Positions 1 through 64,000 of a stretch of DNA of 64,000 nucleotides are shown piece by piece. The notes under the pieces were generated by a model. That model saw only the letters and a list, made by a program, of their open reading frames with translations, had not been told where the DNA came from and searched no databases. Source of the stretch: Arenibacter antarcticus (GTDB taxonomy: Bacteria > Bacteroidota > Bacteroidia > Flavobacteriales > Flavobacteriaceae); contig NZ_CP166679.1 in NCBI RefSeq assembly GCF_041320605.1, positions 620,001-684,000 on the forward strand. Direction: 5' to 3'. Position numbers and translations under genes: made by a program. Each line of letters begins with the position of its first letter. Position 1 is the stretch's first letter.

Positions 1-155
1 AAATAAACAAAGGATATTTGGATTACATCAAGAGTTTTCCGGAGCAAAACAATCTTCTCATCGATATTAGCGAGATGGATTTTATTGAAAACACGGCCGA
101 TTACGAACAAATCCTAAGCAAGATCCAGACCTATGCGGTAAAATTAGCGCTTTGA
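1..155 (+). CDS. deoxynucleoside kinase family protein, C-terminal end (partial)
   Basis: An open frame enters the window (codons in phase with position 3) and stops with TGA at 153-155. The visible tail of about 50 residues includes GYLDYIKSFPE, then LLIDISEMDF, then a short DYEQILSKI helix. This resembles the end of Bacteroidota deoxyadenosine/deoxycytidine kinases, which finish with a hydrophobic strand containing a D-x-x-x-x-F motif and a final helix. Such enzymes phosphorylate deoxynucleosides for salvage. The catalytic P-loop would lie upstream, outside the window, so the family call rests only on the tail. The gene faces the TrmH-family gene, with 25 nt between the two stop codons. Confidence 0.6.
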   Translation, partial: INKGYLDYIKSFPEQNNLLIDISEMDFIENTADYEQILSKIQTYAVKLAL

Positions 156-180
156 GCTAGTATTGCATCATCCAAAATTA

Positions 181-738
181 TCACTTCGCCTGCAATTTCG
201 CCCAAAGGTCCCAAACCACGATCCCAACACTTACCGAAATATTTAAAGAATGCTTTGTCCCGTATTGGGGGATTTCCAATACCCCATCACTTTGGGATAC
301 TACTTTTTGAGAAACACCCTTCACCTCGTTTCCAAAGACTACAGCATATTTTTTGTCCTGCTCACATTCAAAGTCGCTCAACATTTGCGCATTCTCTGCC
401 TGTTCCACGGAATATACCTGATACCCATTTTTTTGTAAATCCTGCACCAATTCCAAGGCATCCTCATGATATTCCCAGGCCACACTGTCCGTAGCCCCAA
501 GGGCAGTCTTATGGATCTCTTTATGTGGCGGGGTAGCTGTAATACCACAGAGATAAATTTTTTCGATCAAAAAAGCATCGGCGGTTCTAAAAACAGAACC
601 AATATTGTTAAGGCTCCTCACATTGTCTAACACAATACAGATGGGAGTCTTTTTGTGCTGTTTAAACTCCTCTACATTAAGTCGGTCTAATTCACTATTT
701 TCTAATTTACGCATTCTCAATTTTAAATTATCAACCAA
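181..738 (-). CDS. TrmH/SpoU-family RNA methyltransferase
   Basis: The 185-residue product carries the three SpoU-family signatures. Motif 1 is N-I-G-S-V-F-R-T near residue 46. Motif 2 is VFGNEVKGV near residue 135. Motif 3, IPQYGTKHSLNISVSVGI, is close to the C-terminus. These form the trefoil-knot site that binds S-adenosylmethionine, so the protein should 2'-O-methylate a ribose in tRNA or rRNA. It is a minimal single-domain form with no L30e-like RNA-binding domain; about 40 charged N-terminal residues precede the fold. It is divergent from mutS and shares the 143-bp spacer with it, an arrangement I recall as common in flavobacteria. The target nucleotide cannot be deduced. Confidence 0.88.
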   Translation of the reverse strand: MVDNLKLRMRKLENSELDRLNVEEFKQHKKTPICIVLDNVRSLNNIGSVFRTADAFLIEKIYLCGITATPPHKEIHKTALGATDSVAWEYHEDALELVQDLQKNGYQVYSVEQAENAQMLSDFECEQDKKYAVVFGNEVKGVSQKVVSQSDGVLEIPQYGTKHSLNISVSVGIVVWDLWAKLQAK

Positions 739-881
739 TTCTCCTCACTTTCAGAAAGAAAAAACGGCATATTATTCCACAAAGTTATCCCTAAAATATC
801 AACAATAGTAGGCATTCCAATAGATAAACCTTACTTTCGTTCCTATAATTCGGATACAAAAATAAGTTAATAAAATCGCTT

Positions 882-3497
882 TTGGCAGACTCAGGAAAGA
901 CAAAAAAGGTTACGCCTTTAATGAAACAGTACAATACCATAAAGGTGAAATATCCCGATGCTCTGCTATTGTTCAGAGTGGGCGATTTTTATGAGACTTT
1001 TGGGGAAGATGCCGTTAAGACGACTCAGATATTGGGAATTACGCTTACACACAGGAATAATGGCGGGGTCCGGACAGAATTGGCAGGGTTTCCTCACCAT
1101 TCCATTAACACCTATCTACCCAAATTGGTAAAGGCTGGGCAACGCGTGGCGATCTGCGATCAATTGGAAGATCCCAAACTCACCAAAACCATTGTAAAAA
1201 GGGGAGTAACGGAATTGGTAACCCCAGGGGTGGCCATGAACGATGATATTTTAACCGCAAAAAGCAACAATTTCCTGTGTGCGGTACATTTTGGCCGAAA
1301 TCGCTTGGGCATTGCCTTTGTGGACATTTCCACGGGGGAGTTTCTTACCTCAGAGGGGAATGAGGAACAGATTGACAAATTACTTCAGAATTTCTCGCCT
1401 AACGAAGTATTGGTCTCCAAGGCGAACAAAAAAGAATTTTTAGCGGTTTTCGGCACCCAGTTCCACACCTTTTTTACCGAAGATTGGGTATTTCAGGACG
1501 ATTATGCACTGGAATCACTCACCAATCACTTTAAAACCAAAAGCCTAAAGGGGTTTGGAGTGGATCATTTAAGTCATGGGATTGTGGCGGCAGGGGTAAT
1601 AATGCACTACCTGTCCGACACTCAGCACAGACAATTAAAACATATAAGCAGTCTACAGCGGATTGCGGAAGAGGAGCATATTTGGATGGATCGGTTTACG
1701 ATCCGAAATTTGGAACTCTACCACTCCAACAATCAGAATGCGGTTACCCTTTTAGAGGTGATAGACAGAACCCTTTCCCCAATGGGAGGTCGTATGTTAA
1801 AGCGTTGGCTTGCCCTTCCGCTTAAAAATATTGAGAAAATTAGGAGAAGGCATCAGGTTATTTCCCACTTACAGAAAGATGAGATCATTCTTCAGAAATT
1901 GAGGAACGCCATTAAAATGATTGGGGACTTGGAGCGATTAATTTCCAAGGTGGCTACGGGCAAAATAAATCCCAAGGAGGTGGTACAGTTAAAAAACTCT
2001 TTGGAAGCTATTGTTCCTATAAAGCAGCTTACCGTAAAAACCAAGAACGAGGCCCTTGGCCTCCTAGGGGATCAGATGCACGGATGCGAAATGCTCCGCA
2101 GCAAGATTAAGGAAATGCTGAATGAAGAGGCACCTGTTAATTTGGTAAAGGGGGGCACTATTGCCAAAGGCTATTCCCCAGAATTGGACGAGCTAAGAGG
2201 TTTGGCATTTTCAGGAAAGGATTATTTAGACAAAATGTTGGAACGCGAAACCAAGCGCACAGGGATCTCCTCCCTAAAAATAGCTTCCAACAACGTTTTT
2301 GGTTACTATATAGAAGTTAGAAACACTCATAAGGACAAGGTCCCTGCAGATTGGATCCGCAAGCAGACCTTGGTAAATGCGGAACGCTACATCACTGAGG
2401 AGCTCAAAGAATACGAAGCGAAAATTTTAGGTGCGGAGGAACGAATCCTAGGGTTGGAACAACAATTATTCTCCCAACTGGTAGTTTGGATGCAGGAATA
2501 TATAGCCCCTGTACAAAATAACGCCCATTTGGTGGCGCAGTTAGATTGCCTATGCGGTTTTACCCAATTGGCTATTGAAAATAACTACGTTGCCCCCGTC
2601 ATGGACGATTCCACCGAACTGTCTATTGTTGGTGGTCGCCATCCGGTAATTGAAAAACAATTGCCCTTGGGAGAGCAATATATTACCAACGACGTTACCC
2701 TTAACCGGGACGAGCAGCAGATTATAATGATCACAGGTCCGAACATGAGTGGTAAATCGGCCATACTAAGACAAACCGCCCTTATAGTGCTATTGGCGCA
2801 GATGGGCAGTTTTGTACCAGCTGATTCTGCCAAAATTGGGTATGTAGACAAAATATTCACCCGTGTAGGAGCCAGTGACAACATTTCTATGGGCGAATCT
2901 ACTTTTATGGTAGAAATGAACGAAACGGCCTCTATCCTTAACAACCTCTCTGAACGCAGTTTGGTGCTGTTGGATGAGATTGGTCGTGGGACCAGTACTT
3001 ATGACGGTATATCTATCGCCTGGGCCATATCGGAATACCTGCATGAACATCCGGCGAGGGCAAAAACACTTTTTGCTACGCATTACCACGAGCTGAACGA
3101 AATGACCAATACTTTTGACCGGATTAAAAACTACAATGTCTCGGTAAAGGAATTAAAGGACAATGTGCTCTTTTTACGTAAGCTGACCCCGGGGGGAAGT
3201 GAGCATAGCTTTGGGATTCATGTTGCTAAAATGGCGGGAATGCCCCAACAAGTGATCCAAAAAGCGAATAAGATTTTAAAGAAACTAGAAAAATCACATT
3301 CCAGTGAGGAGCTTACAGATAAGTTGCAGTTGGTGCAGAGTGAGATGCAACTTAGCTTCTTTAACTTGGACGACCCCTTATTGGAACAGATCAAAGAAGA
3401 GATTACCCATTTGGATATCAATACATTAACCCCTGTAGAAGCCTTGATGAAACTTAGTGAGATACAGCGATTGCTCACCAAAAAGAAGAACGCCTAA
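882..3497 (+). CDS. mutS: DNA mismatch repair protein MutS
   Basis: This is a full-length MutS (871 residues). The mismatch-reading Phe-X-Glu motif is F36-Y37-E38 in GDFYETF. Connector, lever and clamp domains follow. The C-terminal ABC-type ATPase has Walker A GPNMSGKS at 619-626 and Walker [16 protein letters not shown], then a THYHEL switch. It recognises mispairs and small loops as a dimer and recruits MutL. The frame can only be opened at a TTG (882); no ATG fits before the conserved MKQYNTIK segment except Met14, so TTG or Met14 is the start. The stop codon lies inside a short hairpin (CGCCTAA/TTAGGCG, 3491-3509) that lacks a clear T-tract. Confidence 0.97.
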
Positions 3498-3593
3498 GGT
3501 TTTTAGGCGAGCGTTAAAAAGCGAGTATTTATATCATAAAATATTCAACCTGCGGGGATTACAATTATTTTGATTCTTTTTAGCAAAAAGTTC

Positions 3594-3623
3594 TTTGCTT
3601 TTTGGAGAATTATATTAAATTTG
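3594..3623 (+). promoter_or_regulatory. Bacteroidota-type promoter for the tRNA pair
   Basis: TTTG at 3594-3597, an 18-nt spacer, then TAAATTTG at 3616-3623 match the -33/-7 elements of the Bacteroidota primary sigma factor (TTTG, then TAnnTTTG). Transcription would start near 3630, about 35 nt before tRNA-Gly. The spacer is one base shorter than the usual 19-21. Confidence 0.6.
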
Positions 3624-3664
3624 CTCCCGCATTCGAGTAGGATGTGACGTTCATAAAACAAAAC

Positions 3665-3737
3665 GCGAAAATAGCTCAGCTGGTAGAGCGCCACCTTGCC
3701 AAGGTGGAGGTCGCGGGTTCGAATCCCGTTTTTCGCT
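3665..3737 (+). tRNA. tRNA-Gly (anticodon GCC)
   Basis: A complete cloverleaf can be drawn. The acceptor stem is GCGAAAA (3665-3671) with TTTTCGC (3730-3736). The D-loop contains AGCTGGTAGAG. The anticodon stem CCACC/GGTGG encloses loop TTGCCAA, giving anticodon GCC, and the T-arm contains GGTTCGAATCC. The discriminator is T and the CCA end is not encoded. Confidence 0.96.
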
Positions 3738-3787
3738 CATTTAACTTCCACGTTCTACCAAATGTGGAAACGCTGTATAAAGCAGAG

Positions 3788-3874
3788 GCTCGAGTGGTGG
3801 AATTGGTAGACACGTTGGACTTAAAATCCAATGGACATTAGTCCGTGCGGGTTCAAGTCCCGCCTCGAGTACCA
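3788..3874 (+). tRNA. tRNA-Leu (anticodon UAA)
   Basis: This is a class II tRNA with acceptor strands GCTCGAG (3788-3794) and CTCGAGT (3864-3870), discriminator A, and an encoded CCA at 3872-3874. Anticodon stem TTGGA/TCCAA encloses loop CTTAAAA, giving anticodon UAA. The extended variable arm (TGGACATTAGTCCGT) is typical of leucine tRNAs. Its tRNA-Gly neighbour lacks an encoded CCA. Confidence 0.95.
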
Positions 3875-3876
3875 AG

Positions 3877-3911
3877 ACCCTTGTTAATCAACTGATTTTC
3901 AAGGGTTTTTT
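3877..3911 (+). terminator. Rho-independent terminator after the tRNA pair
   Basis: ACCCTTG (3877-3883) pairs with CAAGGGT (3900-3906), and a run of six T follows (3906-3911). It begins right after the tRNA-Leu CCA end. Confidence 0.8.
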
Positions 3912-3973
3912 AGTTTACACCCTTATGTTTTCCCCACATAATTACATCCGAGATTAGTCATTTGATGTATGAT

Positions 3974-4358
3974 TTACACCTTTTTCAACCTGATTTTCCA
4001 AACCTCCTTTTCAATAAATAAATCTATTAACGGGTTCTTCCTTAGCTCATCAAAGTTAGCAACAAGATAATTGGCTACATCCTCAGGAGTAATATTATTG
4101 AACTTATCCAGCACCTTTTTACTATTCTCAACATCATTTAAGATACTTGTTTCAGTACCTCCTAACATCTCCCCCTCTCCCGTTAATAGCCATTCAGCAC
4201 TTATTTCCTGATATCCATTTAAAATACTGTTCTGTAGTCCTTTACCGCGGATTTTCTTCTAATAGCAATCCCTATACTATTGTTGGATGCCCCAATAGCC
4301 TTTTCAAAGTTGGAAATATTGGTTTCATAATGAGTTCAATTCTATCTATGGGTTTCAT
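3974..4358 (-). pseudogene. phage-type helix-turn-helix repressor, frameshifted remnant
   Basis: On the minus strand an ATG at 4358 opens with MKPIDRIELIMK, the usual start of Bacteroidota XRE-like repressors. A change of frame then gives NISNFEKAIGASNNSIGIA plus IRRKSAVKD, the helix-turn-helix. A second disruption with a small deletion leads to ILNGYQEISAEWLLTGEGEM, the conserved post-HTH helix. After that an intact 64-residue tail (3974-4168) runs to a stop. All three frames are needed to recover one continuous family match, so the gene is broken at two places. Only the tail is open as an ORF. No integrase or phage gene is nearby, so this looks like a relic of a lost prophage or mobile element next to the tRNA genes. 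Confidence 0.75.
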
Positions 4359-4459
4359 TAATATTTGTTTTTGTTAGTTTTTCTAATAAAAATACAGAAT
4401 TTAGAAAAACGAATAATTCAGTCTTAGATTAATAGTCAAATAAATATTACCGTTTGTAT

Positions 4460-4907
4460 AACCCTAAGCTATTTTAGTCAAGCTGCCTATCCAGTTTACA
4501 TTATTCACATGTTTGTATTATATGCCGGGGCCATGTTTATATTACCAATGGACATACCCATCATGTTAAAATTTATAAGCATTGTTGCTTTTACCGGTTT
4601 AGCGTGTTACCTCATTTATGAGTTCATTATCAGAAGAATCGGTTTTTTAAGACTTTTGTTGGGACTTAAGAATCTGTCATGGAAATTCAACATGGTAGAC
4701 AAGCAAAAATTAGAATTAAATAGATCAAGTAGAAAAGATATGCTGAACTTAGATAACCCATTAGATTTAGCGTTGAAAGACTTTTCCGAAACAGATAAAA
4801 AGAACACCAACATACGTTTACCCGAAAAATATTAAGGGGAAAGCTGTTATATTATTAGGTACATTATAGGTACTGAGCTATTTAATACAAGTGCATCATC
4901 CTTAAGA
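4460..4907 (+). repeat. direct repeat copy A: 3' fragment of an acyltransferase gene
   Basis: This segment matches 13501-13947 (copy B) at roughly 96% by eye, with scattered single-base changes and one 1-bp indel. It contains the last about 125 codons of an acyltransferase-3 family gene plus about 70 bp of downstream sequence. An ORF of 108 codons remains open at 4509-4835, but it has no promoter or N-terminus and should be a dead fragment. The repeat ends sharply at 4907, inside another broken gene. The fucoside locus (about 8.6 kb) lies between the two copies, so recombination between them could delete it. Confidence 0.9.
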
Positions 4908-5014
4908 TCAATAATCTTTTGGGCTTTCAACACATTGGCAGCTCCCAGAATTAATAGGAACACTCCCCATCGGGAAACCTCTAATAATACCTTGGGAACA
5001 AAAATTACTTTCAT
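4908..5014 (-). pseudogene. 5' stub of an exported-protein gene, cut at the repeat junction
   Basis: On the minus strand an ATG at 5014 begins a clear signal peptide: a basic start (MKVIFVPK), a hydrophobic core (GVFLLILGAA), and a cleavage-type NVLKAQ followed by KIIDLK. After the IDLK codons the sequence becomes repeat copy A, and the frame soon ends without a domain. This is therefore the first about 35 codons of a secreted protein, lying 36 bp downstream of the GH95 gene on the same strand. It was probably a further enzyme of the same utilisation locus. Its identity cannot be recovered from so little sequence. Confidence 0.6.
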
Positions 5015-5050
5015 AAAATCTCCAATATTTAGATAGTGGTCGGTCCTTTA

Positions 5051-7432
5051 TTAATTTAATGGTTGCAGTTCCCCATTCAGGGTCAATACTTGCCCTCCTA
5101 TTAAATTAACTTCAACTGTTTTATCTTGATACTTTACCTTTTTGGATTGGGTTACATTCGATAACAATCTCACCAGGGTTAATTCACCTTCTTTCCATTC
5201 CATATCCACTTGGATTCCACCCCTTACTTTCAGCCCAGAAATCTTTCCTGATGGCCATGCCTTGGGAAGCGCCGGTAGCAGATGAACTTCTCCGGAATGT
5301 GATTGTAGGAGCATCTCTGCCATTCCTGCTGTTGCCCCCATATTCCCATCCAATTGAAAGGGTGGGTGAGTGGAAAGTAAGTTGGTATAGACTCCACCTC
5401 CGTCCATCATGTTTACGCCATCTTCATGGACTAACTTCATGGCCCTTCTCAGCAATTTATAGGACCGATCTCCATCCAACAAACGGGCCCAAAAATTAAT
5501 TTTCCATCCAATGGACCATCCGGTTCCGTCGTCGCCTCTTGCATCCAATGATACTCTTGCAGCGTCTACTAGAGCTGGGGTCTCCAAAGTATTCACTTGA
5601 CTCCCTGGATACAGCGCATATAAATGGGAAACATGGCGGTGTTTGTTATTAGGATCATCCAAATCTTCCTTCCATTCCTGTAACTGGCCCCACTTCCCTA
5701 TTCTCAGTGGTAAAAGCTGTGCTTTTGCGGCAACTAGTTTCTCTTTGAAAGCCTTATCTTCACCCAGAACTTCGCTGGCCTTAATACAATTGGTAAAGAT
5801 ATCCCATGCAATTTCTATATCCATATACGCCCCAGTGGAAATTCCCCCATGTTCGGGAGAATACGAGGGAGAGGATACCAAGTATCCATCGGCATCTTTA
5901 GTAAGATAGTCCAACCAAAATTGGGCGGCCTCTTTCATTATGGGATACCCCTTCTCCTTTAGATAGGTACGGTCTCCGGAAAATTCATAATGCTCCCATA
6001 CATGTCGGCCGTACCAGGCCGCGCCTCCTGGGAAAAAGCCCCATGGAAAATCCCATCCCGGAGCGGTAAATCCAAATGGATTGTTCATGGTATTCACCAT
6101 CCACCCCTCGGCATTGAAAAAGTCCTTTGCCGATTTTCGGCCGGGAGCCCTTAATTTATCTATATAGTCTATTAATGGCTCATGGCTTTCTGATAAATTG
6201 GTGATTTCCGCAGGCCAATAGATCATTTGAATGTTGATATTAGCGTGATAATCGCTGGCCCAGGGCGGATTTGTCTTATTGTTCCATTTGCCCTGCAAGT
6301 TGGCAGGCATGGTACCTGGTCTGGAACTGCTGATAAGAAGGTAACGCCCGTATTGAAAATATAGGGTTTCCAAGGCAGAGTCTTCGTTGCCTGCAGCGTA
6401 CGCTTTTAGCCTTTCGTCCGTGGGAATGTTATTTTGGTCCGAGGATTCCAATTCAAAATTTACCCGTGAAAATAGGTTGGTGTAATCTTCTATGTGTTCC
6501 GATAAAAGTTGGTGGTAGTTCTTCTTTTTTAAGGCTTCAATTGTTTTTTGGTTTAACGCCTTATAATCCCTTCCATTATAATTGGGATATTCATTTTTAT
6601 AATCGGTTGCGGCGGTTAGGTACAACGTCAGCTTCTTTGCTGATCTCACCAGTAGTTCGCCATTTGTAAAGCTTAGTTTTTTACCATCAGAATCGATCAG
6701 CATCCTACTTTCCAATCCCATCCCGTTATTCTCCAGACTTCCGGACATAACGAGTTCTTTACCTTCCAAAAATATTGAAACGTTCTTATGGACTGTAGTT
6801 TGTTTGATGACGTAATCGATACCGTTTGGACTGTCATTTTCAAAATGGAAAACCAGAGTGCGACTAGGATAGCTAGCAAAATACTCACGTTTATGGTCCA
6901 CTCCATTTACGGTATAGGTAATGGCCGAGATCGCTTTGGAAATATCCAGTGTTCTTTTATAGTTTTTTGGCTCCCCCTCTTGTGCAGGTTTAATAAACAG
7001 GTCCCCAAAAGGCTGATAGGCCCCATACCCTTCTAAAACATCATTCCCAGCATCGGCCTTGATTATTCCGGTAAGTTCTTTATTTGCGAGTTGATGAGCT
7101 TCCTGATATTTACCCTCATTAAGTAAGCGTCTAACCTCTGGTAGGTGTTTATAAGCATTTTCCCGATTGCCTCCGTTATATTGGTCCCATTCGCCTTTCC
7201 CTCCCGTCCATAGGGTTTCTTCGTTAAACTGGATATGTTCTTCCTCTATGCCTCCAAAGATCATGGCTCCCATATAGCCGTTACCGATGGGCAACGCCTC
7301 CGTCATCCATTTTTGTGCCGGCTGATTATACCAAAGCTTTAATGGCTCATTTGTTTGTCCTACTAGGTTGTAAGTGGTAAAAAGAACGATTGTAATAAGG
7401 GCGCTGAAATAGCTACGTTTTTTAAAGTTCAT
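5051..7432 (-). CDS. alpha-L-fucosidase, glycoside hydrolase family 95
   Basis: The 793-residue product has a signal peptide (residues 1-25, ending VGQ). The GH95 N-terminal beta domain starts LWYNQPAQKWMTEALPIGNG, and an (alpha/alpha)6 barrel follows. The catalytic residues of GH95 fucosidases have equivalents here: Asn398 and Asn400 in HANINIQM, Glu527 in SPEH and Asp695 in QLDGNMGA. The family cleaves alpha-1,2 (some members 1,3/1,4) L-fucosyl or L-galactosyl residues by inversion. It is third in the susC-susD-GH95 order and should act on glycans bound by that pair, in the periplasm or at the outer membrane. The 227-bp gap from susD holds a hairpin. Substrate linkage cannot be read from the sequence. 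Confidence 0.95.
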   Translation of the reverse strand: MNFKKRSYFSALITIVLFTTYNLVGQTNEPLKLWYNQPAQKWMTEALPIGNGYMGAMIFGGIEEEHIQFNEETLWTGGKGEWDQYNGGNRENAYKHLPEVRRLLNEGKYQEAHQLANKELTGIIKADAGNDVLEGYGAYQPFGDLFIKPAQEGEPKNYKRTLDISKAISAITYTVNGVDHKREYFASYPSRTLVFHFENDSPNGIDYVIKQTTVHKNVSIFLEGKELVMSGSLENNGMGLESRMLIDSDGKKLSFTNGELLVRSAKKLTLYLTAATDYKNEYPNYNGRDYKALNQKTIEALKKKNYHQLLSEHIEDYTNLFSRVNFELESSDQNNIPTDERLKAYAAGNEDSALETLYFQYGRYLLISSSRPGTMPANLQGKWNNKTNPPWASDYHANINIQMIYWPAEITNLSESHEPLIDYIDKLRAPGRKSAKDFFNAEGWMVNTMNNPFGFTAPGWDFPWGFFPGGAAWYGRHVWEHYEFSGDRTYLKEKGYPIMKEAAQFWLDYLTKDADGYLVSSPSYSPEHGGISTGAYMDIEIAWDIFTNCIKASEVLGEDKAFKEKLVAAKAQLLPLRIGKWGQLQEWKEDLDDPNNKHRHVSHLYALYPGSQVNTLETPALVDAARVSLDARGDDGTGWSIGWKINFWARLLDGDRSYKLLRRAMKLVHEDGVNMMDGGGVYTNLLSTHPPFQLDGNMGATAGMAEMLLQSHSGEVHLLPALPKAWPSGKISGLKVRGGIQVDMEWKEGELTLVRLLSNVTQSKKVKYQDKTVEVNLIGGQVLTLNGELQPLN

Positions 7433-7567
7433 TAGTCCAATTTAATATTCATTTTCGTTGTACAATTATTTCCAGATACGCTGGAAACAATTATTGGTAG
7501 AATTCGATCCGAAAAAAAACAATTATTTATCGCTAGGAATTCTAGTTTTGCTTTACTCCGTAATAAA

Positions 7568-7602
7568 GATAATCCAGGAACTAAAAAGATTCCTGGACTA
7601 TC
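7568..7602 (-). promoter_or_regulatory. hairpin between susD and GH95
   Basis: GATAATCCAGGAA (7568-7580) and TTCCTGGACTATC (7590-7602) are complementary apart from one position, with a 9-nt loop. It lies in the susD-GH95 spacer. A T-rich stretch follows on the minus strand, so it could be a partial terminator or an mRNA-processing hairpin that sets the enzyme level below that of SusCD. Confidence 0.4.
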
Positions 7603-7659
7603 TTGAAACTCCCTATTATAAAACTAGTTTAAAAGGGAAAGTAGTATTTGTATAGAAAC

Positions 7660-9120
7660 TTAGTAGTCCGGATTCTGCTCCAACACTCCTTGGCTCTTAT
7701 CAATTTCAGATTGTGGTAAAGGCCAGTGATAAAACCGTTCTTCAAAAGTATAATCCAGCACACCGTCCGATATGTTATTCAATACTTCTTCAGCAATTCT
7801 CCATCTTTTAAGGTCATAATATCTTAAGCCCTCAAAAGCCAGCTCAATTCTCCGTTCATAACGGATAATCTCCCGCATCTGATCTTTTGTTAGTCCTACT
7901 GTGATATCCAACATACCAGCGCGATCACGGATTGCCGTAATAGCATCATAAACAGATTGGTCTGGGCCAACAAGTTCATTCTGTGCTTCAGCATACATCA
8001 ACAATACGTCCGCATATCTCAACAGTACCCAATCTTGCTGACTTTGGGTAGAATAACCATAAGGCATTAGACTAGGGCTAAGAAATTTCTTCACCCCATA
8101 TCCGGTGGGCAGGCCGTTGGAAGGGTTGTGAATATTGCCATCAAAATTCACTTCATCGGCATATATGGTTTTATCCAATCTAGGGTCTAGTGGGTCAAAG
8201 GCATCCACTAAATTCTGTAGGGGGCTAATTACCACCCAATCTCCATACCATTGATCCATAGAAGTAGAATTGTCCGGTGCCAAAAATTTGATGGAAAAGA
8301 TAATTTCTGGATTTCCTTCTTGGGTTCCGTCCCTAAAGACATCTTCAAAATTTTCGCTTAATTCATACCCCGCGCCCATTATTTCCAATGCTAGATCTCT
8401 TGCTTGGGTCATTATTCCAGAATCTGCTGTTCCAGTGTCTCCATAGGCAGCGAATAGCAACACCCTAAGTTTTAAGGCTTGTGCGGACGACTTAACTACA
8501 TGTCCGCCATTATCTGCATATAATTCAGAAGATAAGTTAGCAATTGCGGTATCAAGATCGGCCAATGACCGAGCCAAAACCTCATTTTCCGGAGCTTTGG
8601 GCTGAATCTGATTTTCCAGCGTTAGGGGTTCGGTTACAATAGGGACCGAACCGTAATTGGAGTACAGTTGAAAATAATAGAAACCACGCATAAACATAGC
8701 TTCACCTTCATACTTAGATTTGGTTGCACTATCTATTTCATCACCTTGAAAATTATTTAGTTGCTCAAGAAAAATATTGATTCGTGCAATTCCCTTATAG
8801 CTGCTACCGTAAACATCAGAAATATAGCCACCAGAAGTTGGCGAAATATTCCCTTGCACAATTGCCTGACTACCCCAATAACTATGTTGTCCATATCCGT
8901 TATCGGTAAGAACATCCCAGTTGGGCGCTCCTACTGAGAACATTCCATTTTGCATCTCTCCGTATATTGCGGTAAGCGCCATGTCAAAATCCTGTTGGGA
9001 TTTCCAAAAATCACCGCTAGATAATTTATCCAAGGGATTTTTGTCCAGTGCATCCTTTTCACATCCTACAAAACTGATACAGAGGATACTTAAAACTATT
9101 TGTAAAATATATCTTTTCAT
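7660..9120 (-). CDS. susD: RagB/SusD-family glycan-binding lipoprotein
   Basis: The 486-residue protein has a lipoprotein signal ending FVGC (Cys20), followed by the typical LDKNPLDKLSSGDFW. Family hallmarks include FMRGFYYFQLYSNYGSVPIVTEP near residue 145, and near the C-terminus IRYERRIELAFEGLRYYDLKRW and WPLPQSEID. SusD proteins sit on the outer surface as the lid of the SusC transporter and bind oligosaccharide. Only 10 bp separate it from the susC stop codon, so the two are co-transcribed. At 486 residues it is slightly shorter than average. The paired GH95 gene suggests a fucosylated ligand. Confidence 0.95.
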   Translation of the reverse strand: MKRYILQIVLSILCISFVGCEKDALDKNPLDKLSSGDFWKSQQDFDMALTAIYGEMQNGMFSVGAPNWDVLTDNGYGQHSYWGSQAIVQGNISPTSGGYISDVYGSSYKGIARINIFLEQLNNFQGDEIDSATKSKYEGEAMFMRGFYYFQLYSNYGSVPIVTEPLTLENQIQPKAPENEVLARSLADLDTAIANLSSELYADNGGHVVKSSAQALKLRVLLFAAYGDTGTADSGIMTQARDLALEIMGAGYELSENFEDVFRDGTQEGNPEIIFSIKFLAPDNSTSMDQWYGDWVVISPLQNLVDAFDPLDPRLDKTIYADEVNFDGNIHNPSNGLPTGYGVKKFLSPSLMPYGYSTQSQQDWVLLRYADVLLMYAEAQNELVGPDQSVYDAITAIRDRAGMLDITVGLTKDQMREIIRYERRIELAFEGLRYYDLKRWRIAEEVLNNISDGVLDYTFEERFYHWPLPQSEIDKSQGVLEQNPDY

Positions 9121-9130
9121 GATTTTATCT

Positions 9131-12100
9131 TTAAAATTGAACGTTAAGACCTAGAGAATATATTTTGTTTTGCGGATAGTTAACAAAACGACCACTTCCT
9201 CCTCTTTCAGGGTCTAGACCAGGATAATTGGTAAAGGTCAAAAGGTTATCTCCAGAAAGATAAATCCTTAACTTTTTAAGCTTTATCTTCTCTATTAATG
9301 AGTTAGGTAAGTTATATCCTATAGAAATATTCTTTAACCTTAAGTAAGAGGCATCCTGTAGAAAGTAACTGGAAGTCCTTCTAACTTTATCCGGGGCATT
9401 AAATCCCCAATAAATTTTAGGCATTGTGGTGGATGGATTATCTTCTGTCCATCTACCTCTCCAATCTGTTGTTGGGGGTGATCCCTGAACAAAGGGAATG
9501 GTTCCCCAATCGCTAACATAAATACTTCTACCTTCTACTCCTTGAAAAAATAGGGAGAGGTCAAAGTTTTTCCAGTTTGCATTAAAGTTCATGGCATATT
9601 CAAAATCTGGATACTGCCCATCAATAAACGTTCGATCTTTATCGTCTATAACATTGTCCCCGTTTTGATCCTTATAAATTAAGTCTCCAGGTCCGGTATT
9701 ATCATTAAACTGTTTAGGCGCAGCATCTACCTCGGCCTGGGTCTGGAAAATTCCTGCCCATTCCAACATATAGAAGGTTTCCCAAGAACGGCCTTCTTCC
9801 TTAATTGTATTGCCACCAATTTCACGTTCCCCAAATTCGGTAAGTTCGTTCTTAAAGCGATCAATAGTAAACCCTGCATTGTAGTTTAGCCCTTCAAATA
9901 CACCAGATCTAACATTATTACGGTACTGTAAATTTAACTCTATCCCCGTGTTCTGCATGGTACCATTATTTATGGTTGGAGCGTCTAAACCTACAAGCCC
10001 CGTAACCTGGGATCCCCTAAGAATATCCGAGGTTGTTTTTCTGTACCAGTCAAAGGTGAGCGAAAGTCCGTTAAACACGGTCATATCTAAACCTATATCC
10101 GTAATAGTTGTGGTTTCCCAAGTAATATTCTGATTAGACAAAGCTGTCTGTGCTGCCCCAGAGGACAGGTTAGCATTGTTAAAGGAATAGTTTCCAGTTA
10201 AGCCAAGGATGTCCTGATACGGATAATTACCAATATTCTGGTTCCCCAGTTCTCCATAAGACCCTCTGATCTTTAGGCTGTTGAGCCAATCCATTCTTCC
10301 ATTTTTCATAAAAGACTCTTCGGATAACCTCCACGCTGCGGAGATGGAAGGGAATGCTCCCCATCGGGAATCTTTATGTAATCTGGAAGATCCATCATAC
10401 CTCATATTTAACTCCAATAGATACCTGTCCTTAAAATTATAGCCTAAGCGACCAAAAAATGATTTTAAGGCCCATTCATAGGTAGATCCATTGGCATTTT
10501 GTACGGCCGGGCTACCAGCGTCCAGTTCCCTTAGGTTGTTACCAGCATAATCTCGTCTATATCCACGCAGGTATTCTTCTTTATTAGATTCTTCACTGTA
10601 ACCCACTTGGGCGGTTAGGTTGTGCCCGTCAACAACCTCATCCTCAAATTTAAGGTAAGTAAAAATATTGGTAAAAATATTTTGACTATTATTTACTTGT
10701 AATCCACGTCCTCCTACGTCCAAATCGGTCGCAAACTCCCCGGTACGGTAGTTGTAAAGCGGGACAGCAGGCCTCCAATCTTTCCATTTCTCGAAATCAC
10801 CTACTATTGCAGCTTTAGAGTACCAATTTATTGATTTGGTTAAATTGACATCTGCCCAACCTTGTACGTTAACAGAGTAATCTATAATTGTTCTTAGCGC
10901 TTCATTCTCTACTAAGGCCAAAGGATTTTTGTTATTGGATTCAAAATCATATGCTTTATAGGAATAGCGCCCATCAGGTAATTTTGGTAAATAAGTGGGC
11001 GCTTGTGACATGGTTGACAGGAATAAATCGTTGGACCCCTGTCTTGGTCTGGACAAATTCCCCTTTTTTAATCCAATGTTCGCGCCTACTTTAATAAAGT
11101 CATTAATCTTGGAGCCTAAATTTAAACGGGCATTGAACTTCTTATAATTAAAACCTTTCATTACGCCAGGTTGATCCACATAGCCTAAGGATAACTTGTA
11201 ATGTGTTTCCTCCTTACCCCCGCTTATCCCGATATTGTGTGATTGTACAAAAGCCGGATTGAACATAATATCTAGCCAATCGGCATTTGGATAAAGCGTA
11301 CGATCCGTTGCATTTCTGTACAGGTCTATTTCGGATTGTGGATAATGCCCCGTAGTGATCCCCGTATTTGTTCTTGCTTCGTTCCACAATTCCATGTATT
11401 CAGCAGAATTACTAATGACATCAAAGAGTTTGGTAGGAGTGTGTATAGCAGTATTTACATTATATTCCACGGTAAACTCCCCTGCCTTACCAGATTTGGT
11501 GGTTACTAAAATAACCCCATTTGCTGCTCTGGAACCGTAAATGGATGCTGATGCGGCATCCTTTAAGACAGAGATGTTGTCGATGTCATTTGGGTTTAAG
11601 TCACTTAGATTCCCATCCACCCCATCTATTAAAACTAATGGATTAGAGCCGGCGTTACTAAATGTACCTTGTCCTCTTATACGTATGGATAATCCTTCAT
11701 TTCCTGGCTCTCCTGTATCCTGAACTATTCTTAATCCAGCCACTTGGCCTTGTAACATTGAGGCGGCATTTGTAACGGGTCTTTTGGTCAAGGTTTCCCC
11801 ATCTACTGTTGCTACAGAGCCGGTTAGGTTGACCTTTTTCTGTGTTCCAAAACCTACTACTACCACTTCATCCAACCCAGCAGCATCTTCCGCTAAATTA
11901 ACAGAAATGCTCGTTTGCCCATTTAGGGCAATTTCTTTAGTGGCAAACCCAATGTATGAAATAATTAGTGTAGCATTTTCGCTCGCTACAGAAATGGAAA
12001 AATTACCGTCAAAGTCAGCTGTTACTCCATTGGCGGTACCCTTTTCTACAATATTTGCACCAGGGAGGGGAGTGCCATCAGCATCGGTAATGGCGCCACC

Positions 12101-12280
12101 TACCTGATGCTGTTGAACTGTGTTTTCTAGATTTAATGTGAGACTGGTATTCTCGGCATAGGTATTCGCCTCAATTTTAAACATGGAAACTACCACTAAT
12201 AGTGTTGTGAGTTTCATTGTTAGGTTTTTTTGACGCAACCAATTTGCTTGGAAAGGCCTGCGCATTTTTATTTTTTTCAT
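9131..12280 (-). CDS. susC: SusC/RagA-family TonB-linked outer-membrane transporter
   Basis: The 1049-residue protein begins with a long RagA-type leader (MKKIKMRRPFQANW then MKLTTLLVVVSMF). A carboxypeptidase-D-like domain follows (VGGAITDADGTPLPGANIVEKG). Then come the TonB-box/plug region (DEVVVVGFGTQKKVNLTGSV), the SusC signature in the plug (LVLIDGVDGNLSDLNPNDIDNISVLKDAASASIYGSRAANGVILVTTK, abbreviated family form) and the beta-barrel ending in SLGLNVQF. It imports oligosaccharides with SusD using TonB energy. No anti-sigma/sigma pair or hybrid two-component regulator is next to it, and the N-terminus lacks an obvious STN signalling domain. Expression may therefore depend on the promoter and leader hairpin upstream. 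Confidence 0.95.
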   Translation of the reverse strand: MKKIKMRRPFQANWLRQKNLTMKLTTLLVVVSMFKIEANTYAENTSLTLNLENTVQQHQVGGAITDADGTPLPGANIVEKGTANGVTADFDGNFSISVASENATLIISYIGFATKEIALNGQTSISVNLAEDAAGLDEVVVVGFGTQKKVNLTGSVATVDGETLTKRPVTNAASMLQGQVAGLRIVQDTGEPGNEGLSIRIRGQGTFSNAGSNPLVLIDGVDGNLSDLNPNDIDNISVLKDAASASIYGSRAANGVILVTTKSGKAGEFTVEYNVNTAIHTPTKLFDVISNSAEYMELWNEARTNTGITTGHYPQSEIDLYRNATDRTLYPNADWLDIMFNPAFVQSHNIGISGGKEETHYKLSLGYVDQPGVMKGFNYKKFNARLNLGSKINDFIKVGANIGLKKGNLSRPRQGSNDLFLSTMSQAPTYLPKLPDGRYSYKAYDFESNNKNPLALVENEALRTIIDYSVNVQGWADVNLTKSINWYSKAAIVGDFEKWKDWRPAVPLYNYRTGEFATDLDVGGRGLQVNNSQNIFTNIFTYLKFEDEVVDGHNLTAQVGYSEESNKEEYLRGYRRDYAGNNLRELDAGSPAVQNANGSTYEWALKSFFGRLGYNFKDRYLLELNMRYDGSSRLHKDSRWGAFPSISAAWRLSEESFMKNGRMDWLNSLKIRGSYGELGNQNIGNYPYQDILGLTGNYSFNNANLSSGAAQTALSNQNITWETTTITDIGLDMTVFNGLSLTFDWYRKTTSDILRGSQVTGLVGLDAPTINNGTMQNTGIELNLQYRNNVRSGVFEGLNYNAGFTIDRFKNELTEFGEREIGGNTIKEEGRSWETFYMLEWAGIFQTQAEVDAAPKQFNDNTGPGDLIYKDQNGDNVIDDKDRTFIDGQYPDFEYAMNFNANWKNFDLSLFFQGVEGRSIYVSDWGTIPFVQGSPPTTDWRGRWTEDNPSTTMPKIYWGFNAPDKVRRTSSYFLQDASYLRLKNISIGYNLPNSLIEKIKLKKLRIYLSGDNLLTFTNYPGLDPERGGSGRFVNYPQNKIYSLGLNVQF

Positions 12281-12332
12281 ATTGCTCGTCAGTTTTGGTG
12301 ATTTTATTATTTTTATTTAATTCACTTGCATA

Positions 12333-12362
12333 AGCCGAAAAATGCTGGAGCATTTTTCGGCT
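12333..12362 (-). promoter_or_regulatory. perfect hairpin in the susC leader
   Basis: AGCCGAAAAATGCT (12333-12346) and AGCATTTTTCGGCT (12349-12362) form a 14-bp perfect stem with a 2-nt spacer. It lies 53 nt upstream of the susC ATG, inside the predicted 5' untranslated region. A T-rich run (ATTTTTAT) follows on the plus strand only, so it is not a simple terminator for susC. It could stabilise the mRNA, be an attenuator, or block read-through from the other strand. Confidence 0.5.
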
Positions 12363-12570
12363 ATTTTTATAGAAGTGATTTTTTTAATATTCATTTTTTT
12401 AATGTGCTTTCATAGTCATCCTTTTTTTAAGTGATTTATCGTGTTACTATTTTTATAGCCCTGCTCGTTAAATACAAATGGATTAAATTCGCTTTTTCAA
12501 GGATTGGTTCTAGCCCTAAATACTACTATTGAAGGACACTCCTTGAAAGACATCCGTAAAATGAGGTGTT

Positions 12571-12601
12571 CAAAAGTAAATGGTCTATTTTAGTGAGTCA
12601 A
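12571..12601 (-). promoter_or_regulatory. putative susC promoter
   Basis: On the minus strand TTG (12601-12599), a 20-nt spacer and TACTTTTG (12578-12571) match the Bacteroidota -33/-7 pattern. The implied leader is about 280 nt and includes the 12333-12362 hairpin. Confidence 0.45.
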
Positions 12602-12838
12602 CTAAACAACAATCAAATTACAATACTTTTTTTGCCCTAAAAGTTACTTAGACTAAAAATAGGTGAATTTATTGTTAAATTATGATTTGAAATAGTCTGT
12701 TTTACCACATTATAGTATGATGCTATATTTACTTAAAAACGGCTAGTTTGCAAAACATTTCCTTCACAGTTACCCACCACAATTATCTTATTTACTTAAA
12801 ATGTGGCATTCTTACTCTGAATTAGTATTAGCATATAA

Positions 12839-13876
12839 TTGGTTTGTGTTACGGTTCCAGTTATTAAAGTGCCACAGTATACCTTACCTTCAATAATGGG
12901 GCTCTATTTCGCCATACGCAAACGAAACTGGAAACAATTGCTTCTGGAACGGACAAAACGAATTTTGTTGCCCTTTACCTTTGGCATAGTGGCCATTGTT
13001 CCACTGCATATTTTTATTTTTCAAGAATACTATAATATGCCCTTGGGCTATTATCCCCATCAAGGCCATTTATGGTTTCTGTTAAATATCTTTGTGTATG
13101 TACTCTTACTTTTACCGTTATATTACTATCTGAAGAAGCAAGAGGATGGTAAAATCAAAAGAGCGTTATCGGCTCTAATGAGCCATCCTGGTGGGAATTT
13201 GTTGATAACCCTATTTTTTGTCATTGAAGTTTTGCTGGTAAAGCCCCAGTTGTTTGCATTGTATGCCCAGACTTGGCATGGGTTTCTGAATGGCTTTCTT
13301 TTAGTGTATAGTGGTAAAACGTTCTGGCAAACCGCTTTGAAATGGAGATGGTTGTATGTTGGTCTGGCCGTTATTCTGTATAGTATTCGATTCGTGCTAT
13401 TTAAAACGGAAGCACCGGGGTATCTCATGGCTATAGAATCCAATTGCTGGATTTTTGGAGTATTTGGCTTTGACTATAAGTACTTGAACAAACCAAGTAA
13501 AACCCTAAGCTATTTTAGTCAAGCTGCCTATCCAGTTTACATCATTCACATGTTTGTATTATATGCAGGGGCCATATTCATATTACCAATGGACATACCC
13601 ATCATGTTAAAATTTATAAGCATTGTTGCTTTTACCGGTTTAGCTTGTTACCTCATTTATGAGTTCATTATCAGAAGAATCGGTTTTTTAAGACCTTTGT
13701 TTGGACTTAAGAATCTGTCATGGAAATTCAACATGGTAGACAAGCAAAAATTAGAATTAAATAGATCAAGTAGAAAAGATATGCTGAACTTAGATAATCC
13801 ATTAGATTTAGCGTTGAAAGACTTTTCCGAAACATATAAAAAGAACACCAACATACGTTTACCCGAAAAATATTAA
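12839..13876 (+). pseudogene. acyltransferase-3 family membrane protein, N-terminus missing
   Basis: The open frame (345 codons from a TTG) encodes the YFAIRKRNWKQLLLERTKRILLPF segment (abbreviated) and then a series of membrane spans ending at about residue 280. A soluble tail follows (MVDKQKLELNRSSRKDMLNL). Family members of this type normally begin about 70-80 residues earlier with a first membrane span carrying D-x-L-R and the catalytic histidine. Neither is present in any frame upstream. The N-terminal residues VCVTVPVIKVPQ look like accidental translation. The gene is therefore most likely a 5'-truncated relic, although the rest is intact and not yet decayed. Its 3' third is repeated at 4460-4907. 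The serine-hydrolase gene follows 82 bp downstream. Confidence 0.65.
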
Positions 13877-13947
13877 GGGAAAGCTTTTATATTATTAGGA
13901 ACACAATAGGTACTGAGCTATTTAATAAAAGTGTATCATCCTTAAGA
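13501..13947 (+). repeat. direct repeat copy B (within the acyltransferase gene)
   Basis: This is the partner of 4460-4907. It covers codons for SYFSQAAYPVYIIHMF through the stop codon plus about 70 bp of downstream sequence. Because the copy lies inside a longer coding frame, it is the donor-like copy and copy A the derived fragment. Confidence 0.9.
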
Positions 13948-13958
13948 AATATGATATT

Positions 13959-15005
13959 ATGAAGAAGAAACAATCAAAACGAATTCTCAGAATAATATTT
14001 ATTATTGCAAGCATATCCTCTTTGTGGTTCGTACCATGGATTTTGGTAAAAGCTTGGATTTTTCCACTACCCGATACGGTTCAGGAACAAGTCAATGAAG
14101 CAATTGATCATGGATTTGATGGAATGATTGTTTATGTAGACCAAGCAGGGAAGCCACCGGAGTTTTATGCCGCAGGCTGGCACGACCGAAAAAACAAAAT
14201 ACCCGCCAATCCGCACGCTTTATTCAAAATTGCTAGTATCAGCAAGTTATATGTCGCTGTTGCCGTCGCTAAATTGGTTAATGACAACCAATTGTCATTA
14301 GATAAAACGCTCGCTGGCTACCTTCCAGAAATTGCGGGAAGGATTGAAAATGCAGATAAAATCACCCTGAGAATGATGGTGCAACATCGGAGTGGCATTC
14401 CCAATTTCACCGACACCCCTGGCTATTGGCAACACCCACCTAGAACCAATAGAGAAAATCTGGAGTTGGTGCTGGATACCCCTGCGGACTTTGAACCTGA
14501 TAAAAAATATAGGTATTCCAATACGAATTATTTATTGATAGGTGAAATCCTTGATAAAACATTGGGATATAGCCATCACCAATATATTAAAAAGGAAATT
14601 TTGATGCCGCTTGGGCTGAACAATACATACAGTTTGCTTAGTGAAGTGGATTTAGACGATGTTATGAGCGGGTATGATGTTGGTTATGATGGTGATCTAA
14701 AGTATCATGATTTTATAAACCCTGCAGGCTCAATGGTAGCCACAGCAGAGGATGTGGGGATATTCTTGAGAGCATTGAACGATGGTTCTTTGCTAAATGA
14801 TAAGGAACAAGCTATTTATTCGTCCATTTATGAATATGAACATACAGGATTATTGCCAGGATACTCTAGTATTGCAAGGTATCACAAAGATAGTGATGCG
14901 GTCGTTGTTCAGTTTGTAAGTACAAGTGGAGGATATACTTGGAATTTAACGGAGATCGTATATAACCGTGTTGTAAAAATTGTTAGAAGTAAAAGAAGCT
15001 CATAA
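13959..15005 (+). CDS. serine hydrolase, class C beta-lactamase fold
   Basis: The 348-residue protein has an N-terminal membrane anchor (about residues 9-32). The penicillin-binding-protein-like fold shows the S-x-x-K catalytic motif S93-I-S-K96 in KIASISK and the Y-x-N motif Y186-S-N188 in RYSNTNYLLIGEIL. A H-T-G-like region near residue 303 (YEHTGLLPGYSS) would be the third box. Members act as D-aminopeptidases, esterases or carboxypeptidases in the periplasm; beta-lactamase activity is not implied. It follows the truncated acyltransferase by 82 bp and may once have shared a transcript with it. Its first base lies 12 bp beyond the end of repeat copy B. Confidence 0.88.
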   Translation: MKKKQSKRILRIIFIIASISSLWFVPWILVKAWIFPLPDTVQEQVNEAIDHGFDGMIVYVDQAGKPPEFYAAGWHDRKNKIPANPHALFKIASISKLYVAVAVAKLVNDNQLSLDKTLAGYLPEIAGRIENADKITLRMMVQHRSGIPNFTDTPGYWQHPPRTNRENLELVLDTPADFEPDKKYRYSNTNYLLIGEILDKTLGYSHHQYIKKEILMPLGLNNTYSLLSEVDLDDVMSGYDVGYDGDLKYHDFINPAGSMVATAEDVGIFLRALNDGSLLNDKEQAIYSSIYEYEHTGLLPGYSSIARYHKDSDAVVVQFVSTSGGYTWNLTEIVYNRVVKIVRSKRSS

Positions 15006-15143
15006 TACTCTTAATAGTTATGAAGTATAGCTCCGTCAATAGGCTAGGGCTGATAATCTTCTTCACTTGTCCAGTCAACCACATGGGAAGAATCAATTAT
15101 TAGGGACTAATTGCGATGATTGTCTGGTGAAATTTTGATATTT

Positions 15144-15201
15144 AAAAAGGTCTTAAAAGGTATTAGAAATTTAAAATCCCAACACCTTCTAGGACCTTTT
15201 T
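15144..15201. terminator. bidirectional terminator between convergent genes
   Basis: AAAAAGGTC (15144-15152) pairs with GACCTTTTT (15193-15201). An inner AAGGT/ACCTT pair is nested in the 40-nt loop. A and T runs at the two ends suit termination of both the serine-hydrolase and the efflux-operon transcripts. Confidence 0.5.
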
Positions 15202-15206
15202 AGGGA

Positions 15207-16952
15207 TTAATTTATTTCATCTGTAACCTCCCCACATCGAAGCATACTTGCCCCGAAATAGGGGTTTAGGATTTCTTCCTCAGTGCTCAACCAATACGCT
15301 CCTACATCATTATTCACCATTGGGCAATAATCCACAAAGACTTTTCGGCTAATACCAAAAGTTTTAACTGCATTAATTAAATGAGCCGAAAGTGAAATAA
15401 AATGATTCCTCTGCATTTTAATATCTGAAGTATTGGATATTGCAGTGGCCGATTCCTGAAGTTCTTCATCCAAAAGCATCCAACGACTATGAGCTGGATC
15501 CTCATTTATCAGTTTCATGTCAACGTTCTGAATGCTCTTAAGCATGGCACTGGCAGCCTTTTGTGGTATTTCTGCATTGTCTTGGACCAAAGCCTTTTCA
15601 ATAACCATATAATCATCAAAAATTGCTTTTAACTGCACTTGGAATTTAGATGGCACTACCAATCTTTTTATATCAGCTAAATGATTTATAGGATTTATCT
15701 CTAATTTTCCTTCTGTATTCATCATGCTTTTTTTCCCTTGTAACTGCGCTGCTGCATCTACCGTAAAGGTCCCATTAGTTACCACTACATCCCCATTTTC
15801 TAGCCCTTTAAGGATCGTATAAGTGTCTCCATTGGTATCGCCTAATAGAACTTCCCTCATTTCAAAAATAGCCTCATTAGGATTTGTTTTAACATATACT
15901 AAAGAGCGTTCACCTGTCCACATAACAGCTGTTGCGGGTACAGAAACGGTATTCTCGGTTCTTGTTTGCGTGCCTTCGATAATACCTTCAACAAACATTC
16001 CTGGTTTAAAGAGGTCATTCTTATTTTTCAAGACCGCTCTTACCACTACCGTTCTTGTAGCTGAATTTAATAAGGGATCAACAAACGTAACGTTGGCATC
16101 AAATACTTCATTGCGATAAGCATTGGTAGTTACTTTGATGTTTTGTCCTTTTTTCAAGGAAGAAAGTTGGTTTTCGTAGGCATCAAATTCTGCCCATACT
16201 GTGTTAAGATTGGCAATTTTGAATAAGGGTTGTCCTAGCTTTAAATAATCTCCCTCTTCCACCATTTTCTCCGTTACTGTTCCTGATACTGTTGCAAATA
16301 CAGGAAAGTTCTCCTGGACTTTTCCAGCAGCTTCTATTGCATTAATTTGGTTTTCCGAAAGTTTCCATAATTTAAGCTTGTTCCTAACAGCCTTGTACAG
16401 TTCTGGTTGCGATTCTTTTAAAGAGGAAGCGGTAAGTAGCTCTTGCTGTGCTGCAACTAATTCTGGGGAATAAATGGTGGCCAAGCGTTGCCCTATGCCA
16501 ACACGTTCCCCTGTAGAATTTACGTATAGTTTTTCAATTCTTCCTGCAAAATAGGTAACCTGTACGGCATTTGTCTCTTCATTGGCTTTTATCTTTCCAG
16601 ACAATTTAAGGGAATTCTTTCCCATTTGGCCCTGTCCTACTACCGACGTTTGGATATTGGCCAAAGCCATTGCATTTTCGGTCATTTTAATTTCATTGGC
16701 ACTAAGACCATCTGCACCAGTTTCGGCCGGTATTAAATCCATCCCACAAAGAGGACAATCTCCTGGTTCTGGTTGCATAATCTGTGGGTGCATAGAGCAG
16801 GTCCACATTTGGTTAGAAGCTATTTCTTCTGTATGATCGTGGTTGTCTTTAGAATTTGCAGCCCTATCCGAAGCATCACCCCCAAAAAGGAGATAGCCAC
16901 CCAACAGCCCAACAATCAAGGCAACACCTATGTAAATGATATTCTTTTTCAT
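15207..16952 (-). CDS. cusB: CusB-type efflux adaptor with N-terminal metal-binding and C-terminal DUF3347 domains
   Basis: The 581-residue periplasmic adaptor of an RND heavy-metal pump starts with a membrane anchor (residues 5-24). A His-rich linker (DNHDHTEE) leads to the heavy-metal-binding motif MWTCSMHPQI...GDCPLCGMDL, with Cys52, Cys66 and Cys69. The lipoyl/barrel-sandwich and beta-barrel adaptor core follows (about 105-410). The last about 150 residues form a DUF3347 domain with VDYCPMVNNDVGAYW and GASMLRCGEV. The extra domain resembles the separate DUF3347 lipoprotein encoded two genes upstream. It links CusA to the TolC-family channel and probably hands metal, most likely copper, to the pump. 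It ends the operon at the bidirectional terminator. Confidence 0.92.
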   Translation of the reverse strand: MKKNIIYIGVALIVGLLGGYLLFGGDASDRAANSKDNHDHTEEIASNQMWTCSMHPQIMQPEPGDCPLCGMDLIPAETGADGLSANEIKMTENAMALANIQTSVVGQGQMGKNSLKLSGKIKANEETNAVQVTYFAGRIEKLYVNSTGERVGIGQRLATIYSPELVAAQQELLTASSLKESQPELYKAVRNKLKLWKLSENQINAIEAAGKVQENFPVFATVSGTVTEKMVEEGDYLKLGQPLFKIANLNTVWAEFDAYENQLSSLKKGQNIKVTTNAYRNEVFDANVTFVDPLLNSATRTVVVRAVLKNKNDLFKPGMFVEGIIEGTQTRTENTVSVPATAVMWTGERSLVYVKTNPNEAIFEMREVLLGDTNGDTYTILKGLENGDVVVTNGTFTVDAAAQLQGKKSMMNTEGKLEINPINHLADIKRLVVPSKFQVQLKAIFDDYMVIEKALVQDNAEIPQKAASAMLKSIQNVDMKLINEDPAHSRWMLLDEELQESATAISNTSDIKMQRNHFISLSAHLINAVKTFGISRKVFVDYCPMVNNDVGAYWLSTEEEILNPYFGASMLRCGEVTDEIN

Positions 16953-17285
16953 TGTTTGTATATTTATTTGTTATTCTCCAATCGTGTTATTATTGCTTTT
17001 ATTTCTGCAATTTCTATTTCTTGTTTTGATACCTTTTTCGCATAAAGAACCGCACTATAACTGATTTTTCTAAAATCCCCAAACATGTTTATAAAACCTA
17101 GTTTGGTGGAATCATGCGTGGTCTATTTTATTCCTATTCAAATAAATTGTAATGAAAAAGTTTAAAAATCTGAATTGAGATAAATCTACTTTCTCCAACA
17201 CAATATCAAACAATCCATTCAACGCTAAAAATTCAGCAGGTCTTTCACAAATGAGAATGAACCTTGTCTCTTAAATTAAGCTTTC
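16953..17285. other. gap inside the efflux operon
   Basis: There are 333 bp between the heme-protein gene and cusB on the same strand. I see no credible gene, strong hairpin or clear TAnnTTTG promoter. A separate promoter for cusB is possible but not visible. Confidence 0.4.
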
Positions 17286-17738
17286 CTATAAACTATCTTT
17301 TATCCGCTTAATATAGTTTATCACTAATGCTTTTTCAGAATCCGAATACACAGCTTCCCTATGTAGCAACGTGTAAGAGAAAAGCGGCATTTCATCATCT
17401 TTAATTTGGCTGATGATGGATTTTAGTTTGCTGTTTTTTCTTCGTTTAGAATACCCCTTCCAATCACTGAAATTAAGCTCGGATTTTCCTTCTTTAATAT
17501 GATCTTCCAAAACCCAAGCGACAGGTTGAATCCTATTATACCAAGGATATTGGGTATTATTACTGTGGCAATCATAGCAAGAAACCTGTAACTTCTTTTG
17601 AATAGCTACCGGAACCTTATTAACCAGCATAAAATCGGTTGCTGGAACCGTATCACTTTGATTGCGTTCTGTGGGAATAAATTGAATTCCCACAAACGCT
17701 ACCAATAATACCAATGCTATGATCTTTACAATCTTCAC
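17286..17738 (-). CDS. heme-binding domain protein (single c-type heme motif)
   Basis: The 150-residue protein has an N-terminal membrane span (residues 4-20) and one C-x-x-C-H heme c motif in VSCYDCHSNNTQYPWYN. A WKGYSKRR segment and a DEMPLFSYTLLHREA helix follow, as in the Bacteroidota haem_bd family. It should be exported and anchored, with covalently bound heme. The start is GTG, directly abutting the upstream TAA stop (no spacer), so it is translationally coupled to the DUF3347 lipoprotein gene. Its presence in a metal-efflux operon suggests electron transfer or redox sensing in the periplasm; that role is inference. Confidence 0.85.
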   Translation of the reverse strand: MKIVKIIALVLLVAFVGIQFIPTERNQSDTVPATDFMLVNKVPVAIQKKLQVSCYDCHSNNTQYPWYNRIQPVAWVLEDHIKEGKSELNFSDWKGYSKRRKNSKLKSIISQIKDDEMPLFSYTLLHREAVYSDSEKALVINYIKRIKDSL

Positions 17739-18326
17739 TTAGTTAATCTCTTTTTGTACTTTACCGCAATTCATCATTTTACTACCGAAGTAAGGGTTTT
17801 TAATTTCCTTTTCCATACTTAACCATGCACCACCATCCGCATACATAGGGCAAAATTGTTGGTATAGTGTATTGTCCGTCCCTATAATAGCCACCATATC
17901 TGTAATATCCTTAGTCAACATTTGGAAATGTTCACGTTGGTGGGCAATGTCGCTCTTCATTATATGCGCGGCGTGCTCTGTTGCAGCTTCAATGATTTCA
18001 TTCAACTCGTTCTGCTCTTCAGAAGTATAGTTGTCTACATTAAAATCTTTTAATGTAGCTTCAAGCTTCTCACCAGCTTTTGCAGAAGCACCTTCATCGG
18101 TCGCTACTAATGCATCTTTAAGTAACATATAATCTGCTAATACCTGCTTGGATGCAGAATTTTGTGCATCGGAATCCTTCATAGTATGGGATGCACTCAT
18201 TTCATCGTGGCCCATTTCCGAGTGGGTATCTGTTGCTTTTTCTTTTTTACTGTCCTTACAAGACATTGTTGTTAGGCCTACAAAAGCCACTACCATAATT
18301 GTTGTCGTTAATTTTACTTTTTTCAT
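17739..18326 (-). CDS. DUF3347 lipoprotein
   Basis: The 195-residue protein has a lipoprotein signal (TTMSC, Cys23) and a His/Met-rich linker (HSEMGHDEMSASHTMKDSD) suited to copper binding. A four-helix DUF3347 domain covers about 60-195 and ends with QQFCPMYADGGAWLSMEKE and GSKMMNCGKV. The two Cys and the Met/His residues are shared with the C-terminal domain of the CusB adaptor in the same operon. It probably buffers or delivers periplasmic metal ions, much as CusF does in Enterobacteria, but by an unrelated fold. It lies downstream of the TolC-family gene. Confidence 0.85.
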   Translation of the reverse strand: MKKVKLTTTIMVVAFVGLTTMSCKDSKKEKATDTHSEMGHDEMSASHTMKDSDAQNSASKQVLADYMLLKDALVATDEGASAKAGEKLEATLKDFNVDNYTSEEQNELNEIIEAATEHAAHIMKSDIAHQREHFQMLTKDITDMVAIIGTDNTLYQQFCPMYADGGAWLSMEKEIKNPYFGSKMMNCGKVQKEIN

Positions 18327-18466
18327 TTTAATTTACGTTAAGGTTAATACTTGTTTATATAAAATTGTTCAATAGTATTAGAATCAATAGAATTATGTAT
18401 TCTATAGTTGTTCATTTTCTATATTTTAAAAATTATTTCTTCTGATTACTTCAAATCCTATAATTT

Positions 18467-19741
18467 TTAATTCGTTAAATAATTGATAAGAGCGGACTGG
18501 ACGTAATATTGCTTTACGGTTTCAACCTGTGCCATTTGAAACTTCAATTGCAATTCCTGAACGTCTAAGACATCATTAAAATTAATAGTTCCTGTTTCAT
18601 AATTCTTGATAAGGATTTCTTCGGCATATTCAGCTTGTTTCAGGTTCTTGTCTTGTGTATTGAATTTAATTCGCGACTGATTACGCTGAGCAATGGCTTT
18701 GGACAAATCTGCCTTTAGCACGTTCAAACGCACCTCTTTCTGAGATTGTATCTCTTGCTTTCGCAATTCATTTTGCTTGGTTTGGGATTTATACTTATTA
18801 TTAAAAATAGGGATGGATAAGGAGACCATGGGCATAACCATATCTTTATAGGAACTGGTTATCATGGGACTATTTTCTTGATTGATATATTGCACGCCAA
18901 CCCCTACCATTGGACCACTTTCCTTTTGGTTTAACAACTCGGCCTGATCAACAGATTGGTAGAGCTTGTCATATTTAAGCAACTCCGGGTTTATAGCCAG
19001 GCTCTCGAAGCTAAAGAAATTGTCGTCTTCCGGAATTTCCAATAAAGAAACCACAGATACCTCTATATCATATTCCCGATTCATTAAACTGTTCATAGCG
19101 GCCTGTATGCCTTTGTTTTGCTCCATTAAAACATCTTTCTCTTGTTTTAGCTCGTTCTGTCTGATCTGTAATCGCAATACATCCACTGCCGATGCTTTGC
19201 CCACTTCCAAGGAGGTGAGTGCAAGGCGTTCATAGGTTTCCAAAAGCGCTATGTTCTTGTCAAGTATTTCCTGCTTGGCTCTTATTTCATAGAGCAGGTA
19301 ATAGAATTGGGAAACGGAAAGCGCTAACTTTCGCTTGGCAATGGTTACTTCAACAAATTGGGCGTCTGCCATTGAAATAGCATAATTTTCCCTTGCCGAT
19401 ATGGTTCCAAACCACGGTAACATTTGCATTACAGATGCATTAAATTGCTCCATAGGCATATCCATTTCAGGAGCTATGGCCATAACCCCAAAATTAAAAT
19501 CGGTATTTGGCAAGCTGTTCACTTCATTTACTTTTTCGAAAGCGATCTGATACAGATAATCAAACTTTTGAATCTCTGGATTATTGGTCAATGCTTCCTC
19601 AATAAGGTTCTCTAGTTGTTGAGCACTTGTAAAGTGAAAAGTGAAAAGTGAAAAACTTAAAATTAACACACCTCTTAAAGGAAGAGTGAAAAATGAAAAA
19701 CCAAAACTAGCTGCTTTTAATATGTATTTAAACTGTTTCAT
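18467..19741 (-). CDS. cusC: TolC/CusC-family outer-membrane efflux protein
   Basis: The 424-residue protein shows two repeats of long amphipathic helices and TolC-family strand segments, with ETGTINFNDVLDVQELQLKF near the end. It forms the outer-membrane channel for the CusBA pump. The ATG overlaps the stop of the S23-like gene (ATGA), so translation is coupled to it. The predicted signal peptide is unusually long (about 40 residues) and low in complexity: FSFFTLPLRGV then LSFSLFTFHFTSAQ. This stretch is encoded by GTGAAAA-type repeats on the opposite strand (19634-19700), so part of the signal peptide derives from an inserted repeat. The rest of the protein looks normal. Confidence 0.9.
   Translation of the reverse strand: MKQFKYILKAASFGFSFFTLPLRGVLILSFSLFTFHFTSAQQLENLIEEALTNNPEIQKFDYLYQIAFEKVNEVNSLPNTDFNFGVMAIAPEMDMPMEQFNASVMQMLPWFGTISARENYAISMADAQFVEVTIAKRKLALSVSQFYYLLYEIRAKQEILDKNIALLETYERLALTSLEVGKASAVDVLRLQIRQNELKQEKDVLMEQNKGIQAAMNSLMNREYDIEVSVVSLLEIPEDDNFFSFESLAINPELLKYDKLYQSVDQAELLNQKESGPMVGVGVQYINQENSPMITSSYKDMVMPMVSLSIPIFNNKYKSQTKQNELRKQEIQSQKEVRLNVLKADLSKAIAQRNQSRIKFNTQDKNLKQAEYAEEILIKNYETGTINFNDVLDVQELQLKFQMAQVETVKQYYVQSALINYLTN
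19634..19700. repeat. GTGAAAA repeat cluster inside the cusC signal-peptide codons
   Basis: On the plus strand GTGAAAA occurs three times in tandem at 19634-19654, and GTGAAAAATGAAAAA follows at 19686-19700. Between them is CTCTTAAAGGAAGAG, a small dyad. Related repeats in inverted orientation lie at 20104-20131, so the S23-like gene sits between inverted copies. Confidence 0.75.
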
Positions 19742-20097
19742 TTTTGAATATTTAATTTTGAGGTTTTAATAGAACTTACTAACATGGCAACTAATTCCTT
19801 ATTTAAACCAAAATGTATTTGATACTCTTCTTCCTTTATATAACCAGTATCTTTCAACAAATCCAACCAATACAAAGTCTCGTTAGCTTCTTTGAGGGAA
19901 ATGCTCATTTTATTTACAAAATCCTTTTTGCTTTGAGCAAATTCAGCTTCTCTAATTAATGCTCCAATCGCCGTACCACTTCTTAAAAACTGTTTGCTTA
20001 ATACTAATTCCCTTTTTTTAGAAACTAAATATTGAGACAACTTAACCACCATGATCGCAAAGGCATAACTTTTATCTGTTAGAATACTCTTACCCAT
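19738..20097 (-). CDS. four-helix-bundle protein, S23 / 23S rRNA intervening-sequence family
   Basis: The 119-residue protein is almost entirely helical. It has the family pattern: AFAIMVVKLSQYLVSKKRELVLSKQFLRSGTAIGALIREAE, then FVNKMSISLKEANETLYWLDLL, abbreviated here. Relatives are encoded in intervening sequences of spirochaete 23S rRNA genes and are scattered through Bacteroidota genomes. Their pentameric fold is shared with the Avd accessory protein of diversity-generating retroelements; a nucleic-acid-binding role is assumed, not proven. The gene lies inside the efflux operon, 12 bp after cusA and overlapping cusC by 4 bp (ATGA), and is flanked by inverted GTGAA-rich repeats. It has no evident link with metal efflux and looks like an inserted cassette. 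Confidence 0.88.
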   Translation of the reverse strand: MGKSILTDKSYAFAIMVVKLSQYLVSKKRELVLSKQFLRSGTAIGALIREAEFAQSKKDFVNKMSISLKEANETLYWLDLLKDTGYIKEEEYQIHFGLNKELVAMLVSSIKTSKLNIQK

Positions 20098-20103
20098 AAT
20101 TCT

Positions 20104-20131
20104 TCACTTTTAATTTTTCACTTTTAATTCT
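20104..20131. repeat. TTCACTTTTAA repeat pair at the cusA end
   Basis: TTCACTTTTAA appears twice (20104-20114 and 20119-20129) in inverted orientation to the cluster at 19634-19700. It encodes the last residues of CusA (EELKVKN plus stop) and the spacer before the S23-like gene. Confidence 0.7.
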
Positions 20132-23100
20132 TCTCTCCAGCTATACAATACCGGAACCACAAATAGGGTCATCAATGCTATAAGCATACCTCCAAAACTT
20201 GGAATTGCCATAGGAATCATAATATCACTTCCACGTCCTGTGGACGTTAAAACCGGTAATAGTGCCAATATGGTTGTTGCCGTGGTCATTAAACAAGGAC
20301 GAATACGTTTTTCTCCAGCCTCAACTACAGAGGCTCTTATTTCCTGTTTTGTTTCGGGCGTATTTCTATCAAAGGTTTGGGTCAGGTAGGTTGCCATTAC
20401 CACACCATCATCTGTTGCAATACCGAACAAAGCAATAAAACCAACCCAAACGGCGACACTTAAATTAATGGTGTGCATTTGAAATAAGTCCCGTAAATTC
20501 TCTCCAAAGAAGTTAAAGTTTAGGAACCAGTCCTGCCCGTAAAACCAGATCATCAAAAATCCTCCTGCAAAGGCAACTGCTATCCCTGTAAAAACCATTA
20601 AGGATGTGGCTACCGATCGGAATTGGAAATACAAGATCAAGAAGATGATTGCCAAGGCCAAAGGCACCACAAGCGATAAGGTTTTCTCCGCTCGTAATTG
20701 ATTTTCATAGGTTCCCGTAAACTGATAGTTGATCCCTTTAGGCACAATCAGTTCTCCTGAATCGATTTTTCCCTGGATAAGCGCTTGCGCATTCTCCACC
20801 ACATCTACTTCGGCAAAACCATCAATTTTATCAAAAAGAACGTACCCCACCAGGAAAGTATCCTCACTCTTTATGACTTGCGGCCCTTGCTCATATCTAA
20901 TAGTAACAAGCTCACTTAAGGGGACCGGACTTCCCTTTTCTACGGGAACATAAATATCCTTCAGATCATTTGGGTTTGCGCGCAATTCCCTTGGATAGCG
21001 AACTCGAATACCATAACGCTCCCTACCTTCTACCGTTTGTGTAAGCACCATTCCTCCAATGGACACTTGTATGACTTGTTGCACCTGCTCTACGGTAATT
21101 CCATATCGGGCAAGTCGGTCTCTGTCAATATCCAACAACAGATAAGGTTTCCCTACAATACGATCAGCAAAGACCGCTTCATTCTTAACACCTTCAGATT
21201 GTTTTAATATGTCCTCCAACTGCAGTCCAAAGGCTTCTATCTCCTTTAAATCTTGCCCTTTCACCTTAATACCCATAGGAGCCCGCATCCCTGTTTGCAA
21301 CATCACCAATCGTGTTTCAATAGGTTGTAATTTAGGCGCCGAGGTAACCCCGGGAAGCTTTGTGACTCTAACAATTTCCTTCCAAATATCATCTGGGGAT
21401 TTTATCTCTGGCCGCCAGTTTCTAAAGTATTCCCCATCATCATCTGGAATAAGTTGTGAACTGCCCACAGAAAATGGGTCCTTTAATTTAGATGTATCGT
21501 AATTAGCATTCTCCTCCCCTATTTCGTTATTTGGATTTGAAACCAAACTTCCATCCTTGAGAACAAATAATCCATCTTCATTTACTTTAAATCGCTGTCT
21601 TTTCCTTTTCTCATTTTGAATGTATTCTGATTTGTATTGGATTATGTTTTCATACATCGACAAGGGTGCTGGATCCAATGCCGATTCCGTACGACCGGAT
21701 TTACCAACAACAGTTTCAATCTCAGGAAGGCTAGCTACTGCCATATCCAATTGTTGCAATACCCGTTTATTTTCTTCAACGCCAGAATGCGGCATGGAAG
21801 TCGGCATCAACAGAAAAGAGCCTTCATTCAGGGATGGCATAAATTCCTTACCGGTATTACGCATAATCAACACACCAAAAATTACTATGGCTGTGGGTAC
21901 GGAAAGAAATAACAATTTATTGCGCAATGCCCAATTTAAAATTCGCACATAATAGTTTCTAAAAAGTGTAAACACTCCAAGAAGACCAAAACAGATGAGA
22001 CCTACGAAAATTAAATTTATAAAGAAGCTTCGATCTACTCCCAAGGGCCTCCAATATTCTGCCAATAAAAATATAATGGCAAGGGCAGACACAAATATGT
22101 TAACGTCATTGGCACGTTTTGGGGTAATCTTTTCCTTTAACGATAGGAAGCCTACTACACCAAATGCCACTAATATTAATCCAAGAGGGTATCCAAAAAT
22201 AACAGCCAACACACCTACGATTATCATTGCTCCATTAAGCATATAACGAAAGGAAGTCTTTAAGCTGCGCTTTTTAAACAAATAGGCTGCAAACGGGGGT
22301 ATTAAAAATAAGGCCACGATCAGGGATGCGGTTAGGGCTGCTGTTTTAGTAAATGCCAACGGCCTAAATAATTTACCTTCAGCACCGATCATAGTGAACA
22401 CTGGAATGAAACTTATAATAGTGGTCATTACCGCTGTCAATATAGCCCCTGAAACTTCGGAAGTTGCATTGTACACAACGGTATTCATGGGTACATCATC
22501 GTCGTTTTCATCGATATGCCGCAGCACATTTTCCGTAAGAATAACACCCACATCAACCATGGTACCAATAGCAATTGCAATACCGGATAGCGCAACAATA
22601 TTGGCATCTACATTAAACAGTTTCATGGAAATAAAAACCATCAATACAGCTACTGGTAAGAGACCGGATATTAACACCGAAGCCCTTAAATTGAATACCA
22701 TTATAATGATTACGAAAATGGTGATTAAAATCTCCAATGACAGTGCCTCGTCCAACGTTCCCAATGTTTCTTGAATGAGCTCCGTTCTGTCATAAAAGGG
22801 AACCACGGTAAGCTGGGAAGTCCTGCCATCACTCAAAACTTTAGAGGGAAGGCCTGAGCTCAGCTCCTTTATTTTCTCCTTAACGTTATTAATGACCTCC
22901 ATTGGGTTGGCACCATAACGCGCCACCACAACACCACCTACAACTTCTGCCCCTTCTTTATCTAAAATTCCTCTTCTTGTAGCGGGTCCATGAGAAACTT
23001 TTGCAATGTCCTTTAAGCGTATAGAGGTGAAATTTTCTGATGTCACCACAGCATTTTCCAGGTCGGCAATGGATTTAACATAGCCCAAACCACGTATCAA

Positions 23101-23841
23101 ATATTCCGCCTGATTAATTTCTATGGTTTGGGCACCTACATCCTTATTACTTTGTTTAACTGCTTTTACAACATCATCTAATCCGATTTTGTACTGTTTC
23201 ATCAACTCTGGGTTGACATCCACTTGGTATTCCAAAACGTAACCCCCAATAGAGGCCACTTCAGATACACCGCTTGCCGAAGACAGTGCATATTTCACGT
23301 AGAAATCTTGGATACTTCTCAATTCATGTAAATCCCAGCCACCTGTTACGTTTCCGTTTTCATCCCGGCCTTCGAGCGTGTACCAATATATTTGGCCAAG
23401 TCCAGTAGCATCCGGTCCTAGTGCCGGATTCACTGCATCAGGTAGTAGTCCTGCTGGGAGTGAATTTAACTTCTCCAGTATTCGGCTTCGGCTCCAGTAG
23501 AATTCGATATCCTCTTCAAAAATGATGTAGATACTTGAAAAACCGAACATAGATGAACTACGTATGGTCTTAACTCCTGGAATTCCTAAAAGCGATGTGG
23601 TTAACGGATAGGTAATTTGGTCCTCAATATCTTGTGGAGAACGGCCATCCCATTTCGTAAATACAATTTGTTGGTTTTCACCAATATCAGGGATGGCATC
23701 TACGGCTACAGGGTTACGTGGCAATGGACCTGTATTCCAATCAAAGGGCGCATTTATGACTCCCCACCCTACAAACAAAACAAGTAGTAATACGGCAATA
23801 AGTTTATTCTCTATGAGAAATTTGATGCTTTTATTTAGCAT
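20110..23841 (-). CDS. cusA: CusA/CzcA-type RND heavy-metal efflux pump
   Basis: This is a very large RND permease (about 1243 residues from the ATG at 23841; a TTG three codons earlier is possible). The first span (SIKFLIENKLIAVLLLVLFV) leads into a periplasmic porter domain with DAIPDIGENQQIVFTKWDGRSPQDIEDQITYPL (abbreviated), a hallmark of the heavy-metal HAE-1 family. The AIAIGTMVDVGVILTENVLRH segment carries the TM4-type proton-relay acidic residue. An extra insert of about 150 residues around 520-640 adds membrane helices, and a linker near 745-790 holds SLVSNPNNEIGEE. It pumps Cu(I)/Ag(I) or divalent cations out through CusB and the TolC channel. Its last codons lie in the repeat flanking the S23 gene. 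Confidence 0.95.
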   Translation of the reverse strand: MLNKSIKFLIENKLIAVLLLVLFVGWGVINAPFDWNTGPLPRNPVAVDAIPDIGENQQIVFTKWDGRSPQDIEDQITYPLTTSLLGIPGVKTIRSSSMFGFSSIYIIFEEDIEFYWSRSRILEKLNSLPAGLLPDAVNPALGPDATGLGQIYWYTLEGRDENGNVTGGWDLHELRSIQDFYVKYALSSASGVSEVASIGGYVLEYQVDVNPELMKQYKIGLDDVVKAVKQSNKDVGAQTIEINQAEYLIRGLGYVKSIADLENAVVTSENFTSIRLKDIAKVSHGPATRRGILDKEGAEVVGGVVVARYGANPMEVINNVKEKIKELSSGLPSKVLSDGRTSQLTVVPFYDRTELIQETLGTLDEALSLEILITIFVIIIMVFNLRASVLISGLLPVAVLMVFISMKLFNVDANIVALSGIAIAIGTMVDVGVILTENVLRHIDENDDDVPMNTVVYNATSEVSGAILTAVMTTIISFIPVFTMIGAEGKLFRPLAFTKTAALTASLIVALFLIPPFAAYLFKKRSLKTSFRYMLNGAMIIVGVLAVIFGYPLGLILVAFGVVGFLSLKEKITPKRANDVNIFVSALAIIFLLAEYWRPLGVDRSFFINLIFVGLICFGLLGVFTLFRNYYVRILNWALRNKLLFLSVPTAIVIFGVLIMRNTGKEFMPSLNEGSFLLMPTSMPHSGVEENKRVLQQLDMAVASLPEIETVVGKSGRTESALDPAPLSMYENIIQYKSEYIQNEKRKRQRFKVNEDGLFVLKDGSLVSNPNNEIGEENANYDTSKLKDPFSVGSSQLIPDDDGEYFRNWRPEIKSPDDIWKEIVRVTKLPGVTSAPKLQPIETRLVMLQTGMRAPMGIKVKGQDLKEIEAFGLQLEDILKQSEGVKNEAVFADRIVGKPYLLLDIDRDRLARYGITVEQVQQVIQVSIGGMVLTQTVEGRERYGIRVRYPRELRANPNDLKDIYVPVEKGSPVPLSELVTIRYEQGPQVIKSEDTFLVGYVLFDKIDGFAEVDVVENAQALIQGKIDSGELIVPKGINYQFTGTYENQLRAEKTLSLVVPLALAIIFLILYFQFRSVATSLMVFTGIAVAFAGGFLMIWFYGQDWFLNFNFFGENLRDLFQMHTINLSVAVWVGFIALFGIATDDGVVMATYLTQTFDRNTPETKQEIRASVVEAGEKRIRPCLMTTATTILALLPVLTSTGRGSDIMIPMAIPSFGGMLIALMTLFVVPVLYSWREELKVKN

Positions 23842-23986
23842 TTGAATCAATTGTTAAACAGTTAAACATTGAATAAGATCCTGATAACATCAGAAAATTA
23901 AGGACAACGAAATAAGCCCAAAATGGCAGGAACCACAGGGCAATTTTTCCAATCCGATTAGTTATCGGACCGGAAACTGTTTAAAA

Positions 23987-24403
23987 TCAAATTAAATAGG
24001 TCTCGTGAAGTTTTTGTATATCCTGTATGAGGTATGGAGGTTTATAATCCCTGAACGGAATGGTATTTTTGTCCAGATCCTCAAAAAGATTTATATACGA
24101 GTAGAAAAAAGTAGCAACGAAAGTTTGTTGCTCGAAAGATAATTTATCAAATGAAAGTTTAAGATTATCCAGACCCTCGACAATTATTTGTTTATCTGTA
24201 CAACAGGATTGTTCGGGAACCTCACTTTCGCAATCATTTTCAGATTGTGATATCTCCATCCCGCAGGTATGGGTATTTTGGGCCAAAGAAAAATCAACCA
24301 AAGTCTCTCCACAATAATGCATATCCAGTGCGAACGACATAGTGGTAAATAACACTAGGGTCGCCATAGCTACAGATAACATTTTATGGAAAAATGATTT
24401 CAT
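23987..24403 (-). CDS. HYC_CC_PP family protein
   Basis: The 138-residue exported protein is named for three conserved motifs, all present: H29-Y30-C31 in MHYCGETL, Cys67-Cys68 in QSCCTDK and Pro-Pro in YKPPYL near the C-terminus. The signal peptide covers about residues 1-25 (ending SFA). Additional Cys residues (THTCGME, ENDCES) suggest metal or disulfide chemistry. The family is seen with copper/heavy-metal efflux operons in Bacteroidota, and here it is the first gene before cusA. A TACCTTTG -7 element lies at 24418-24411 with no clear -33 box, which places the transcript start almost at the ATG. Function is otherwise unknown. Confidence 0.85.
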   Translation of the reverse strand: MKSFFHKMLSVAMATLVLFTTMSFALDMHYCGETLVDFSLAQNTHTCGMEISQSENDCESEVPEQSCCTDKQIIVEGLDNLKLSFDKLSFEQQTFVATFFYSYINLFEDLDKNTIPFRDYKPPYLIQDIQKLHETYLI

Positions 24404-24678
24404 AATCCTACAAAGGTATGTAATATATCAATAACTTTTTGGCGTTTATTATTTTTTTCCACAATGTTCTTCCCATTATTTGGGTTCTTTGGGATGATAA
24501 AAATCAAAATTTATAGGATAAATTAACCAAGACTTATGTCGTAGAAAAAAATGACAGGAACATTACCGGCGTCAATACGCAACGGCCACGGGTTCCATGA
24601 AGCTCATGCAGGGGGAGGGAATGAGATGTGCTGCTGTATCTAAAAACTAGACTAACAGGGCTCAACTTAAAATGGGTA

Positions 24679-25779
24679 TTAGGATTCGGTTTCTTTGACC
24701 TTAAAATTCTTGAGTTTAAACCGCACTATATCCCCAGGCTTCCAAGATTGTACTGAAGACCTCAGCAAAATACGCTGCGTATCGTCCATTGTGGTGCCCT
24801 CGCAATCGTTGGCACAACTAGTACATCGGTTACAGCATACTTTTAACTGCATATGATCGCCCAGGTACATACACTGTTCTACCATCCCACAGAGGTGTGG
24901 CTCCTCTGCGTTGCAAAAATCGGTTTCCTCGGCCCTAAAAAACAAATTCACCTTATCTCTATTTACCGATAGCGGACAATTCTTTGGTCCCGACACAAAA
25001 CCAAAGGGAGTTTTAAATCCTCCTGGCGCAACGGTAGCCACCACGTTGTTCGATTTCCCGAACAGCTCCGCTACATAGGAAGAGTTAGGGTCGTTATATA
25101 AAGCATCCGGGGTATCTATCTGCAATAATTTCCCGTTCAGCATTACCGCAATTTTATCGGCCGTAGAGAAGGCATCCTTAGTATCGTGTGTCACCAAGAT
25201 GGCGGTGATACCCATGGCTTTGATTATCTGTCGCACTTCCTCACGTACTTGATCGCGCAGAATAGTATCTAAATTACTAAATGGCTCATCCATCAACAAC
25301 AGTTCTGGTCTTGGCGCAAGTGCCCTAGCCAATGCAACTCGTTGCTGCTGACCCCCAGAAAGTTGATGGGGGTATTTTTTTACATCCTCCTTTAAACCGG
25401 TCAGATTAATAGTTTCATAAACCCGTTGCTCGGCCTCCTTTTTTTTGAGACCTTTTAATCCAAATGCAACATTTTCAAAAATGGTCAGGTGTGGGAACAA
25501 GGCATAATCTTGAAAAACCATCCCCGTTTTTCGCTTATTGGCGGGTAAGGATTTACGACCGCTCACAATAATTTCTCCACTCAGTTGAATAGTTCCCGAA
25601 TTGGGATGCTCCAGTCCTGCAATCAACCGCAATAAGGTTGTTTTCCCCGAACCGCTTTCTCCAACAAGCGCCAATATCTCCCCTTTCTCCAATGAAAAAG
25701 ACACCTCATCCACCGCATAGGTGTCGGCGTTCTGATATCGTTTACTAATATTATTTAATTCAATAATCGCCATTTTCAT
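24679..25779 (-). CDS. fbpC: iron(III) ABC transporter ATP-binding protein, Cys-rich C-terminal domain
   Basis: The 366-residue ATPase has Walker A GESGSGKT (40-47), signature LSGGQQQR (140-147), Walker B LLLMDEP (160-166) and the H-loop THD near 198. Strong similarity to FbpC/FutC-type subunits plus the neighbouring permease and iron-binding protein support iron import. The C-terminal TOBE-like regulatory domain is odd. It contains nine cysteines (268, 289, 297, 303, 315, 316, 319, 322, 326), including C-C-x2-C-x2-C-x3-C. That could ligate iron or an Fe-S cluster and report iron status, but this is inference. The gene is last in the SBP-permease-ATPase operon, 91 bp after the permease. Confidence 0.92.
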   Translation of the reverse strand: MKMAIIELNNISKRYQNADTYAVDEVSFSLEKGEILALVGESGSGKTTLLRLIAGLEHPNSGTIQLSGEIIVSGRKSLPANKRKTGMVFQDYALFPHLTIFENVAFGLKGLKKKEAEQRVYETINLTGLKEDVKKYPHQLSGGQQQRVALARALAPRPELLLMDEPFSNLDTILRDQVREEVRQIIKAMGITAILVTHDTKDAFSTADKIAVMLNGKLLQIDTPDALYNDPNSSYVAELFGKSNNVVATVAPGGFKTPFGFVSGPKNCPLSVNRDKVNLFFRAEETDFCNAEEPHLCGMVEQCMYLGDHMQLKVCCNRCTSCANDCEGTTMDDTQRILLRSSVQSWKPGDIVRFKLKNFKVKETES

Positions 25780-25870
25780 TCGTTTTATCTGCTTTTGTCT
25801 TCCGATAAGAAAGCAGCTGTTCCTTCGTATCGTCTTTCATCAAAAGCTATTGTCCCTCCTTCTCCTCCTA

Positions 25871-27496
25871 TCATTCCTTTCTACTAATCATATTATTCAG
25901 CACTATAATAGGTATCACTCCCGTTAACACCACCACCAGGGAAGCGTTTGCCGATTCTGCTATCATCTCATTGGTCGCCATATCAAAAGCTTTGGTCGCT
26001 AGGGTATGGAAGTTGAATGGTCTCAAAATCAAGGTCAGCGGGAGTTCCTTTAATATATCTACAAAGGCCAATAACACCGCTCCTGCAATACTGTTCTTTA
26101 TCAAAGGTAAATCTATTTTCCACAAGGTCCTTAGGGGTGAAGCGCCCAAGGATCGTGCCACCTCATTTACCGAGGCCCCAGTTTTCTGAAAACCTGCGTC
26201 AATAGCGTTATAACCTACCGCCATAAACCGAACAATATACGCCACCACCAAGATAAACAATGTTCCCGATAAAATCATCCCTAGCTCATGTGATATTGCC
26301 CAGTTAATTTTCCGATCTAGGCCCATCATCGGGATCATAACTCCAACTGCAATAACCGCACCAGGGATAGCATAGCCCAAGGAAGCGGTACGCGCAATAT
26401 GTTTAGTCCATCTCAGGGGACTTAGTCGGGTGGCATACAATAGAAATATGGAAATAACGGCAATGGCCACCGCGGAACCGATTGCTAGGGAGAAACTTCT
26501 GAAAATTAAGATACCGAATTCAGAGTCCACCACATTGCGCCAGGTAAGGGATACCCAATAAAAAAGTTGTGACAGTGGAAAAATAAAGCTAATCAGTAAA
26601 ACTACCATGCACAGGACTGTATACAACCATCGTGTACTTTTACGTCTAGGCATGATCCTAATTGCCGGCTTGGTACCAGCACTGCCAGCATTCCAATTCC
26701 GACGCCCTCTTTGGATATTCTCCAACCAGATCAGCACTAAAACTATTACGGTCAAAATTGCGGAGAGATAAATAGCGGTATTAATGTCCCCAAAAGAAAA
26801 CCAGGCCCTAAAGATCCCGGAGGTAAAAGTATCTACCCCAAAGTATTTCACCGTACCGTAATCATTTAAAACTTCCATACCCACCAAGGCTATTCCTCCC
26901 GCTACTGCCGGTCTGGCCATAGGAAGGGCAATCTTTGCGAACATCTGCATCCGATTGCTGCCCAAAAGAAAGGCCGCCTCTTGCATGGCACTGGATTGGC
27001 GCATAAAAGATGCCCTACAAATTACATAAACGTAGGGGAACAGACTTATAGAAAGAATAAAAATGGCCCCCGGCATATTCATGATATCGATGATGGCCCC
27101 TTTAAAATGTATATCGAAGTTATTGCGAAAAAACGCCTGTATTGGTCCAGTATATTCCAATATTCCCACATAACTATAACCCATCATATAGGAAGGAAAA
27201 GCAAGGGGAAGAATTAAAAGCCACTCAAAATACTTACGTCCGGGAAAATCGTACACAGAGACCAACCACGCCATACTCACCCCGATAAGAAAAGTAAAGA
27301 CGCCTACCCCGAGCAATAAAAGAAAGGAATTGATGAAATAAGAGGGCAATAAATTAGACGCAATATGCCCCCAATGCTCTCCGGGCTTATCGAAGAGCTT
27401 GATCAGAATAGTGAAGATTGGGGTCAGTACTAGAAGCAATATTACAATTGCCCCTCCCGTCCACTTATTCCACCAATAGGTGGTTCTTTTTGCCAT
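25871..27496 (-). CDS. fbpB: iron(III) ABC transporter permease (FbpB type)
   Basis: The 541-residue inner-membrane protein has about twelve membrane spans in two similar halves. Each half has an EAA-type coupling loop for the ATPase: EAAFLLGSNRMQMFAKIALP in the first, EVARSLGASPLRTLWKIDLP in the second. The fused double permease is typical of FbpB/SfuB/HitB iron(III) importers, not of sulfate or spermidine systems. It follows the substrate-binding protein gene by 139 bp. Confidence 0.93.
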   Translation of the reverse strand: MAKRTTYWWNKWTGGAIVILLLVLTPIFTILIKLFDKPGEHWGHIASNLLPSYFINSFLLLLGVGVFTFLIGVSMAWLVSVYDFPGRKYFEWLLILPLAFPSYMMGYSYVGILEYTGPIQAFFRNNFDIHFKGAIIDIMNMPGAIFILSISLFPYVYVICRASFMRQSSAMQEAAFLLGSNRMQMFAKIALPMARPAVAGGIALVGMEVLNDYGTVKYFGVDTFTSGIFRAWFSFGDINTAIYLSAILTVIVLVLIWLENIQRGRRNWNAGSAGTKPAIRIMPRRKSTRWLYTVLCMVVLLISFIFPLSQLFYWVSLTWRNVVDSEFGILIFRSFSLAIGSAVAIAVISIFLLYATRLSPLRWTKHIARTASLGYAIPGAVIAVGVMIPMMGLDRKINWAISHELGMILSGTLFILVVAYIVRFMAVGYNAIDAGFQKTGASVNEVARSLGASPLRTLWKIDLPLIKNSIAGAVLLAFVDILKELPLTLILRPFNFHTLATKAFDMATNEMIAESANASLVVVLTGVIPIIVLNNMISRKE

Positions 27497-27635
27497 TTAA
27501 TTATGTGAATCATTGTTTTGGGCTTCTATTAGAAAACCAAAACATTTAATACTTTTAGATAAAAATCAAGGCAGGTCTATATCAATACAAACAAGAAACA
27601 AACCCACTTCCCTAGATCTTAATCCCTTTTCCCTA

Positions 27636-28667
27636 TTATTTCCAGCCAGCCTCATCAAAAATCATAACGGCCTTGCTATTGTATTCCCCAAGTTTATAGA
27701 GCTCCACGGAATCTGCTTTAAAATCACCCCAGGTCTTTAAAATGGAAGCCTTAGCGGCCTTCGGATTAATTGGGTATTCGTAGTTTAAGTTTGCCAAGGT
27801 TTGCTGAGCTTTTTCTCCTGAAAGGAACTCCATAAGCTTAACGGCATTGTCCTTATTTGGTGCATATTTGGTCACCCCTATCCCGCTAACGTTAATATGG
27901 GTACCTCTTCCGTCCTGGTTCGGGAAAATAATCCCTACACTCTCTCCGGCCTTGCGCTCTTCCACGTTCTCATCGTTCAACATCAGTCCAATATAATAAG
28001 TGTTTACCACTGCTATATCTCCCTCTCCGGAAGCCACTGCCTTTACTTGGTCACGATCGCTGCCCTTTGGATTTCTAGCCATATTTTCGACTACCCCTTC
28101 TGCCCACTCCTTGGCCTTTTCTTCGCCATCGGCCAAAATTATAGAAGCCATCAAAGATTGGTTATAAACATTCTCGGAAGAACGGATTACTACTTTACCG
28201 TTCCATTTTGGATCTGCCAGATCTTCATAAGTTTTAATATCCTCTGGATTCACCCTGTCTTTGGCATAGGCAATAATCCTTGCCCTGTAGGTAAGCCCGT
28301 ACCAGTACCCCTCTTTCTCCCGAAACTTAGGCCCAATATTGGCCTCTAGGATCTTAGAACGGATGGGCTGCAATAGATCTTTTGACTGAGCGCGATAAAG
28401 TCTGCCCGCATCCACGGTAATCAGAATATCTGCATTGGAATCTTTCCCTTCCGTTTCCAATCGTTGGATAAGTTCATCAGCACTGGCGTTTACAATATTG
28501 ACCTTAATACCGGTCTCTTCCGCAAATTTGAAAAAAAGTTCGTCATCGGCCTTATAATGTCGGTGCGTATAGACATTGACCACTTCCGTGGAATTTGTAG
28601 AATCCCCACATGCCACGAAAAAAGTCATCAGGATCAGTATAAAACCAAATTTTAAGCTATTACTCAT
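27636..28667 (-). CDS. fbpA: iron(III) substrate-binding lipoprotein
   Basis: The 343-residue protein has a lipoprotein signal (TFFVAC, Cys20), so it is tethered instead of free in the periplasm. The start of the mature domain, VNVYTHRHYKADDELFFKF, is typical of FutA/FbpA iron proteins, which use His/Tyr ligands from this loop. The paired iron-ligating tyrosines appear in VNTYYIG (about residue 218). It should deliver Fe(III) to the permease encoded next. A well-formed promoter sits 24 nt upstream. Confidence 0.92.
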   Translation of the reverse strand: MSNSLKFGFILILMTFFVACGDSTNSTEVVNVYTHRHYKADDELFFKFAEETGIKVNIVNASADELIQRLETEGKDSNADILITVDAGRLYRAQSKDLLQPIRSKILEANIGPKFREKEGYWYGLTYRARIIAYAKDRVNPEDIKTYEDLADPKWNGKVVIRSSENVYNQSLMASIILADGEEKAKEWAEGVVENMARNPKGSDRDQVKAVASGEGDIAVVNTYYIGLMLNDENVEERKAGESVGIIFPNQDGRGTHINVSGIGVTKYAPNKDNAVKLMEFLSGEKAQQTLANLNYEYPINPKAAKASILKTWGDFKADSVELYKLGEYNSKAVMIFDEAGWK

Positions 28668-28690
28668 TATTTTTGTTTTTATTTAATCCA

Positions 28691-28721
28691 CAAAGGTAAG
28701 CTTATTTAGACTTGTTACAAA
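28691..28721 (-). promoter_or_regulatory. promoter of the iron ABC operon
   Basis: On the minus strand TTTG (28721-28718), a 19-nt spacer and TACCTTTG (28698-28691) are an exact match to the Bacteroidota consensus. Transcription would start near 28685, about 18 nt before the ATG. I do not see a clear Fur-box palindrome overlapping it. Confidence 0.75.
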
Positions 28722-28769
28722 CAAGAAACAGGGAGATTAGGGTGTAGATTTAGGACTGCCAGCTGGAGC

Positions 28770-28815
28770 GAGCCTGCCTATGCCAGCAGACAGGCGTCCT
28801 ACTCGTGCAATTTAT
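28770..28815. repeat. dispersed intergenic repeat, copy 1
   Basis: GAGCCTGCCTATG (28770-28782) is identical to 40048-40060. The following about 30 bp are related in both places (a CAGCAGACAGGCG-like core, then an ACTCGTGC / GCTAGTGC end). It lies in the 296-bp gap between the iron operon promoter and ilvA. Such GC-rich short intergenic repeats are frequent in flavobacterial genomes; no transposase is present. Confidence 0.5.
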
Positions 28816-28963
28816 ATAAGTGCCTATCCTATTTTATATATGCCCTAATTCCTAAACATCCATTCAAGCTAAACACATATCTTCATTTTACATTTTAAAA
28901 CATTGTCATTTTCCGCATAATTTCTTGCGTTGTGTTAAAACAGAATACTTTTAATTTTAGGTA

Positions 28964-30238
28964 TTAAATAAGGAGTGTAAACAAATCTTCATTCTCATTC
29001 AAGTATTGATAATTGTATTTTCTATATTTTAATTGTTCTTCAATCTTAGGAAAATCATTGTGGTTTTTCAATTCAATTCCCACTACTGCAGGGCCACTTT
29101 CACGATTATTCGTTTTAGAAAATTGAAAATAGGTTATGTCATCATCGGGGCCCAAAACCGAATTCACAAATTCTTTTAGCGCACTGGGGCGTTGCGGGAA
29201 GTTGATAATAAAATAATGCTTCAATCCTTCATATAACAATGATCTCTCTTTTATTTCTTCGGTTCTGGAAATATCATTATTCCCTCCGCTAACAACGCAT
29301 ACTATATTTTTTCCTTTTATTTTTTCTTTGTAAAAATCAAGTGCGGCAATGGTTAATGCTCCGGCAGGCTCTACCACTATGGCTTCCTCATTATACAATC
29401 GCAGAATGGTTGTGCACACTTTACCCTCAGGAACCAGAATAATGTCGGTCAAATAATTCTTACATATTTCATAGGTTAGAGTACCAACACGCTTTACTGC
29501 CGCTCCATCTATAAATTTATTGACATTTTCCAATGAGGTATTAACCCCATTTCTTATGGAGGTATCCATTGATGCGGCACCGGCAGGTTCCACTCCAATT
29601 ATTTTGGTATGTGGACTTAGTTGTTTAAATACCGTGCATACACCCGCCGCTAAACCACCACCGCCAATGGGGACAAACAAATAATCTATCGATGTTTGTT
29701 GATCATCCAATAATTCTAATGCTAAAGTTCCTTGTCCGGCAATTACTTTTTCATCATCAAATGGGTGAATGAAGGTTGCGGATTGTTCCTCACAATACTT
29801 CCTTGCGTGTTGAAATGCTTCATCAAATGTATCTCCTTTTAAAACCACCTCAACTTTATCTTTGCCAAAGAGGTTTACTTGTTTTATTTTTTGTGGAGGT
29901 GTAGTAGCCGGCATAAATATAGTTGCCTTTATATTGAGCTTAAAACAGGCATAAGCAACGCCTTGGGCATGATTACCGGCACTGGCACAAACAACTTGTT
30001 TATTTTTATCGACATCTGAAAGGGAAAAAATTTTATTGTATGCACCTCTTAGCTTGTAGGAGCGAACAGGCTGTAAATCCTCTCGTTTTAACCAAACCTC
30101 AGCAGCAAATTCTTCGCTCAGGTTTTCATTTTTCATCAATGGTGTATGTATCGCAACGTTTTTTATTCGCTCTTTTGCTTGATATACTTTATCTAGAAAC
30201 CCCATCTCCAATACTCCCTCAAAATTTATGGTTGCCAT
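28964..30238 (-). CDS. ilvA: threonine dehydratase (threonine ammonia-lyase), biosynthetic
   Basis: The 424-residue PLP enzyme deaminates threonine to 2-oxobutanoate, the first committed step to isoleucine. The PLP lysine is in VRSYKLRGAYN near residue 62. The asparagine/glycine phosphate cradle appears as SAGNHAQGVAYA and IGGGGLAAGV. The C-terminal about 85 residues (from NFPQRPSALKEFVNSVLG) form a single ACT-like regulatory domain, as expected for isoleucine feedback in the short biosynthetic form. It follows ilvN by 53 bp and belongs to the ilvB-ilvN-ilvA transcript. Confidence 0.95.
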   Translation of the reverse strand: MATINFEGVLEMGFLDKVYQAKERIKNVAIHTPLMKNENLSEEFAAEVWLKREDLQPVRSYKLRGAYNKIFSLSDVDKNKQVVCASAGNHAQGVAYACFKLNIKATIFMPATTPPQKIKQVNLFGKDKVEVVLKGDTFDEAFQHARKYCEEQSATFIHPFDDEKVIAGQGTLALELLDDQQTSIDYLFVPIGGGGLAAGVCTVFKQLSPHTKIIGVEPAGAASMDTSIRNGVNTSLENVNKFIDGAAVKRVGTLTYEICKNYLTDIILVPEGKVCTTILRLYNEEAIVVEPAGALTIAALDFYKEKIKGKNIVCVVSGGNNDISRTEEIKERSLLYEGLKHYFIINFPQRPSALKEFVNSVLGPDDDITYFQFSKTNNRESGPAVVGIELKNHNDFPKIEEQLKYRKYNYQYLNENEDLFTLLI

Positions 30239-30291
30239 AATTCTTAGTATTAATTGTTTATACTTTGTTGTTATTAATCGTTATTTAGATT

Positions 30292-30804
30292 TTATAATTC
30301 TTCTAAATAGGCACTTAATTCCTTCATAGGTTTTGTTACCGCTACTCTTCCCGAGCGTACAAATTCTAGCACCCCGTAGGGCTGTAAGTTTTCAAATAGC
30401 AATTGTGTTTCTTCAACGTGTCCTGTTTTTTCGATGACCATAAATTTAGGATCCACCGTAAGGATTCTTGCGTGATGTTCCCGTATCACTTTTTCTACAT
30501 CACCATTGGTCAAGGTTTCCGTTCTAATCTTATACAATGCAATTTCCTGATGCACTATTTCAGAGTCTTCGTGTACAAAGGCTTTAAAAACATCAATTAA
30601 TTTTTCCAGTTGTCCAACTACTTTATCTACTTGCTCTCTACTAGTTCTTAATACGATAGTATATCGAAAAACTCCTTTTATTTCCGATTCCGACGCTGTG
30701 ATACTATCAATATTTAAATGTCTGCGCGTAAAAATGATAGTAATGCGATTCATCATCCCGATGCTGTTTTCTGTAAAGACCGATACTGTATATGTTTTTT
30801 CCAT
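30292..30804 (-). CDS. ilvN: acetolactate synthase small (regulatory) subunit
   Basis: The protein has about 170 residues. It begins with an ACT domain (TYTVSVFTENSIGMMNRITIIFTRR, abbreviated), which binds branched-chain amino acids and gives feedback control, and a C-terminal half (about 75-165) typical of the ALS small-subunit domain. The ATG at 30804 lies 6 nt after the ilvB stop. A TTG at 30810 is also open but touches the stop and is less likely. Confidence 0.94.
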   Translation of the reverse strand: MEKTYTVSVFTENSIGMMNRITIIFTRRHLNIDSITASESEIKGVFRYTIVLRTSREQVDKVVGQLEKLIDVFKAFVHEDSEIVHQEIALYKIRTETLTNGDVEKVIREHHARILTVDPKFMVIEKTGHVEETQLLFENLQPYGVLEFVRSGRVAVTKPMKELSAYLEEL

Positions 30805-30810
30805 TTTCAA

Positions 30811-32505
30811 TTAGTTTAAACGTACTTCTGATACGGATGCTCCGGTGGGTATCATTGGGAAAACATTTTCCTCTTTTGCAACCATGATTTCCAATAAGTA
30901 AGATCCCTTATGGTTCAGCATTTTTACTAAGGTTTCTTTTAAATCTGTTCTTGCTTCAAATTTCGAGGCTTCAATACTATAAGCTTTGGCAAGAGCTACG
31001 AAATCGGGACTTATCATTTCAGTAAAGGAATAGCGTTTTTCAAAGAACATTTGTTGCCATTGACGCACCATTCCGAGAAATCTATTATTCAAAATGATAA
31101 TTTTCACATCTACTTTACTTTGTAAAATAGTCCCCAATTCTTGCAACGTCATCTGAAAACCTCCATCTCCAATGATTGCTACCACAGGTTTTTCTGGAGC
31201 GCCAAATTTTGCTCCAATAGCTGCGGGAAGTGCAAATCCCATAGTACCCAAGCCTCCAGATGTAACATTGCTTTTTGTTTTGTTGTATTGATAATAGCGC
31301 GCAGTCATCATCTGATGTTGGCCAACATCTGTCACTACAACCGCTTCTCCATTAGTTATATCTGAAAGTATTTTGATGACTTCGTCCATTTTGATCTCTT
31401 CGGAGTGTAATTCCTTCGCGCTTACTTGTAAGGTTTCAACTTCAACTTTTTTAGCGTCTTTAAATTCCTGCAACCAAGCAGTATGTTGTTTCTCTTGTAC
31501 CAGTTCAGATAATATTGACAAGGCTTCTTTCGCATCGGCATGAACAGCAACATCTGCATGGATAATTTTATTCAATTCAGAGGCATCAATATCAATATGC
31601 ACAACCTTAGCTTGCTTGGCGTACCTAGAAACATCACCTGTAACTCTGTCATCGAAACGCATCCCTATGGCAATAAGCACATCGCATTCATTTGTTTTAA
31701 TATTGGGTGCATAATCACCATGCATTCCTAAAAATCCAACATATTGTGGATGATTATTTGGGAATGCACCTAATCCTAACAATGTTGATGCAACAGGAAC
31801 TCCAGATTTTTCAACAAATCTTAATAAGTCCTTTTCTGCATTGGATAACATAATTCCCTGACCAATTAATAAGAACGGCTTTTGGGCATTATTGATTAAT
31901 AATGCTGCTGCTTCAACGTTTGTTTTACTTATCTTGGGTTTCGCTCGATAACTTCGGATACGGGTACGTTTTTCATACTGAAACTCCATTACCCCAAATT
32001 GTGCATCCTTGGTTATGTCGACCAACACAGGACCTGGCCGACCGGATCGTGCAATATAAAATGCTTTTGCTATGGCAGCAGGAATTTCTTCTGCCTTGGT
32101 AACTTGACAATTCCACTTTGTTATAGGCATGGAAATTCCTACCACATCCGTTTCCTGAAAAGCATCGCTACCTAAAAGATGGGAAGCCACTTGTCCGGTA
32201 ATGCAAACCAATGGGGTTGAATCAATTAAGGCGTCAGCCAGCCCAGTTATTAAATTAGTAGCACCCGGGCCCGAAGTTGCAAACACCACACCTGTCTTTT
32301 TGGAAGTTCTGGCGTAGCCCTGAGCTGCGTGAATAGCACCTTGTTCGTGACGCACCAAGACGTGATTTATAGTACTCACATAATCGTACAAAGCATCATA
32401 AATGGGCATAATCGCTCCTCCAGGATATCCAAATATAGTATCCACTTGCTCCGCTACTAACGATTTCATTACCGCTTGTGCACCTGTTGTTTTTATTGAG
32501 TTCAT
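30811..32505 (-). CDS. ilvB: acetolactate synthase large (catalytic) subunit
   Basis: The 564-residue thiamin-diphosphate enzyme makes acetolactate and acetohydroxybutyrate. The ThDP-activating glutamate lies in VDTIFGYPGGAIMPIYDAL and RHEQGAIHAAQGYAR. The FAD region is central. The ThDP/Mg motif G-D-G-G-F-Q-M...NNR is at about residues 435-465 (IIGDGGFQMTLQEL then IILNNRFLGMV). It is first in the ilvB-ilvN-ilvA operon, and its transcript begins with two leader-peptide/terminator modules. ilvC and ilvD, which usually neighbour these genes, are absent here. Confidence 0.96.
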   Translation of the reverse strand: MNSIKTTGAQAVMKSLVAEQVDTIFGYPGGAIMPIYDALYDYVSTINHVLVRHEQGAIHAAQGYARTSKKTGVVFATSGPGATNLITGLADALIDSTPLVCITGQVASHLLGSDAFQETDVVGISMPITKWNCQVTKAEEIPAAIAKAFYIARSGRPGPVLVDITKDAQFGVMEFQYEKRTRIRSYRAKPKISKTNVEAAALLINNAQKPFLLIGQGIMLSNAEKDLLRFVEKSGVPVASTLLGLGAFPNNHPQYVGFLGMHGDYAPNIKTNECDVLIAIGMRFDDRVTGDVSRYAKQAKVVHIDIDASELNKIIHADVAVHADAKEALSILSELVQEKQHTAWLQEFKDAKKVEVETLQVSAKELHSEEIKMDEVIKILSDITNGEAVVVTDVGQHQMMTARYYQYNKTKSNVTSGGLGTMGFALPAAIGAKFGAPEKPVVAIIGDGGFQMTLQELGTILQSKVDVKIIILNNRFLGMVRQWQQMFFEKRYSFTEMISPDFVALAKAYSIEASKFEARTDLKETLVKMLNHKGSYLLEIMVAKEENVFPMIPTGASVSEVRLN

Positions 32506-32590
32506 TTATTATTCTATTAAAATTAATTATCGGTTCCACAACCTGTGGTGGTACATGAAACACATTGATGTAATTGCTACTTCATCAAAT

Positions 32591-32625
32591 AAAAAAAGCC
32601 TTTCTCAAATGAATGAGAAAGGCTT
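32591..32625 (-). terminator. attenuator terminator 2 of the ilv leader
   Basis: On the minus strand AAGCCTTTCTCA and TGAGAAAGGCTT form a 12-bp stem (32625-32614 with 32607-32596), followed by seven T. It ends about 85 nt before the ilvB ATG. An AGGCT at 32646-32642, just after the second leader stop, can pair with AGCCT of the 5' arm (32624-32620) and could act as antiterminator. Confidence 0.85.
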
Positions 32626-32649
32626 AAAATTGGACAATACCAGCCTGAC

Positions 32650-32700
32650 TCACCCAGATGGGCAAATAATAATGATACTAATGATGGCACTGGTTTTCAT
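32650..32700 (-). CDS. isoleucine-rich leader peptide 2 (attenuation)
   Basis: This is a 16-codon ORF, MKTSAIISIIIICPSG then TGA, with six isoleucines, including a run of four (ATC ATT ATT ATT). It ends 25 nt before attenuator terminator 2. Ribosome stalling at the isoleucine run when charged tRNA-Ile is scarce would leave the terminator's competitor free, as in classical ilv attenuation. The peptide is too short for standard gene callers. Confidence 0.8.
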   Translation of the reverse strand: MKTSAIISIIIICPSG

Positions 32701-32719
32701 TTATTGATTTTGGATAAAT

Positions 32720-32753
32720 AAAAAAGCCTCCTGATTTCTCGGGAGGCTTTTTT
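32720..32753 (-). terminator. attenuator terminator 1 of the ilv leader
   Basis: On the minus strand GCCTCC and GGAGGC, extended by AAAAAA/TTTTTT, form a stem with a 10-nt loop (CGAGAAATCA), followed by TTTTTTATTT. It lies 21 nt after leader peptide 1 and 19 nt before leader peptide 2. AGAGGGA within the last codons of leader 1 could compete for its 5' arm, though weakly. Confidence 0.8.
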
Positions 32754-32774
32754 ATATTTTTATTAAAAATATAT

Positions 32775-32849
32775 CTATAGCTTTCCCTCTGCAGATGCGA
32801 TAATCACAATTGCACTAATAATTGAAGAAATTATAGTTATATTTTTCAT
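32775..32849 (-). CDS. isoleucine-rich leader peptide 1 (attenuation)
   Basis: This is a 24-codon ORF starting MKNITIISSIIS and ending ASAEGKL-TAG. It has eight isoleucines and one valine, with paired Ile at positions 6-7, 10-11 and 16-17. It precedes attenuator terminator 1. Together with leader 2 it forms a tandem sensor of isoleucine supply ahead of ilvB. The start ATG is about 20 nt after a TAGATTTG -7 element. Confidence 0.82.
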   Translation of the reverse strand: MKNITIISSIISAIVIIASAEGKL

Positions 32850-32867
32850 TGTTTTTCTAATACAGTG

Positions 32868-32875
32868 CAAATCTA
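32868..32875 (-). promoter_or_regulatory. -7 element for the ilv leader transcript
   Basis: TAGATTTG on the minus strand fits TAnnTTTG. No good TTTG is found 19-21 nt upstream, so the -33 element is weak or absent. Transcription would start near 32862, about 13 nt before leader peptide 1. Confidence 0.45.
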
Positions 32876-32920
32876 TGCAAAAAAATAGACGAATAAATAT
32901 TTTTAATAATAAAATTAAAA

Positions 32921-33382
32921 ATGATTGGAAGGGGTAGGTATTTTAGTACATGTTTTCCACCCGTAAACGCGTTTAGAAGTATCTATGAGGCAACAAAAGA
33001 GGACTTTCTTTCAACTGAACAAAATACATTAAGTATGTTTGCGCAAAACACCTTTAAAATTGTCAAAAGTTTTAATGCTGAATTTTCAGCTTGGTATAGT
33101 TCTCTTTCCTTTTGGAATAGAACTTTTAAAACTAAAAGTATTAGGGGTTTAAATATGGCATTCCAGAAGTGTTTTTTTGACGAGAAACTTTCTACAAAAC
33201 AAGGGTTTATTGTTATCCTTTATACGTCATCGTGGCGAGGCACTACTCAGTCTGGTGATGTAAAAATGGAGGGTGGTAGCAGACAGGTCCAATTTAACTT
33301 GATTTATAATTTTGGCAGAAAAGATATCAAAAAAGAGCGAAGTAAGGATACAGGTATAGAAGATGAAAAGGGTAGGTTCTAA
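32921..33382 (+). pseudogene. C-terminal remnant of an outer-membrane beta-barrel family protein
   Basis: The 153-codon frame ends with segments typical of the last strands of Bacteroidota outer-membrane beta-barrel family proteins (CarboxypepD_reg plus barrel, about 800 residues). These are KIVKSFNAEFSAWYSS, NMAFQKCFFDEKLST, ILYTSSWRGTTQSGDVKMEGG and FNLIYNFGRKDIKKER, with a charged end. There is no signal peptide, plug or upstream barrel; the preceding DNA is the ilv leader on the other strand. Compared with my recollection of the family, a few residues are lost before SRQVQFNL. It is best seen as a 3' fragment left after deletion. It could still be transcribed but not exported. Confidence 0.7.
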
Positions 33383-33507
33383 GTGCTGAAATATGACTAA
33401 TTATTTATTATCAGTGAATTAATCTACTCTCGTCACTTCCCTTTAAAAGCGATTAAACATTAATTATTTAGAGCATTTATTTTACATTTCACTAAAGTTA
33501 ATTGGTT

Positions 33508-35943
33508 ATGAATAAATATGTCTTGTTTTTCTATTCTTTTTTATTGCTCACCTTTTCTAGTTTTTCACAAAAAAACGGCCGAATTATTGGAAATATTCAG
33601 GATAAAAATACTTTGGAGAGACTTATTGGTGTTAATATATCTATCGAAGGAACTTCGCTGGGAACTATAACAGACGATACTGGACGGTTTAATTTAATGT
33701 TACCGGTTGGAACATATACTGTTACCGCATCTTTTTTAGGGTATAAAACAGCTACCTTATACAATATCGAGTTAACCTCTGGGAATGATCGTATTATTAA
33801 CTTTGAAATGGAGCCAGAATCGGAAGCACTAGAAGGTGTTGTGATTAGCTATAACAGAAATACATCGGTAAAAACTACGGATATGATCACTCCGCTTTCT
33901 GTTCAGCAATTGACTTCCCAAGAAATCAAATCCAATCCGGGAGGCAACTTTGATGTTTCTAAAGTTGTACAAACCTTGCCTGGTGTTGGTCTTAGTAATG
34001 GAGTAGGAGAACGTAACGATATTATAGTTCGCGGAGGGGCGCCAAATGAAAATGTTTACTATTTAGACGGCATAGAAATTCCAGTTTTAAACCACTTTCA
34101 AACCCAAGGAAGTTCGGGGGGTGCACAAGGCATCTTAAATGTGTCTTTTATTGAGAGTTTAAAACTTACTACATCTGCCTTTGACTCCAAGTATAGCGAT
34201 GCTCTTTCCTCTACGTTCGTCATTAAACAACGCAATGGAAATCCTGATCGATTTTCTGGAAATGTTCGTGTGAGTTTAACAGAAACTGCCTTAACATTGG
34301 AAGGGCCGTTATCCCCTAAAACTACTTTCTTAAGCTCTGTTAGAAAATCCTATTTAGGTTTACTTTTCAAAATCGTTGATTTGCCAATTCGTCCAGATTT
34401 TTACGATTTTCAGTACAAGGTAAACCATGAGTTTGATAACAAAACTACCTTAACCGCTATTGGCATTGGTGCGATAGATAATTTTAGCTTTGCTCCCACC
34501 AAGGAGTCTACTCCAGAGGACACTTATGTGCTTCGCTCAACTCCATATATTAATCAATGGACCTATACCACAGGTTTTAATCTCAATAGAAAAATCAAAA
34601 ATGGTTATATGAATTTCGCGCTCAGCAGAAATATGTTTCATACTACTATTGACAAATATGAAGATGAGCAAAAAATAGAACAAAATCGGACTTTATTAAT
34701 TAACTCTAATGAAATTGAAAATAAATTTAGATTCGATTACAATAAATTTGTGAACGGATGGCGCTTTTCTTCAGGCTTAGATGCGCAGTATGTTACATAT
34801 TCTGGAGACGTATTTAATAAAATAAGTAACGAGATCAAAGACGATACTGGCACAGTTATTTCGCCTGAACGGACAATTGTATTTGACAGCCAAATAGACT
34901 TCTTGAAATATGGCCTATTTGCACAAGCAGCCAAGCGCTTCTATAATGATAGATTACTGCTTTCTGGCGGTATTCGTAGTGATATGAATAGTTTTACGAA
35001 TACAGGCAAAAATCCTTTAAAAACGCTATCACCGCGCTTGTCTGCGTCTTATGGCATAAATGAGCAATGGAACCTTAACGGTTCTATAGGCACATATTTC
35101 AAGGCACCTATTTACACCACATTGGGTTTTAAAGATGAAGCAGGTAATTTTATAAATAAAGACTTAGAATACACCCGTTCAACGCATTACGTATTGGGTA
35201 CGGAATATCTTCCAAATAGATCTTTGAGATTTACATTTGAGGGGTACTTTAAGCGTTATTCGGATTATCCAGTATCAGAATCCACAGGAGTATCTCTAGC
35301 AAATCAAGGTACCCAATTTGGATCTGTAGGAAGCGAACGCATTTTATCTATAGGCAACGGACAAGCCTATGGAGTAGAATTCTTCGCGCAACAAAAAATG
35401 ACAGACAGACTATTTTACGTGGCAAGCTACTCCTATGTGGTGAGCAAATTCTCTGGTTCTGATAGCGTTTTAAAACGATCATCATGGGATAATCGTCATT
35501 TATTCTCTACAACACTGGGATATCAATTCAATAATAACTGGGATCTAGGTCTAAAATATCGCTTCGCAGGAGGGAACCCGTTTACCCCATTTAACATGCC
35601 TGCTTCCCAACAAAATTACTTACTGCTGGGCCAAGGCGTACCAGATGTTGATTTGCTGAATCAAAACAGGTTGTCAAATTATAATCAGTTGGATTTACGA
35701 GTAGATAAAAAGTTCAATTTCAAAAAAACTTCGCTTGTGGCCTATTTGGATGTTCAAAATTTATTGATTCAGAAGAATGAATCAAATCCAGATTATACCT
35801 TTCAACGCAATGCTGATAACACAGGATTTCAAACAACAGACGGTCAACCCATTCAAATGGATGGAAGCAATGCCATTCCTGTAATTTTAGATAATAAAAG
35901 CGGGCATCCTCTTCCTACAATAGGAATTATCTTTGAGTTTTAA
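33508..35943 (+). CDS. TonB-dependent receptor with carboxypeptidase-like regulatory domain
   Basis: The protein has about 811 residues. A signal peptide (MNKYVLFFYSFLLLTFSSFSQ) is followed by a carboxypeptidase-D-like domain (IGNIQDKNTLERLIGVNISIEG, abbreviated), a plug domain with NDIIVRGGAPNENVYYLDGIEI, and a 22-strand barrel ending PTIGIIFEF. It is a non-SusC transporter with no SusD partner, so the substrate could be a siderophore, vitamin or peptide, but the sequence does not say which. The preferred start is the ATG at 33508, not the TTG at 33502. It stands alone, 125 bp after the barrel-protein remnant. Confidence 0.92.
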   Translation: MNKYVLFFYSFLLLTFSSFSQKNGRIIGNIQDKNTLERLIGVNISIEGTSLGTITDDTGRFNLMLPVGTYTVTASFLGYKTATLYNIELTSGNDRIINFEMEPESEALEGVVISYNRNTSVKTTDMITPLSVQQLTSQEIKSNPGGNFDVSKVVQTLPGVGLSNGVGERNDIIVRGGAPNENVYYLDGIEIPVLNHFQTQGSSGGAQGILNVSFIESLKLTTSAFDSKYSDALSSTFVIKQRNGNPDRFSGNVRVSLTETALTLEGPLSPKTTFLSSVRKSYLGLLFKIVDLPIRPDFYDFQYKVNHEFDNKTTLTAIGIGAIDNFSFAPTKESTPEDTYVLRSTPYINQWTYTTGFNLNRKIKNGYMNFALSRNMFHTTIDKYEDEQKIEQNRTLLINSNEIENKFRFDYNKFVNGWRFSSGLDAQYVTYSGDVFNKISNEIKDDTGTVISPERTIVFDSQIDFLKYGLFAQAAKRFYNDRLLLSGGIRSDMNSFTNTGKNPLKTLSPRLSASYGINEQWNLNGSIGTYFKAPIYTTLGFKDEAGNFINKDLEYTRSTHYVLGTEYLPNRSLRFTFEGYFKRYSDYPVSESTGVSLANQGTQFGSVGSERILSIGNGQAYGVEFFAQQKMTDRLFYVASYSYVVSKFSGSDSVLKRSSWDNRHLFSTTLGYQFNNNWDLGLKYRFAGGNPFTPFNMPASQQNYLLLGQGVPDVDLLNQNRLSNYNQLDLRVDKKFNFKKTSLVAYLDVQNLLIQKNESNPDYTFQRNADNTGFQTTDGQPIQMDGSNAIPVILDNKSGHPLPTIGIIFEF

Positions 35944-36109
35944 AATTTAAATAGTCCTGTTTTTAGGAAGGATACAGTTAGGCCATCTTCCCGCCTTCAG
36001 ATTGTAGTTTTGCCAGACTTACATTTTTTCTTTTGGGCAAATAGCCCCACTTACCAAGGCAACCTTGTTTTTGAAGGGCTAATTAGTCATCGGTATATCA
36101 ATGTTATAA

Positions 36110-37129
36110 TTACCATTTAACTACAATTTTTCCCATGGATTGTCGCGATTCCAATAATTGGTGTGCTTCTGTCAATTGATGAATTTCAAACTCACCACCT
36201 ACATGTGGTTTCAACACACTTTGCTCCGCTAGTTGGATAACGGCTTTCATAGCCCTTCCAATTTTTTCGGGATTTTCATCAGCGATCTTTAGCATATTCA
36301 CTCCGATAATTCCTTTGGATCCGCCTAAAAATTGAAGCGGATGGTATATACCAAATTGAGCCAATACCTTTAATTTTCCGAAAATAGATTTTGCCTTGCT
36401 CATAGACGACACCCCGAATGAAAACAACCTTCCTCCTGAGGCTAGTAGTTGATATCCCTTTTTTACTGATTTTCCACCTACTGGGTCAAAAATCACGTCT
36501 AATCCCTTTTTTTTAAGTATAGTTTTAACACTGGATCCAAAATCGGTTTCCAGATAATTTATAGGATGATGCACCCCATTTTTAACTAGATAGTCTATCT
36601 TTTCAGCTGAGCTACAAGTACCAAAAACAGTACAATTTCTATCTAATGCCATTTGAACTAGGGCTGTACCGACTCCACCTGCAGCAGCATGTACCAAAAC
36701 GGTATCGTTTTCCTGAAGATTGGCCATATCATATGCCAAAAAATACGCGGTGGCATACTGCGTTGCCAATGCGACTGCAACCCCTGCTTCCATTGAATCT
36801 GGTATAATATTTGCGACTTCATTTTTAGCGATTGCATATTCTGCATATCCTCCAAAACGGGTAAGTGCGGTAACACGATCCCCAATTTTTATATTTTGAA
36901 CATCTGCACCACATTTAGTCACATACCCTACCACATCATAACCTAGTATCGCGGGTAAAGGCGGCGCTGCTTTATAGAGGCCCAAGCGAGCCATAACATC
37001 TGCATAATTAAGCCCAAATGCCTCCACTTTGATCAGTATTTCCTCGGAAGATGGTTGGGGAATATCCACTTCCCTGATTTCAAATGCAGTATGGGATGAC
37101 CCATATTTCACCAAACAAGCTGCTTTCAT
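36110..37129 (-). CDS. zinc-binding-type alcohol dehydrogenase / quinone oxidoreductase (MDR family)
   Basis: The protein has about 339 residues, with an ADH-like N-terminal GroES domain (ALGYDVVGYV-type segment ILGYDVVGYVTKCG) and a Rossmann domain with the NADPH-type motif AAAGGVGTALVQMA near residue 150. Catalytic-zinc ligands (Cys and His of GHE) are missing, as in quinone oxidoreductases and VAT-1-like proteins. It probably reduces quinones or enones with NADPH. The ATG at 37129 fits the conserved MKAACL start. Immediate neighbours are unrelated. Confidence 0.88.
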   Translation of the reverse strand: MKAACLVKYGSSHTAFEIREVDIPQPSSEEILIKVEAFGLNYADVMARLGLYKAAPPLPAILGYDVVGYVTKCGADVQNIKIGDRVTALTRFGGYAEYAIAKNEVANIIPDSMEAGVAVALATQYATAYFLAYDMANLQENDTVLVHAAAGGVGTALVQMALDRNCTVFGTCSSAEKIDYLVKNGVHHPINYLETDFGSSVKTILKKKGLDVIFDPVGGKSVKKGYQLLASGGRLFSFGVSSMSKAKSIFGKLKVLAQFGIYHPLQFLGGSKGIIGVNMLKIADENPEKIGRAMKAVIQLAEQSVLKPHVGGEFEIHQLTEAHQLLESRQSMGKIVVKW

Positions 37130-37559
37130 AAACACCAATTAAAATATTGAGTATAGAAAGGTAGTAAATTATAGGGTGCGGACTACATAATTGAACGTAG
37201 CATTGTGGTAAAGTAATTTTGGGTTTATTTCGACTTTTAAAAGTCGATAATATTACTACAACGAACTATCTTATAAACCGTGAAAATTTAAAACTATAGA
37301 TTTATCCCCGTGCCTATATAGGAAAATATAGAAAGGTCAAAACAGCAAAAAGTAAGATTGTAATTCACCTACTTCTGAAAATAAATCACATCAACAAAAA
37401 TGTTCAAAATACTGATTAACAGATGATTAATTTTACCATCTATAAACGGTACCGTTCAAAATTCAAAAAAAACACATAAATCAACCTTTAGCTTATTATA
37501 TTGCTCTTCACTATTACTATAAAACATATTTTCATCTAGAACGATTCAAAAAATTAAAA
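37130..37559. other. divergent intergenic region with a perfect palindrome
   Basis: There are 430 bp between the MDR-family gene and lrgA. It contains CGACTTTTAAAAGTCG at 37231-37246, a perfect 16-bp palindrome that could be an operator. I see no ORF and no complete promoter. Confidence 0.5.
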
Positions 37560-37898
37560 ATGTTTAAAGGAGTTCTATTCATATTTTTATTCCTAGTGAT
37601 CGGAGAATTAATAGTATATCTATTTAATCTTCCAATAGCAGGTAACATTGTGGGTATGGTAGCAATTTTCATGGCCCTAAAGTTGAAGGTCATAAAGTTG
37701 AATGATGTTAAACCCGCCTCTGATCAGTTTATAAAGTATATGGTATTATTTTTTATACCTTACGGGGTGGGGCTAATGACCTTTTATGACGTACTAAAAA
37801 TTCATTGGCTCGCCATTGTTGTCAGCACAATTATAAGTACCATTCTAACTCTATATATAACTGGCATCCTTTTACAAAAATTTGGAAAGAATGAGTGA
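37560..37898 (+). CDS. lrgA: CidA/LrgA family membrane protein
   Basis: This small (112-residue) protein has four predicted spans, with the family segment LPIAGNIVGMVAIFMAL. A polar helix (DVKPASDQFIKYMVLFFIPYGVGLM) follows. LrgA/CidA proteins are holin-like partners of LrgB and in some bacteria affect murein hydrolase activity, overflow metabolites or programmed lysis. Its end overlaps lrgB by 8 nt, so translation is coupled. Confidence 0.93.
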   Translation: MFKGVLFIFLFLVIGELIVYLFNLPIAGNIVGMVAIFMALKLKVIKLNDVKPASDQFIKYMVLFFIPYGVGLMTFYDVLKIHWLAIVVSTIISTILTLYITGILLQKFGKNE

Positions 37899-38595
37899 AA
37901 TCTATCTGCAACCTCTTTTCGGAATTTTTATTACCCTACTGGCTTTTCAACTGTCCAAACTCATAGGACGCAGATGGAAATTTGTCCTTTTTAATCCAGT
38001 TTTACTTTCTGTAGTATCTATAATTTGTTTTTTAGTCATTTTTGAGATTGATTTTGAAGCCTATAATATTGGTGGGCAATATTTAGGGTTTTTATTAGGG
38101 CCTACGGTTGTAGCTCTAGGAGTTCTCTTTTATGAAAAATATGAACAGATAAAAGCAAATATGCTGCCTTTTGTCTCTGCTGTAGTTATTGGAGGAACCA
38201 TAAGTATTATTTCAGTGTGTGCCATAGCACTAGTACTAGGTGCCTCAGAACCGATTATAAGATCTATCGCCCCAAAATCTGTCACAACACCTATAGCTTT
38301 GGAAATCGCTAAAATAATTGGTGGTGTCCCCTACATCTCCGCCGGTATAGTTATTGCAGTGGGAATCTTTGGAAATGCTTTTGGCCCAGCCATTTTACGC
38401 AGTATGGGAATAAATAACAAAAATGCAATAGGTGCAGCCCTAGGAACTGCTGCCCACGGAATTGGTACCGCCAGAGCCTTGGATGAAGGAAAGCTTCCAG
38501 GGGCCTATGCTGGATTAGCCATGTGTGTAAATGGGTTGCTGACCGCCCTAATTACGCCCTATATCGTAAATCTAGTCCTGTTGTTATACCTCTAA
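37891..38595 (+). CDS. lrgB: LrgB family membrane protein
   Basis: The protein has about 234 residues with multiple spans. The family core is PKSVTTPIALEIAKIIGGVP, then FGPAILRSMGI and GTAAHGIGTARALDEG. In plants the LrgB homologue exports glycolate; in bacteria it works with LrgA. The ATG at 37891 overlaps the lrgA stop; the TTG three codons before is a less likely start. A monocistronic end follows without a strong terminator. Confidence 0.94.
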   Translation: MSEIYLQPLFGIFITLLAFQLSKLIGRRWKFVLFNPVLLSVVSIICFLVIFEIDFEAYNIGGQYLGFLLGPTVVALGVLFYEKYEQIKANMLPFVSAVVIGGTISIISVCAIALVLGASEPIIRSIAPKSVTTPIALEIAKIIGGVPYISAGIVIAVGIFGNAFGPAILRSMGINNKNAIGAALGTAAHGIGTARALDEGKLPGAYAGLAMCVNGLLTALITPYIVNLVLLLYL

Positions 38596-38695
38596 AGCAA
38601 TTCATATAATTAAAAAGTCCCCAACTTTTCAAGGTCAACGCTGTATTTGCGCTACAAGCCGATAAAATGGGCACAAGAATAAATTGGAGAAACAA

Positions 38696-39823
38696 TTATT
38701 TTTCATAAATCCAGTCGATATTTAGTTTTGTGATATCGGTAACTGAAAGCCCAGTTCCCGAAGGTTTGTCTCCGGCACAGTAACTCAGCAACACATTTTC
38801 ACCTCCTTCTATAAAATGAACAGCCATATAACAATACCATCCATCCGGATCATCTTCTATATTTTTTACATATTTCCAAGTAGCACCTTCATTATTCGAT
38901 AGCGCTACTGTTAAAGGTGTTCGTTTCCCAATTAAATTAGTGTTGCTGCCGTCGTTATTGTTCCATACCATTAGCCAATCCCCTGTTGCCGGAATTATTT
39001 CGATGGTAGCAGGTGACAAAGGGGAAGGAATAGTACTAGACTGAATAGGACTCCAAGAATGTCCTCTGTCTGAAGAGAATGACAATTGCTGGAAACCTCC
39101 ACTGGCTCTAATGTACATCATTACCCTGCCGTCCTTCATCTCTATTAAACCAGGTTCCTGAGTGATTATATCCATTGCATTGGGTACGTTCCCACTCGAA
39201 GTCCAAGACCTACCGTTATCATCCGAATAATAGGTATATAAATCACCCTTATTTTTAAACTCCCCGCCCCCAGGAACACTGTGCAATGCCACGGCCATCA
39301 TTAGTCGACCATCTTTAAGTTGTATGACCCGGTCATTATTGAGTACGAAATATCCTTGTTTATCCTGTATGCATTTTATAGGATTGCTCCAAGTTATTCC
39401 TTCATCCTTTGAAATCCGCATCATGGGAATACAATCTTTCGTGGAGTTTTTGAGCAAGTAAAAAAGTGCAATTTCGCCGTTTTGTAAACGGAGCAATGAA
39501 ACCGACATCACATTCATTCCTCCTTCATTCGGTACAATAGTTTTATCTTCTGTAGACCAGGAATCACCTTCATCTTTTGAATACCTTGCAACCAAGGATG
39601 CCGGAGCATGATCACTGGTCGATTCTCCATAATACTTACTATATATAAACATGATAGTGCCGTCTTTTAAAGTAATAAAATCACCTTCACTATTGCGTGG
39701 ATTATCCAATCCAGGATTTAGAGCTAAGACTTTTTTGGGCTCCTTAGTATCCAAAGATTGAGAAAAAGACACCAAGGCTAACAAGAAACAAATTACGATA
39801 CTACCTATGGTTTTAAATTTCAT
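38696..39823 (-). CDS. sialidase-like BNR/Asp-box exported hydrolase
   Basis: The 375-residue protein has a signal peptide (residues 1-22, ending SFSQ) and a six-bladed propeller marked by five Asp-boxes of form S-x-D-x-G-x-x-W: SKDEGDSW, SKDEGITW, SDDNGRSW, SSDRGHSW and the weaker SNNEGATW. An arginine in NPRNSEGDF near residue 45 fits the first arginine of a sialidase triad. Many Bacteroidota proteins annotated as exo-alpha-sialidase with this layout act on other sugars, so specificity is open. It has no SusCD partner and stands alone. Confidence 0.85.
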   Translation of the reverse strand: MKFKTIGSIVICFLLALVSFSQSLDTKEPKKVLALNPGLDNPRNSEGDFITLKDGTIMFIYSKYYGESTSDHAPASLVARYSKDEGDSWSTEDKTIVPNEGGMNVMSVSLLRLQNGEIALFYLLKNSTKDCIPMMRISKDEGITWSNPIKCIQDKQGYFVLNNDRVIQLKDGRLMMAVALHSVPGGGEFKNKGDLYTYYSDDNGRSWTSSGNVPNAMDIITQEPGLIEMKDGRVMMYIRASGGFQQLSFSSDRGHSWSPIQSSTIPSPLSPATIEIIPATGDWLMVWNNNDGSNTNLIGKRTPLTVALSNNEGATWKYVKNIEDDPDGWYCYMAVHFIEGGENVLLSYCAGDKPSGTGLSVTDITKLNIDWIYEK

Positions 39824-40160
39824 TTTTATATATTTCAGGTTAACAAAGCTTTCGGAATAATTTCAAAATTTTTATTAATATGATGGTTTCTTTAATTCTT
39901 ATAGACCTATATGGCAACTAGTGTATTGCTAGTAATACAACTATGAGTTGTTTAAAGTAGCTAATTTCATCGTATTTACATTCTAACATTCAGGACTTCT
40001 AAGAATATAATTGGGTATAGCAGCATTTGGAGGGCCCAAAGCTACGTGAGCCTGCCTATGTCGGCATACAACTGCTCCGCTAGTGCCTTATAAGTCATTT
40101 TACTAAAGTTCAACCTACCGATACCGAACAACCTAGTTTAAAAATAAACTTTCGATTAGA
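39824..40160. other. gap between sialidase-like gene and GNAT gene
   Basis: There are 337 bp without a gene. It holds repeat copy 2 (40048-40093) and is otherwise AT-rich without clear promoter elements. Confidence 0.5.
40048..40093. repeat. dispersed intergenic repeat, copy 2
   Basis: GAGCCTGCCTATG (40048-40060) is identical to 28770-28782, and the next about 30 bp (TCGGCATACAACTGCTCCGC then TAGTGCC) are recognisably related to copy 1. Confidence 0.5.
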
Positions 40161-40607
40161 ATGATTTTTAGAGCGGCAAAAGTGAATGACATAAAACAGA
40201 TGCAAGTAGTAAGGAACTCTGTGACCGAAAACACGTTATCAAATCCCGATTTAGTAACAGATGAAGAATGTTTAGCATTTATAACAAAAAGAGGCAAAGG
40301 ATGGGTATGTGAAATTAACCATCAGATTGTAGGTTTTTCCATAGTGGATTTAAAAGAAAAGAATGTTTGGGCGTTATTTATAAGCCCCGAATTTAAAAAA
40401 AAGGGTATCGGGAAAAAGCTTCTCGGTATAATGCTCCATTGGTATTTTAAACAAACAAAATCCAGCCTTTGGCTAGGAACGTCTCCAAAAACAAGAGCGG
40501 AAACATTTTACAGAAAGGCTGGATGGACAGAAATTGGGACTCACGGAATTGGCGAAATAAAATTTGAAATGACTTATAAAACCTGGAAAAAGCACAATAG
40601 GGAGTAA
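40161..40607 (+). CDS. GNAT-family N-acetyltransferase
   Basis: This 148-residue single-domain GNAT protein has the acetyl-CoA pyrophosphate loop EFKKKGIGKKLLG (about residues 78-90) after the beta4 strand VWALFISP. The C-terminal AETFYRKAGWTEIGT is the usual beta5-alpha4 motif. The acceptor substrate is unknown. It is followed 55 bp later by the dihydrouridine synthase gene, which has its own -7 element. Confidence 0.9.
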   Translation: MIFRAAKVNDIKQMQVVRNSVTENTLSNPDLVTDEECLAFITKRGKGWVCEINHQIVGFSIVDLKEKNVWALFISPEFKKKGIGKKLLGIMLHWYFKQTKSSLWLGTSPKTRAETFYRKAGWTEIGTHGIGEIKFEMTYKTWKKHNRE

Positions 40608-40637
40608 ACCTAAGTCAAAACCATCAACCAATTAACC

Positions 40638-40645
40638 TATCTTTG
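40638..40645 (+). promoter_or_regulatory. -7 element ahead of the dihydrouridine synthase gene
   Basis: TATCTTTG fits TAnnTTTG. It would give a start near 40652 and a leader of about 11 nt. No convincing -33 TTTG is seen at the right distance. Confidence 0.4.
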
Positions 40646-40662
40646 TCCAGCTAAACAACAAG

Positions 40663-41616
40663 ATGGCTCCTACTCTACTTTCATCCCCTTTACAAGGCTT
40701 TACAGATTTCAGGTTTCGTAATGCCTTCAATCATTACTTTGGTGGTATAGATACTTTTTACGCCCCTTACATTAGGTTAAATGGAAAGCTAAAAATTAAG
40801 CAATCCTATCAAAACGACCTTTTACCAGAAAACAATACTACTTTAGAGGTAATTCCCCAGGTAATCACTAACGATCCAGACGAGTTTTTATATGTTGCCA
40901 AATACGTACAGAGTTTAGGCTATAACGAATTAAATTGGAATTTAGGTTGCCCTTATCCAATGGTTACTAAATCTGGAATGGGCTCTGGCTTAATTTGCAA
41001 TCCTAATAGAATTAACGAGGTTTTACACAGAGCACATAACGAAACAGATATTTTGGTTTCTATGAAAATGAGAATGGGATACGAAAACGCAGAAGAAATT
41101 CTAGACGCCTTTCCTATTTTAGATCAATACCCGCTTAAAAACATCGCTATTCACGCAAGAATTGGAAAACAACTCTACAAAGGACCAGTAGACTTGGATG
41201 CTTTTGAAAAATGCATCAGCAGCACCAAACACAAGTTGTACTATAACGGGGACATTACTAGCGTTTCTGCTTTTAAAGCCATTGAAAAACGTTTTCCTAA
41301 TATCGATCATTTTATGATTGGTCGTGGTTTAATTGCCGATCCATTTTTACCAAGTATGATAAAAAATAACACTACGGAATATCCCAAAAACCGATGGTCT
41401 ATTTTTTCGGAATTTCATGACACCATTTACCAGCAATACGACGAGTACTTATCTGGGCCAACACCTATAAAAATGAAAATGCTAGGTTTTTGGGAGTACT
41501 TTTCCCAATCTACCTCAAACCCACAAAAAACATACAAAGCCATAAAAAAGGCTGATAATCCAATAAAATACAGAAAAGCGGTCGATCAAATTATGAACAC
41601 AGAATTGAAACTTTAA
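40663..41616 (+). CDS. tRNA-dihydrouridine synthase
   Basis: The 317-residue FMN-dependent TIM-barrel enzyme reduces uridines in tRNA. The family signature N-x-G-C with the catalytic cysteine is N93-L-G-C96 in NWNLGCPYPMVTKSGMGSGL. Other Dus features are SSPLQGFTDFRFRN at the start, MKMRMGYENAEE, the flavin-phosphate motif IDHFMIGRGLIADPFL, and a C-terminal helical domain. By length and motif order it is DusB/DusC-like; which position it modifies (16, 17, 20 or others) is not visible. Confidence 0.92.
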   Translation: MAPTLLSSPLQGFTDFRFRNAFNHYFGGIDTFYAPYIRLNGKLKIKQSYQNDLLPENNTTLEVIPQVITNDPDEFLYVAKYVQSLGYNELNWNLGCPYPMVTKSGMGSGLICNPNRINEVLHRAHNETDILVSMKMRMGYENAEEILDAFPILDQYPLKNIAIHARIGKQLYKGPVDLDAFEKCISSTKHKLYYNGDITSVSAFKAIEKRFPNIDHFMIGRGLIADPFLPSMIKNNTTEYPKNRWSIFSEFHDTIYQQYDEYLSGPTPIKMKMLGFWEYFSQSTSNPQKTYKAIKKADNPIKYRKAVDQIMNTELKL

Positions 41617-41906
41617 AGCACATTTTAAAGGCTTCCTATATAAGTAAGTAGTCGGCTACGCTTACTACGGACTGGAGTGCGGATGAAGTTTGGCTCGCCC
41701 AAAGCCACTTTCCTAACCGATTACGGGTAAAAAGGTGATTTGGAAATTAAAATTGGAGCCTATTTAGTTCAGAATGGAGGTTCATCCATTCTTTTTTTTT
41801 AGGAATCAGTATTGATTTACTATGTTCGTATACAAATATAAGGTGATGATTAATTTTATCCCATTGTTCCGCATAATGCTAGTGCAAACATTAAACAGAC
41901 ACCAAA

Positions 41907-42404
41907 ATGAGAAAGATATTTTTAATTCTATTGACATTTGGACTTTTTGCCTGTAACCAGCAGAAAGACAACACAAAAATATTACAAAACCGTATTGACA
42001 GTTTGGAAATCAAAATCGCAAATACGTACAAACCTGGCTTCGGAGACTTTATGAGTAGCATACAGGCACATCACTCTAAACTATGGTTTGCAGGACAAAA
42101 CCAAAACTGGAAACTTGCCGACTTTGAAGTGCACGAAATAATGGAAGCCATTGAAGACATTCAGAAATTTCAAGCTGGCCGAAAGGAAACCGAAATGATA
42201 GGAATGATAAATCCTGCGTTAGATAGTATCAACAATGCCATTGAAAAGAAAGATCCCGTGTTATTCGAAAATAGTTACACCTTACTGACAATTAGTTGTA
42301 ATAAATGTCATCAAGCAGTGGACTTAGGATATAATGTAGTGAAAACACCCGATAGTTCTCCTTTCAGCAATCAGGACTTTAAACCACTAAAAGACTCCAA
42401 ATAG
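41907..42404 (+). CDS. lipoprotein with one c-type heme motif
   Basis: The 165-residue protein has a lipoprotein signal (FGLFAC, Cys16) and a short coiled-coil (LQNRIDSLEIKIAN). The helical domain has a single heme c site CNKCH at about residues 130-134. Methionines following it (or HQ before) could be the distal ligand. The family is not recognised beyond cytochrome-like. It stands alone, and a long inverted repeat follows. Confidence 0.7.
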   Translation: MRKIFLILLTFGLFACNQQKDNTKILQNRIDSLEIKIANTYKPGFGDFMSSIQAHHSKLWFAGQNQNWKLADFEVHEIMEAIEDIQKFQAGRKETEMIGMINPALDSINNAIEKKDPVLFENSYTLLTISCNKCHQAVDLGYNVVKTPDSSPFSNQDFKPLKDSK

Positions 42405-42410
42405 ATGTAT

Positions 42411-42475
42411 GCTAATACCTAAGAAGCGTTCATGTTAGGCTTCAATGGCCGCACGAACGCTTCTTAGTTATTAGC
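42411..42475. repeat. long inverted repeat between convergent genes
   Basis: GCTAATACCTAAGAAGCGTTC (42411-42431, 21 nt; arms compared piecewise) and its complement at 42455-42475 match at 20 of 21 positions around a 23-nt loop. It begins 6 bp after the heme lipoprotein stop and ends 5 bp before the dehydrogenase stop. It is either a strong bidirectional terminator or a palindromic mobile repeat. T-tracts are absent. Confidence 0.7.
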
Positions 42476-42480
42476 AATAG

Positions 42481-43521
42481 TTATTCATTGGTAATAATAA
42501 TTTTCAGTGCTTTTTCTTCGGCACCGTTTAAAAACACTTGATAAGCATGCTCAAGCTCTGAAAGCGGGAAATGATGTGTAATCATTTTCTTTAGATCCAA
42601 ACTATTCGTAGAAACCGCTTTTAATAGCATAGGAGTTGTATTCGTGTTAACAAGTCCAGTGGTTATAGTAAGATTTTTAATCCATAGTTTGTTGATTTCA
42701 AAATCTACCTTTTTGCCATGTACTCCTACATTGGCAATGTGAGCACCTGGTTTTACTATTTTTTGGCAAATATCCCAAGTTTGAGGAATTCCAACAGCTT
42801 CTATAGCAACATCAACACCATCGCCATCAACTATTGCTTTAATAGCAGCTTCTACATCTGTAGTTCCAGAATTAATGGTATGTGTAGCACCTAGTTCTTT
42901 GGCCAATTTAAGCCTATTATCATCTAGGTCGACCATGATGATTTTAGAAGGAGAGTAGAACTGTGCTGTTAAAAGGGCAGACATACCAATAGGGCCTGCG
43001 CCAATAATGGCAATTTCATCTCCAGGTTTCACCTTACCATATTGAACGCCTATTTCATGACCTGTTGGCAAGATATCACTTAGTAAAACTGCTATTTCAT
43101 CATCAATAGTTGCTGGTATTTTGTGCAAACTATTGTCGGCATGTGGGATTCTAACATATTCCGCTTGTACCCCATCAATCATATAACCTAAAATCCAGCC
43201 TCCATCTTTACAATGTGAATACATTTGTTTTTTACAATATTCACAAGAACCACAAGAAGTAATACATGAAATTATCACTTTGTCTCCCTTTTTAAACTGA
43301 GAAACACTATCCCCAATTTCTTCAATAATACCCACACCTTCGTGGCCGAGAATACGTCCACTTTCAACTTCTGGGTTTTTACCTTTGTAAATACCTAAGT
43401 CAGTTCCACAAATCGTTGTTTTTAATACTTTTACAATTACATCTGTGGGCTTAAGGATCGTAGGTTTTGGTCTTTCTTCCAAAGCGATATTATGATCGCC
43501 ATAATAAACTAATGCTTTCAT
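42481..43521 (-). CDS. zinc-dependent alcohol dehydrogenase (MDR family)
   Basis: The 346-residue protein has the catalytic zinc ligands Cys38 (TTICGTD) and His60-Glu61 (GHEGVG). The structural zinc ligands are Cys90, Cys93, Cys96 and Cys104. The NAD-binding motif GAGPIGM lies near residue 173, and an Asp at the end of beta2 (IIMVDLDDNRL) implies NAD use. It oxidises secondary or short-chain alcohols such as butanediol or isopropanol, judging by family; the exact substrate is unknown. There is no neighbouring pathway gene. Confidence 0.92.
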   Translation of the reverse strand: MKALVYYGDHNIALEERPKPTILKPTDVIVKVLKTTICGTDLGIYKGKNPEVESGRILGHEGVGIIEEIGDSVSQFKKGDKVIISCITSCGSCEYCKKQMYSHCKDGGWILGYMIDGVQAEYVRIPHADNSLHKIPATIDDEIAVLLSDILPTGHEIGVQYGKVKPGDEIAIIGAGPIGMSALLTAQFYSPSKIIMVDLDDNRLKLAKELGATHTINSGTTDVEAAIKAIVDGDGVDVAIEAVGIPQTWDICQKIVKPGAHIANVGVHGKKVDFEINKLWIKNLTITTGLVNTNTTPMLLKAVSTNSLDLKKMITHHFPLSELEHAYQVFLNGAEEKALKIIITNE

Positions 43522-43954
43522 ATTTTTATGTATTTATTGTTTATAATTATTCTTAACGTGCAACTAGATACCTATACTACAGGTTATTCCCCAAGGTGAA
43601 GGAGTAAATGGAACGATGCTTATTTTGACCATCTCCAATAGGCAGATATCTCACCTATCAAGGTAGTGGTATAGACTGGCAGAATAAATGATATATGTCA
43701 TGGAATACACCGCAATCTCGAGATTACCCATGTAGGGAAATAGGCGTTCCCATCGTACTTTTGAAACTATTCTATTGAGCTTCTCAAAACGCTTACTTGC
43801 GTCTCCAGAGTAAGCCCCCAAACCCTGATCTGATAAGAACATAGAAACGGGAAAACCAATTCACTTCGCAACAATTGCAACTCGCATTCTAGCTTCAATG
43901 CATAAAAGGTTAACACAATAACAATAGGGTGTTTCATATCTTAAATGAAGGATA
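43522..43954. other. gap without a credible gene
   Basis: On the minus strand a 63-codon frame (43651-43842) is open, with the phrase RFEKLNRIVSKVRWERLFPY, and in the same frame the preceding DNA reads MRVAIVAK before a stop. It might be the relic of a gene, but I do not recognise it and would not call it coding. Confidence 0.3.
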
Positions 43955-43962
43955 TAGCTTTG
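43932..43962 (+). promoter_or_regulatory. promoter of the small lipoprotein gene
   Basis: TTTC (43932-43935, one mismatch to TTTG), a 19-nt spacer and TAGCTTTG (43955-43962) match the Bacteroidota promoter pattern. The ATG is 16 nt further on. Confidence 0.5.
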
Positions 43963-43978
43963 TAGAATAATTAAAAAT

Positions 43979-44353
43979 ATGAATATGAAAAAATCGATAA
44001 AAATTTTAGGCCTACTGTTTATCACAACAATTTTAGTTGCATCGTGTAGCAAAGAAAATGACCCTGTGGATGACAATTTTTTTGTTGGAACATATAAAGG
44101 ATCGGTAAGCTTCTCAGAGTCAGACAGCGATACTACCATCTCCACCTCTGACGGGAAGGTTACACTCGTTAAGGTAGGTGATACTTATAATTTTGATTTT
44201 TCGGACGGTATTCCGAGCTTAAAAGGAATAAAAATGGAGAAAAATCAAAGTGTACTTCTATCCTTAGATGGTGCGATCAAAATTGACGAAGGTACCTTGC
44301 TCATTGGCTACAACAAAGACGGCAAGAATTGGGTTGCCAATTGCAAGAGATAG
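43979..44353 (+). CDS. small lipoprotein of unknown function
   Basis: The 124-residue protein has a lipoprotein signal (TTILVASC). A short acidic linker (SKENDPVDDN) leads to a beta-rich domain with alternating charged and polar residues (GTYKGSVSFSE, VTLVKVGDTYNFDFSDG), which might be a lipocalin-like or calycin barrel fragment. ATG codons at 43979 and 43985 are both possible. It has its own promoter and a perfect terminator, so it is expressed alone. Family not recognised. Confidence 0.65.
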   Translation: MNMKKSIKILGLLFITTILVASCSKENDPVDDNFFVGTYKGSVSFSESDSDTTISTSDGKVTLVKVGDTYNFDFSDGIPSLKGIKMEKNQSVLLSLDGAIKIDEGTLLIGYNKDGKNWVANCKR

Positions 44354-44370
44354 TCAAAAATAAATGTCAA

Positions 44371-44408
44371 TGTAAAAGGGCCATTCTGTACAGAATGGCC
44401 CTTTTACA
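44371..44408. terminator. perfect 38-bp palindromic terminator
   Basis: The two 19-bp halves (44371-44389 and 44390-44408) are fully complementary, with GGGCCATTCTG at the core and AAAA/TTTT at the outer stem. It follows the lipoprotein stop by 17 bp. Confidence 0.85.
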
Positions 44409-44798
44409 TAAAATAAGTTGCTACTTATCTCATTGATCCCATGTGAAAATTATATGGGAAACATCATTATCCATGGTAAACCCGCTCACGATAATCCCAG
44501 GAGAAACTTGGCGCCATGATCTGAAGAATAGCACAGATGTTGACCAATACATAGGGAAATTAGGCTTTGAAGGGATAGGCATTCCCGAACATCCAGTTTG
44601 AAATTTAATTGGAAAGCAATAGCGATTAAATATAAAAAGGTGATTATTGGCAGTTTTCATACTAACATATGATTTTTATAGATCACAAACCTACCAATTG
44701 GGGGTATTTCCAATTAAAAATGATAATTTTATCGTTTAGAGAATTCCCTTGGGGGCCACAAATCAATAAATTAAATCGAATATTTTTAAACCTTATCC
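44409..44798. other. gap, possible gene relic
   Basis: There are 390 bp without a clear gene. A plus-strand reading ending at 44600 gives IIPGETWRHDLKNSTDVDQY plus IGKLGFEGIGIPEHPV, which looks coding-like but has no start. The minus-strand 76-codon frame over it is rich in rare-looking combinations. It may be the 3' end of a lost gene; low certainty. Confidence 0.3.
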
Positions 44799-45647
44799 AT
44801 GAAAAACAACTTTTACAATTCTGTTCCGGTGCTAACTTTAATTATGGTGCTATCTCTCTTTCTAAATAGCTGTGGTACTGCGTCTAATTTAAAGTGGGAG
44901 CAAATGTATAATGGGAAAGACCTAAGCAATTGGAAAATTAAGATCAGGAACCATGAATTGGGTGATAATTTCGCCAATACTTTTCAGGTAAATGATGGAA
45001 ACATACAAGTGCGTTACGATGAATACACCAATTTTGATGAGCAATTTGGACATCTGTTCTACGAGAAGCCATTTTCTTCCTATCTCATAGGTGTAGAGTA
45101 CCGCTTTGTTGGGGATCAAGTGAAGGGAGGTCCTGGTTGGGCCTATAGGAATAGTGGGATAATGGTACACGGCCAAGATCCCGCAGAAATGACCTTAGAC
45201 CAAGATTTTCCAAATTCCATAGAAGTACAGCTATTGGGTGGGAACGGAAAGGACGAGCGCTCTAATGCCAACCTTTGTACCCCCGGAACCCAATATGTAA
45301 AAGATGGCAAAGTAATGAAACCACATTGCGCCAATTCTACCTCCAAAACCTTTCAGGGTGACCAATGGGTACGGGTAGAAGTATTGGTTTTGAACGATTC
45401 CTTAATTGTACACTACGCCAATGGTGAAGAAGTAATGCGCTACAACAGGCCCCAGTTAGACCCTGTAAAAGGTGAAGAGGAAGGACAACTATTAAAAGGT
45501 GGTACTATTTCCCTTCAAAGTGAAAGTCATCCAGTAGACTTCAGAAAAGTCGAAATAGTAAACTTGGAGAAAGTTGCGGATGATCCAGTAAAGCTTCAGC
45601 AAGCCATTGACAAATTAATGGCTGAAAAACGCATTCCACAACAGTAA
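44799..45647 (+). CDS. DUF1080 lipoprotein (3-keto-disaccharide hydrolase type)
   Basis: The 282-residue protein has a lipoprotein signal (LNSCGT, Cys25). The concanavalin-like domain of DUF1080 starts WEQMYNGKDLSNWKIK and includes WAYRNSGIMVHGQDP, SIEVQLLGG and VRVEVLVLNDSLIVHYANGE. Proteins of this family bind or cleave sugars, and 3-keto-glycoside hydrolysis is described for relatives. No oxidoreductase of the 3-keto pathway is next to it. A Rho-independent terminator follows 24 bp downstream. Confidence 0.9.
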   Translation: MKNNFYNSVPVLTLIMVLSLFLNSCGTASNLKWEQMYNGKDLSNWKIKIRNHELGDNFANTFQVNDGNIQVRYDEYTNFDEQFGHLFYEKPFSSYLIGVEYRFVGDQVKGGPGWAYRNSGIMVHGQDPAEMTLDQDFPNSIEVQLLGGNGKDERSNANLCTPGTQYVKDGKVMKPHCANSTSKTFQGDQWVRVEVLVLNDSLIVHYANGEEVMRYNRPQLDPVKGEEEGQLLKGGTISLQSESHPVDFRKVEIVNLEKVADDPVKLQQAIDKLMAEKRIPQQ

Positions 45648-45671
45648 GATTTCAAATAAAAATAGTAGTGT

Positions 45672-45699
45672 AGAACCTCCCTTTCTGGGAGGTTCTTTT
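45672..45699 (+). terminator. Rho-independent terminator
   Basis: AGAACCTCCC (45672-45681) pairs with GGGAGGTTCT (45687-45696) around a 5-nt loop and runs into TTTT. Confidence 0.85.
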
Positions 45700-45726
45700 C
45701 GTTGTAATGCTCCCTAAAAAAGGATT

Positions 45727-46359
45727 TTATTTATTTCTGAATACAAGGTCCTGTTTTTCCATTGCTATTACTACCAATTTAATATAATCATCCATGGTCT
45801 TACCAATATTATTTGGGTCCTTAATATCTAAGGCCCCTCTCCATATCAATGATCTTTCTTTGCCTACACATATACAATACAAAGAGGTTTCTGCATGGTA
45901 GATCTTAAATTGATCATAATAATCCTGGTCATAATAAATACCTTGGCTACCCATATAATCGTCCTTAAATCCGCCATAGAAATTATTGAGATTGGACATA
46001 ATTTTACGGAAAGTCTGCTTATCTTCAGTACCGGCCACCTTGGTAAATAATATAGCATCAAAATCCTTGTCTAATAACTGCTCCTCCAATCTGTCTAGCT
46101 CCTTCTCCGTTTTTTTGGTGTTCGTAAAGGCCACGTCAAAGAGGTCTATACTTCTCATAGCCTCCACGCCTCTTTTATCAAATTCCTTTTTAAGACGTGT
46201 CTCAAAATCTTGCCTAACGGCACTATCGTTGGCCATCCCAACAATCAGCACCTTATAGGCATCAAACAATACAATATCCGGATTCTTATAATTTTCCACC
46301 ATCTCTACGGAGGAACATCCCATTAAGCATACGATTGCAAATACCACTAATTTTTTCAA
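45727..46359 (-). CDS. lipoprotein, DUF4136-like
   Basis: The 210-residue protein has a lipoprotein signal (CLMGCSS, Cys15). The alpha/beta domain starts YKVLIVGMANDSAVRQDFE (abbreviated) and continues RLKKEFDKRGVEAM, a layout resembling DUF4136/GNA1162-type envelope lipoproteins. A Tyr/Asp-rich stretch (GIYYDQDYYDQFKIY) is notable. The end is a WRGALDIKDPNNIGKTMDDY helix. Function unknown; probably at the outer membrane. Confidence 0.6.
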   Translation of the reverse strand: MKKLVVFAIVCLMGCSSVEMVENYKNPDIVLFDAYKVLIVGMANDSAVRQDFETRLKKEFDKRGVEAMRSIDLFDVAFTNTKKTEKELDRLEEQLLDKDFDAILFTKVAGTEDKQTFRKIMSNLNNFYGGFKDDYMGSQGIYYDQDYYDQFKIYHAETSLYCICVGKERSLIWRGALDIKDPNNIGKTMDDYIKLVVIAMEKQDLVFRNK

Positions 46360-46629
46360 CTTTCTAAATTTTGGTTATAAATATCTTTTAATATAGGCAC
46401 AACTACAAGTATTAGGCTAACTTATAATAGTGTTGAGCTCAATAATAGCTTTAGTGCTTTCCTATTTGCATATCATTTCAAGTACCGTTCAATACAAATT
46501 GACCTTCCTCTACGACCAACATACCCCTCCACATGGTCTTTCTTCACCTCCCTCCCGCCCCAGAAGCATTAACGGTGTTGGTAAAAGCAACTACGAAAAC
46601 TCGGTAGTGCCACTAGGGAATTGCTTGGA

Positions 46630-48000
46630 TCAAAGAGACAATTCCACTACTTCATGAAGGTGGGGCACATGAACTTGCCAACCGTTGCTCGTTTTAATTT
46701 TAACTCTAAATGCATCTAGGGATGCGGGTTCTCCATGTATTAAAAAAGTGCGTTCTGGAATATTTTTAATTTTCTGGATCCAGTGCAATAATTCATTCTG
46801 ATCCGCATGTGCCGACAGACTTTCTAGATGTTTGACCGTAGCTTTGACCGGGATATATTTTCCGAATATTTTTATTTCATGGGCCCCGTCATACAATTGC
46901 CTACCCCTAGTTCCCTCGGCCTGATAGCCCACCAACAAAACCGTTGTAGAAGTCCTGTCCACCATCTGTTTAAGATACGTAAGCACCCTACCTCCGGTTA
47001 CCATCCCACTTCCAGCAATAACCACCTTTGGTCTAGGGTCGTCTATGGTTTTCCAAGTATCCCCATAAGATGTAATTATATTGAAATGATTGCACATGGC
47101 CTTGTATTCCTTTATAGACAATTTGTGCCATTGCGGATAAGTTTCAAATACCGACAACACATTATTCCCCATGGGACTATCGATGAAAATAGGGATATTG
47201 GGAATTTTATTTTCCTGGTACAGCTTCCACAATAGATACATTAAAGACTGCAGTCGTTCTACGGCAAAGGACGGTATAATTAAATTTCCGCCTTCTCTAA
47301 TGGTTCTAGTAATTAACTCTGCCAGTATATTTTCCACATCCTCTTCGGGATGCAGCTTATTGCCATAAGTACTTTCCAAAAACAGATAATCTGCCCATTC
47401 CGGACGTTCTGGCGGAAATAACAACAAATCCTCACTACGACCAACATCTCCAGAAAATACAAACATTTTACCATAGAGATCCACCTCTATAAAAGTAGCT
47501 CCAATAATATGACCGTTATATCTAAACCTAAACCTGATGTTTTCGGACAATGGGATCCATTCGTCCTTTTCACTATATGAAAACATCCCTATAGTTTTCT
47601 CAGCATCCTTATGATTGTAATAAGGCAGTGCGGGATTATGTTTGCTATATTCCTCTTTATTGGCTCTTTCCGCTTCTTCCTCATGTATTTTGGCACTATC
47701 CCTTAGGATGATACCAGCAATGGCCAAGGTGGGTGGCGTCCCTATTATATCTCCCTTAAAACCTTCTTTCACAAGGCGGGGTAAATACCCCGTATGATCT
47801 AGATGACCGTGGGTCAGCAGCACGCAATTTATTTTGGAAGCGTCTATTGGTAAAGGTTCCCAGTTAAGTTCCCGTAATTCCTTTACGCCTTGGAACATTC
47901 CGCAGTCTACCAATATATTCTGTTCAGGGGTTTCAAGATAAAACTTGGACCCTGTAACCGTACCCGAAGCACCCAAAAAATGAATCTTTACCTTGTTCAT
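46630..48000 (-). CDS. MBL-fold beta-CASP metallo-hydrolase (RNA-specificity domain)
   Basis: The 456-residue protein has zinc motif H64-G-H66-L-D68-H69 in LTHGHLDHTG, then HIIGATF, FSGDVGR, the beta-CASP region with SFAVERLQSL and SPMG, and the RNA-metabolising C-terminal domain with SLSAHADQNELLHWI and FLIHGE. This layout is that of CPSF73/YsgF-type nucleases, so it may process or degrade RNA as an exo/endonuclease. It is the first gene on the minus strand of the stress island, followed upstream by an ATP-cone nuclease. A role in RNA turnover during stress is plausible but is inference. Confidence 0.9.
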   Translation of the reverse strand: MNKVKIHFLGASGTVTGSKFYLETPEQNILVDCGMFQGVKELRELNWEPLPIDASKINCVLLTHGHLDHTGYLPRLVKEGFKGDIIGTPPTLAIAGIILRDSAKIHEEEAERANKEEYSKHNPALPYYNHKDAEKTIGMFSYSEKDEWIPLSENIRFRFRYNGHIIGATFIEVDLYGKMFVFSGDVGRSEDLLLFPPERPEWADYLFLESTYGNKLHPEEDVENILAELITRTIREGGNLIIPSFAVERLQSLMYLLWKLYQENKIPNIPIFIDSPMGNNVLSVFETYPQWHKLSIKEYKAMCNHFNIITSYGDTWKTIDDPRPKVVIAGSGMVTGGRVLTYLKQMVDRTSTTVLLVGYQAEGTRGRQLYDGAHEIKIFGKYIPVKATVKHLESLSAHADQNELLHWIQKIKNIPERTFLIHGEPASLDAFRVKIKTSNGWQVHVPHLHEVVELSL

Positions 48001-48093
48001 AAATACTGTTTTAGCGTGACTTTAAACTGTTGTTTGTTAGAAAATAAACCCTTAGAAATTAAATGCACTAATTTGCCCAGCTCAACCCTTTAT

Positions 48094-48945
48094 TCAGTGG
48101 CTCCCATGACTGCTGAGTTGGCTTAGTTCCCTAATTATATTTTGTTTTCGAGTCTTGGAAATCCCCAAATGATCCAGAAAAAATTGATCTTTAATAAGCT
48201 GCCTACACAGCACCACATCCCTACTCAATAAAAACTGCTTTTCCCTTTTGGTCAATAACTGAGATACGGTAATGGGATACAGGCCCAGCCGATAAATACG
48301 GTCCTTTAGACCATTGTCTTTGGGATAATCCCAACTCAATAAGTGCAATCCTATGCATGTACCGTATTTAATGGCATCTTCAGTAAAACGGGTATTGGTA
48401 ACAACACCTCCACTTACCAACTTTACATCATGCTTCCCATTTTTTTCCCATTGTTGTTTTACATCCTGAAAACGCGAATGGATATAAAGTGGAACCCTCA
48501 CATTACAATTGCGCCCTTCCTCTCCATGAAATTTACATTCCAGAAGGTACAGCTCACCATTTTTCTCCGCAAAAACATCAATTTCATGGGTTACACATAG
48601 GCCAGGCATAATTTTGCCGACTTTTGTTTTATAGCCCGAATACTCCAAAATGGCCGCAACGAATTTTTCGAATGGGAATCCAGTGGGTCCCAATTCATAT
48701 ATGGCTTTTTTTAACTTGTACTTGGCTGCAAAAATTGCCCCTTTATTCTTTAACAATGCAAAGGCACGGTTGTAAATTTCCTTGGAAGTTATCCCTTTAT
48801 AAAGCTCTTCCCTTACCTGCCCAACTATTTGTTCAACCAATTCTTCCCCCGCACCACACTTCCTTAAGGAATTGCGCAACTTACTTGTGGAGAATTTATC
48901 TTTCTCCCCAGAAGATTTAATGATATCTATAAGAACTTCATCCAC
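48094..48945 (-). CDS. ATP-cone domain fused to PD-(D/E)xK nuclease domain
   Basis: The 283-residue protein starts with an ATP-cone (residues 1-88: VLIDIIKSSGEKDKFSTSKL then IYNRAFALLKNKG), the nucleotide-sensing module of ribonucleotide reductases and NrdR. A restriction-endonuclease-like core follows: Asp123 in HEIDVFA, and E136-C-K138 in LLECKFH, the D...E-x-K metal site of Mrr-like nucleases. The last 120 residues have a helical end (SKTRKQNIIRELSQL). This fusion would couple DNA cleavage to the ATP/dATP level. It sits between the beta-CASP enzyme and the Usp cluster, away from any methyltransferase, so it is unlikely to be a classical restriction enzyme. Confidence 0.82.
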   Translation of the reverse strand: MDEVLIDIIKSSGEKDKFSTSKLRNSLRKCGAGEELVEQIVGQVREELYKGITSKEIYNRAFALLKNKGAIFAAKYKLKKAIYELGPTGFPFEKFVAAILEYSGYKTKVGKIMPGLCVTHEIDVFAEKNGELYLLECKFHGEEGRNCNVRVPLYIHSRFQDVKQQWEKNGKHDVKLVSGGVVTNTRFTEDAIKYGTCIGLHLLSWDYPKDNGLKDRIYRLGLYPITVSQLLTKREKQFLLSRDVVLCRQLIKDQFFLDHLGISKTRKQNIIRELSQLSSHGSH

Positions 48946-48984
48946 AGTTATTTCTTTTTAGTTTAGTATTGTTAGTTACAGGTA

Positions 48985-49395
48985 TTACTTTGCATGGTAA
49001 TACTTCCTGACCAATGCCCTTATCTGGTTCTCGGTCTTACTATCTGCCTTGGCCACCACCTTGACTTTAGCAGCAATGGATCTATAGTTTTTTAATAATG
49101 ATTTCCTGAATTTTTCATTGGTATCCCCGGGACCAAAAACAACAACTTCCTCTGCATTTTTGATTTTAAAGGCCAATTCAGAAAAGTAAGTTCGCAATTG
49201 ATGTTTTTCCCGTTCCAAATAGCGGCTTTCATGTATAATTTGCTGTGCACCACTAGATTTCATTCTTGATGTTGATCCGTTTTTTAAACTAAAAAATTCT
49301 AGATTGGAAAATAATGTTTCAAATTTTTCGCCAGTCTCTTTTAAACGAACGATGTACGCCTTTTCCTTATCCATCCAAATCCCTACTTTCTTCAT
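48985..49395 (-). CDS. small eRF1-like / translational-machinery-type protein
   Basis: The 136-residue protein starts KKVGIWMDKEKAYIVRLK, contains the His-linked HESRYLEREKHQLRTYFSEL helix, and has VVVFGPGDTNEKFRKSLL. Together these recall the eRF1 domain-1/host-attachment-like family found with ribosome-rescue or hibernation factors. The GPGDT loop takes the place of the GGQ/NIKS loops and lacks those signatures, so release activity is not implied. It starts 10 nt after the end of the neighbouring Usp gene and belongs to the same transcript. Confidence 0.55.
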   Translation of the reverse strand: MKKVGIWMDKEKAYIVRLKETGEKFETLFSNLEFFSLKNGSTSRMKSSGAQQIIHESRYLEREKHQLRTYFSELAFKIKNAEEVVVFGPGDTNEKFRKSLLKNYRSIAAKVKVVAKADSKTENQIRALVRKYYHAK

Positions 49396-49405
49396 TGTTA
49401 TAGTT

Positions 49406-50245
49406 TTAAGGTGAATCGTGCAGCGCTAAAATGGGTATTTCTGATTGATAACCTATTTCCTTTACTAAGGGTTTATAAAAGATGTTCTCAAAAAAACCAT
49501 GTTTCCTATTCACAAATGCAAGCATATTACACCCACTATCTTTTATAAAATCCTTAATCTCAGCGGAGATTTTATTCCCATCTCGGAAATGGAAGGTATG
49601 TTCAACTTCCTGAAATAAGGATTCCAACAAAGCCCTATTTTCTTGTTGTGCCTTATTCAGATCAGATTCTAGACCTATGTGGAGGATCTTTATAACGGCC
49701 TTTTGCAGCATGGCAATTTCTAGGAGATATTGCAATTCAATGTGTTTAAAACCAGTTAAAAAATCGGTTGGAAAAACTATCTCCTCAGGAACTACAATCA
49801 TTTCATTCTCGGGTACGGCCAATACAGGACTTGTAGTTATTTTCTCCATAACCTCAACAGTATTAGATCCAAAAAACACACGTGCAGCACCGCTACTGCC
49901 CTTAGTCCCCATTACTATCATATCTATTTCTTGATTTGTTAAAGTATGTCTAATAGCATCTAAAAGGGAGTTATAAACCGAAATGGTGTGAAAGGTATGT
50001 TCCGAGGAAAACTGCAATTGGCGCAACAATTTCTGGAGCTCCTCTTCAGATTTATTTTTTGCAGCCTCATAGGCCATTTCCCCAGGCTCGGGCACCATCA
50101 TATTATCCAAACTATATCCACTTACCCCAAAAACATTCAACAAGTAGAAGTCGCACTCTTGCCCTTTAAAAAGTTTTAGGGCATAATTAATGGCGTTTAG
50201 GGCATTTTTAGAAAAATCCGTCGGTACTAATATTTGTTTAGGCAT
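49406..50245 (-). CDS. universal stress protein, tandem UspA domains
   Basis: The protein has about 279 residues from the ATG at 50245 (MPKQILVPTDFSKNALNAI, abbreviated). The frame is open 19 codons further, but that part is not conserved. The first UspA domain has the ATP motif G-x2-G-x9-G-S in GTKGSSG plus FFGSN. The second domain is degenerate and lacks it. It likely binds ATP and dimerises. A regulatory dyad with -7 element lies 56 nt upstream of the ATG. The eRF1-like gene follows in the same transcript. Confidence 0.9.
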   Translation of the reverse strand: MPKQILVPTDFSKNALNAINYALKLFKGQECDFYLLNVFGVSGYSLDNMMVPEPGEMAYEAAKNKSEEELQKLLRQLQFSSEHTFHTISVYNSLLDAIRHTLTNQEIDMIVMGTKGSSGAARVFFGSNTVEVMEKITTSPVLAVPENEMIVVPEEIVFPTDFLTGFKHIELQYLLEIAMLQKAVIKILHIGLESDLNKAQQENRALLESLFQEVEHTFHFRDGNKISAEIKDFIKDSGCNMLAFVNRKHGFFENIFYKPLVKEIGYQSEIPILALHDSP

Positions 50246-50300
50246 ATTGTTTATATCGTTTACAACAGTACTAATGTAACCGACAAATTCCAGTCTAGGC

Positions 50301-50314
50301 ATGATTAAAATCAG
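50301..50314. promoter_or_regulatory. shared dyad operator, site 1
   Basis: ATGATTAAAATCAG fits ATGAY-N4-RTCAT with one mismatch at the last base. On the minus strand the -7-like TACATTAG (50278-50271) begins 22 nt downstream. It serves the usp gene starting at 50245. Confidence 0.6.
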
Positions 50315-50410
50315 TTTAGATCGGAAAGTCCTAAAACGACGGGATCCACTTTAAGGGCCGCCCTTATAGGTTGGATCCCAAAACGGGGTTAAAAAAAATG
50401 CCGAATGGAA

Positions 50411-51247
50411 TTAGCCCTGCAGCACCATAAATGGGATACTCACATGAAGCCCAATCTTTTTAATAACTGGCTCAATAAATAGTCGCTCCAAAAAAGTATG
50501 CTTATTTTGGATCATCACCAACAGGTTTAATTTTCTATTCAATTGAAAATTATTTATGCCTTCAATAACCCCTTGATCGGGCAGGTTGTGAAACAGATGG
50601 GAGGTGTTTTTCATTATAACCTCCAATTTTTGTTTGTTTTTTAATTGGTTTTCAGCCAGCTCATAACCCCTGGAAATATGCACCACTTCTACATGGGACT
50701 GGTGTAATTGTTGCAACTGCAACAATGCTTTTAATTGATCTTCACAATAGGAAACCTCATAATCTGTTGGAAATAAAATTTCCTTAGGTGGCACATAATC
50801 GTATCGCGCAGGCACGGCAATAACTGGAAAATTCGCGCTCTTGATCAGGTGAACGGTATTGGTGCCCATAAAAATTTCTTGTGCCCCCGTAGCCCCATGG
50901 GTTCCCATAATTACTAGGTCTGCATTTTCCTTGGCAACGGTCTGTACAATTTCATCTACAAGCTGGCTAAAGGCCGAGCGCAGTATGAAATGGTGCTTAG
51001 GGTTTTTAAAATCATTTTCTAGACGCAACTTTAACTTCTCCAAACGGGTCGTGGAATTAACCTGATATACATCTCCCAATCCAATTTGTCCAGGGCTAAA
51101 CAAAATATATTCCGACTGATAGGCTGCTGGAGAATACGTATTCAATAGATAAAAAGTACACTCCTCATCCTTAAAAAGCTGAAGGGCGTACTTTATAGCA
51201 TTAAAAGCATTCTCCGAAAAATCGGTAGGCAATACAATTCGTTTCAT
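50411..51247 (-). CDS. universal stress protein, tandem UspA domains
   Basis: The 278-residue paralogue starts MKRIVLPTDFSENAFNAIKY (abbreviated). The first domain holds G-x2-G-x9-G-T: GTHGATG, then MGTNT. The second domain (from PPKEILFPTDYEVSYCE) lacks the glycine-rich ATP loop. It lies 15 nt after the previous usp gene (51263-52108), so the two form one transcript. The sequence ends SIPFMVLQG, the strand shared by the group. Confidence 0.9.
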   Translation of the reverse strand: MKRIVLPTDFSENAFNAIKYALQLFKDEECTFYLLNTYSPAAYQSEYILFSPGQIGLGDVYQVNSTTRLEKLKLRLENDFKNPKHHFILRSAFSQLVDEIVQTVAKENADLVIMGTHGATGAQEIFMGTNTVHLIKSANFPVIAVPARYDYVPPKEILFPTDYEVSYCEDQLKALLQLQQLHQSHVEVVHISRGYELAENQLKNKQKLEVIMKNTSHLFHNLPDQGVIEGINNFQLNRKLNLLVMIQNKHTFLERLFIEPVIKKIGLHVSIPFMVLQG

Positions 51248-51262
51248 TTGGTAACTATTAAA

Positions 51263-52108
51263 TTATCTGGATACGTTTTGAAGCACCATAAAAGGGATCT
51301 TGATATGCAACCCTATTTTATCAATCGTAGATAAATATAACATATCCTCCATATAGGAGTGTCTGGAATTCACCAAAACTAACATATTAATGGCGTGATG
51401 GACAATGTATTTAGTGATAGCGGTAGTTTTGTCCTTTTCCAAAGTAGTCTCAAAGGTGAGTTTGGGCTTTCGCATGCAATTTTTCAAAAATTCCTTATTG
51501 TCTTGCTGTCGCCAGGATAAATTTGTAATCGGATCTATGTGCAATATATGTACCGTAGAGCGGAAAGACCCCGTCATATCACACAGCAATTTTAGTTCCC
51601 TTCGTCTATTTTGCACCAAAAAATTGGTAGGAAAAAGTATTTCTTTGGGAGGATGATATTCATACCCCTCTGGGATGGCAAGCACAGGGCAATGAACGTA
51701 TTTTAGAAGATGCAGGGTATTACTGCCGAAAGTCAGCCTACTATCATTGGTAGCGCCACGGGTACCCATAACAACAATATCGATATTTTCTTGGTTAACA
51801 AGGTCATTTACCTCGTCCACAAGGTCACCAAAAATTGTGATTTCCTTTAATTTATGATGTGGATTTGGAGAATATTCCTTTAAGTCCTTTAAAACTCGTT
51901 TCATCGACTTATCAGATTTCCGAAGAGTTGCTTCCTTTAATTCGTCTACATGGTCTTGGGCCATTTCTGCTGCTTTCCTATAGACTTCATCCGCATAGGT
52001 ATGAACAATAAAAAATTCACATTTTTCATACTTAAATACCTGACAGGCATATTTTAGTGCGTTGAAGGCATTTTCCGAAAAATCTGTGGGCACTAAAACT
52101 TTTCTCAT
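51263..52108 (-). CDS. universal stress protein, tandem UspA domains
   Basis: The 281-residue paralogue (MRKVLVPTDFSENAFNALKY, abbreviated) has its first-domain ATP loop as GTRGATN and FGSNT. The second domain is divergent. It leads a two-gene operon with the usp gene at 50411. A TACCTTTG -7 element lies at 52174-52167, about 60 nt upstream, with no dyad of the shared type at the 22-nt position, so it may be controlled differently or co-expressed with its upstream neighbour. Confidence 0.9.
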   Translation of the reverse strand: MRKVLVPTDFSENAFNALKYACQVFKYEKCEFFIVHTYADEVYRKAAEMAQDHVDELKEATLRKSDKSMKRVLKDLKEYSPNPHHKLKEITIFGDLVDEVNDLVNQENIDIVVMGTRGATNDSRLTFGSNTLHLLKYVHCPVLAIPEGYEYHPPKEILFPTNFLVQNRRRELKLLCDMTGSFRSTVHILHIDPITNLSWRQQDNKEFLKNCMRKPKLTFETTLEKDKTTAITKYIVHHAINMLVLVNSRHSYMEDMLYLSTIDKIGLHIKIPFMVLQNVSR

Positions 52109-52205
52109 AAGTATAGTATTTGTGATTTACTTAAACAATTCCTGACATATTCCTATTGGACCATCTCAAAGGTATCTTTTCAAATTCATTTAAATTAAGC
52201 TCCTC

Positions 52206-53045
52206 CTATTCATGAAGTACCAGAAATGGAACTTTGGTATGATAACTTATCTCTTCTACTGCAGGCCTGAACAAAATTCTTTGAAAAAAATTCAAATTCT
52301 TGGCCACCATAGCAATCATATCAATTTCTCTACTCTCTGTAAAACATTGAACCGCCGTTTCCAATTTCGCACCTGTTAGTGAGTGAAAACTATGCGCTAC
52401 ATCTTTAAAATAGTCACTCAGAAACTCTTTATTAGTCAATTGCTCCTGACTTAACTCCTCCCCTTTTTTAGAAATATGAAGTATACTTAGGGCAGACTTA
52501 TTGATTTCCGCCATTTCCAAAAGGTTGTCCAAAACATTTATGTCGTACCCAATATGGTAATCGGTTGGAAAGGCAATTTCCTTGGGCTTACTAAATTTAG
52601 CTTTTTCAGGAATCGCCAATAACGGACATTTTACCTTGGTAATAATATCTCCAGTATTGCTCCCTATGGCCACTTTTTTAAATCCTGTGGCCCCCTTGGT
52701 CCCCATAATTATTAGTTGGATATTCTTATTTTGAACCTCTCGCTTTACCGTGTCAACAAAATAATCATAAACTGCGATGGGCACATAAGTATGGTTGGAA
52801 TTTGGAGCAGACTCTTCAATTCTTTTGATCAGTTTCTTTAATTGCTCGCGACTATCGGATAACAAAGCATCCTGAAAATTAGCTATGGAGGATTTTAAAT
52901 TGGATTCTGTACCAGAATAACTAGGCACGGGATTAACGTGTAACATATAAAAGGTACATCTGTGTTCTTGGAACAGCTCCAACCCATATTTCACCGCATT
53001 AAAGGAATTTTCGGAAAAATCTGTAGGAACTAAAATATTTTTCAT
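52206..53045 (-). CDS. universal stress protein, tandem UspA domains
   Basis: The protein has about 279 residues from the ATG at 53045 (MKNILVPTDFSENSFNAVKY, abbreviated); an open but unconserved extension reaches 53096. The first domain has GTKGATG then IGSNT, the second lacks the loop. It has the best-formed control region of the island: a dyad at 53102-53115 and a perfect TAATTTTG -7 element at 53079-53072. Confidence 0.9.
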   Translation of the reverse strand: MKNILVPTDFSENSFNAVKYGLELFQEHRCTFYMLHVNPVPSYSGTESNLKSSIANFQDALLSDSREQLKKLIKRIEESAPNSNHTYVPIAVYDYFVDTVKREVQNKNIQLIIMGTKGATGFKKVAIGSNTGDIITKVKCPLLAIPEKAKFSKPKEIAFPTDYHIGYDINVLDNLLEMAEINKSALSILHISKKGEELSQEQLTNKEFLSDYFKDVAHSFHSLTGAKLETAVQCFTESREIDMIAMVAKNLNFFQRILFRPAVEEISYHTKVPFLVLHE

Positions 53046-53071
53046 TTCAACCGAGTTTTGCTTTACTCCTC

Positions 53072-53115
53072 CAAAATTAAGTCGCAAAAACCGCAATCTA
53101 AATGACCAATATCAT
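53072..53115 (-). promoter_or_regulatory. shared dyad operator with -7 element, site 2
   Basis: On the minus strand ATGATATTGGTCAT (53115-53102, all ten core bases fit) is followed by 22 nt and TAATTTTG (53079-53072, exact TAnnTTTG). The dyad centre falls about 42 bp before the expected start, the class-II activator position. No -33 TTTG is needed or seen. Confidence 0.75.
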
Positions 53116-53221
53116 GTACCCACTACAAAAAGCAGCAAAAGTGAAATAAATAGTTTAATTAACCTACAATCCCATATTTTGGGAACGTAAAACCTAGGGG
53201 CTAGCCTTTCTCCCTAAGTCA

Positions 53222-54274
53222 TTAATTTACCTTACTAAGGCCTTCCATATCTAGAATTTGGATGTTTTTATTCTCTATTCGAATTAAACCTTCTTTTTTA
53301 AAACTAGACAACGTCCTAATTAATGTCTCCGTTGCCATACCAGCAACACTGGCCAGATCGCTCCGCAGAATATGTAATCTCCCCTGGGAGTCCTTTTCAA
53401 GCTTATTGGCAAATTTCAATATTGTAGTTGCCGTTTTTTTTCTCACAGACCCGTATGCCATTTCCAATAATTGTTCCTTGGTCTCAGATAGATTTTCTGT
53501 CAATATTGCCATGAGCTCCATCGTTAACTGGGGATTTTCTTCGAGCACGACTTTAAATTCATCTTTTCCCAGCCCTACCAATCTTACTTCTCCCATTGCC
53601 GTTGCAAATTCCTGATACGTAAGATTTTTGCTAAAACAGGTGAAACCAAAAAAATCATCGGCTTTATAAATTTCGGTAATCAATTCCTTGCCCCATTCAT
53701 CCAATCTATGGGTTTTAACAACTCCATTAAGAACCAAATAAATAAGGTTGGAGTTACTTCCTTCCTTGTAAATAACATCCCCAAGGACAAATTCATAGGT
53801 ACGTCCCTCATCTACTATATAATTTTTAAGTTGATTAATGGTCTGCATCCCCAAACTGCCAACTTCAGTAACGGATCTACCCAAACCACTATTTTCCCTA
53901 ACAATTGCCATTCTTGCTAACCTACTATTAATAGCTCCCAATAGTTCGGATTCTGTAAAGGGTTTGGTAATATAATCGTCTGCTCCTAGGTCCATACCCT
54001 TACGAATATCCTGCCTTTCGGTCTTGGCAGAAAGAAAAACAAAGGGAATTTGCTTGGTTGTTTCTTCTTGGGATAACGCCATTAGCACCCCATATCCATC
54101 CAATTCGGGCATCATAATATCACAGATGATTAAATCTGGCAAATGTTGTTTGGCCAGCAGTAATCCCTTACTCCCGTTGGAGGCGGTATACACCTGGAAA
54201 TAGCTCAATTCTAAAAGCTCGGCCGTATTCTCCCGCAAAACCGAATCGTCCTCTATGATCAACACTCGTTTCAT
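53222..54274 (-). CDS. response regulator fused to CRP/FNR-type transcription factor
   Basis: The 350-residue protein starts with a receiver domain (residues 1-118). Its phosphoacceptor is Asp52 in LIICDIMMPELDG, with Lys104 in DDYITKPF. A cyclic-nucleotide-binding-like domain follows (about 148-250, GDVIYKEGSNSNLIYLVLNG). A CRP-type winged helix-turn-helix is at about 300-340 (DLASVAGMATETLIRTLSSF, abbreviated). In FNR the recognition helix uses E-x2-S-R; here it is E-T-L-I-R, keeping Glu and Arg but not Ser. The RRs usually seen in this class lack the cNMP domain, so the protein could integrate phosphorylation with ligand or redox signals. It follows the sensor-kinase gene by 57 bp and is the likely activator of the usp operators. 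Confidence 0.88.
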   Translation of the reverse strand: MKRVLIIEDDSVLRENTAELLELSYFQVYTASNGSKGLLLAKQHLPDLIICDIMMPELDGYGVLMALSQEETTKQIPFVFLSAKTERQDIRKGMDLGADDYITKPFTESELLGAINSRLARMAIVRENSGLGRSVTEVGSLGMQTINQLKNYIVDEGRTYEFVLGDVIYKEGSNSNLIYLVLNGVVKTHRLDEWGKELITEIYKADDFFGFTCFSKNLTYQEFATAMGEVRLVGLGKDEFKVVLEENPQLTMELMAILTENLSETKEQLLEMAYGSVRKKTATTILKFANKLEKDSQGRLHILRSDLASVAGMATETLIRTLSSFKKEGLIRIENKNIQILDMEGLSKVN

Positions 54275-54331
54275 CTATTGCTGTATTTAAATAAGTACCG
54301 CCCTTTATCACATATCATGCGTATTGGTTAA

Positions 54332-55564
54332 CTACCCTGCATTATGTTCTAGGGGGAATTCTACCGAAAACACACTTCCTTTACCTGATTTGCTTTTAAA
54401 GTAAATTGCCCCACCAATGTTCTCCACATGAACTTTTACAATATTCAATCCTATGCCAGTCCCTTGAATAAGTCGTGCATTTTCTGCTCTATAATACCTT
54501 TCAAAAATATGCTTCTGATTCTTTTCGGGAATCCCTATCCCTAGATCAATTATATGGAATACAATTTTACTTGGAAGCAATTCCACTTTAATATCTATAT
54601 CAGTCTCCTCTGGGGAATATTTTATAGCGTTGTGCAAAAGATTGGTCAAGACTAAGGAAACTATTCGTTCATCCTGATTTATATCGATCTCATCAATGTT
54701 TTCAGGATAAATTATTTTCTGTCCGTCCTTTAATAGCATATTGGCATTATAAACTACCTCGTTCACTACTTTGCTTAGTGAAAAATCGGTATACCTGTAC
54801 ACTTCTTTCCCTTTCTCCAATCTCTCCACAGATAAAAAATCGTTTAGTATACCATTTAGATGATGTACACCACTAATAATTGTATTTAAGTGTTTCTCCC
54901 GTTTATCTTGCTGATCATCCCTACTGTATTTCCCTACTAGTGTAGCCGATGTCAGTATCCCACTCAACGGAGTCTTAAACTCGTGGGAAACCAAAGAGAG
55001 AAATTCGGTTTTAAGATCATTTAATTCCCGTTCCCTATGCAGTGCACTCTTTATTTTTGACTCCGCATTCTCCCGCAACTTTATCTCCCTGGTAAGTTTA
55101 ACCACGGTTTTCTCCAATTCCTTGGTACGGGCCTCGATCTTTTCTTCCAATCGCGAATTTAGTTCCCTTATCTGCCGTTCCTGTTCTTTTTTTTCCGAGA
55201 CATCTATGACTAAGGCCATAACATACGTTTTCCCCAACAACGAAAACGGATTGAGGCCTACCTCTATTGGGAATTCCTCACCGTTCATGCGTTTTCCAAA
55301 AAGCGTTCTCCCATGGGCCATTCTCCTTTGCCCTTGTTTTTTATGAAAATCTTCCACGTATTTATCGTGTGCATTGTGAAAACTTTCAGGAATTAACAGA
55401 TGTAAAGGTTGCCCCTTTAATTCCCCCTCCCCATAACCGAACATTTCATTGGTACGGGTGTTGGTCCCAATAATGATCTGTTGTTCACTCACCAACAAAA
55501 TCCCTTCGGATACGGCCTCGGACAACAGTTTTAAAACATTCTTGCTTTTCTCAAATGCACGCAT
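54332..55564 (-). CDS. PAS-domain sensor histidine kinase
   Basis: The 410-residue protein is cytoplasmic, with no membrane span. A PAS domain (about 8-125: GILLVSEQQIIIGTNTRTNEMFGYGEGEL, abbreviated) is followed by a coiled-coil (128-178). HisKA has the phospho-accepting His194 in SLVSHEFKTPLSGI. HATPase_c contains the N box (TNLLHNAIKYS), G1 (IIDLGIGIPE) and G2 (GTGIGLNIVK). It should phosphorylate the REC-CRP protein encoded 57 bp downstream. The PAS lacks the usual heme ligand pattern of FixL, so the signal is unknown (redox or energy state is possible). Confidence 0.92.
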   Translation of the reverse strand: MRAFEKSKNVLKLLSEAVSEGILLVSEQQIIIGTNTRTNEMFGYGEGELKGQPLHLLIPESFHNAHDKYVEDFHKKQGQRRMAHGRTLFGKRMNGEEFPIEVGLNPFSLLGKTYVMALVIDVSEKKEQERQIRELNSRLEEKIEARTKELEKTVVKLTREIKLRENAESKIKSALHRERELNDLKTEFLSLVSHEFKTPLSGILTSATLVGKYSRDDQQDKREKHLNTIISGVHHLNGILNDFLSVERLEKGKEVYRYTDFSLSKVVNEVVYNANMLLKDGQKIIYPENIDEIDINQDERIVSLVLTNLLHNAIKYSPEETDIDIKVELLPSKIVFHIIDLGIGIPEKNQKHIFERYYRAENARLIQGTGIGLNIVKVHVENIGGAIYFKSKSGKGSVFSVEFPLEHNAG

Positions 55565-55942
55565 ATGATAAAGTTACATTAATTTACGAAGTTTTATAGA
55601 TTTCGTCCTAGTCCCTTTAGCTGTAGCAAAGTGAAACTACACCCGAACTCGTATTTCCTTAAGTCCACAACAGATTCTTTAAAACCGCCTAAAAGTGTGA
55701 TTCCTTCCCTAATTGTAGTAACTCTTAAAATCATTTTGTACTTTTAATTGCAAATAAAGTACCACCACGGAGATAAATAGCGACTTTAAATCTGAATAAA
55801 ATAATCATTGCTATTTTTAATACTGAATCAAGGCGATCATAAAAAAAGTTGTATGTGGAGCTTAGGCAGACCATTTACACACCAGAATTACCAAGGAATA
55901 GCAACATAGCGGAAATTTTTTAATAAGCTTTCTTTGGAAGAC
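55565..55942. other. divergent intergenic region
   Basis: There are 378 bp between the sensor kinase and the TerB-like gene. No gene and no ATGAY-N4-RTCAT dyad is seen. A TAACTTTA sequence (55576-55569, minus) might be a -7 element for the kinase. Confidence 0.35.
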
Positions 55943-56368
55943 ATGAACGTTCCTAAACCACAATCTATGTCACCAACAAAACAACAGATCAAGGAATTTT
56001 ATCAATGTTTGGGCAAACTCTTTTATGCCATAGCCATGGCCGATAAGAAAATCATGCCGAACGAAATTGATTCCTTAAGAAAGGATGTGAAAAGATATTG
56101 GCTCGCTATAGACGATAGTAAGGACGAGTTTGGCACCGATGCCGCATTCCAAATAGAAATTGTTTTTGACTGGCTGCAGGATCAAGAAAAAGAAGGCGAT
56201 GAATATTTTACGGAATTTATGGATTTTTACGAGGAGCATCCCAATTTTTTTAGTCCGCAAATAAAAAAACTCATTTGGAAAACAGCAGACGACATTGCCT
56301 CCTCCTATGCCCATAAAAACAAATCTGAACTGATTCTCCTGAACAAGTTGAAAATCACGCTATCCTAG
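55943..56368 (+). CDS. TerB-like small helical protein
   Basis: The protein has about 141 residues from the ATG at 55943; a TTG three codons earlier is less likely. It is all-helical, with ECLGKLFYAIAMADKKIMPNE-like content (CLGKLFYAIAMADKKIMPNE) resembling the calcium-site-bearing TerB fold, and an acidic helix pair (DEYFTEFMDFYEEHP). TerB-like proteins are associated with tellurite and general stress responses. Function here is not known. It is on the plus strand inside the otherwise minus-strand stress island. Confidence 0.6.
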   Translation: MNVPKPQSMSPTKQQIKEFYQCLGKLFYAIAMADKKIMPNEIDSLRKDVKRYWLAIDDSKDEFGTDAAFQIEIVFDWLQDQEKEGDEYFTEFMDFYEEHPNFFSPQIKKLIWKTADDIASSYAHKNKSELILLNKLKITLS

Positions 56369-56528
56369 GGTCTTTCAATACCACGTTAGATGGATTCCCA
56401 AAACCCGACCGACCGCAGGTACGTCTGTTGCATAAGCCACAATGGATCACCAACACACCTGCCCCCCTTTCCATCCATAGATTTAAGTGTCCTTTCTAAT
56501 CTTAGCAAGTTGTATTTTGCGTACCCGT

Positions 56529-57374
56529 TTAAAGGTTAACCTCATTAAAACTCATCAACGGAATGGAGATATGTGATTCCATTTTTTTTACCAAGCTTTT
56601 ATGAAATATTTTCTGAAAGAATCCTTTTTCCTTCCTTTCCAATAAGACCAGTATATCTGCTCCGATCTCATCGGAAAACGTCTTGAGTTTTTCTTCAATA
56701 GCATCAGAGAAAATAAGTTGAAAGCCTATATTTTCATAATCTACCTGCTGTTCCAACATTTCTTTAAACCACTCCATTTGTTCTTTTCCAGCGTATTCCT
56801 TTTCCGTAGAAATATGAATGATTTCTATTTTCGATTTTAGCAATTTGGCCATGGGTACCAATGTTTTAATGGCCAAGATATCTGCTTCCTCAAAATCAGT
56901 GGCATACAGAATAGTATCAATCGCTTTTGAAAACTTAGTGTTGGGAATGATCAACAGCGGACAGCTTACTTTATCTTGAAGCTCCTTTCCTATATCACCT
57001 ACTAATAAACCACGTTCTGAATGCTTGTCCTTTCTACCTATTAAAATTAAATCTGATTTAAATTCTTTGGATGCCTCTAATATTGCATTGGTAATGGAGT
57101 CTCTCTGAACCACTTCCAATACAATGTTTGCAGGGTCTAAACCTGAACCGATATGTTTTTCACAATAAGCTTTAAGGATCTCCTTTTGTTCTTGGATCAC
57201 ATGATACGCTATCTGTTCTAACGGACGGCTGACCGAAACCCTTAGAGGCTCCATTTTATGCACATATAAAACAATGAGTTTGGCTCCCATCTCCCTACTA
57301 AGATTATAAGCGAATTTTAATACCGGAACCTCTCTCTCCGATCTATCAGTAGCATAAAATACAGTATTCATCAT
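56529..57374 (-). CDS. universal stress protein, divergent (no ATP loop)
   Basis: The 281-residue tandem-UspA paralogue starts MNTVFYATDRSEREVPVLKF (abbreviated). It keeps the fold but its loop reads GRKDKHSERGLLVGDIG. The second glycine of G-x2-G-x9-G-S/T is Asp, so ATP binding is doubtful. It carries the cleanest dyad of the island 50 nt upstream of its ATG, followed 22 nt further by TATTTTTA. It may have a signalling or partner-binding role instead. Confidence 0.88.
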   Translation of the reverse strand: MMNTVFYATDRSEREVPVLKFAYNLSREMGAKLIVLYVHKMEPLRVSVSRPLEQIAYHVIQEQKEILKAYCEKHIGSGLDPANIVLEVVQRDSITNAILEASKEFKSDLILIGRKDKHSERGLLVGDIGKELQDKVSCPLLIIPNTKFSKAIDTILYATDFEEADILAIKTLVPMAKLLKSKIEIIHISTEKEYAGKEQMEWFKEMLEQQVDYENIGFQLIFSDAIEEKLKTFSDEIGADILVLLERKEKGFFQKIFHKSLVKKMESHISIPLMSFNEVNL

Positions 57375-57393
57375 AATGAAAATTTTAATACTT

Positions 57394-57437
57394 TAAAAAT
57401 ATTCGATTATAGTTAAGGGAACAATGACTTTGGTCAT
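57394..57437 (-). promoter_or_regulatory. shared dyad operator with -7 element, site 3
   Basis: ATGACCAAAGTCAT on the minus strand (57437-57424) is a perfect ATGAC/GTCAT dyad. After 22 nt comes TATTTTTA (57401-57394, TAnnTTTG except the last base). The ATG is 50 nt from the dyad. Confidence 0.7.
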
Positions 57438-57629
57438 AGCACTTTTCATTATCAAAGCTATAAGTTGTCAGGACTACTGAATACTGTTTAGAACAACCTC
57501 CCTAGAATTAAATATCAATAATCTATAGGAGACCAAAAATTATTAGTGGTACCCTAAGGTTAAAATCACGTACACCCAATCGTAAATTATTTGATAATTT
57601 TAGCTTAACTTCATACCAGATACAACCTT

Positions 57630-57899
57630 ATGAAAGCAATGGCACATTTAAAAAGTCCCCTAACACCAAAGGAAAATGAGGTTATCCTTACCGCCTTGAA
57701 TCCTATTTTTGATATTCAGGTATTGGACCTTGATTTGGAAAAGGGGCTCCTCCTTTTTAACTACAATAGTCGCATGGTCTTGGCAATGGTAGAAAAAAAA
57801 TTATTGGAAGCAGGACTCCCCATAATGTCCTATTCCTTTCCTAACCGCATTCCCCTACTTCATAGTGGAATGGATAAGGACCATGGCACCTTAGCATAA
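57630..57899 (+). CDS. small conserved-looking protein, ferredoxin-like fold possible
   Basis: The 89-residue protein has a beta-alpha-beta-like order (FDIQVLDLDLEKGLLLFNYN, then VLAMVEKKLLEAG), which would fit an HMA/ferredoxin-like fold without its CxxC metal site. The second ATG (fourth codon) is also a possible start. It lies divergent from the usp at 56529 and faces the usp at 58031. A TAATTTTA -7-like element at 57595-57602 precedes it. Family not recognised. Confidence 0.5.
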   Translation: MKAMAHLKSPLTPKENEVILTALNPIFDIQVLDLDLEKGLLLFNYNSRMVLAMVEKKLLEAGLPIMSYSFPNRIPLLHSGMDKDHGTLA

Positions 57900-58030
57900 G
57901 AGATATCCTCTTCCTGTCTAATAAAAATACCCCTGACAACAATTACAATTTTTCCCTTTTTAGACCCAAATCACTCCCTAAAAGTTAAAGTCGAACCACC
58001 AAATCAGCTTTCATTATGGTCTTCATATGA

Positions 58031-58876
58031 TTATCGTTCTGATAATACCAAAAGAGGAATAGAGGTATGAAAGCCCATTTTTTTCACTACCGCCTCCCGG
58101 GTTAGTTTTTCAAAAAAGCTATGGCCATAATGGATCAAGGAAATCATATCAGCATTGTTCTCCATTGCAAAACCAGTTATGGTTTTAGCCACGTTAACCT
58201 TCCATTTAACCGTAAAAAAACTATGGGAAAGTGAACCAAAATATTTTTTCAACACTGATTGGTTTGACAGCTGGAAATCGCTTAGTAAAAAGTCCGTTCC
58301 AACCTGAAAAATAAAAGTTTCTGCCTCCCACATTTTCGCCAATTCCAACATGGGATTTAGTTCTGAAGCTTCAAAGTACTTGAGAAAATTAGTTGGAAAA
58401 ACAAGTCGCTTTAGACTTTGGAAATTATACTCAATAGGAACCACTATTAGGGGCCTATTTCTAATTGCATTTAATACCTTTACTGTATTGCTACCCATAA
58501 ATACTTCCTTTGCCCCAGTTGCTCCCGTGGTACCCATCACTATACAATCAATATGTTTAGCAACCATTGTTTCTTTAATGGCGGTTAAAAGATTAGCTGC
58601 AATAGAAACCTTTTCGAAAGTATGATTTTGATTCTTGTGATGCTGTCCTAAATACTCAAGGATTTTATCCAATTCCAATTGCGATTGTTTTCCCATGGAG
58701 TCATAAATCACCCCTAATCGTTGTTTTCCCTTGTCCCCCAGAATATTAGCGAAATCTGGCTCATAGGAGTTTAAAATAATAAAATGGCAAGCCAGATCGG
58801 CATATAGCTTCAATGCAGTGAACATAGCATTCCAAGCACTATCTGAAAAATCGGTGGGCAAAAGAATTATCTTCAT
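58031..58876 (-). CDS. universal stress protein, tandem UspA domains
   Basis: The 281-residue paralogue starts MKIILLPTDFSDSAWNAMFT (abbreviated). The first-domain ATP loop is GTTGATG with MGSNT, followed by VVP. The second domain (SLKRLVFPTNFLKYFEASEL, abbreviated) is divergent. It is separated from deoC by a 292-bp divergent spacer with a dyad operator at 59052-59065, and its ATG is 176 nt from that dyad. Confidence 0.9.
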   Translation of the reverse strand: MKIILLPTDFSDSAWNAMFTALKLYADLACHFIILNSYEPDFANILGDKGKQRLGVIYDSMGKQSQLELDKILEYLGQHHKNQNHTFEKVSIAANLLTAIKETMVAKHIDCIVMGTTGATGAKEVFMGSNTVKVLNAIRNRPLIVVPIEYNFQSLKRLVFPTNFLKYFEASELNPMLELAKMWEAETFIFQVGTDFLLSDFQLSNQSVLKKYFGSLSHSFFTVKWKVNVAKTITGFAMENNADMISLIHYGHSFFEKLTREAVVKKMGFHTSIPLLVLSER

Positions 58877-59051
58877 CGCTTTTTTTATTAGTAGTTAAAC
58901 TCCCAATCTTTAAGTGGGATAAAAATGGATGTAAGCTCCAAAAACCAAATCAACTTACCACTGAATTGTCCACAAGATCATTGCCGTAGGGGATTGGGAG
59001 TATAACATTCATTCCTTCACAACAAAGTAGGTAATTACCATGTCAAAAAAC

Positions 59052-59065
59052 ATGATTTTGGTCAG
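59052..59065. promoter_or_regulatory. shared dyad operator, site 4
   Basis: ATGATTTTGGTCAG fits the dyad with one mismatch at the last base. It lies between usp (58876, minus) and deoC (59169, plus). Towards usp, TACTTTGT starts at 59029, in the same 22-nt register but with a poor -7 match (TACTTTG contains TA-C-TTTG). The plus-strand side has no -7 element at that distance. Confidence 0.45.
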
Positions 59066-59168
59066 TCTTAAAATACTTTTACACAGCTGATGGTTATCAT
59101 ATAAATAGTACAACGGAATACCTAGCTTTGAATCTAATACATCAAAAAAGCCACAAGCAAAAGACTAC

Positions 59169-59825
59169 ATGCAGCTTCAAAAATATATAGATCACACCCT
59201 TTTAAAGGCTTCAGCTACCGAGAAAGATATCCTTGAGCTATGCGATGAAGCACTAAAGTTTAATTTCTATGCCGTTTGTATAAACGGCGCCCATATACCA
59301 TTAGTGAAGTCAAGGTTAAAAGGCTCTCCTATTAAAATAGCTGCTGTAGTAGGATTTCCGTTAGGCGCCATGACTACAAAGTCCAAAGTCATGGAGGCAG
59401 AGGATTATAGTGACCAAGGCGCCGATGAGATAGATATGGTACTCAATATCGGCTGGCTAAAATCGGGTAAATTGATACAGGTGAAGGAAGATATTGCCCA
59501 AGTAAAATCTGGGATAGGGACTAAGGTGTTAAAGGTAATCTTGGAAACCTGCTATTTAACGGATGAGGAGAAGCAAATAGCCTGCAGATTGGCAATGGAG
59601 GCTAATGCCGACCTTGTTAAGACCTCTACCGGTTTTGGTCCTGCAGGGGCAACTTTTAAAGACGTTCTATTATTAAAACAAACGGTTGGGGATTCGTTAC
59701 AGATAAAAGCCTCTGGAGGAATAAAAGATAGGGCCACAGCGCTTAAATATATAGAACTGGGCGCTTCCAGAATTGGGACTTCCTCTGGAACATTGATGTT
59801 GGCTGCTAGAACAAAGAAAAAATAA
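59169..59825 (+). CDS. deoC: deoxyribose-phosphate aldolase
   Basis: This 218-residue class I aldolase cleaves 2-deoxyribose-5-phosphate. The Schiff-base lysine is Lys151 in VKTSTGF, and Lys180 in IKASGGIKD is the second active-site lysine. The start MQLQKYIDHTLLKASATEKD (abbreviated) is standard. It overlaps deoD by one nucleotide (TAATG), so the pair is translationally coupled and degrades deoxynucleosides. It lies next to the stress island but is a normal salvage enzyme. Confidence 0.97.
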   Translation: MQLQKYIDHTLLKASATEKDILELCDEALKFNFYAVCINGAHIPLVKSRLKGSPIKIAAVVGFPLGAMTTKSKVMEAEDYSDQGADEIDMVLNIGWLKSGKLIQVKEDIAQVKSGIGTKVLKVILETCYLTDEEKQIACRLAMEANADLVKTSTGFGPAGATFKDVLLLKQTVGDSLQIKASGGIKDRATALKYIELGASRIGTSSGTLMLAARTKKK

Positions 59826-60523
59826 TGAGTTTACACATACAAGCGAAAGAAGGAGAGATTGCGGATACCGTACTATTACCAGGAGACCCGCTGCGTGCAA
59901 AATGGATTGCCCAAACTTTTTTGGAAAACCCTTACTGCTACAATAACATTAGGGGGATGTTGGGGTACACGGGTACTTATCAAGGGAAACTTGTTTCGGT
60001 GCAGGGTAGCGGTATGGGCATCCCATCAGCAATGATCTATTATCACGAACTGGTCAACCACTACGGTGCCAAAAATTTAATTAGGGTAGGAACAGCGGGC
60101 GCCCTACAAAAAGATCTAGCATTAGGGGATATTGTATTAGCCATGGCGGCATCTACAAACTCTGGCATCAATAATAAAATATTTAGGAATTCCTATTACG
60201 CGCCAACAGCCAATTTCAATTTATTACTTAAAGCTGCGGATTATGCAAAAAAAATGAAAATACCCATAAAGGCTGGAAATGTACTTTCTTCGGATATTTT
60301 CTATAACGACGATGAAGATGAGTACAAACTGTGGGCGAAATTTGGAGTACTTTGTGTGGAAATGGAGGCTGCAGGCCTGTATACCTTAGCCGCAAAGCAT
60401 CAAGTTAATGCGTTGGCCATACTTACCATATCCGATTCATTGGTGACAGGTGCAAAATCTACTACTATAGAACGGGAATCTACTTTTGGCAATATGATAG
60501 AAATAGCCCTTAACATTACCTAA
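59825..60523 (+). CDS. deoD: purine-nucleoside phosphorylase
   Basis: The 232-residue hexameric DeoD-type enzyme is recognised by LLPGDPLRAKWIA (phosphate binding), RVGTAGALQKDL, and VEMEAAGLYTLAA with the catalytic-site residues. SDSLVTGAKSTTIERE near the end contains the catalytic Asp. It phosphorolyses purine (deoxy)nucleosides and passes deoxyribose-1-phosphate, via phosphopentomutase, to DeoC. Coupled to deoC by an overlapping start. Confidence 0.96.
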   Translation: MSLHIQAKEGEIADTVLLPGDPLRAKWIAQTFLENPYCYNNIRGMLGYTGTYQGKLVSVQGSGMGIPSAMIYYHELVNHYGAKNLIRVGTAGALQKDLALGDIVLAMAASTNSGINNKIFRNSYYAPTANFNLLLKAADYAKKMKIPIKAGNVLSSDIFYNDDEDEYKLWAKFGVLCVEMEAAGLYTLAAKHQVNALAILTISDSLVTGAKSTTIERESTFGNMIEIALNIT

Positions 60524-60532
60524 AGCCCCTAT

Positions 60533-60925
60533 TTATTTAATATTCTTGATCACGTTCTTCAATTTTTCCGAAACCTCATCAGCGATCTCCATCAGATCTA
60601 AATTAATGACCGCCTGCATTGATGCGGTTGGATTAACAGCCGAAATTTCAATAAAGCCGGCTTCCCTTTCCTGTACAATGACATTACATGGGAGCATAGT
60701 CCCAATTTTATCCTCGGCCTGAAGCGCCTTATAGGCAAATGGTGCATTACAGGCCCCTAAAATTTTATAGTTGTAGAAATCTACCTGAATTTTATTCTTT
60801 AAGGTAGCTTTTAAATCAATTTCAGAGAGTACGCCAAAACCTTCCTTCATTAAAGCTTCCTTGGTTTTCTCCACAGCTTGATCGAAAGTTATATTGGATA
60901 GCGTTTTGTCAAAATAATATTCCAT
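60533..60925 (-). CDS. DUF302 domain protein
   Basis: The 130-residue protein is a single DUF302 domain, beginning with ITFDQAVEKTKEALMKEGFGVLSEIDL (abbreviated) and having KILGACNAPFAYKAL and GTMLPCNVIVQE with two conserved Cys. The family is often found in stress or redox gene clusters; the biochemical role is not established. It faces deoD, with 9 nt between the stop codons. Confidence 0.88.
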   Translation of the reverse strand: MEYYFDKTLSNITFDQAVEKTKEALMKEGFGVLSEIDLKATLKNKIQVDFYNYKILGACNAPFAYKALQAEDKIGTMLPCNVIVQEREAGFIEISAVNPTASMQAVINLDLMEIADEVSEKLKNVIKNIK

Positions 60926-61021
60926 GTGTTCAATTTTAAGATTCAGTTTAAGATCATAATATAAAATAGGATTAGACCAGAAATAATTAGTCTCACCCCA
61001 CTACTACTCCCATAGCTTTTC

Positions 61022-61480
61022 CTAGCTGGGTGTCCTCTGCTTACCAGTTATATCCACAATTTTAATTCGGAAGACCAAAGTGGTTTCATCCGACGTGATC
61101 TTGCTGGAAAAATCACCGACAAATTGCAGGTTTAATTTCTCTTTAATTTCAGATATTCTTTTTACACCCTGCAGAAAATGATGGAGCTGATACTTTGCAT
61201 CGATACCCTTTAACTCCTCATATTCTCCATGAATAAGGACGGACTGCCAATTATTGAGCGATAAAATATTGCTTACATTCAAGGAGACCAAAGGTTGCTC
61301 CCGGACGCTTTCTATTTTGTGCCCTTCTCCGGAAATACTTATTATACAATGTTTTTCTGGGTCATAATAATAGGTGATCGGAAGAATATAAGGAGAATTA
61401 TGACCTATATAAGCCAAATGTCCCAAATAGTTATTCTGCAATAACAAAAGGCACTGCTGTTCTTTCATATCCTTGATCAT
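61022..61480 (-). CDS. pyridoxamine 5'-phosphate oxidase-like flavin-binding protein
   Basis: This 152-residue split-barrel protein shows the PNPOx-like N-terminus (QQCLLLLQNNYLGHLAYIGHN), SPYILPITYYYD and IHGEYEEL. It probably binds FMN or F420/heme and reduces small molecules. Starts at 61480 or 61468 (both ATG) are open. A dyad operator lies 92 nt upstream, with TACCTTTA in the same 22-nt register, so it seems to belong to the island's regulon. Confidence 0.8.
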   Translation of the reverse strand: MIKDMKEQQCLLLLQNNYLGHLAYIGHNSPYILPITYYYDPEKHCIISISGEGHKIESVREQPLVSLNVSNILSLNNWQSVLIHGEYEELKGIDAKYQLHHFLQGVKRISEIKEKLNLQFVGDFSSKITSDETTLVFRIKIVDITGKQRTPS

Positions 61481-61877
61481 CCTGGGCAGTTTAAAATGGT
61501 TAACAGTAATTTCAATTATCTTGCATACCCCCCCTATTCTTTAAAGGTAACTAAACCATTGGAAACACGAAATGACTTGCGTCATACCAATTTAATAAAA
61601 GTTTATATAAACTATATCATTCAATTAATATTAAGATACTTAGATAACTATAATAATTGGACCTATACAAATGCGAATACTTACTATTGAGCTATTTTAT
61701 TTTCTAGAATATAAACTTATCCTTTAGGGGTATACCTGTCAATTAGCTACGCTATCTAGACCACTCTGAGGCATTTTAGATTAGTTTATCGAATATATAA
61801 ACCGTTTAAAGTTTTAAAACAAGAATAACGTTAATATTTCATAACCTTTGGGTATAAATATTTAATCCTCCGAGAAT
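61481..61877. other. intergenic region with operator site 5
   Basis: There are 397 bp between the PNPOx-like gene and the lipoprotein gene. Apart from the operator at 61542-61585 I see no gene; a 64-codon frame at 61496 is too AT-rich and repetitive to be real. Confidence 0.4.
61542..61585 (-). promoter_or_regulatory. shared dyad operator with -7 element, site 5
   Basis: ATGACGCAAGTCAT (61585-61572, minus) is a perfect ATGAC/GTCAT dyad. It is followed after 22 nt by TACCTTTA (61549-61542, one mismatch to TAnnTTTG). It faces the PNPOx-like gene, whose ATG is 92 nt from the dyad. Confidence 0.65.
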
Positions 61878-62330
61878 ATGAAAAAATATATCTATCTATT
61901 ACTTTCAACGATGGCGCTAGTATTATCAGGGTGTAGCAAGGATAATGATTCTTCCGACCCCACCACAAGCGTTAAGGTATTCCCTCTTAATGCCGTTGCC
62001 AATTCCAATATTTCAGGAAAGGTAACATTTACAAAAAATGAAAACGGATCTACAACCGTCCTCTTGGAAATCAATGGCGCTTCCTTAGACATTCATCCTG
62101 CTTTTATTTACTTAGGTGACAAAACCAACCCAGGAGCAGTGGCAATTACTTTAGAGTATATCGATTGTGATTGTGAATCTAGCAGTACTGTTATTAAAAC
62201 TATGGACGATGGTACCGCCATTACCTATGAACAACTTTTAAAATTGGATGCCCATATAAGTATTCATCAAAATGCCGACCACCTTGAAATAATTCTAGCA
62301 CAGGGCAATATTGGAGCCAATTTCAACTAG
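61878..62330 (+). CDS. lipoprotein, CHRD-like
   Basis: The 150-residue protein has a lipoprotein signal (LVLSGCSK, Cys19). The beta-sandwich-like domain has NISGKVTFTKNENGSTTVLLEI (abbreviated) and HPAFIYLGD, which recall CHRD/Cu-Zn SOD-like small lipoproteins, but the metal-ligand histidines are not arranged as in SOD. A Cys pair CDCE and a final HLEIILAQGNIGANFN follow. Function unknown. A terminator follows 44 bp downstream. Confidence 0.65.
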   Translation: MKKYIYLLLSTMALVLSGCSKDNDSSDPTTSVKVFPLNAVANSNISGKVTFTKNENGSTTVLLEINGASLDIHPAFIYLGDKTNPGAVAITLEYIDCDCESSSTVIKTMDDGTAITYEQLLKLDAHISIHQNADHLEIILAQGNIGANFN

Positions 62331-62373
62331 GACTTACTTAGAATAAACCACTCAATACCCTGAAAATAATTTA

Positions 62374-62409
62374 AATAAACCCTGACTTAAATGGTCGGGG
62401 TTTATTTTT
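62374..62409 (+). terminator. Rho-independent terminator
   Basis: AATAAACCC (62374-62382) pairs with GGGTTTATT (62398-62406), with an inner GAC/GTC, and T residues follow. Confidence 0.65.
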
Positions 62410-62575
62410 GTAATTTACTGACAGACAGATTTTACAAGAAAATTACTACCTCTACAAGGTTTATTTTTGTAAAGTTAAATACGGCAAAGCAAGAAACGTC
62501 TTACTAGCCTCACCTGACTTGGACGCCCAGTTATCCAAAGATAATCATTACCTTTAAAGATGATTTATAGGAGAA

Positions 62576-63211
62576 ATGAAAAAGAAAATTGGCTATGCTT
62601 GTCTTATTATTCTGATAAGCTTTTCTCTCGTTTTAATTGTTTGCAATATGACCATAGAATTGGGGACTATGGGGAAAACCTATGGGGATATTGATCAAAT
62701 ACCCAAGAATAAAGTGGGCTTGGTCCTTGGAACCTCCAATAAATTGTTAGGAGGAAAATCCAACCCCTATTACACCAACAGAATAACTGCCACGATTTCA
62801 TTATTTAAAGCTGGGAAAATAGATTATGTTCTAGTGAGCGGCGATAATGGCACGCCATATTACAATGAACCGATTGTTTTTAAAAAGGATCTCGTAAAAG
62901 GAGGAATTCCCGAAGAATGCATTTTCTTGGATTTTGCAGGATTTAGAACCTTAGACTCCATGGTTCGTGCTAAGGTGATTTTTGGTCTGGACCAGGTTAC
63001 TGTAATATCCCAAAAGTTTCACAACAAACGAGCCATTTATCTGGCAGAAAAAAAGGGGTTAAAGGCTATTGGATATAATGCGGAGAACCCCTCCTTGAAA
63101 CATGGGCTAAAAATTAAAATAAGGGAGTATTTCGCTAGGGTAAAAGTGTTTATTGATATAGCCCTGAATATACAACCCAAATTTTACGGCGAACATATTA
63201 CGATAGAATAA
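62576..63211 (+). CDS. SanA/YdcF (DUF218) family protein
   Basis: The 211-residue protein has one N-terminal membrane span (residues 5-24). The DUF218 core has VGLVLGTSNKLLGG, FKAGKIDYVLVSGDNG and VISQKFHNKRAIYLAEKKGL. SanA-type proteins of Enterobacteria affect envelope permeability and vancomycin tolerance; the activity is unknown. It lies upstream of the Nramp-like gene on the same strand, with a 210-bp gap. Confidence 0.87.
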   Translation: MKKKIGYACLIILISFSLVLIVCNMTIELGTMGKTYGDIDQIPKNKVGLVLGTSNKLLGGKSNPYYTNRITATISLFKAGKIDYVLVSGDNGTPYYNEPIVFKKDLVKGGIPEECIFLDFAGFRTLDSMVRAKVIFGLDQVTVISQKFHNKRAIYLAEKKGLKAIGYNAENPSLKHGLKIKIREYFARVKVFIDIALNIQPKFYGEHITIE

Positions 63212-63421
63212 AAGGTAAAATTACACCCTACTAGAATCCATATTCCAATCTTTAATACTGTGGATCGATATTGTTTATAGCTATACTGGACCTTCTTTTC
63301 CAAATAAGTACCAATTCCGATGGTATTATACGAAAACAGCAATTTTAATTTAACTTTCTACAAAACTCCTTAGTGATAGGTTAATAAGAATTATTTAAAT
63401 TTACTTATTGAAAGACCAACC

Positions 63422-64000
63422 ATGTCCGCTTTAAAAAAGCTCATTAAAAACCTAGGTCCGGGCCTACTTTTTGCAAGTATGGCAATAGGCACTTCCCATT
63501 TGGTATTATCCACCAAGGCAGGGGCGCAATATGGATGGATTATGATCATCCCAATTATTCTGGCCAATGTTCTTAAATATCCGTTTTTCGAATTTGGGGT
63601 ACGCTACACCAATATTACCGATAAAACACTTATTGAAGGGTATTTAAATAGAGGGATGCCATATCTTATCTTTTACGCCATTATTACCTTTATAACTACT
63701 TTCACCATCCTAGCGGCATTATATGTGGTAACGGCCGGATTATTGATCAACTTGTTTCAATTACCCCATATTTCTGTAAGCATGGCTGCTGGAGGACTCT
63801 TTATACTTATCTCCATATTACTTATTCTAGGACGCTATCGGTTTCTGGAAATTTCCCTGAAATACGTGGTGACAATTTTATTTGTGGCTTTGTTGGCCAC
63901 AACCGTATTGGTAATAATGAATGGAAAAGTAGCTACCGCCCCAAATTTTATAGCGCCACCAATTCTTAATGAGCTAGGCATCCTTTTCTTAATCGGTTTA
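63422..64000 (+). CDS. Nramp-like divalent-metal transporter, partial
   Basis: The first 193 codons are in the window. The protein starts MSALKKLIKNLGPGLLFASM, then AIGTSHLVLSTKAGAQYGW, and at least five membrane spans are visible. In canonical Nramp proteins TM1 carries D-P-G-N for metal binding. Here the corresponding stretch reads A-I-G-T-S-H, so this is an atypical branch and may carry a different ion. The M-P-H/N site of TM6 is outside the window. Confidence 0.8.
   Translation, partial: MSALKKLIKNLGPGLLFASMAIGTSHLVLSTKAGAQYGWIMIIPIILANVLKYPFFEFGVRYTNITDKTLIEGYLNRGMPYLIFYAIITFITTFTILAALYVVTAGLLINLFQLPHISVSMAAGGLFILISILLILGRYRFLEISLKYVVTILFVALLATTVLVIMNGKVATAPNFIAPPILNELGILFLIGL

Follow-up and report, generated by a model that had tools for sequence, protein, structure and literature searches.

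The window, a 64,000-nucleotide stretch of the Arenibacter antarcticus genome (contig NZ_CP166679.1, positions 620,001 to 684,000), carries several universal stress protein (usp) genes together with a candidate activator and a candidate sensor. The candidate activator (53222..54274, minus strand; 350 aa) is a fusion of receiver, cNMP_binding and HTH_Crp_2 domains, hereafter receiver-Crp, assigned by Pfam and conserved residues and carrying the recognition helix ATETLIR; its scores for PF00027 (cNMP_binding, 48 bits) and PF13545 (HTH_Crp, 50.5 bits) exceed the Pfam cut-offs. The candidate sensor is a PAS histidine kinase of 410 aa (54332..55564, minus strand), the PAS part of which is closest in the PDB to the heme PAS domain of FixL (E = 3.8e-12). 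A run of three minus-strand usp genes comprises usp 52206..53045 and two usp-like genes (51263..52108 and 50411..51247) that are likely cotranscribed with it, judging from position and sequence. Further minus-strand usp genes occupy 49406..50245, 56529..57374 and 58031..58876, accompanied by deoC (TIGR00126; 59169..59825, plus strand), genes for a Pyridox_ox_2 protein (61022..61480, minus strand) and a DUF302 protein (60533..60925, minus strand), and an alcohol-dehydrogenase-like gene named by its look only (42481-43521).

Several of these genes share an upstream element composed of a dyad, MTGAY-N4-RTCAT (M, A or C), and a -7 box, TAnnTTTR, that begins 22 nt past it. On the minus strand, operator ATGATATTGGTCAT with box TAATTTTG (53072..53115) lies between the receiver-Crp gene and the usp that opens the three-gene run, ATGACCAAAGTCAT with TATTTTTA (57394..57437) lies upstream of usp 56529-57374, and ATGACGCAAGTCAT with TACCTTTA (61542..61585) precedes the Pyridox_ox_2 gene, with DUF302 as the next gene. 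One-mismatch minus-strand copies stand before usp 49406-50245 (CTGATTTTAATCAT with TACATTAG, 50271..50314) and the alcohol-dehydrogenase-like gene (ATGACATATATCAT with TACCTTGA, 43658..43701), and a plus-strand copy, exact with C as its first base, precedes deoC (CTGATGGTTATCAT with TAGCTTTG, 59087..59130). A weak minus-strand operator with two mismatches (CTGACCAAAATCAT, 59022..59065) lies upstream of usp 58031-58876, again 22 nt from its box.

A window scan recovered all five dyads reported in a first-pass annotation (50301, 53102, 57424, 59052 and 61572), four of which, on the minus strand, have a box starting exactly 22 nt past the dyad, as had been claimed; the fifth, 59052, is present but has a poor box (TACTTTGT) with two mismatches, leaving a weak site. 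The dyad-to-usp distances of 56, 57 and 50 nt given there also hold for starts 50245, 53045 and 57374, the first two picked by likeness to other usp genes, with longer ORFs listed from 50302 and 53096. The exact plus-strand site before deoC (59087-59130) and the one-mismatch site at 43658-43701 had been overlooked.

The dyad alone is modestly enriched, with 20 window sites at up to one mismatch versus 9.75 expected and 34 genome sites versus 22 in a reversed control. Using the dyad as first annotated, 10 of the 16 genome dyads with a box 7-37 nt away show a gap of 22 (control, 2), and the remaining six have six different gaps. With the pattern widened to A or C at the first base, a choice made after the relatives had been seen, the genome holds 46 copies of dyad plus box at up to one mismatch (16 exact), compared with 4 in the reversed control; 30 of the 46 carry one mismatch, and given that control a few of the copies are probably false. 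The window holds 4 exact copies and 6 at up to one mismatch under this pattern (3 exact with the unwidened one), whereas 200 shuffled windows average 0.0 and 0.09, with a maximum of 2 in any shuffle. Among the 45 of 46 genome copies taken in, two lie inside a long ORF. For eight, no downstream ORF start came up, and two of those eight belong to usp genes for which longer ORFs are listed.

The spacing is equally rigid in relatives. Across 80 named relatives' loci, 89 copies have a gap of 22 and no copy has 21 or 23, with a mean of 0.70 at each other gap; seven control half-sites give 0 or 1 at gap 22, and a TTGAY-N4-RTCAA operator yields 42 oriented copies, none of them at gap 22. None of the controls used (shuffled window, reversed pattern, other half-sites, other gaps) gives a comparable signal. 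In 77 of the 80 loci (L112, L128 and L142 left out), collected by protein likeness only, a gap-22 copy follows the receiver-Crp gene in 70 and is missing from 7, and the bases around the site vary. A usp-like gene comes next in 74 of 77 (69 by regular expression, 5 by eye), the others being L094 (contig end), L135 and L151. The dyad is therefore kept upstream of usp in relatives as well, in loci that are not all independent because several come from one genus. A narrower regular-expression search found a receiver-Crp ORF in 63 of 80 loci, 60 with a loose site, and missed 17. The dyad ATGAY-N4-RTCAT as first described stands as a motif but not in its full symmetry, the distal outer base being C or A.

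Among the matches listed, all 46 sampled same-family genomes, including our own, contain the exact strict pattern, the 45 relatives carrying 230 strict copies versus 2 reversed, these two counted by eye. Two genomes with a good Crp match, G333 and G276, have no strict site among the matches listed. Strict copies are common in just two other families, f5 (in 7 of its 8 genomes) and f61 (in 4 of 4, with 14-19 copies each); genomes of the remaining families have 0-4 (all among the matches listed). In other families, thirty further loci of Crp/Fnr type (25 with a protein of receiver-Crp size) gave a loose gap-22 match downstream in 7 and the strict operator in none. A phylum-wide pairing of protein and site was rejected on these grounds, strict copies outside the family being rare except in f5 and f61.

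In F. psychrophilum, the TAnnTTTG box is placed at -12 to -5 in passages of a promoter map (PMC9723704). With this position transferred and the gap of 22 nt counted back from the T at -12, the dyad is centred at -41.5, which coincides with the ~-41.5 position of a class II dimer site. The class-II activator in constant register proposed in the first-pass annotation is supported by the fixed gap in the genome and its relatives, and such a site would be expected to act by activation. T predominates in the four bases 3' of the dyad, and the fourth is G in 4 of 70 copies, so no clear TTTG element directly follows it.

Genome copies precede hemN, nirK, the nos cluster, nadA and eight usp genes, with one-mismatch copies before fnr, ccoNO and pta. 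Unrelated genes (hemN, nirK, nos and nadA besides usp) thus share the element, as had been argued, without coding similarity. The proposed regulon of a universal-stress island is right as to the usp targets but too narrow, respiration, denitrification, heme and fermentation genes being targets too. Finding hemN, nir, nos and, with one mismatch, fnr and cco behind copies led us to widen the stress frame into that of a low-oxygen regulon. Also among the targets are MlaE and deoC, which are not obvious low-oxygen genes.

As to the activator, which the first-pass annotation had left unnamed, five Crp-type genes are present in the genome, three of which encode a common recognition helix, E-S/T-x-I-R, and each lie beside a copy, with the copy and then a usp gene downstream. 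These three comprise one FNR-like protein (genome 881420-882106, beside cco genes) and two receiver-Crp fusions, each with a FixL-like kinase as its partner, the second pair at genome 3205914-3208483; the two separate receiver-Crp genes each precede a copy, and FNR-like genes adjoin copies at cco and fnr. The other two Crp proteins over the cut-off (L070 and L071) were set aside as readers, their helix differing and no site occurring in the stretches covered around them; the nearest copy, with one mismatch, is at 2556554, ~6 kb from one of them.

Receiver residues D9, D10, D52, S82 and K104 occur in 79 of 79 proteins, consistent with phosphorylation by the kinase, and a kinase-sized gene directly precedes the receiver-Crp gene in 76 of 77 loci. 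The window kinase matches FixL at both alignment columns that we take to be the heme-ligand His and the distal Arg; across 78 kinases, the first is H in 71 (other in 7) and the second R in 54 (other in 24). These residues suggest that the FixL-like kinase may bind heme and sense O2. The FNR-like protein matches crystallised FNR at 5.6e-22 and scores 105.8 bits (2.1e-30) against NCBIfam Fnr, below the cut-off of 228, hence the name FNR-like rather than FNR. Four Cys are present in 16 of 16 FNR-like proteins, three aligning with Cys of crystallised FNR and the fourth placed elsewhere, and the protein is probably an Fe-S oxygen sensor.

The dyad, which keeps one set distance to the promoter, is very probably a switch site used by relatives of FNR, an oxygen regulator. 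We consider it likely that MTGAY-N4-RTCAT with TAnnTTTR at 22 nt is the class II site of a low-oxygen regulon read by both FNR-like and receiver-Crp proteins. A Crp/Fnr-type dimer centred at -41.5 would replace the -33 contact and recruit RNA polymerase, one operator thereby serving two kinds of regulator with a common helix: the FNR-like protein, and the receiver-Crp fusion with its FixL-like PAS histidine kinase, the fusion merging the putative roles of FixJ and FixK in one protein. At low oxygen, these regulators would then induce the cbb3 oxidase, heme synthesis that needs no oxygen, the reduction of nitrite and of nitrous oxide, fermentation to acetate, and many universal stress proteins.

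It is rather unlikely that the operator has the one-component FNR-like protein as its sole reader, with the receiver-Crp reading other sites and lying close through inherited gene order. Such a division would fit 15 of the 16 g40 genomes, in which sites are present although the best match, among the matches listed, lies in a 230-258 aa frame and not in a receiver-Crp, and it would fit the 25 receiver-Crp-size proteins of other families, none with a strict site downstream. The site is nevertheless kept in 70 of 77 receiver-Crp loci while the surrounding bases vary, the receiver-Crp has the same helix, and the two separate receiver-Crp genes each precede a copy.

As the sign of regulation cannot be read from position, a protein bound between -48 and -35 could instead obstruct polymerase; the dyad would then be the operator of a repressor that overlaps the -33 region and is released under stress. 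We regard this as improbable: a gap so rigid (89 copies at 22 and 0 at 21 and 23) is what activator contact typically produces, no clear TTTG directly follows the dyad (G at the fourth base in 4 of 70), and induction is expected for the target genes. Fixed spacing to the -7 box would equally suit an extended promoter of an alternative sigma factor rather than a transcription-factor site; this is very improbable, for the box is the ordinary housekeeping TAnnTTTG in passages of PMC9723704, the dyad is of Crp/Fnr size, and some copies, such as genome 882131-882204 between the FNR-like gene and a P-type ATPase gene, have a box at 22 nt on both sides of the dyad. Chance, or shared ancestry of the usp genes, which are indeed paralogues, has a negligible probability against unrelated targets with copies, near-zero controls and 2 of 45 genome copies inside a long ORF; both readings, like the sigma-factor one, were rejected on the controls.

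The FNR/Anr anaerobic regulon of gamma-proteobacteria uses class II promoters with the operator TTGAY-N4-RTCAA and targets cbb3, hemN and denitrification genes, Anr also targeting usp and fermentation genes. The system described here resembles it in its Crp/Fnr fold, TGA-N6-TCA core, class II promoters and overlapping targets, and differs in its operator (MTGAY versus TTGAY), its helix (E-x-x-I-R versus E-x-x-S-R in the alignment with crystallised FNR), its TAnnTTTG -7 box, its cysteine set and its score below the NCBIfam Fnr cut-off. In the DosR dormancy regulon, a heme kinase and a response regulator with a NarL/LuxR-type output domain control many usp genes; a putative heme kinase, a response regulator and many usp genes recur here, but the output domain is HTH_Crp_2. 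FixJ is likewise a receiver fused to a NarL/LuxR-type HTH, and the HTH_Crp_2 output sets the receiver-Crp apart from it. The FixL-FixJ-FixK2 cascade of Bradyrhizobium (PMC5582078, PMC6710368) has a similar set of FixL-like PAS kinase, receiver, Crp-type activator and nirK and nos targets; here, the receiver and Crp body form one protein, a same-helix FNR-like protein is also present and the operator differs.

Passages of the F. psychrophilum promoter map (PMC9723704) describe the same TAnnTTTG box and upregulation of cbb3 oxidase and heme genes under oxygen limitation; the words Crp and Fnr have no occurrence in its main text. A study of anammox-community Flavobacteriales (PMC8510549) deals with Crp/Fnr-type proteins from this order as oxygen changes; passages of it compare the homologues to MalR, use a Bacteroides MalR matrix for the search, predict that one senses carbon supply instead and mention no such operator. 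Titles and abstract openings in the literature searched, which covers few subscription papers, showed nothing on the operator or on Bacteroidota receiver-Crp fusions, a weak indication that both are new. Low-oxygen regulation in aerobic Bacteroidota is little described in that literature. The operator and spacing rule predicts targets genome by genome and names candidate regulators, making control of nosZ, nirK and the cbb3 oxidase directly testable in a widespread family; a low-oxygen operator would also explain the usp islands of flavobacterial genomes.

More tentatively, one operator at -41.5 might integrate several sensors of different chemistry in Flavobacteriaceae, namely the FNR-like protein with its new Cys arrangement, the FixL-like heme kinase with receiver-Crp, and a LOV kinase with receiver-Crp, although we think this possibility somewhat doubtful. 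Signals of oxygen and of light would in that case meet at shared promoters through a multi-sensor operator. In the islands read from three relatives of the same genus, a further receiver-Crp is paired with a LOV (blue-light) domain kinase.

The distinctive feature of the operator is the dyad ATGAY-N4-RTCAT combined with a TAnnTTTR -7 box 22 nt downstream (gap 22), not the dyad by itself. The five dyads and four boxes reported in the first-pass annotation lie at their assigned window positions; four of the five copies carry the box, the fifth (59022-59065) is weak, and an exact plus-strand copy upstream of deoC (59087-59130) had been omitted. The window holds 4 exact copies and 6 with at most one mismatch, where 200 shuffled versions average 0.0 and 0.09. 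Without the box, the dyad is weakly enriched, both in the window (20 vs 9.75, at most one mismatch) and in the A. antarcticus genome (34, against 22 with the dyad reversed). In the proposed genome-wide search for the dyad with TANNTTTR, covering gaps of 7-37, 10 of 16 copies showed gap 22 and the other six showed six different gaps, with 2 copies in the reversed control. Widening the dyad's first base to A or C (MTGAY) and allowing up to one mismatch gave 46 copies at gap 22, 16 of them exact, against 4 reversed; of the 45 of these 46 examined, two lie inside a long ORF and for eight no ORF start follows within the set limit.

Relatives' loci were collected by scanning named genomes with an alignment of receiver-Crp, a receiver-cNMP_binding-HTH_Crp fusion; the best 80 of 566, all from Flavobacteria and several from one genus, were picked solely by protein likeness. 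These 80 loci contain 248 oriented occurrences of ATGAYN4RTCAT, 89 with a TANNTTTR box at gap 22; across the same occurrences in the best 80 of 566 loci, none has the box at gap 21 or 23, and other gaps from 5 to 44 average 0.70 boxes each. Control half-sites gave no gap-22 box in the 80 loci for TTGAY (42 occurrences), GTGAY (2), ATGAR (28), ATCAY (26), AAGAY (18) or the reversed dyad (18), and CTGAY gave 1 of 4. A TGA-N6-TCA dyad with a TAnnTT box at gap 22 follows the receiver-Crp ORF within 400 nt in 70 of the 77 loci from which that ORF was recovered, with a proximal half of TCAT in 70/70 and a distal first base of C (37), A (24), T (7) or G (2). The expectation that relatives keep the operator near usp (universal stress protein) genes is borne out, the gene after receiver-Crp being usp-like in 74/77 loci.

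A study of F. psychrophilum places TAnnTTTG at -12 to -5 (PMC9723704). Combined with gap 22, this would position the dyad at -48 to -35, centred at -41.5. The half-site spacing, TGA-N6-TCA, is of the Crp/Fnr type. A centre at -41.5 is the class II position.

The receiver-Crp gene of the window (53222-54274) stands directly before the usp run together with a gene for a PAS histidine kinase (54332-55564). The genome encodes five Crp-type genes above the Pfam cut-off, plus two weaker matches; the helix ATE(T/S)xIR is common to three of the five proteins, namely the window receiver-Crp, a further receiver-Crp (L066:9915-10967) and an FNR-like protein of 228 aa (L065:5421-6107), and differs in the remaining two. 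Downstream of each of these three genes come a gap-22 copy and a usp gene. The nearest PDB match of the kinase PAS is FixL (E = 3.8e-12), followed by DosP, with the FixL His column occupied by H in 71/78 kinases and the Arg column by R in 54/78. Receiver residues D9, D10, D52, S82 and K104 are kept in 79/79 proteins, as are E316 and R320 of the receiver-Crp helix, with I319 in 77/79. Four Cys are present in 16/16 FNR-like proteins; against crystallised FNR, two N-terminal Cys and C106 align with Cys and C53 does not. From the operator together with these PAS, receiver, helix and Cys features, we infer that two predicted oxygen-sensing inputs would act on one operator. Indirect support comes from F. 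psychrophilum, in which cbb3 oxidase and heme synthesis are reported to be raised under oxygen limitation (PMC9723704).

In its predicted mode of working, the operator system resembles both FNR/Anr and FixL-FixJ-FixK. Assignment to FNR is rejected because the match falls below the assignment cut-off and the operator is not that of FNR, and assignment to FixJ because the output domain of receiver-Crp differs. Speaking against the oxygen reading, a Flavobacteriales Crp/Fnr homologue has been interpreted as a carbon sensor (PMC8510549). No description of the operator system was found in the literature searched, and we class this system with two predicted oxygen inputs as a variant of the FNR/Anr- and FixL-FixJ-FixK-like kind.

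Exact copies in the genome precede nadA, deoC, a Pyridox_ox_2 gene, hemN, nirK, MlaE, a thioredoxin-reductase-like flavoprotein gene (below cut-off), the cytochrome c gene at the head of the NosZ-containing cluster, and seven usp genes, those outside the window being assigned by inspection of the sequence. One-mismatch copies precede a further usp gene, the FNR-like gene itself, a divergent P-type ATPase, ccoNO, two genes whose matches stay below cut-off (pta, its protein truncated where the locus ends, and one that is N-ethylmaleimide-reductase-like), thioredoxin, CBS-domain, ATP-synthase alpha/beta-type and PLD-domain genes, and others. Islands of same-genus relatives extend this target list with usp runs and pta plus acetate-kinase-like pairs, named by inspection only; elsewhere, copies occur at a pyruvate:ferredoxin oxidoreductase gene in family f61 and a PPDK gene in genome G191.

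Among the matches listed, the strict pattern MTGAYN4RTCAT-N22-TANNTTTG occurs in 95/392 Bacteroidota genomes. All 46 same-family genomes sampled, A. antarcticus included, carry it, with 230 copies vs 2 reversed in the 45 relatives; 7/8 genomes of family f5 and 4/4 of f61 (14-19 copies each) do so too, and scattered genomes elsewhere have up to 4 copies among the matches listed. The Crp-part profile matches all 36 same-family genomes searched (E <= 5.9e-56). Among the profile-searched genomes, the three with no profile match at all (G069, G078 and G372) also lack the strict site, but G276 and G333 have the match yet lack the site. Genus g40, probably Flavobacterium, supplies 25 of the 45 relatives; its best Crp-part match lies within a 230-258 aa frame in 15 of 16 genomes searched and within a 360 aa frame in G211. 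Both g40 genomes read in detail have exact copies at ccoNO- and hemN-like genes, named from likeness to the A. antarcticus genes; a one-mismatch copy lies at a P-type ATPase gene in one and at the FNR-like gene in the other, and one has an exact copy at a nirK-like gene.

Outside these families, 30 Crp/Fnr-type loci among the matches listed, including 25 of receiver-Crp size, showed the strict site downstream in 0/30 and a loose gap-22 site in 7/30. Five of the 30, all of family f17 (L290, L293, L294, L311 and L319), have the receiver-Crp helix ETVSR, and in them a lactate-dehydrogenase-like gene is preceded by a pair of CTGA-N6-TCA dyads spaced 22 nt apart, the second dyad 22 nt from a TAnnTTTG box; in these five f17 loci only, this suggests that operator and helix may change together.

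In three same-genus relatives (L053:14967-17720, L057:10690-13464 and L059:16472-19225), a multi-PAS kinase of ~920 aa that contains the NCRFLQ motif is paired with another receiver-Crp and has a gap-22 site upstream in 3/3; the PDB matches of the NCRFLQ part in L053 are LOV proteins (best E = 9.9e-35). In G191, of another genus, separate copies serve a deoC-like gene and the usp-like gene divergent from it (L232:559-2235), paralleled at window positions 58876-59169 by copies for deoC and, weakly, for usp. A similar protein (MGIGFT.DTPLKV) accompanies the operator in three genera (L231:3-1388, L238:2-1438 and L252:3-1187), its A. antarcticus form matching nothing in Pfam or NCBIfam at the applied thresholds. 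In the distant f61 genome G327, a near-identical operator and following long gene recur ~3.1 kb from the start of contigs C1 (L233) and C2 (L278). After the usp run, window positions 46630-49395 hold a beta-CASP metallo-hydrolase gene (46630-48000), an ATP-cone-like gene, named by inspection, and a small gene with no Pfam match; beta-CASP- and ATP-cone-like genes are found side by side near usp genes in L055, L056 and L064, and a gene like the small one in L054.
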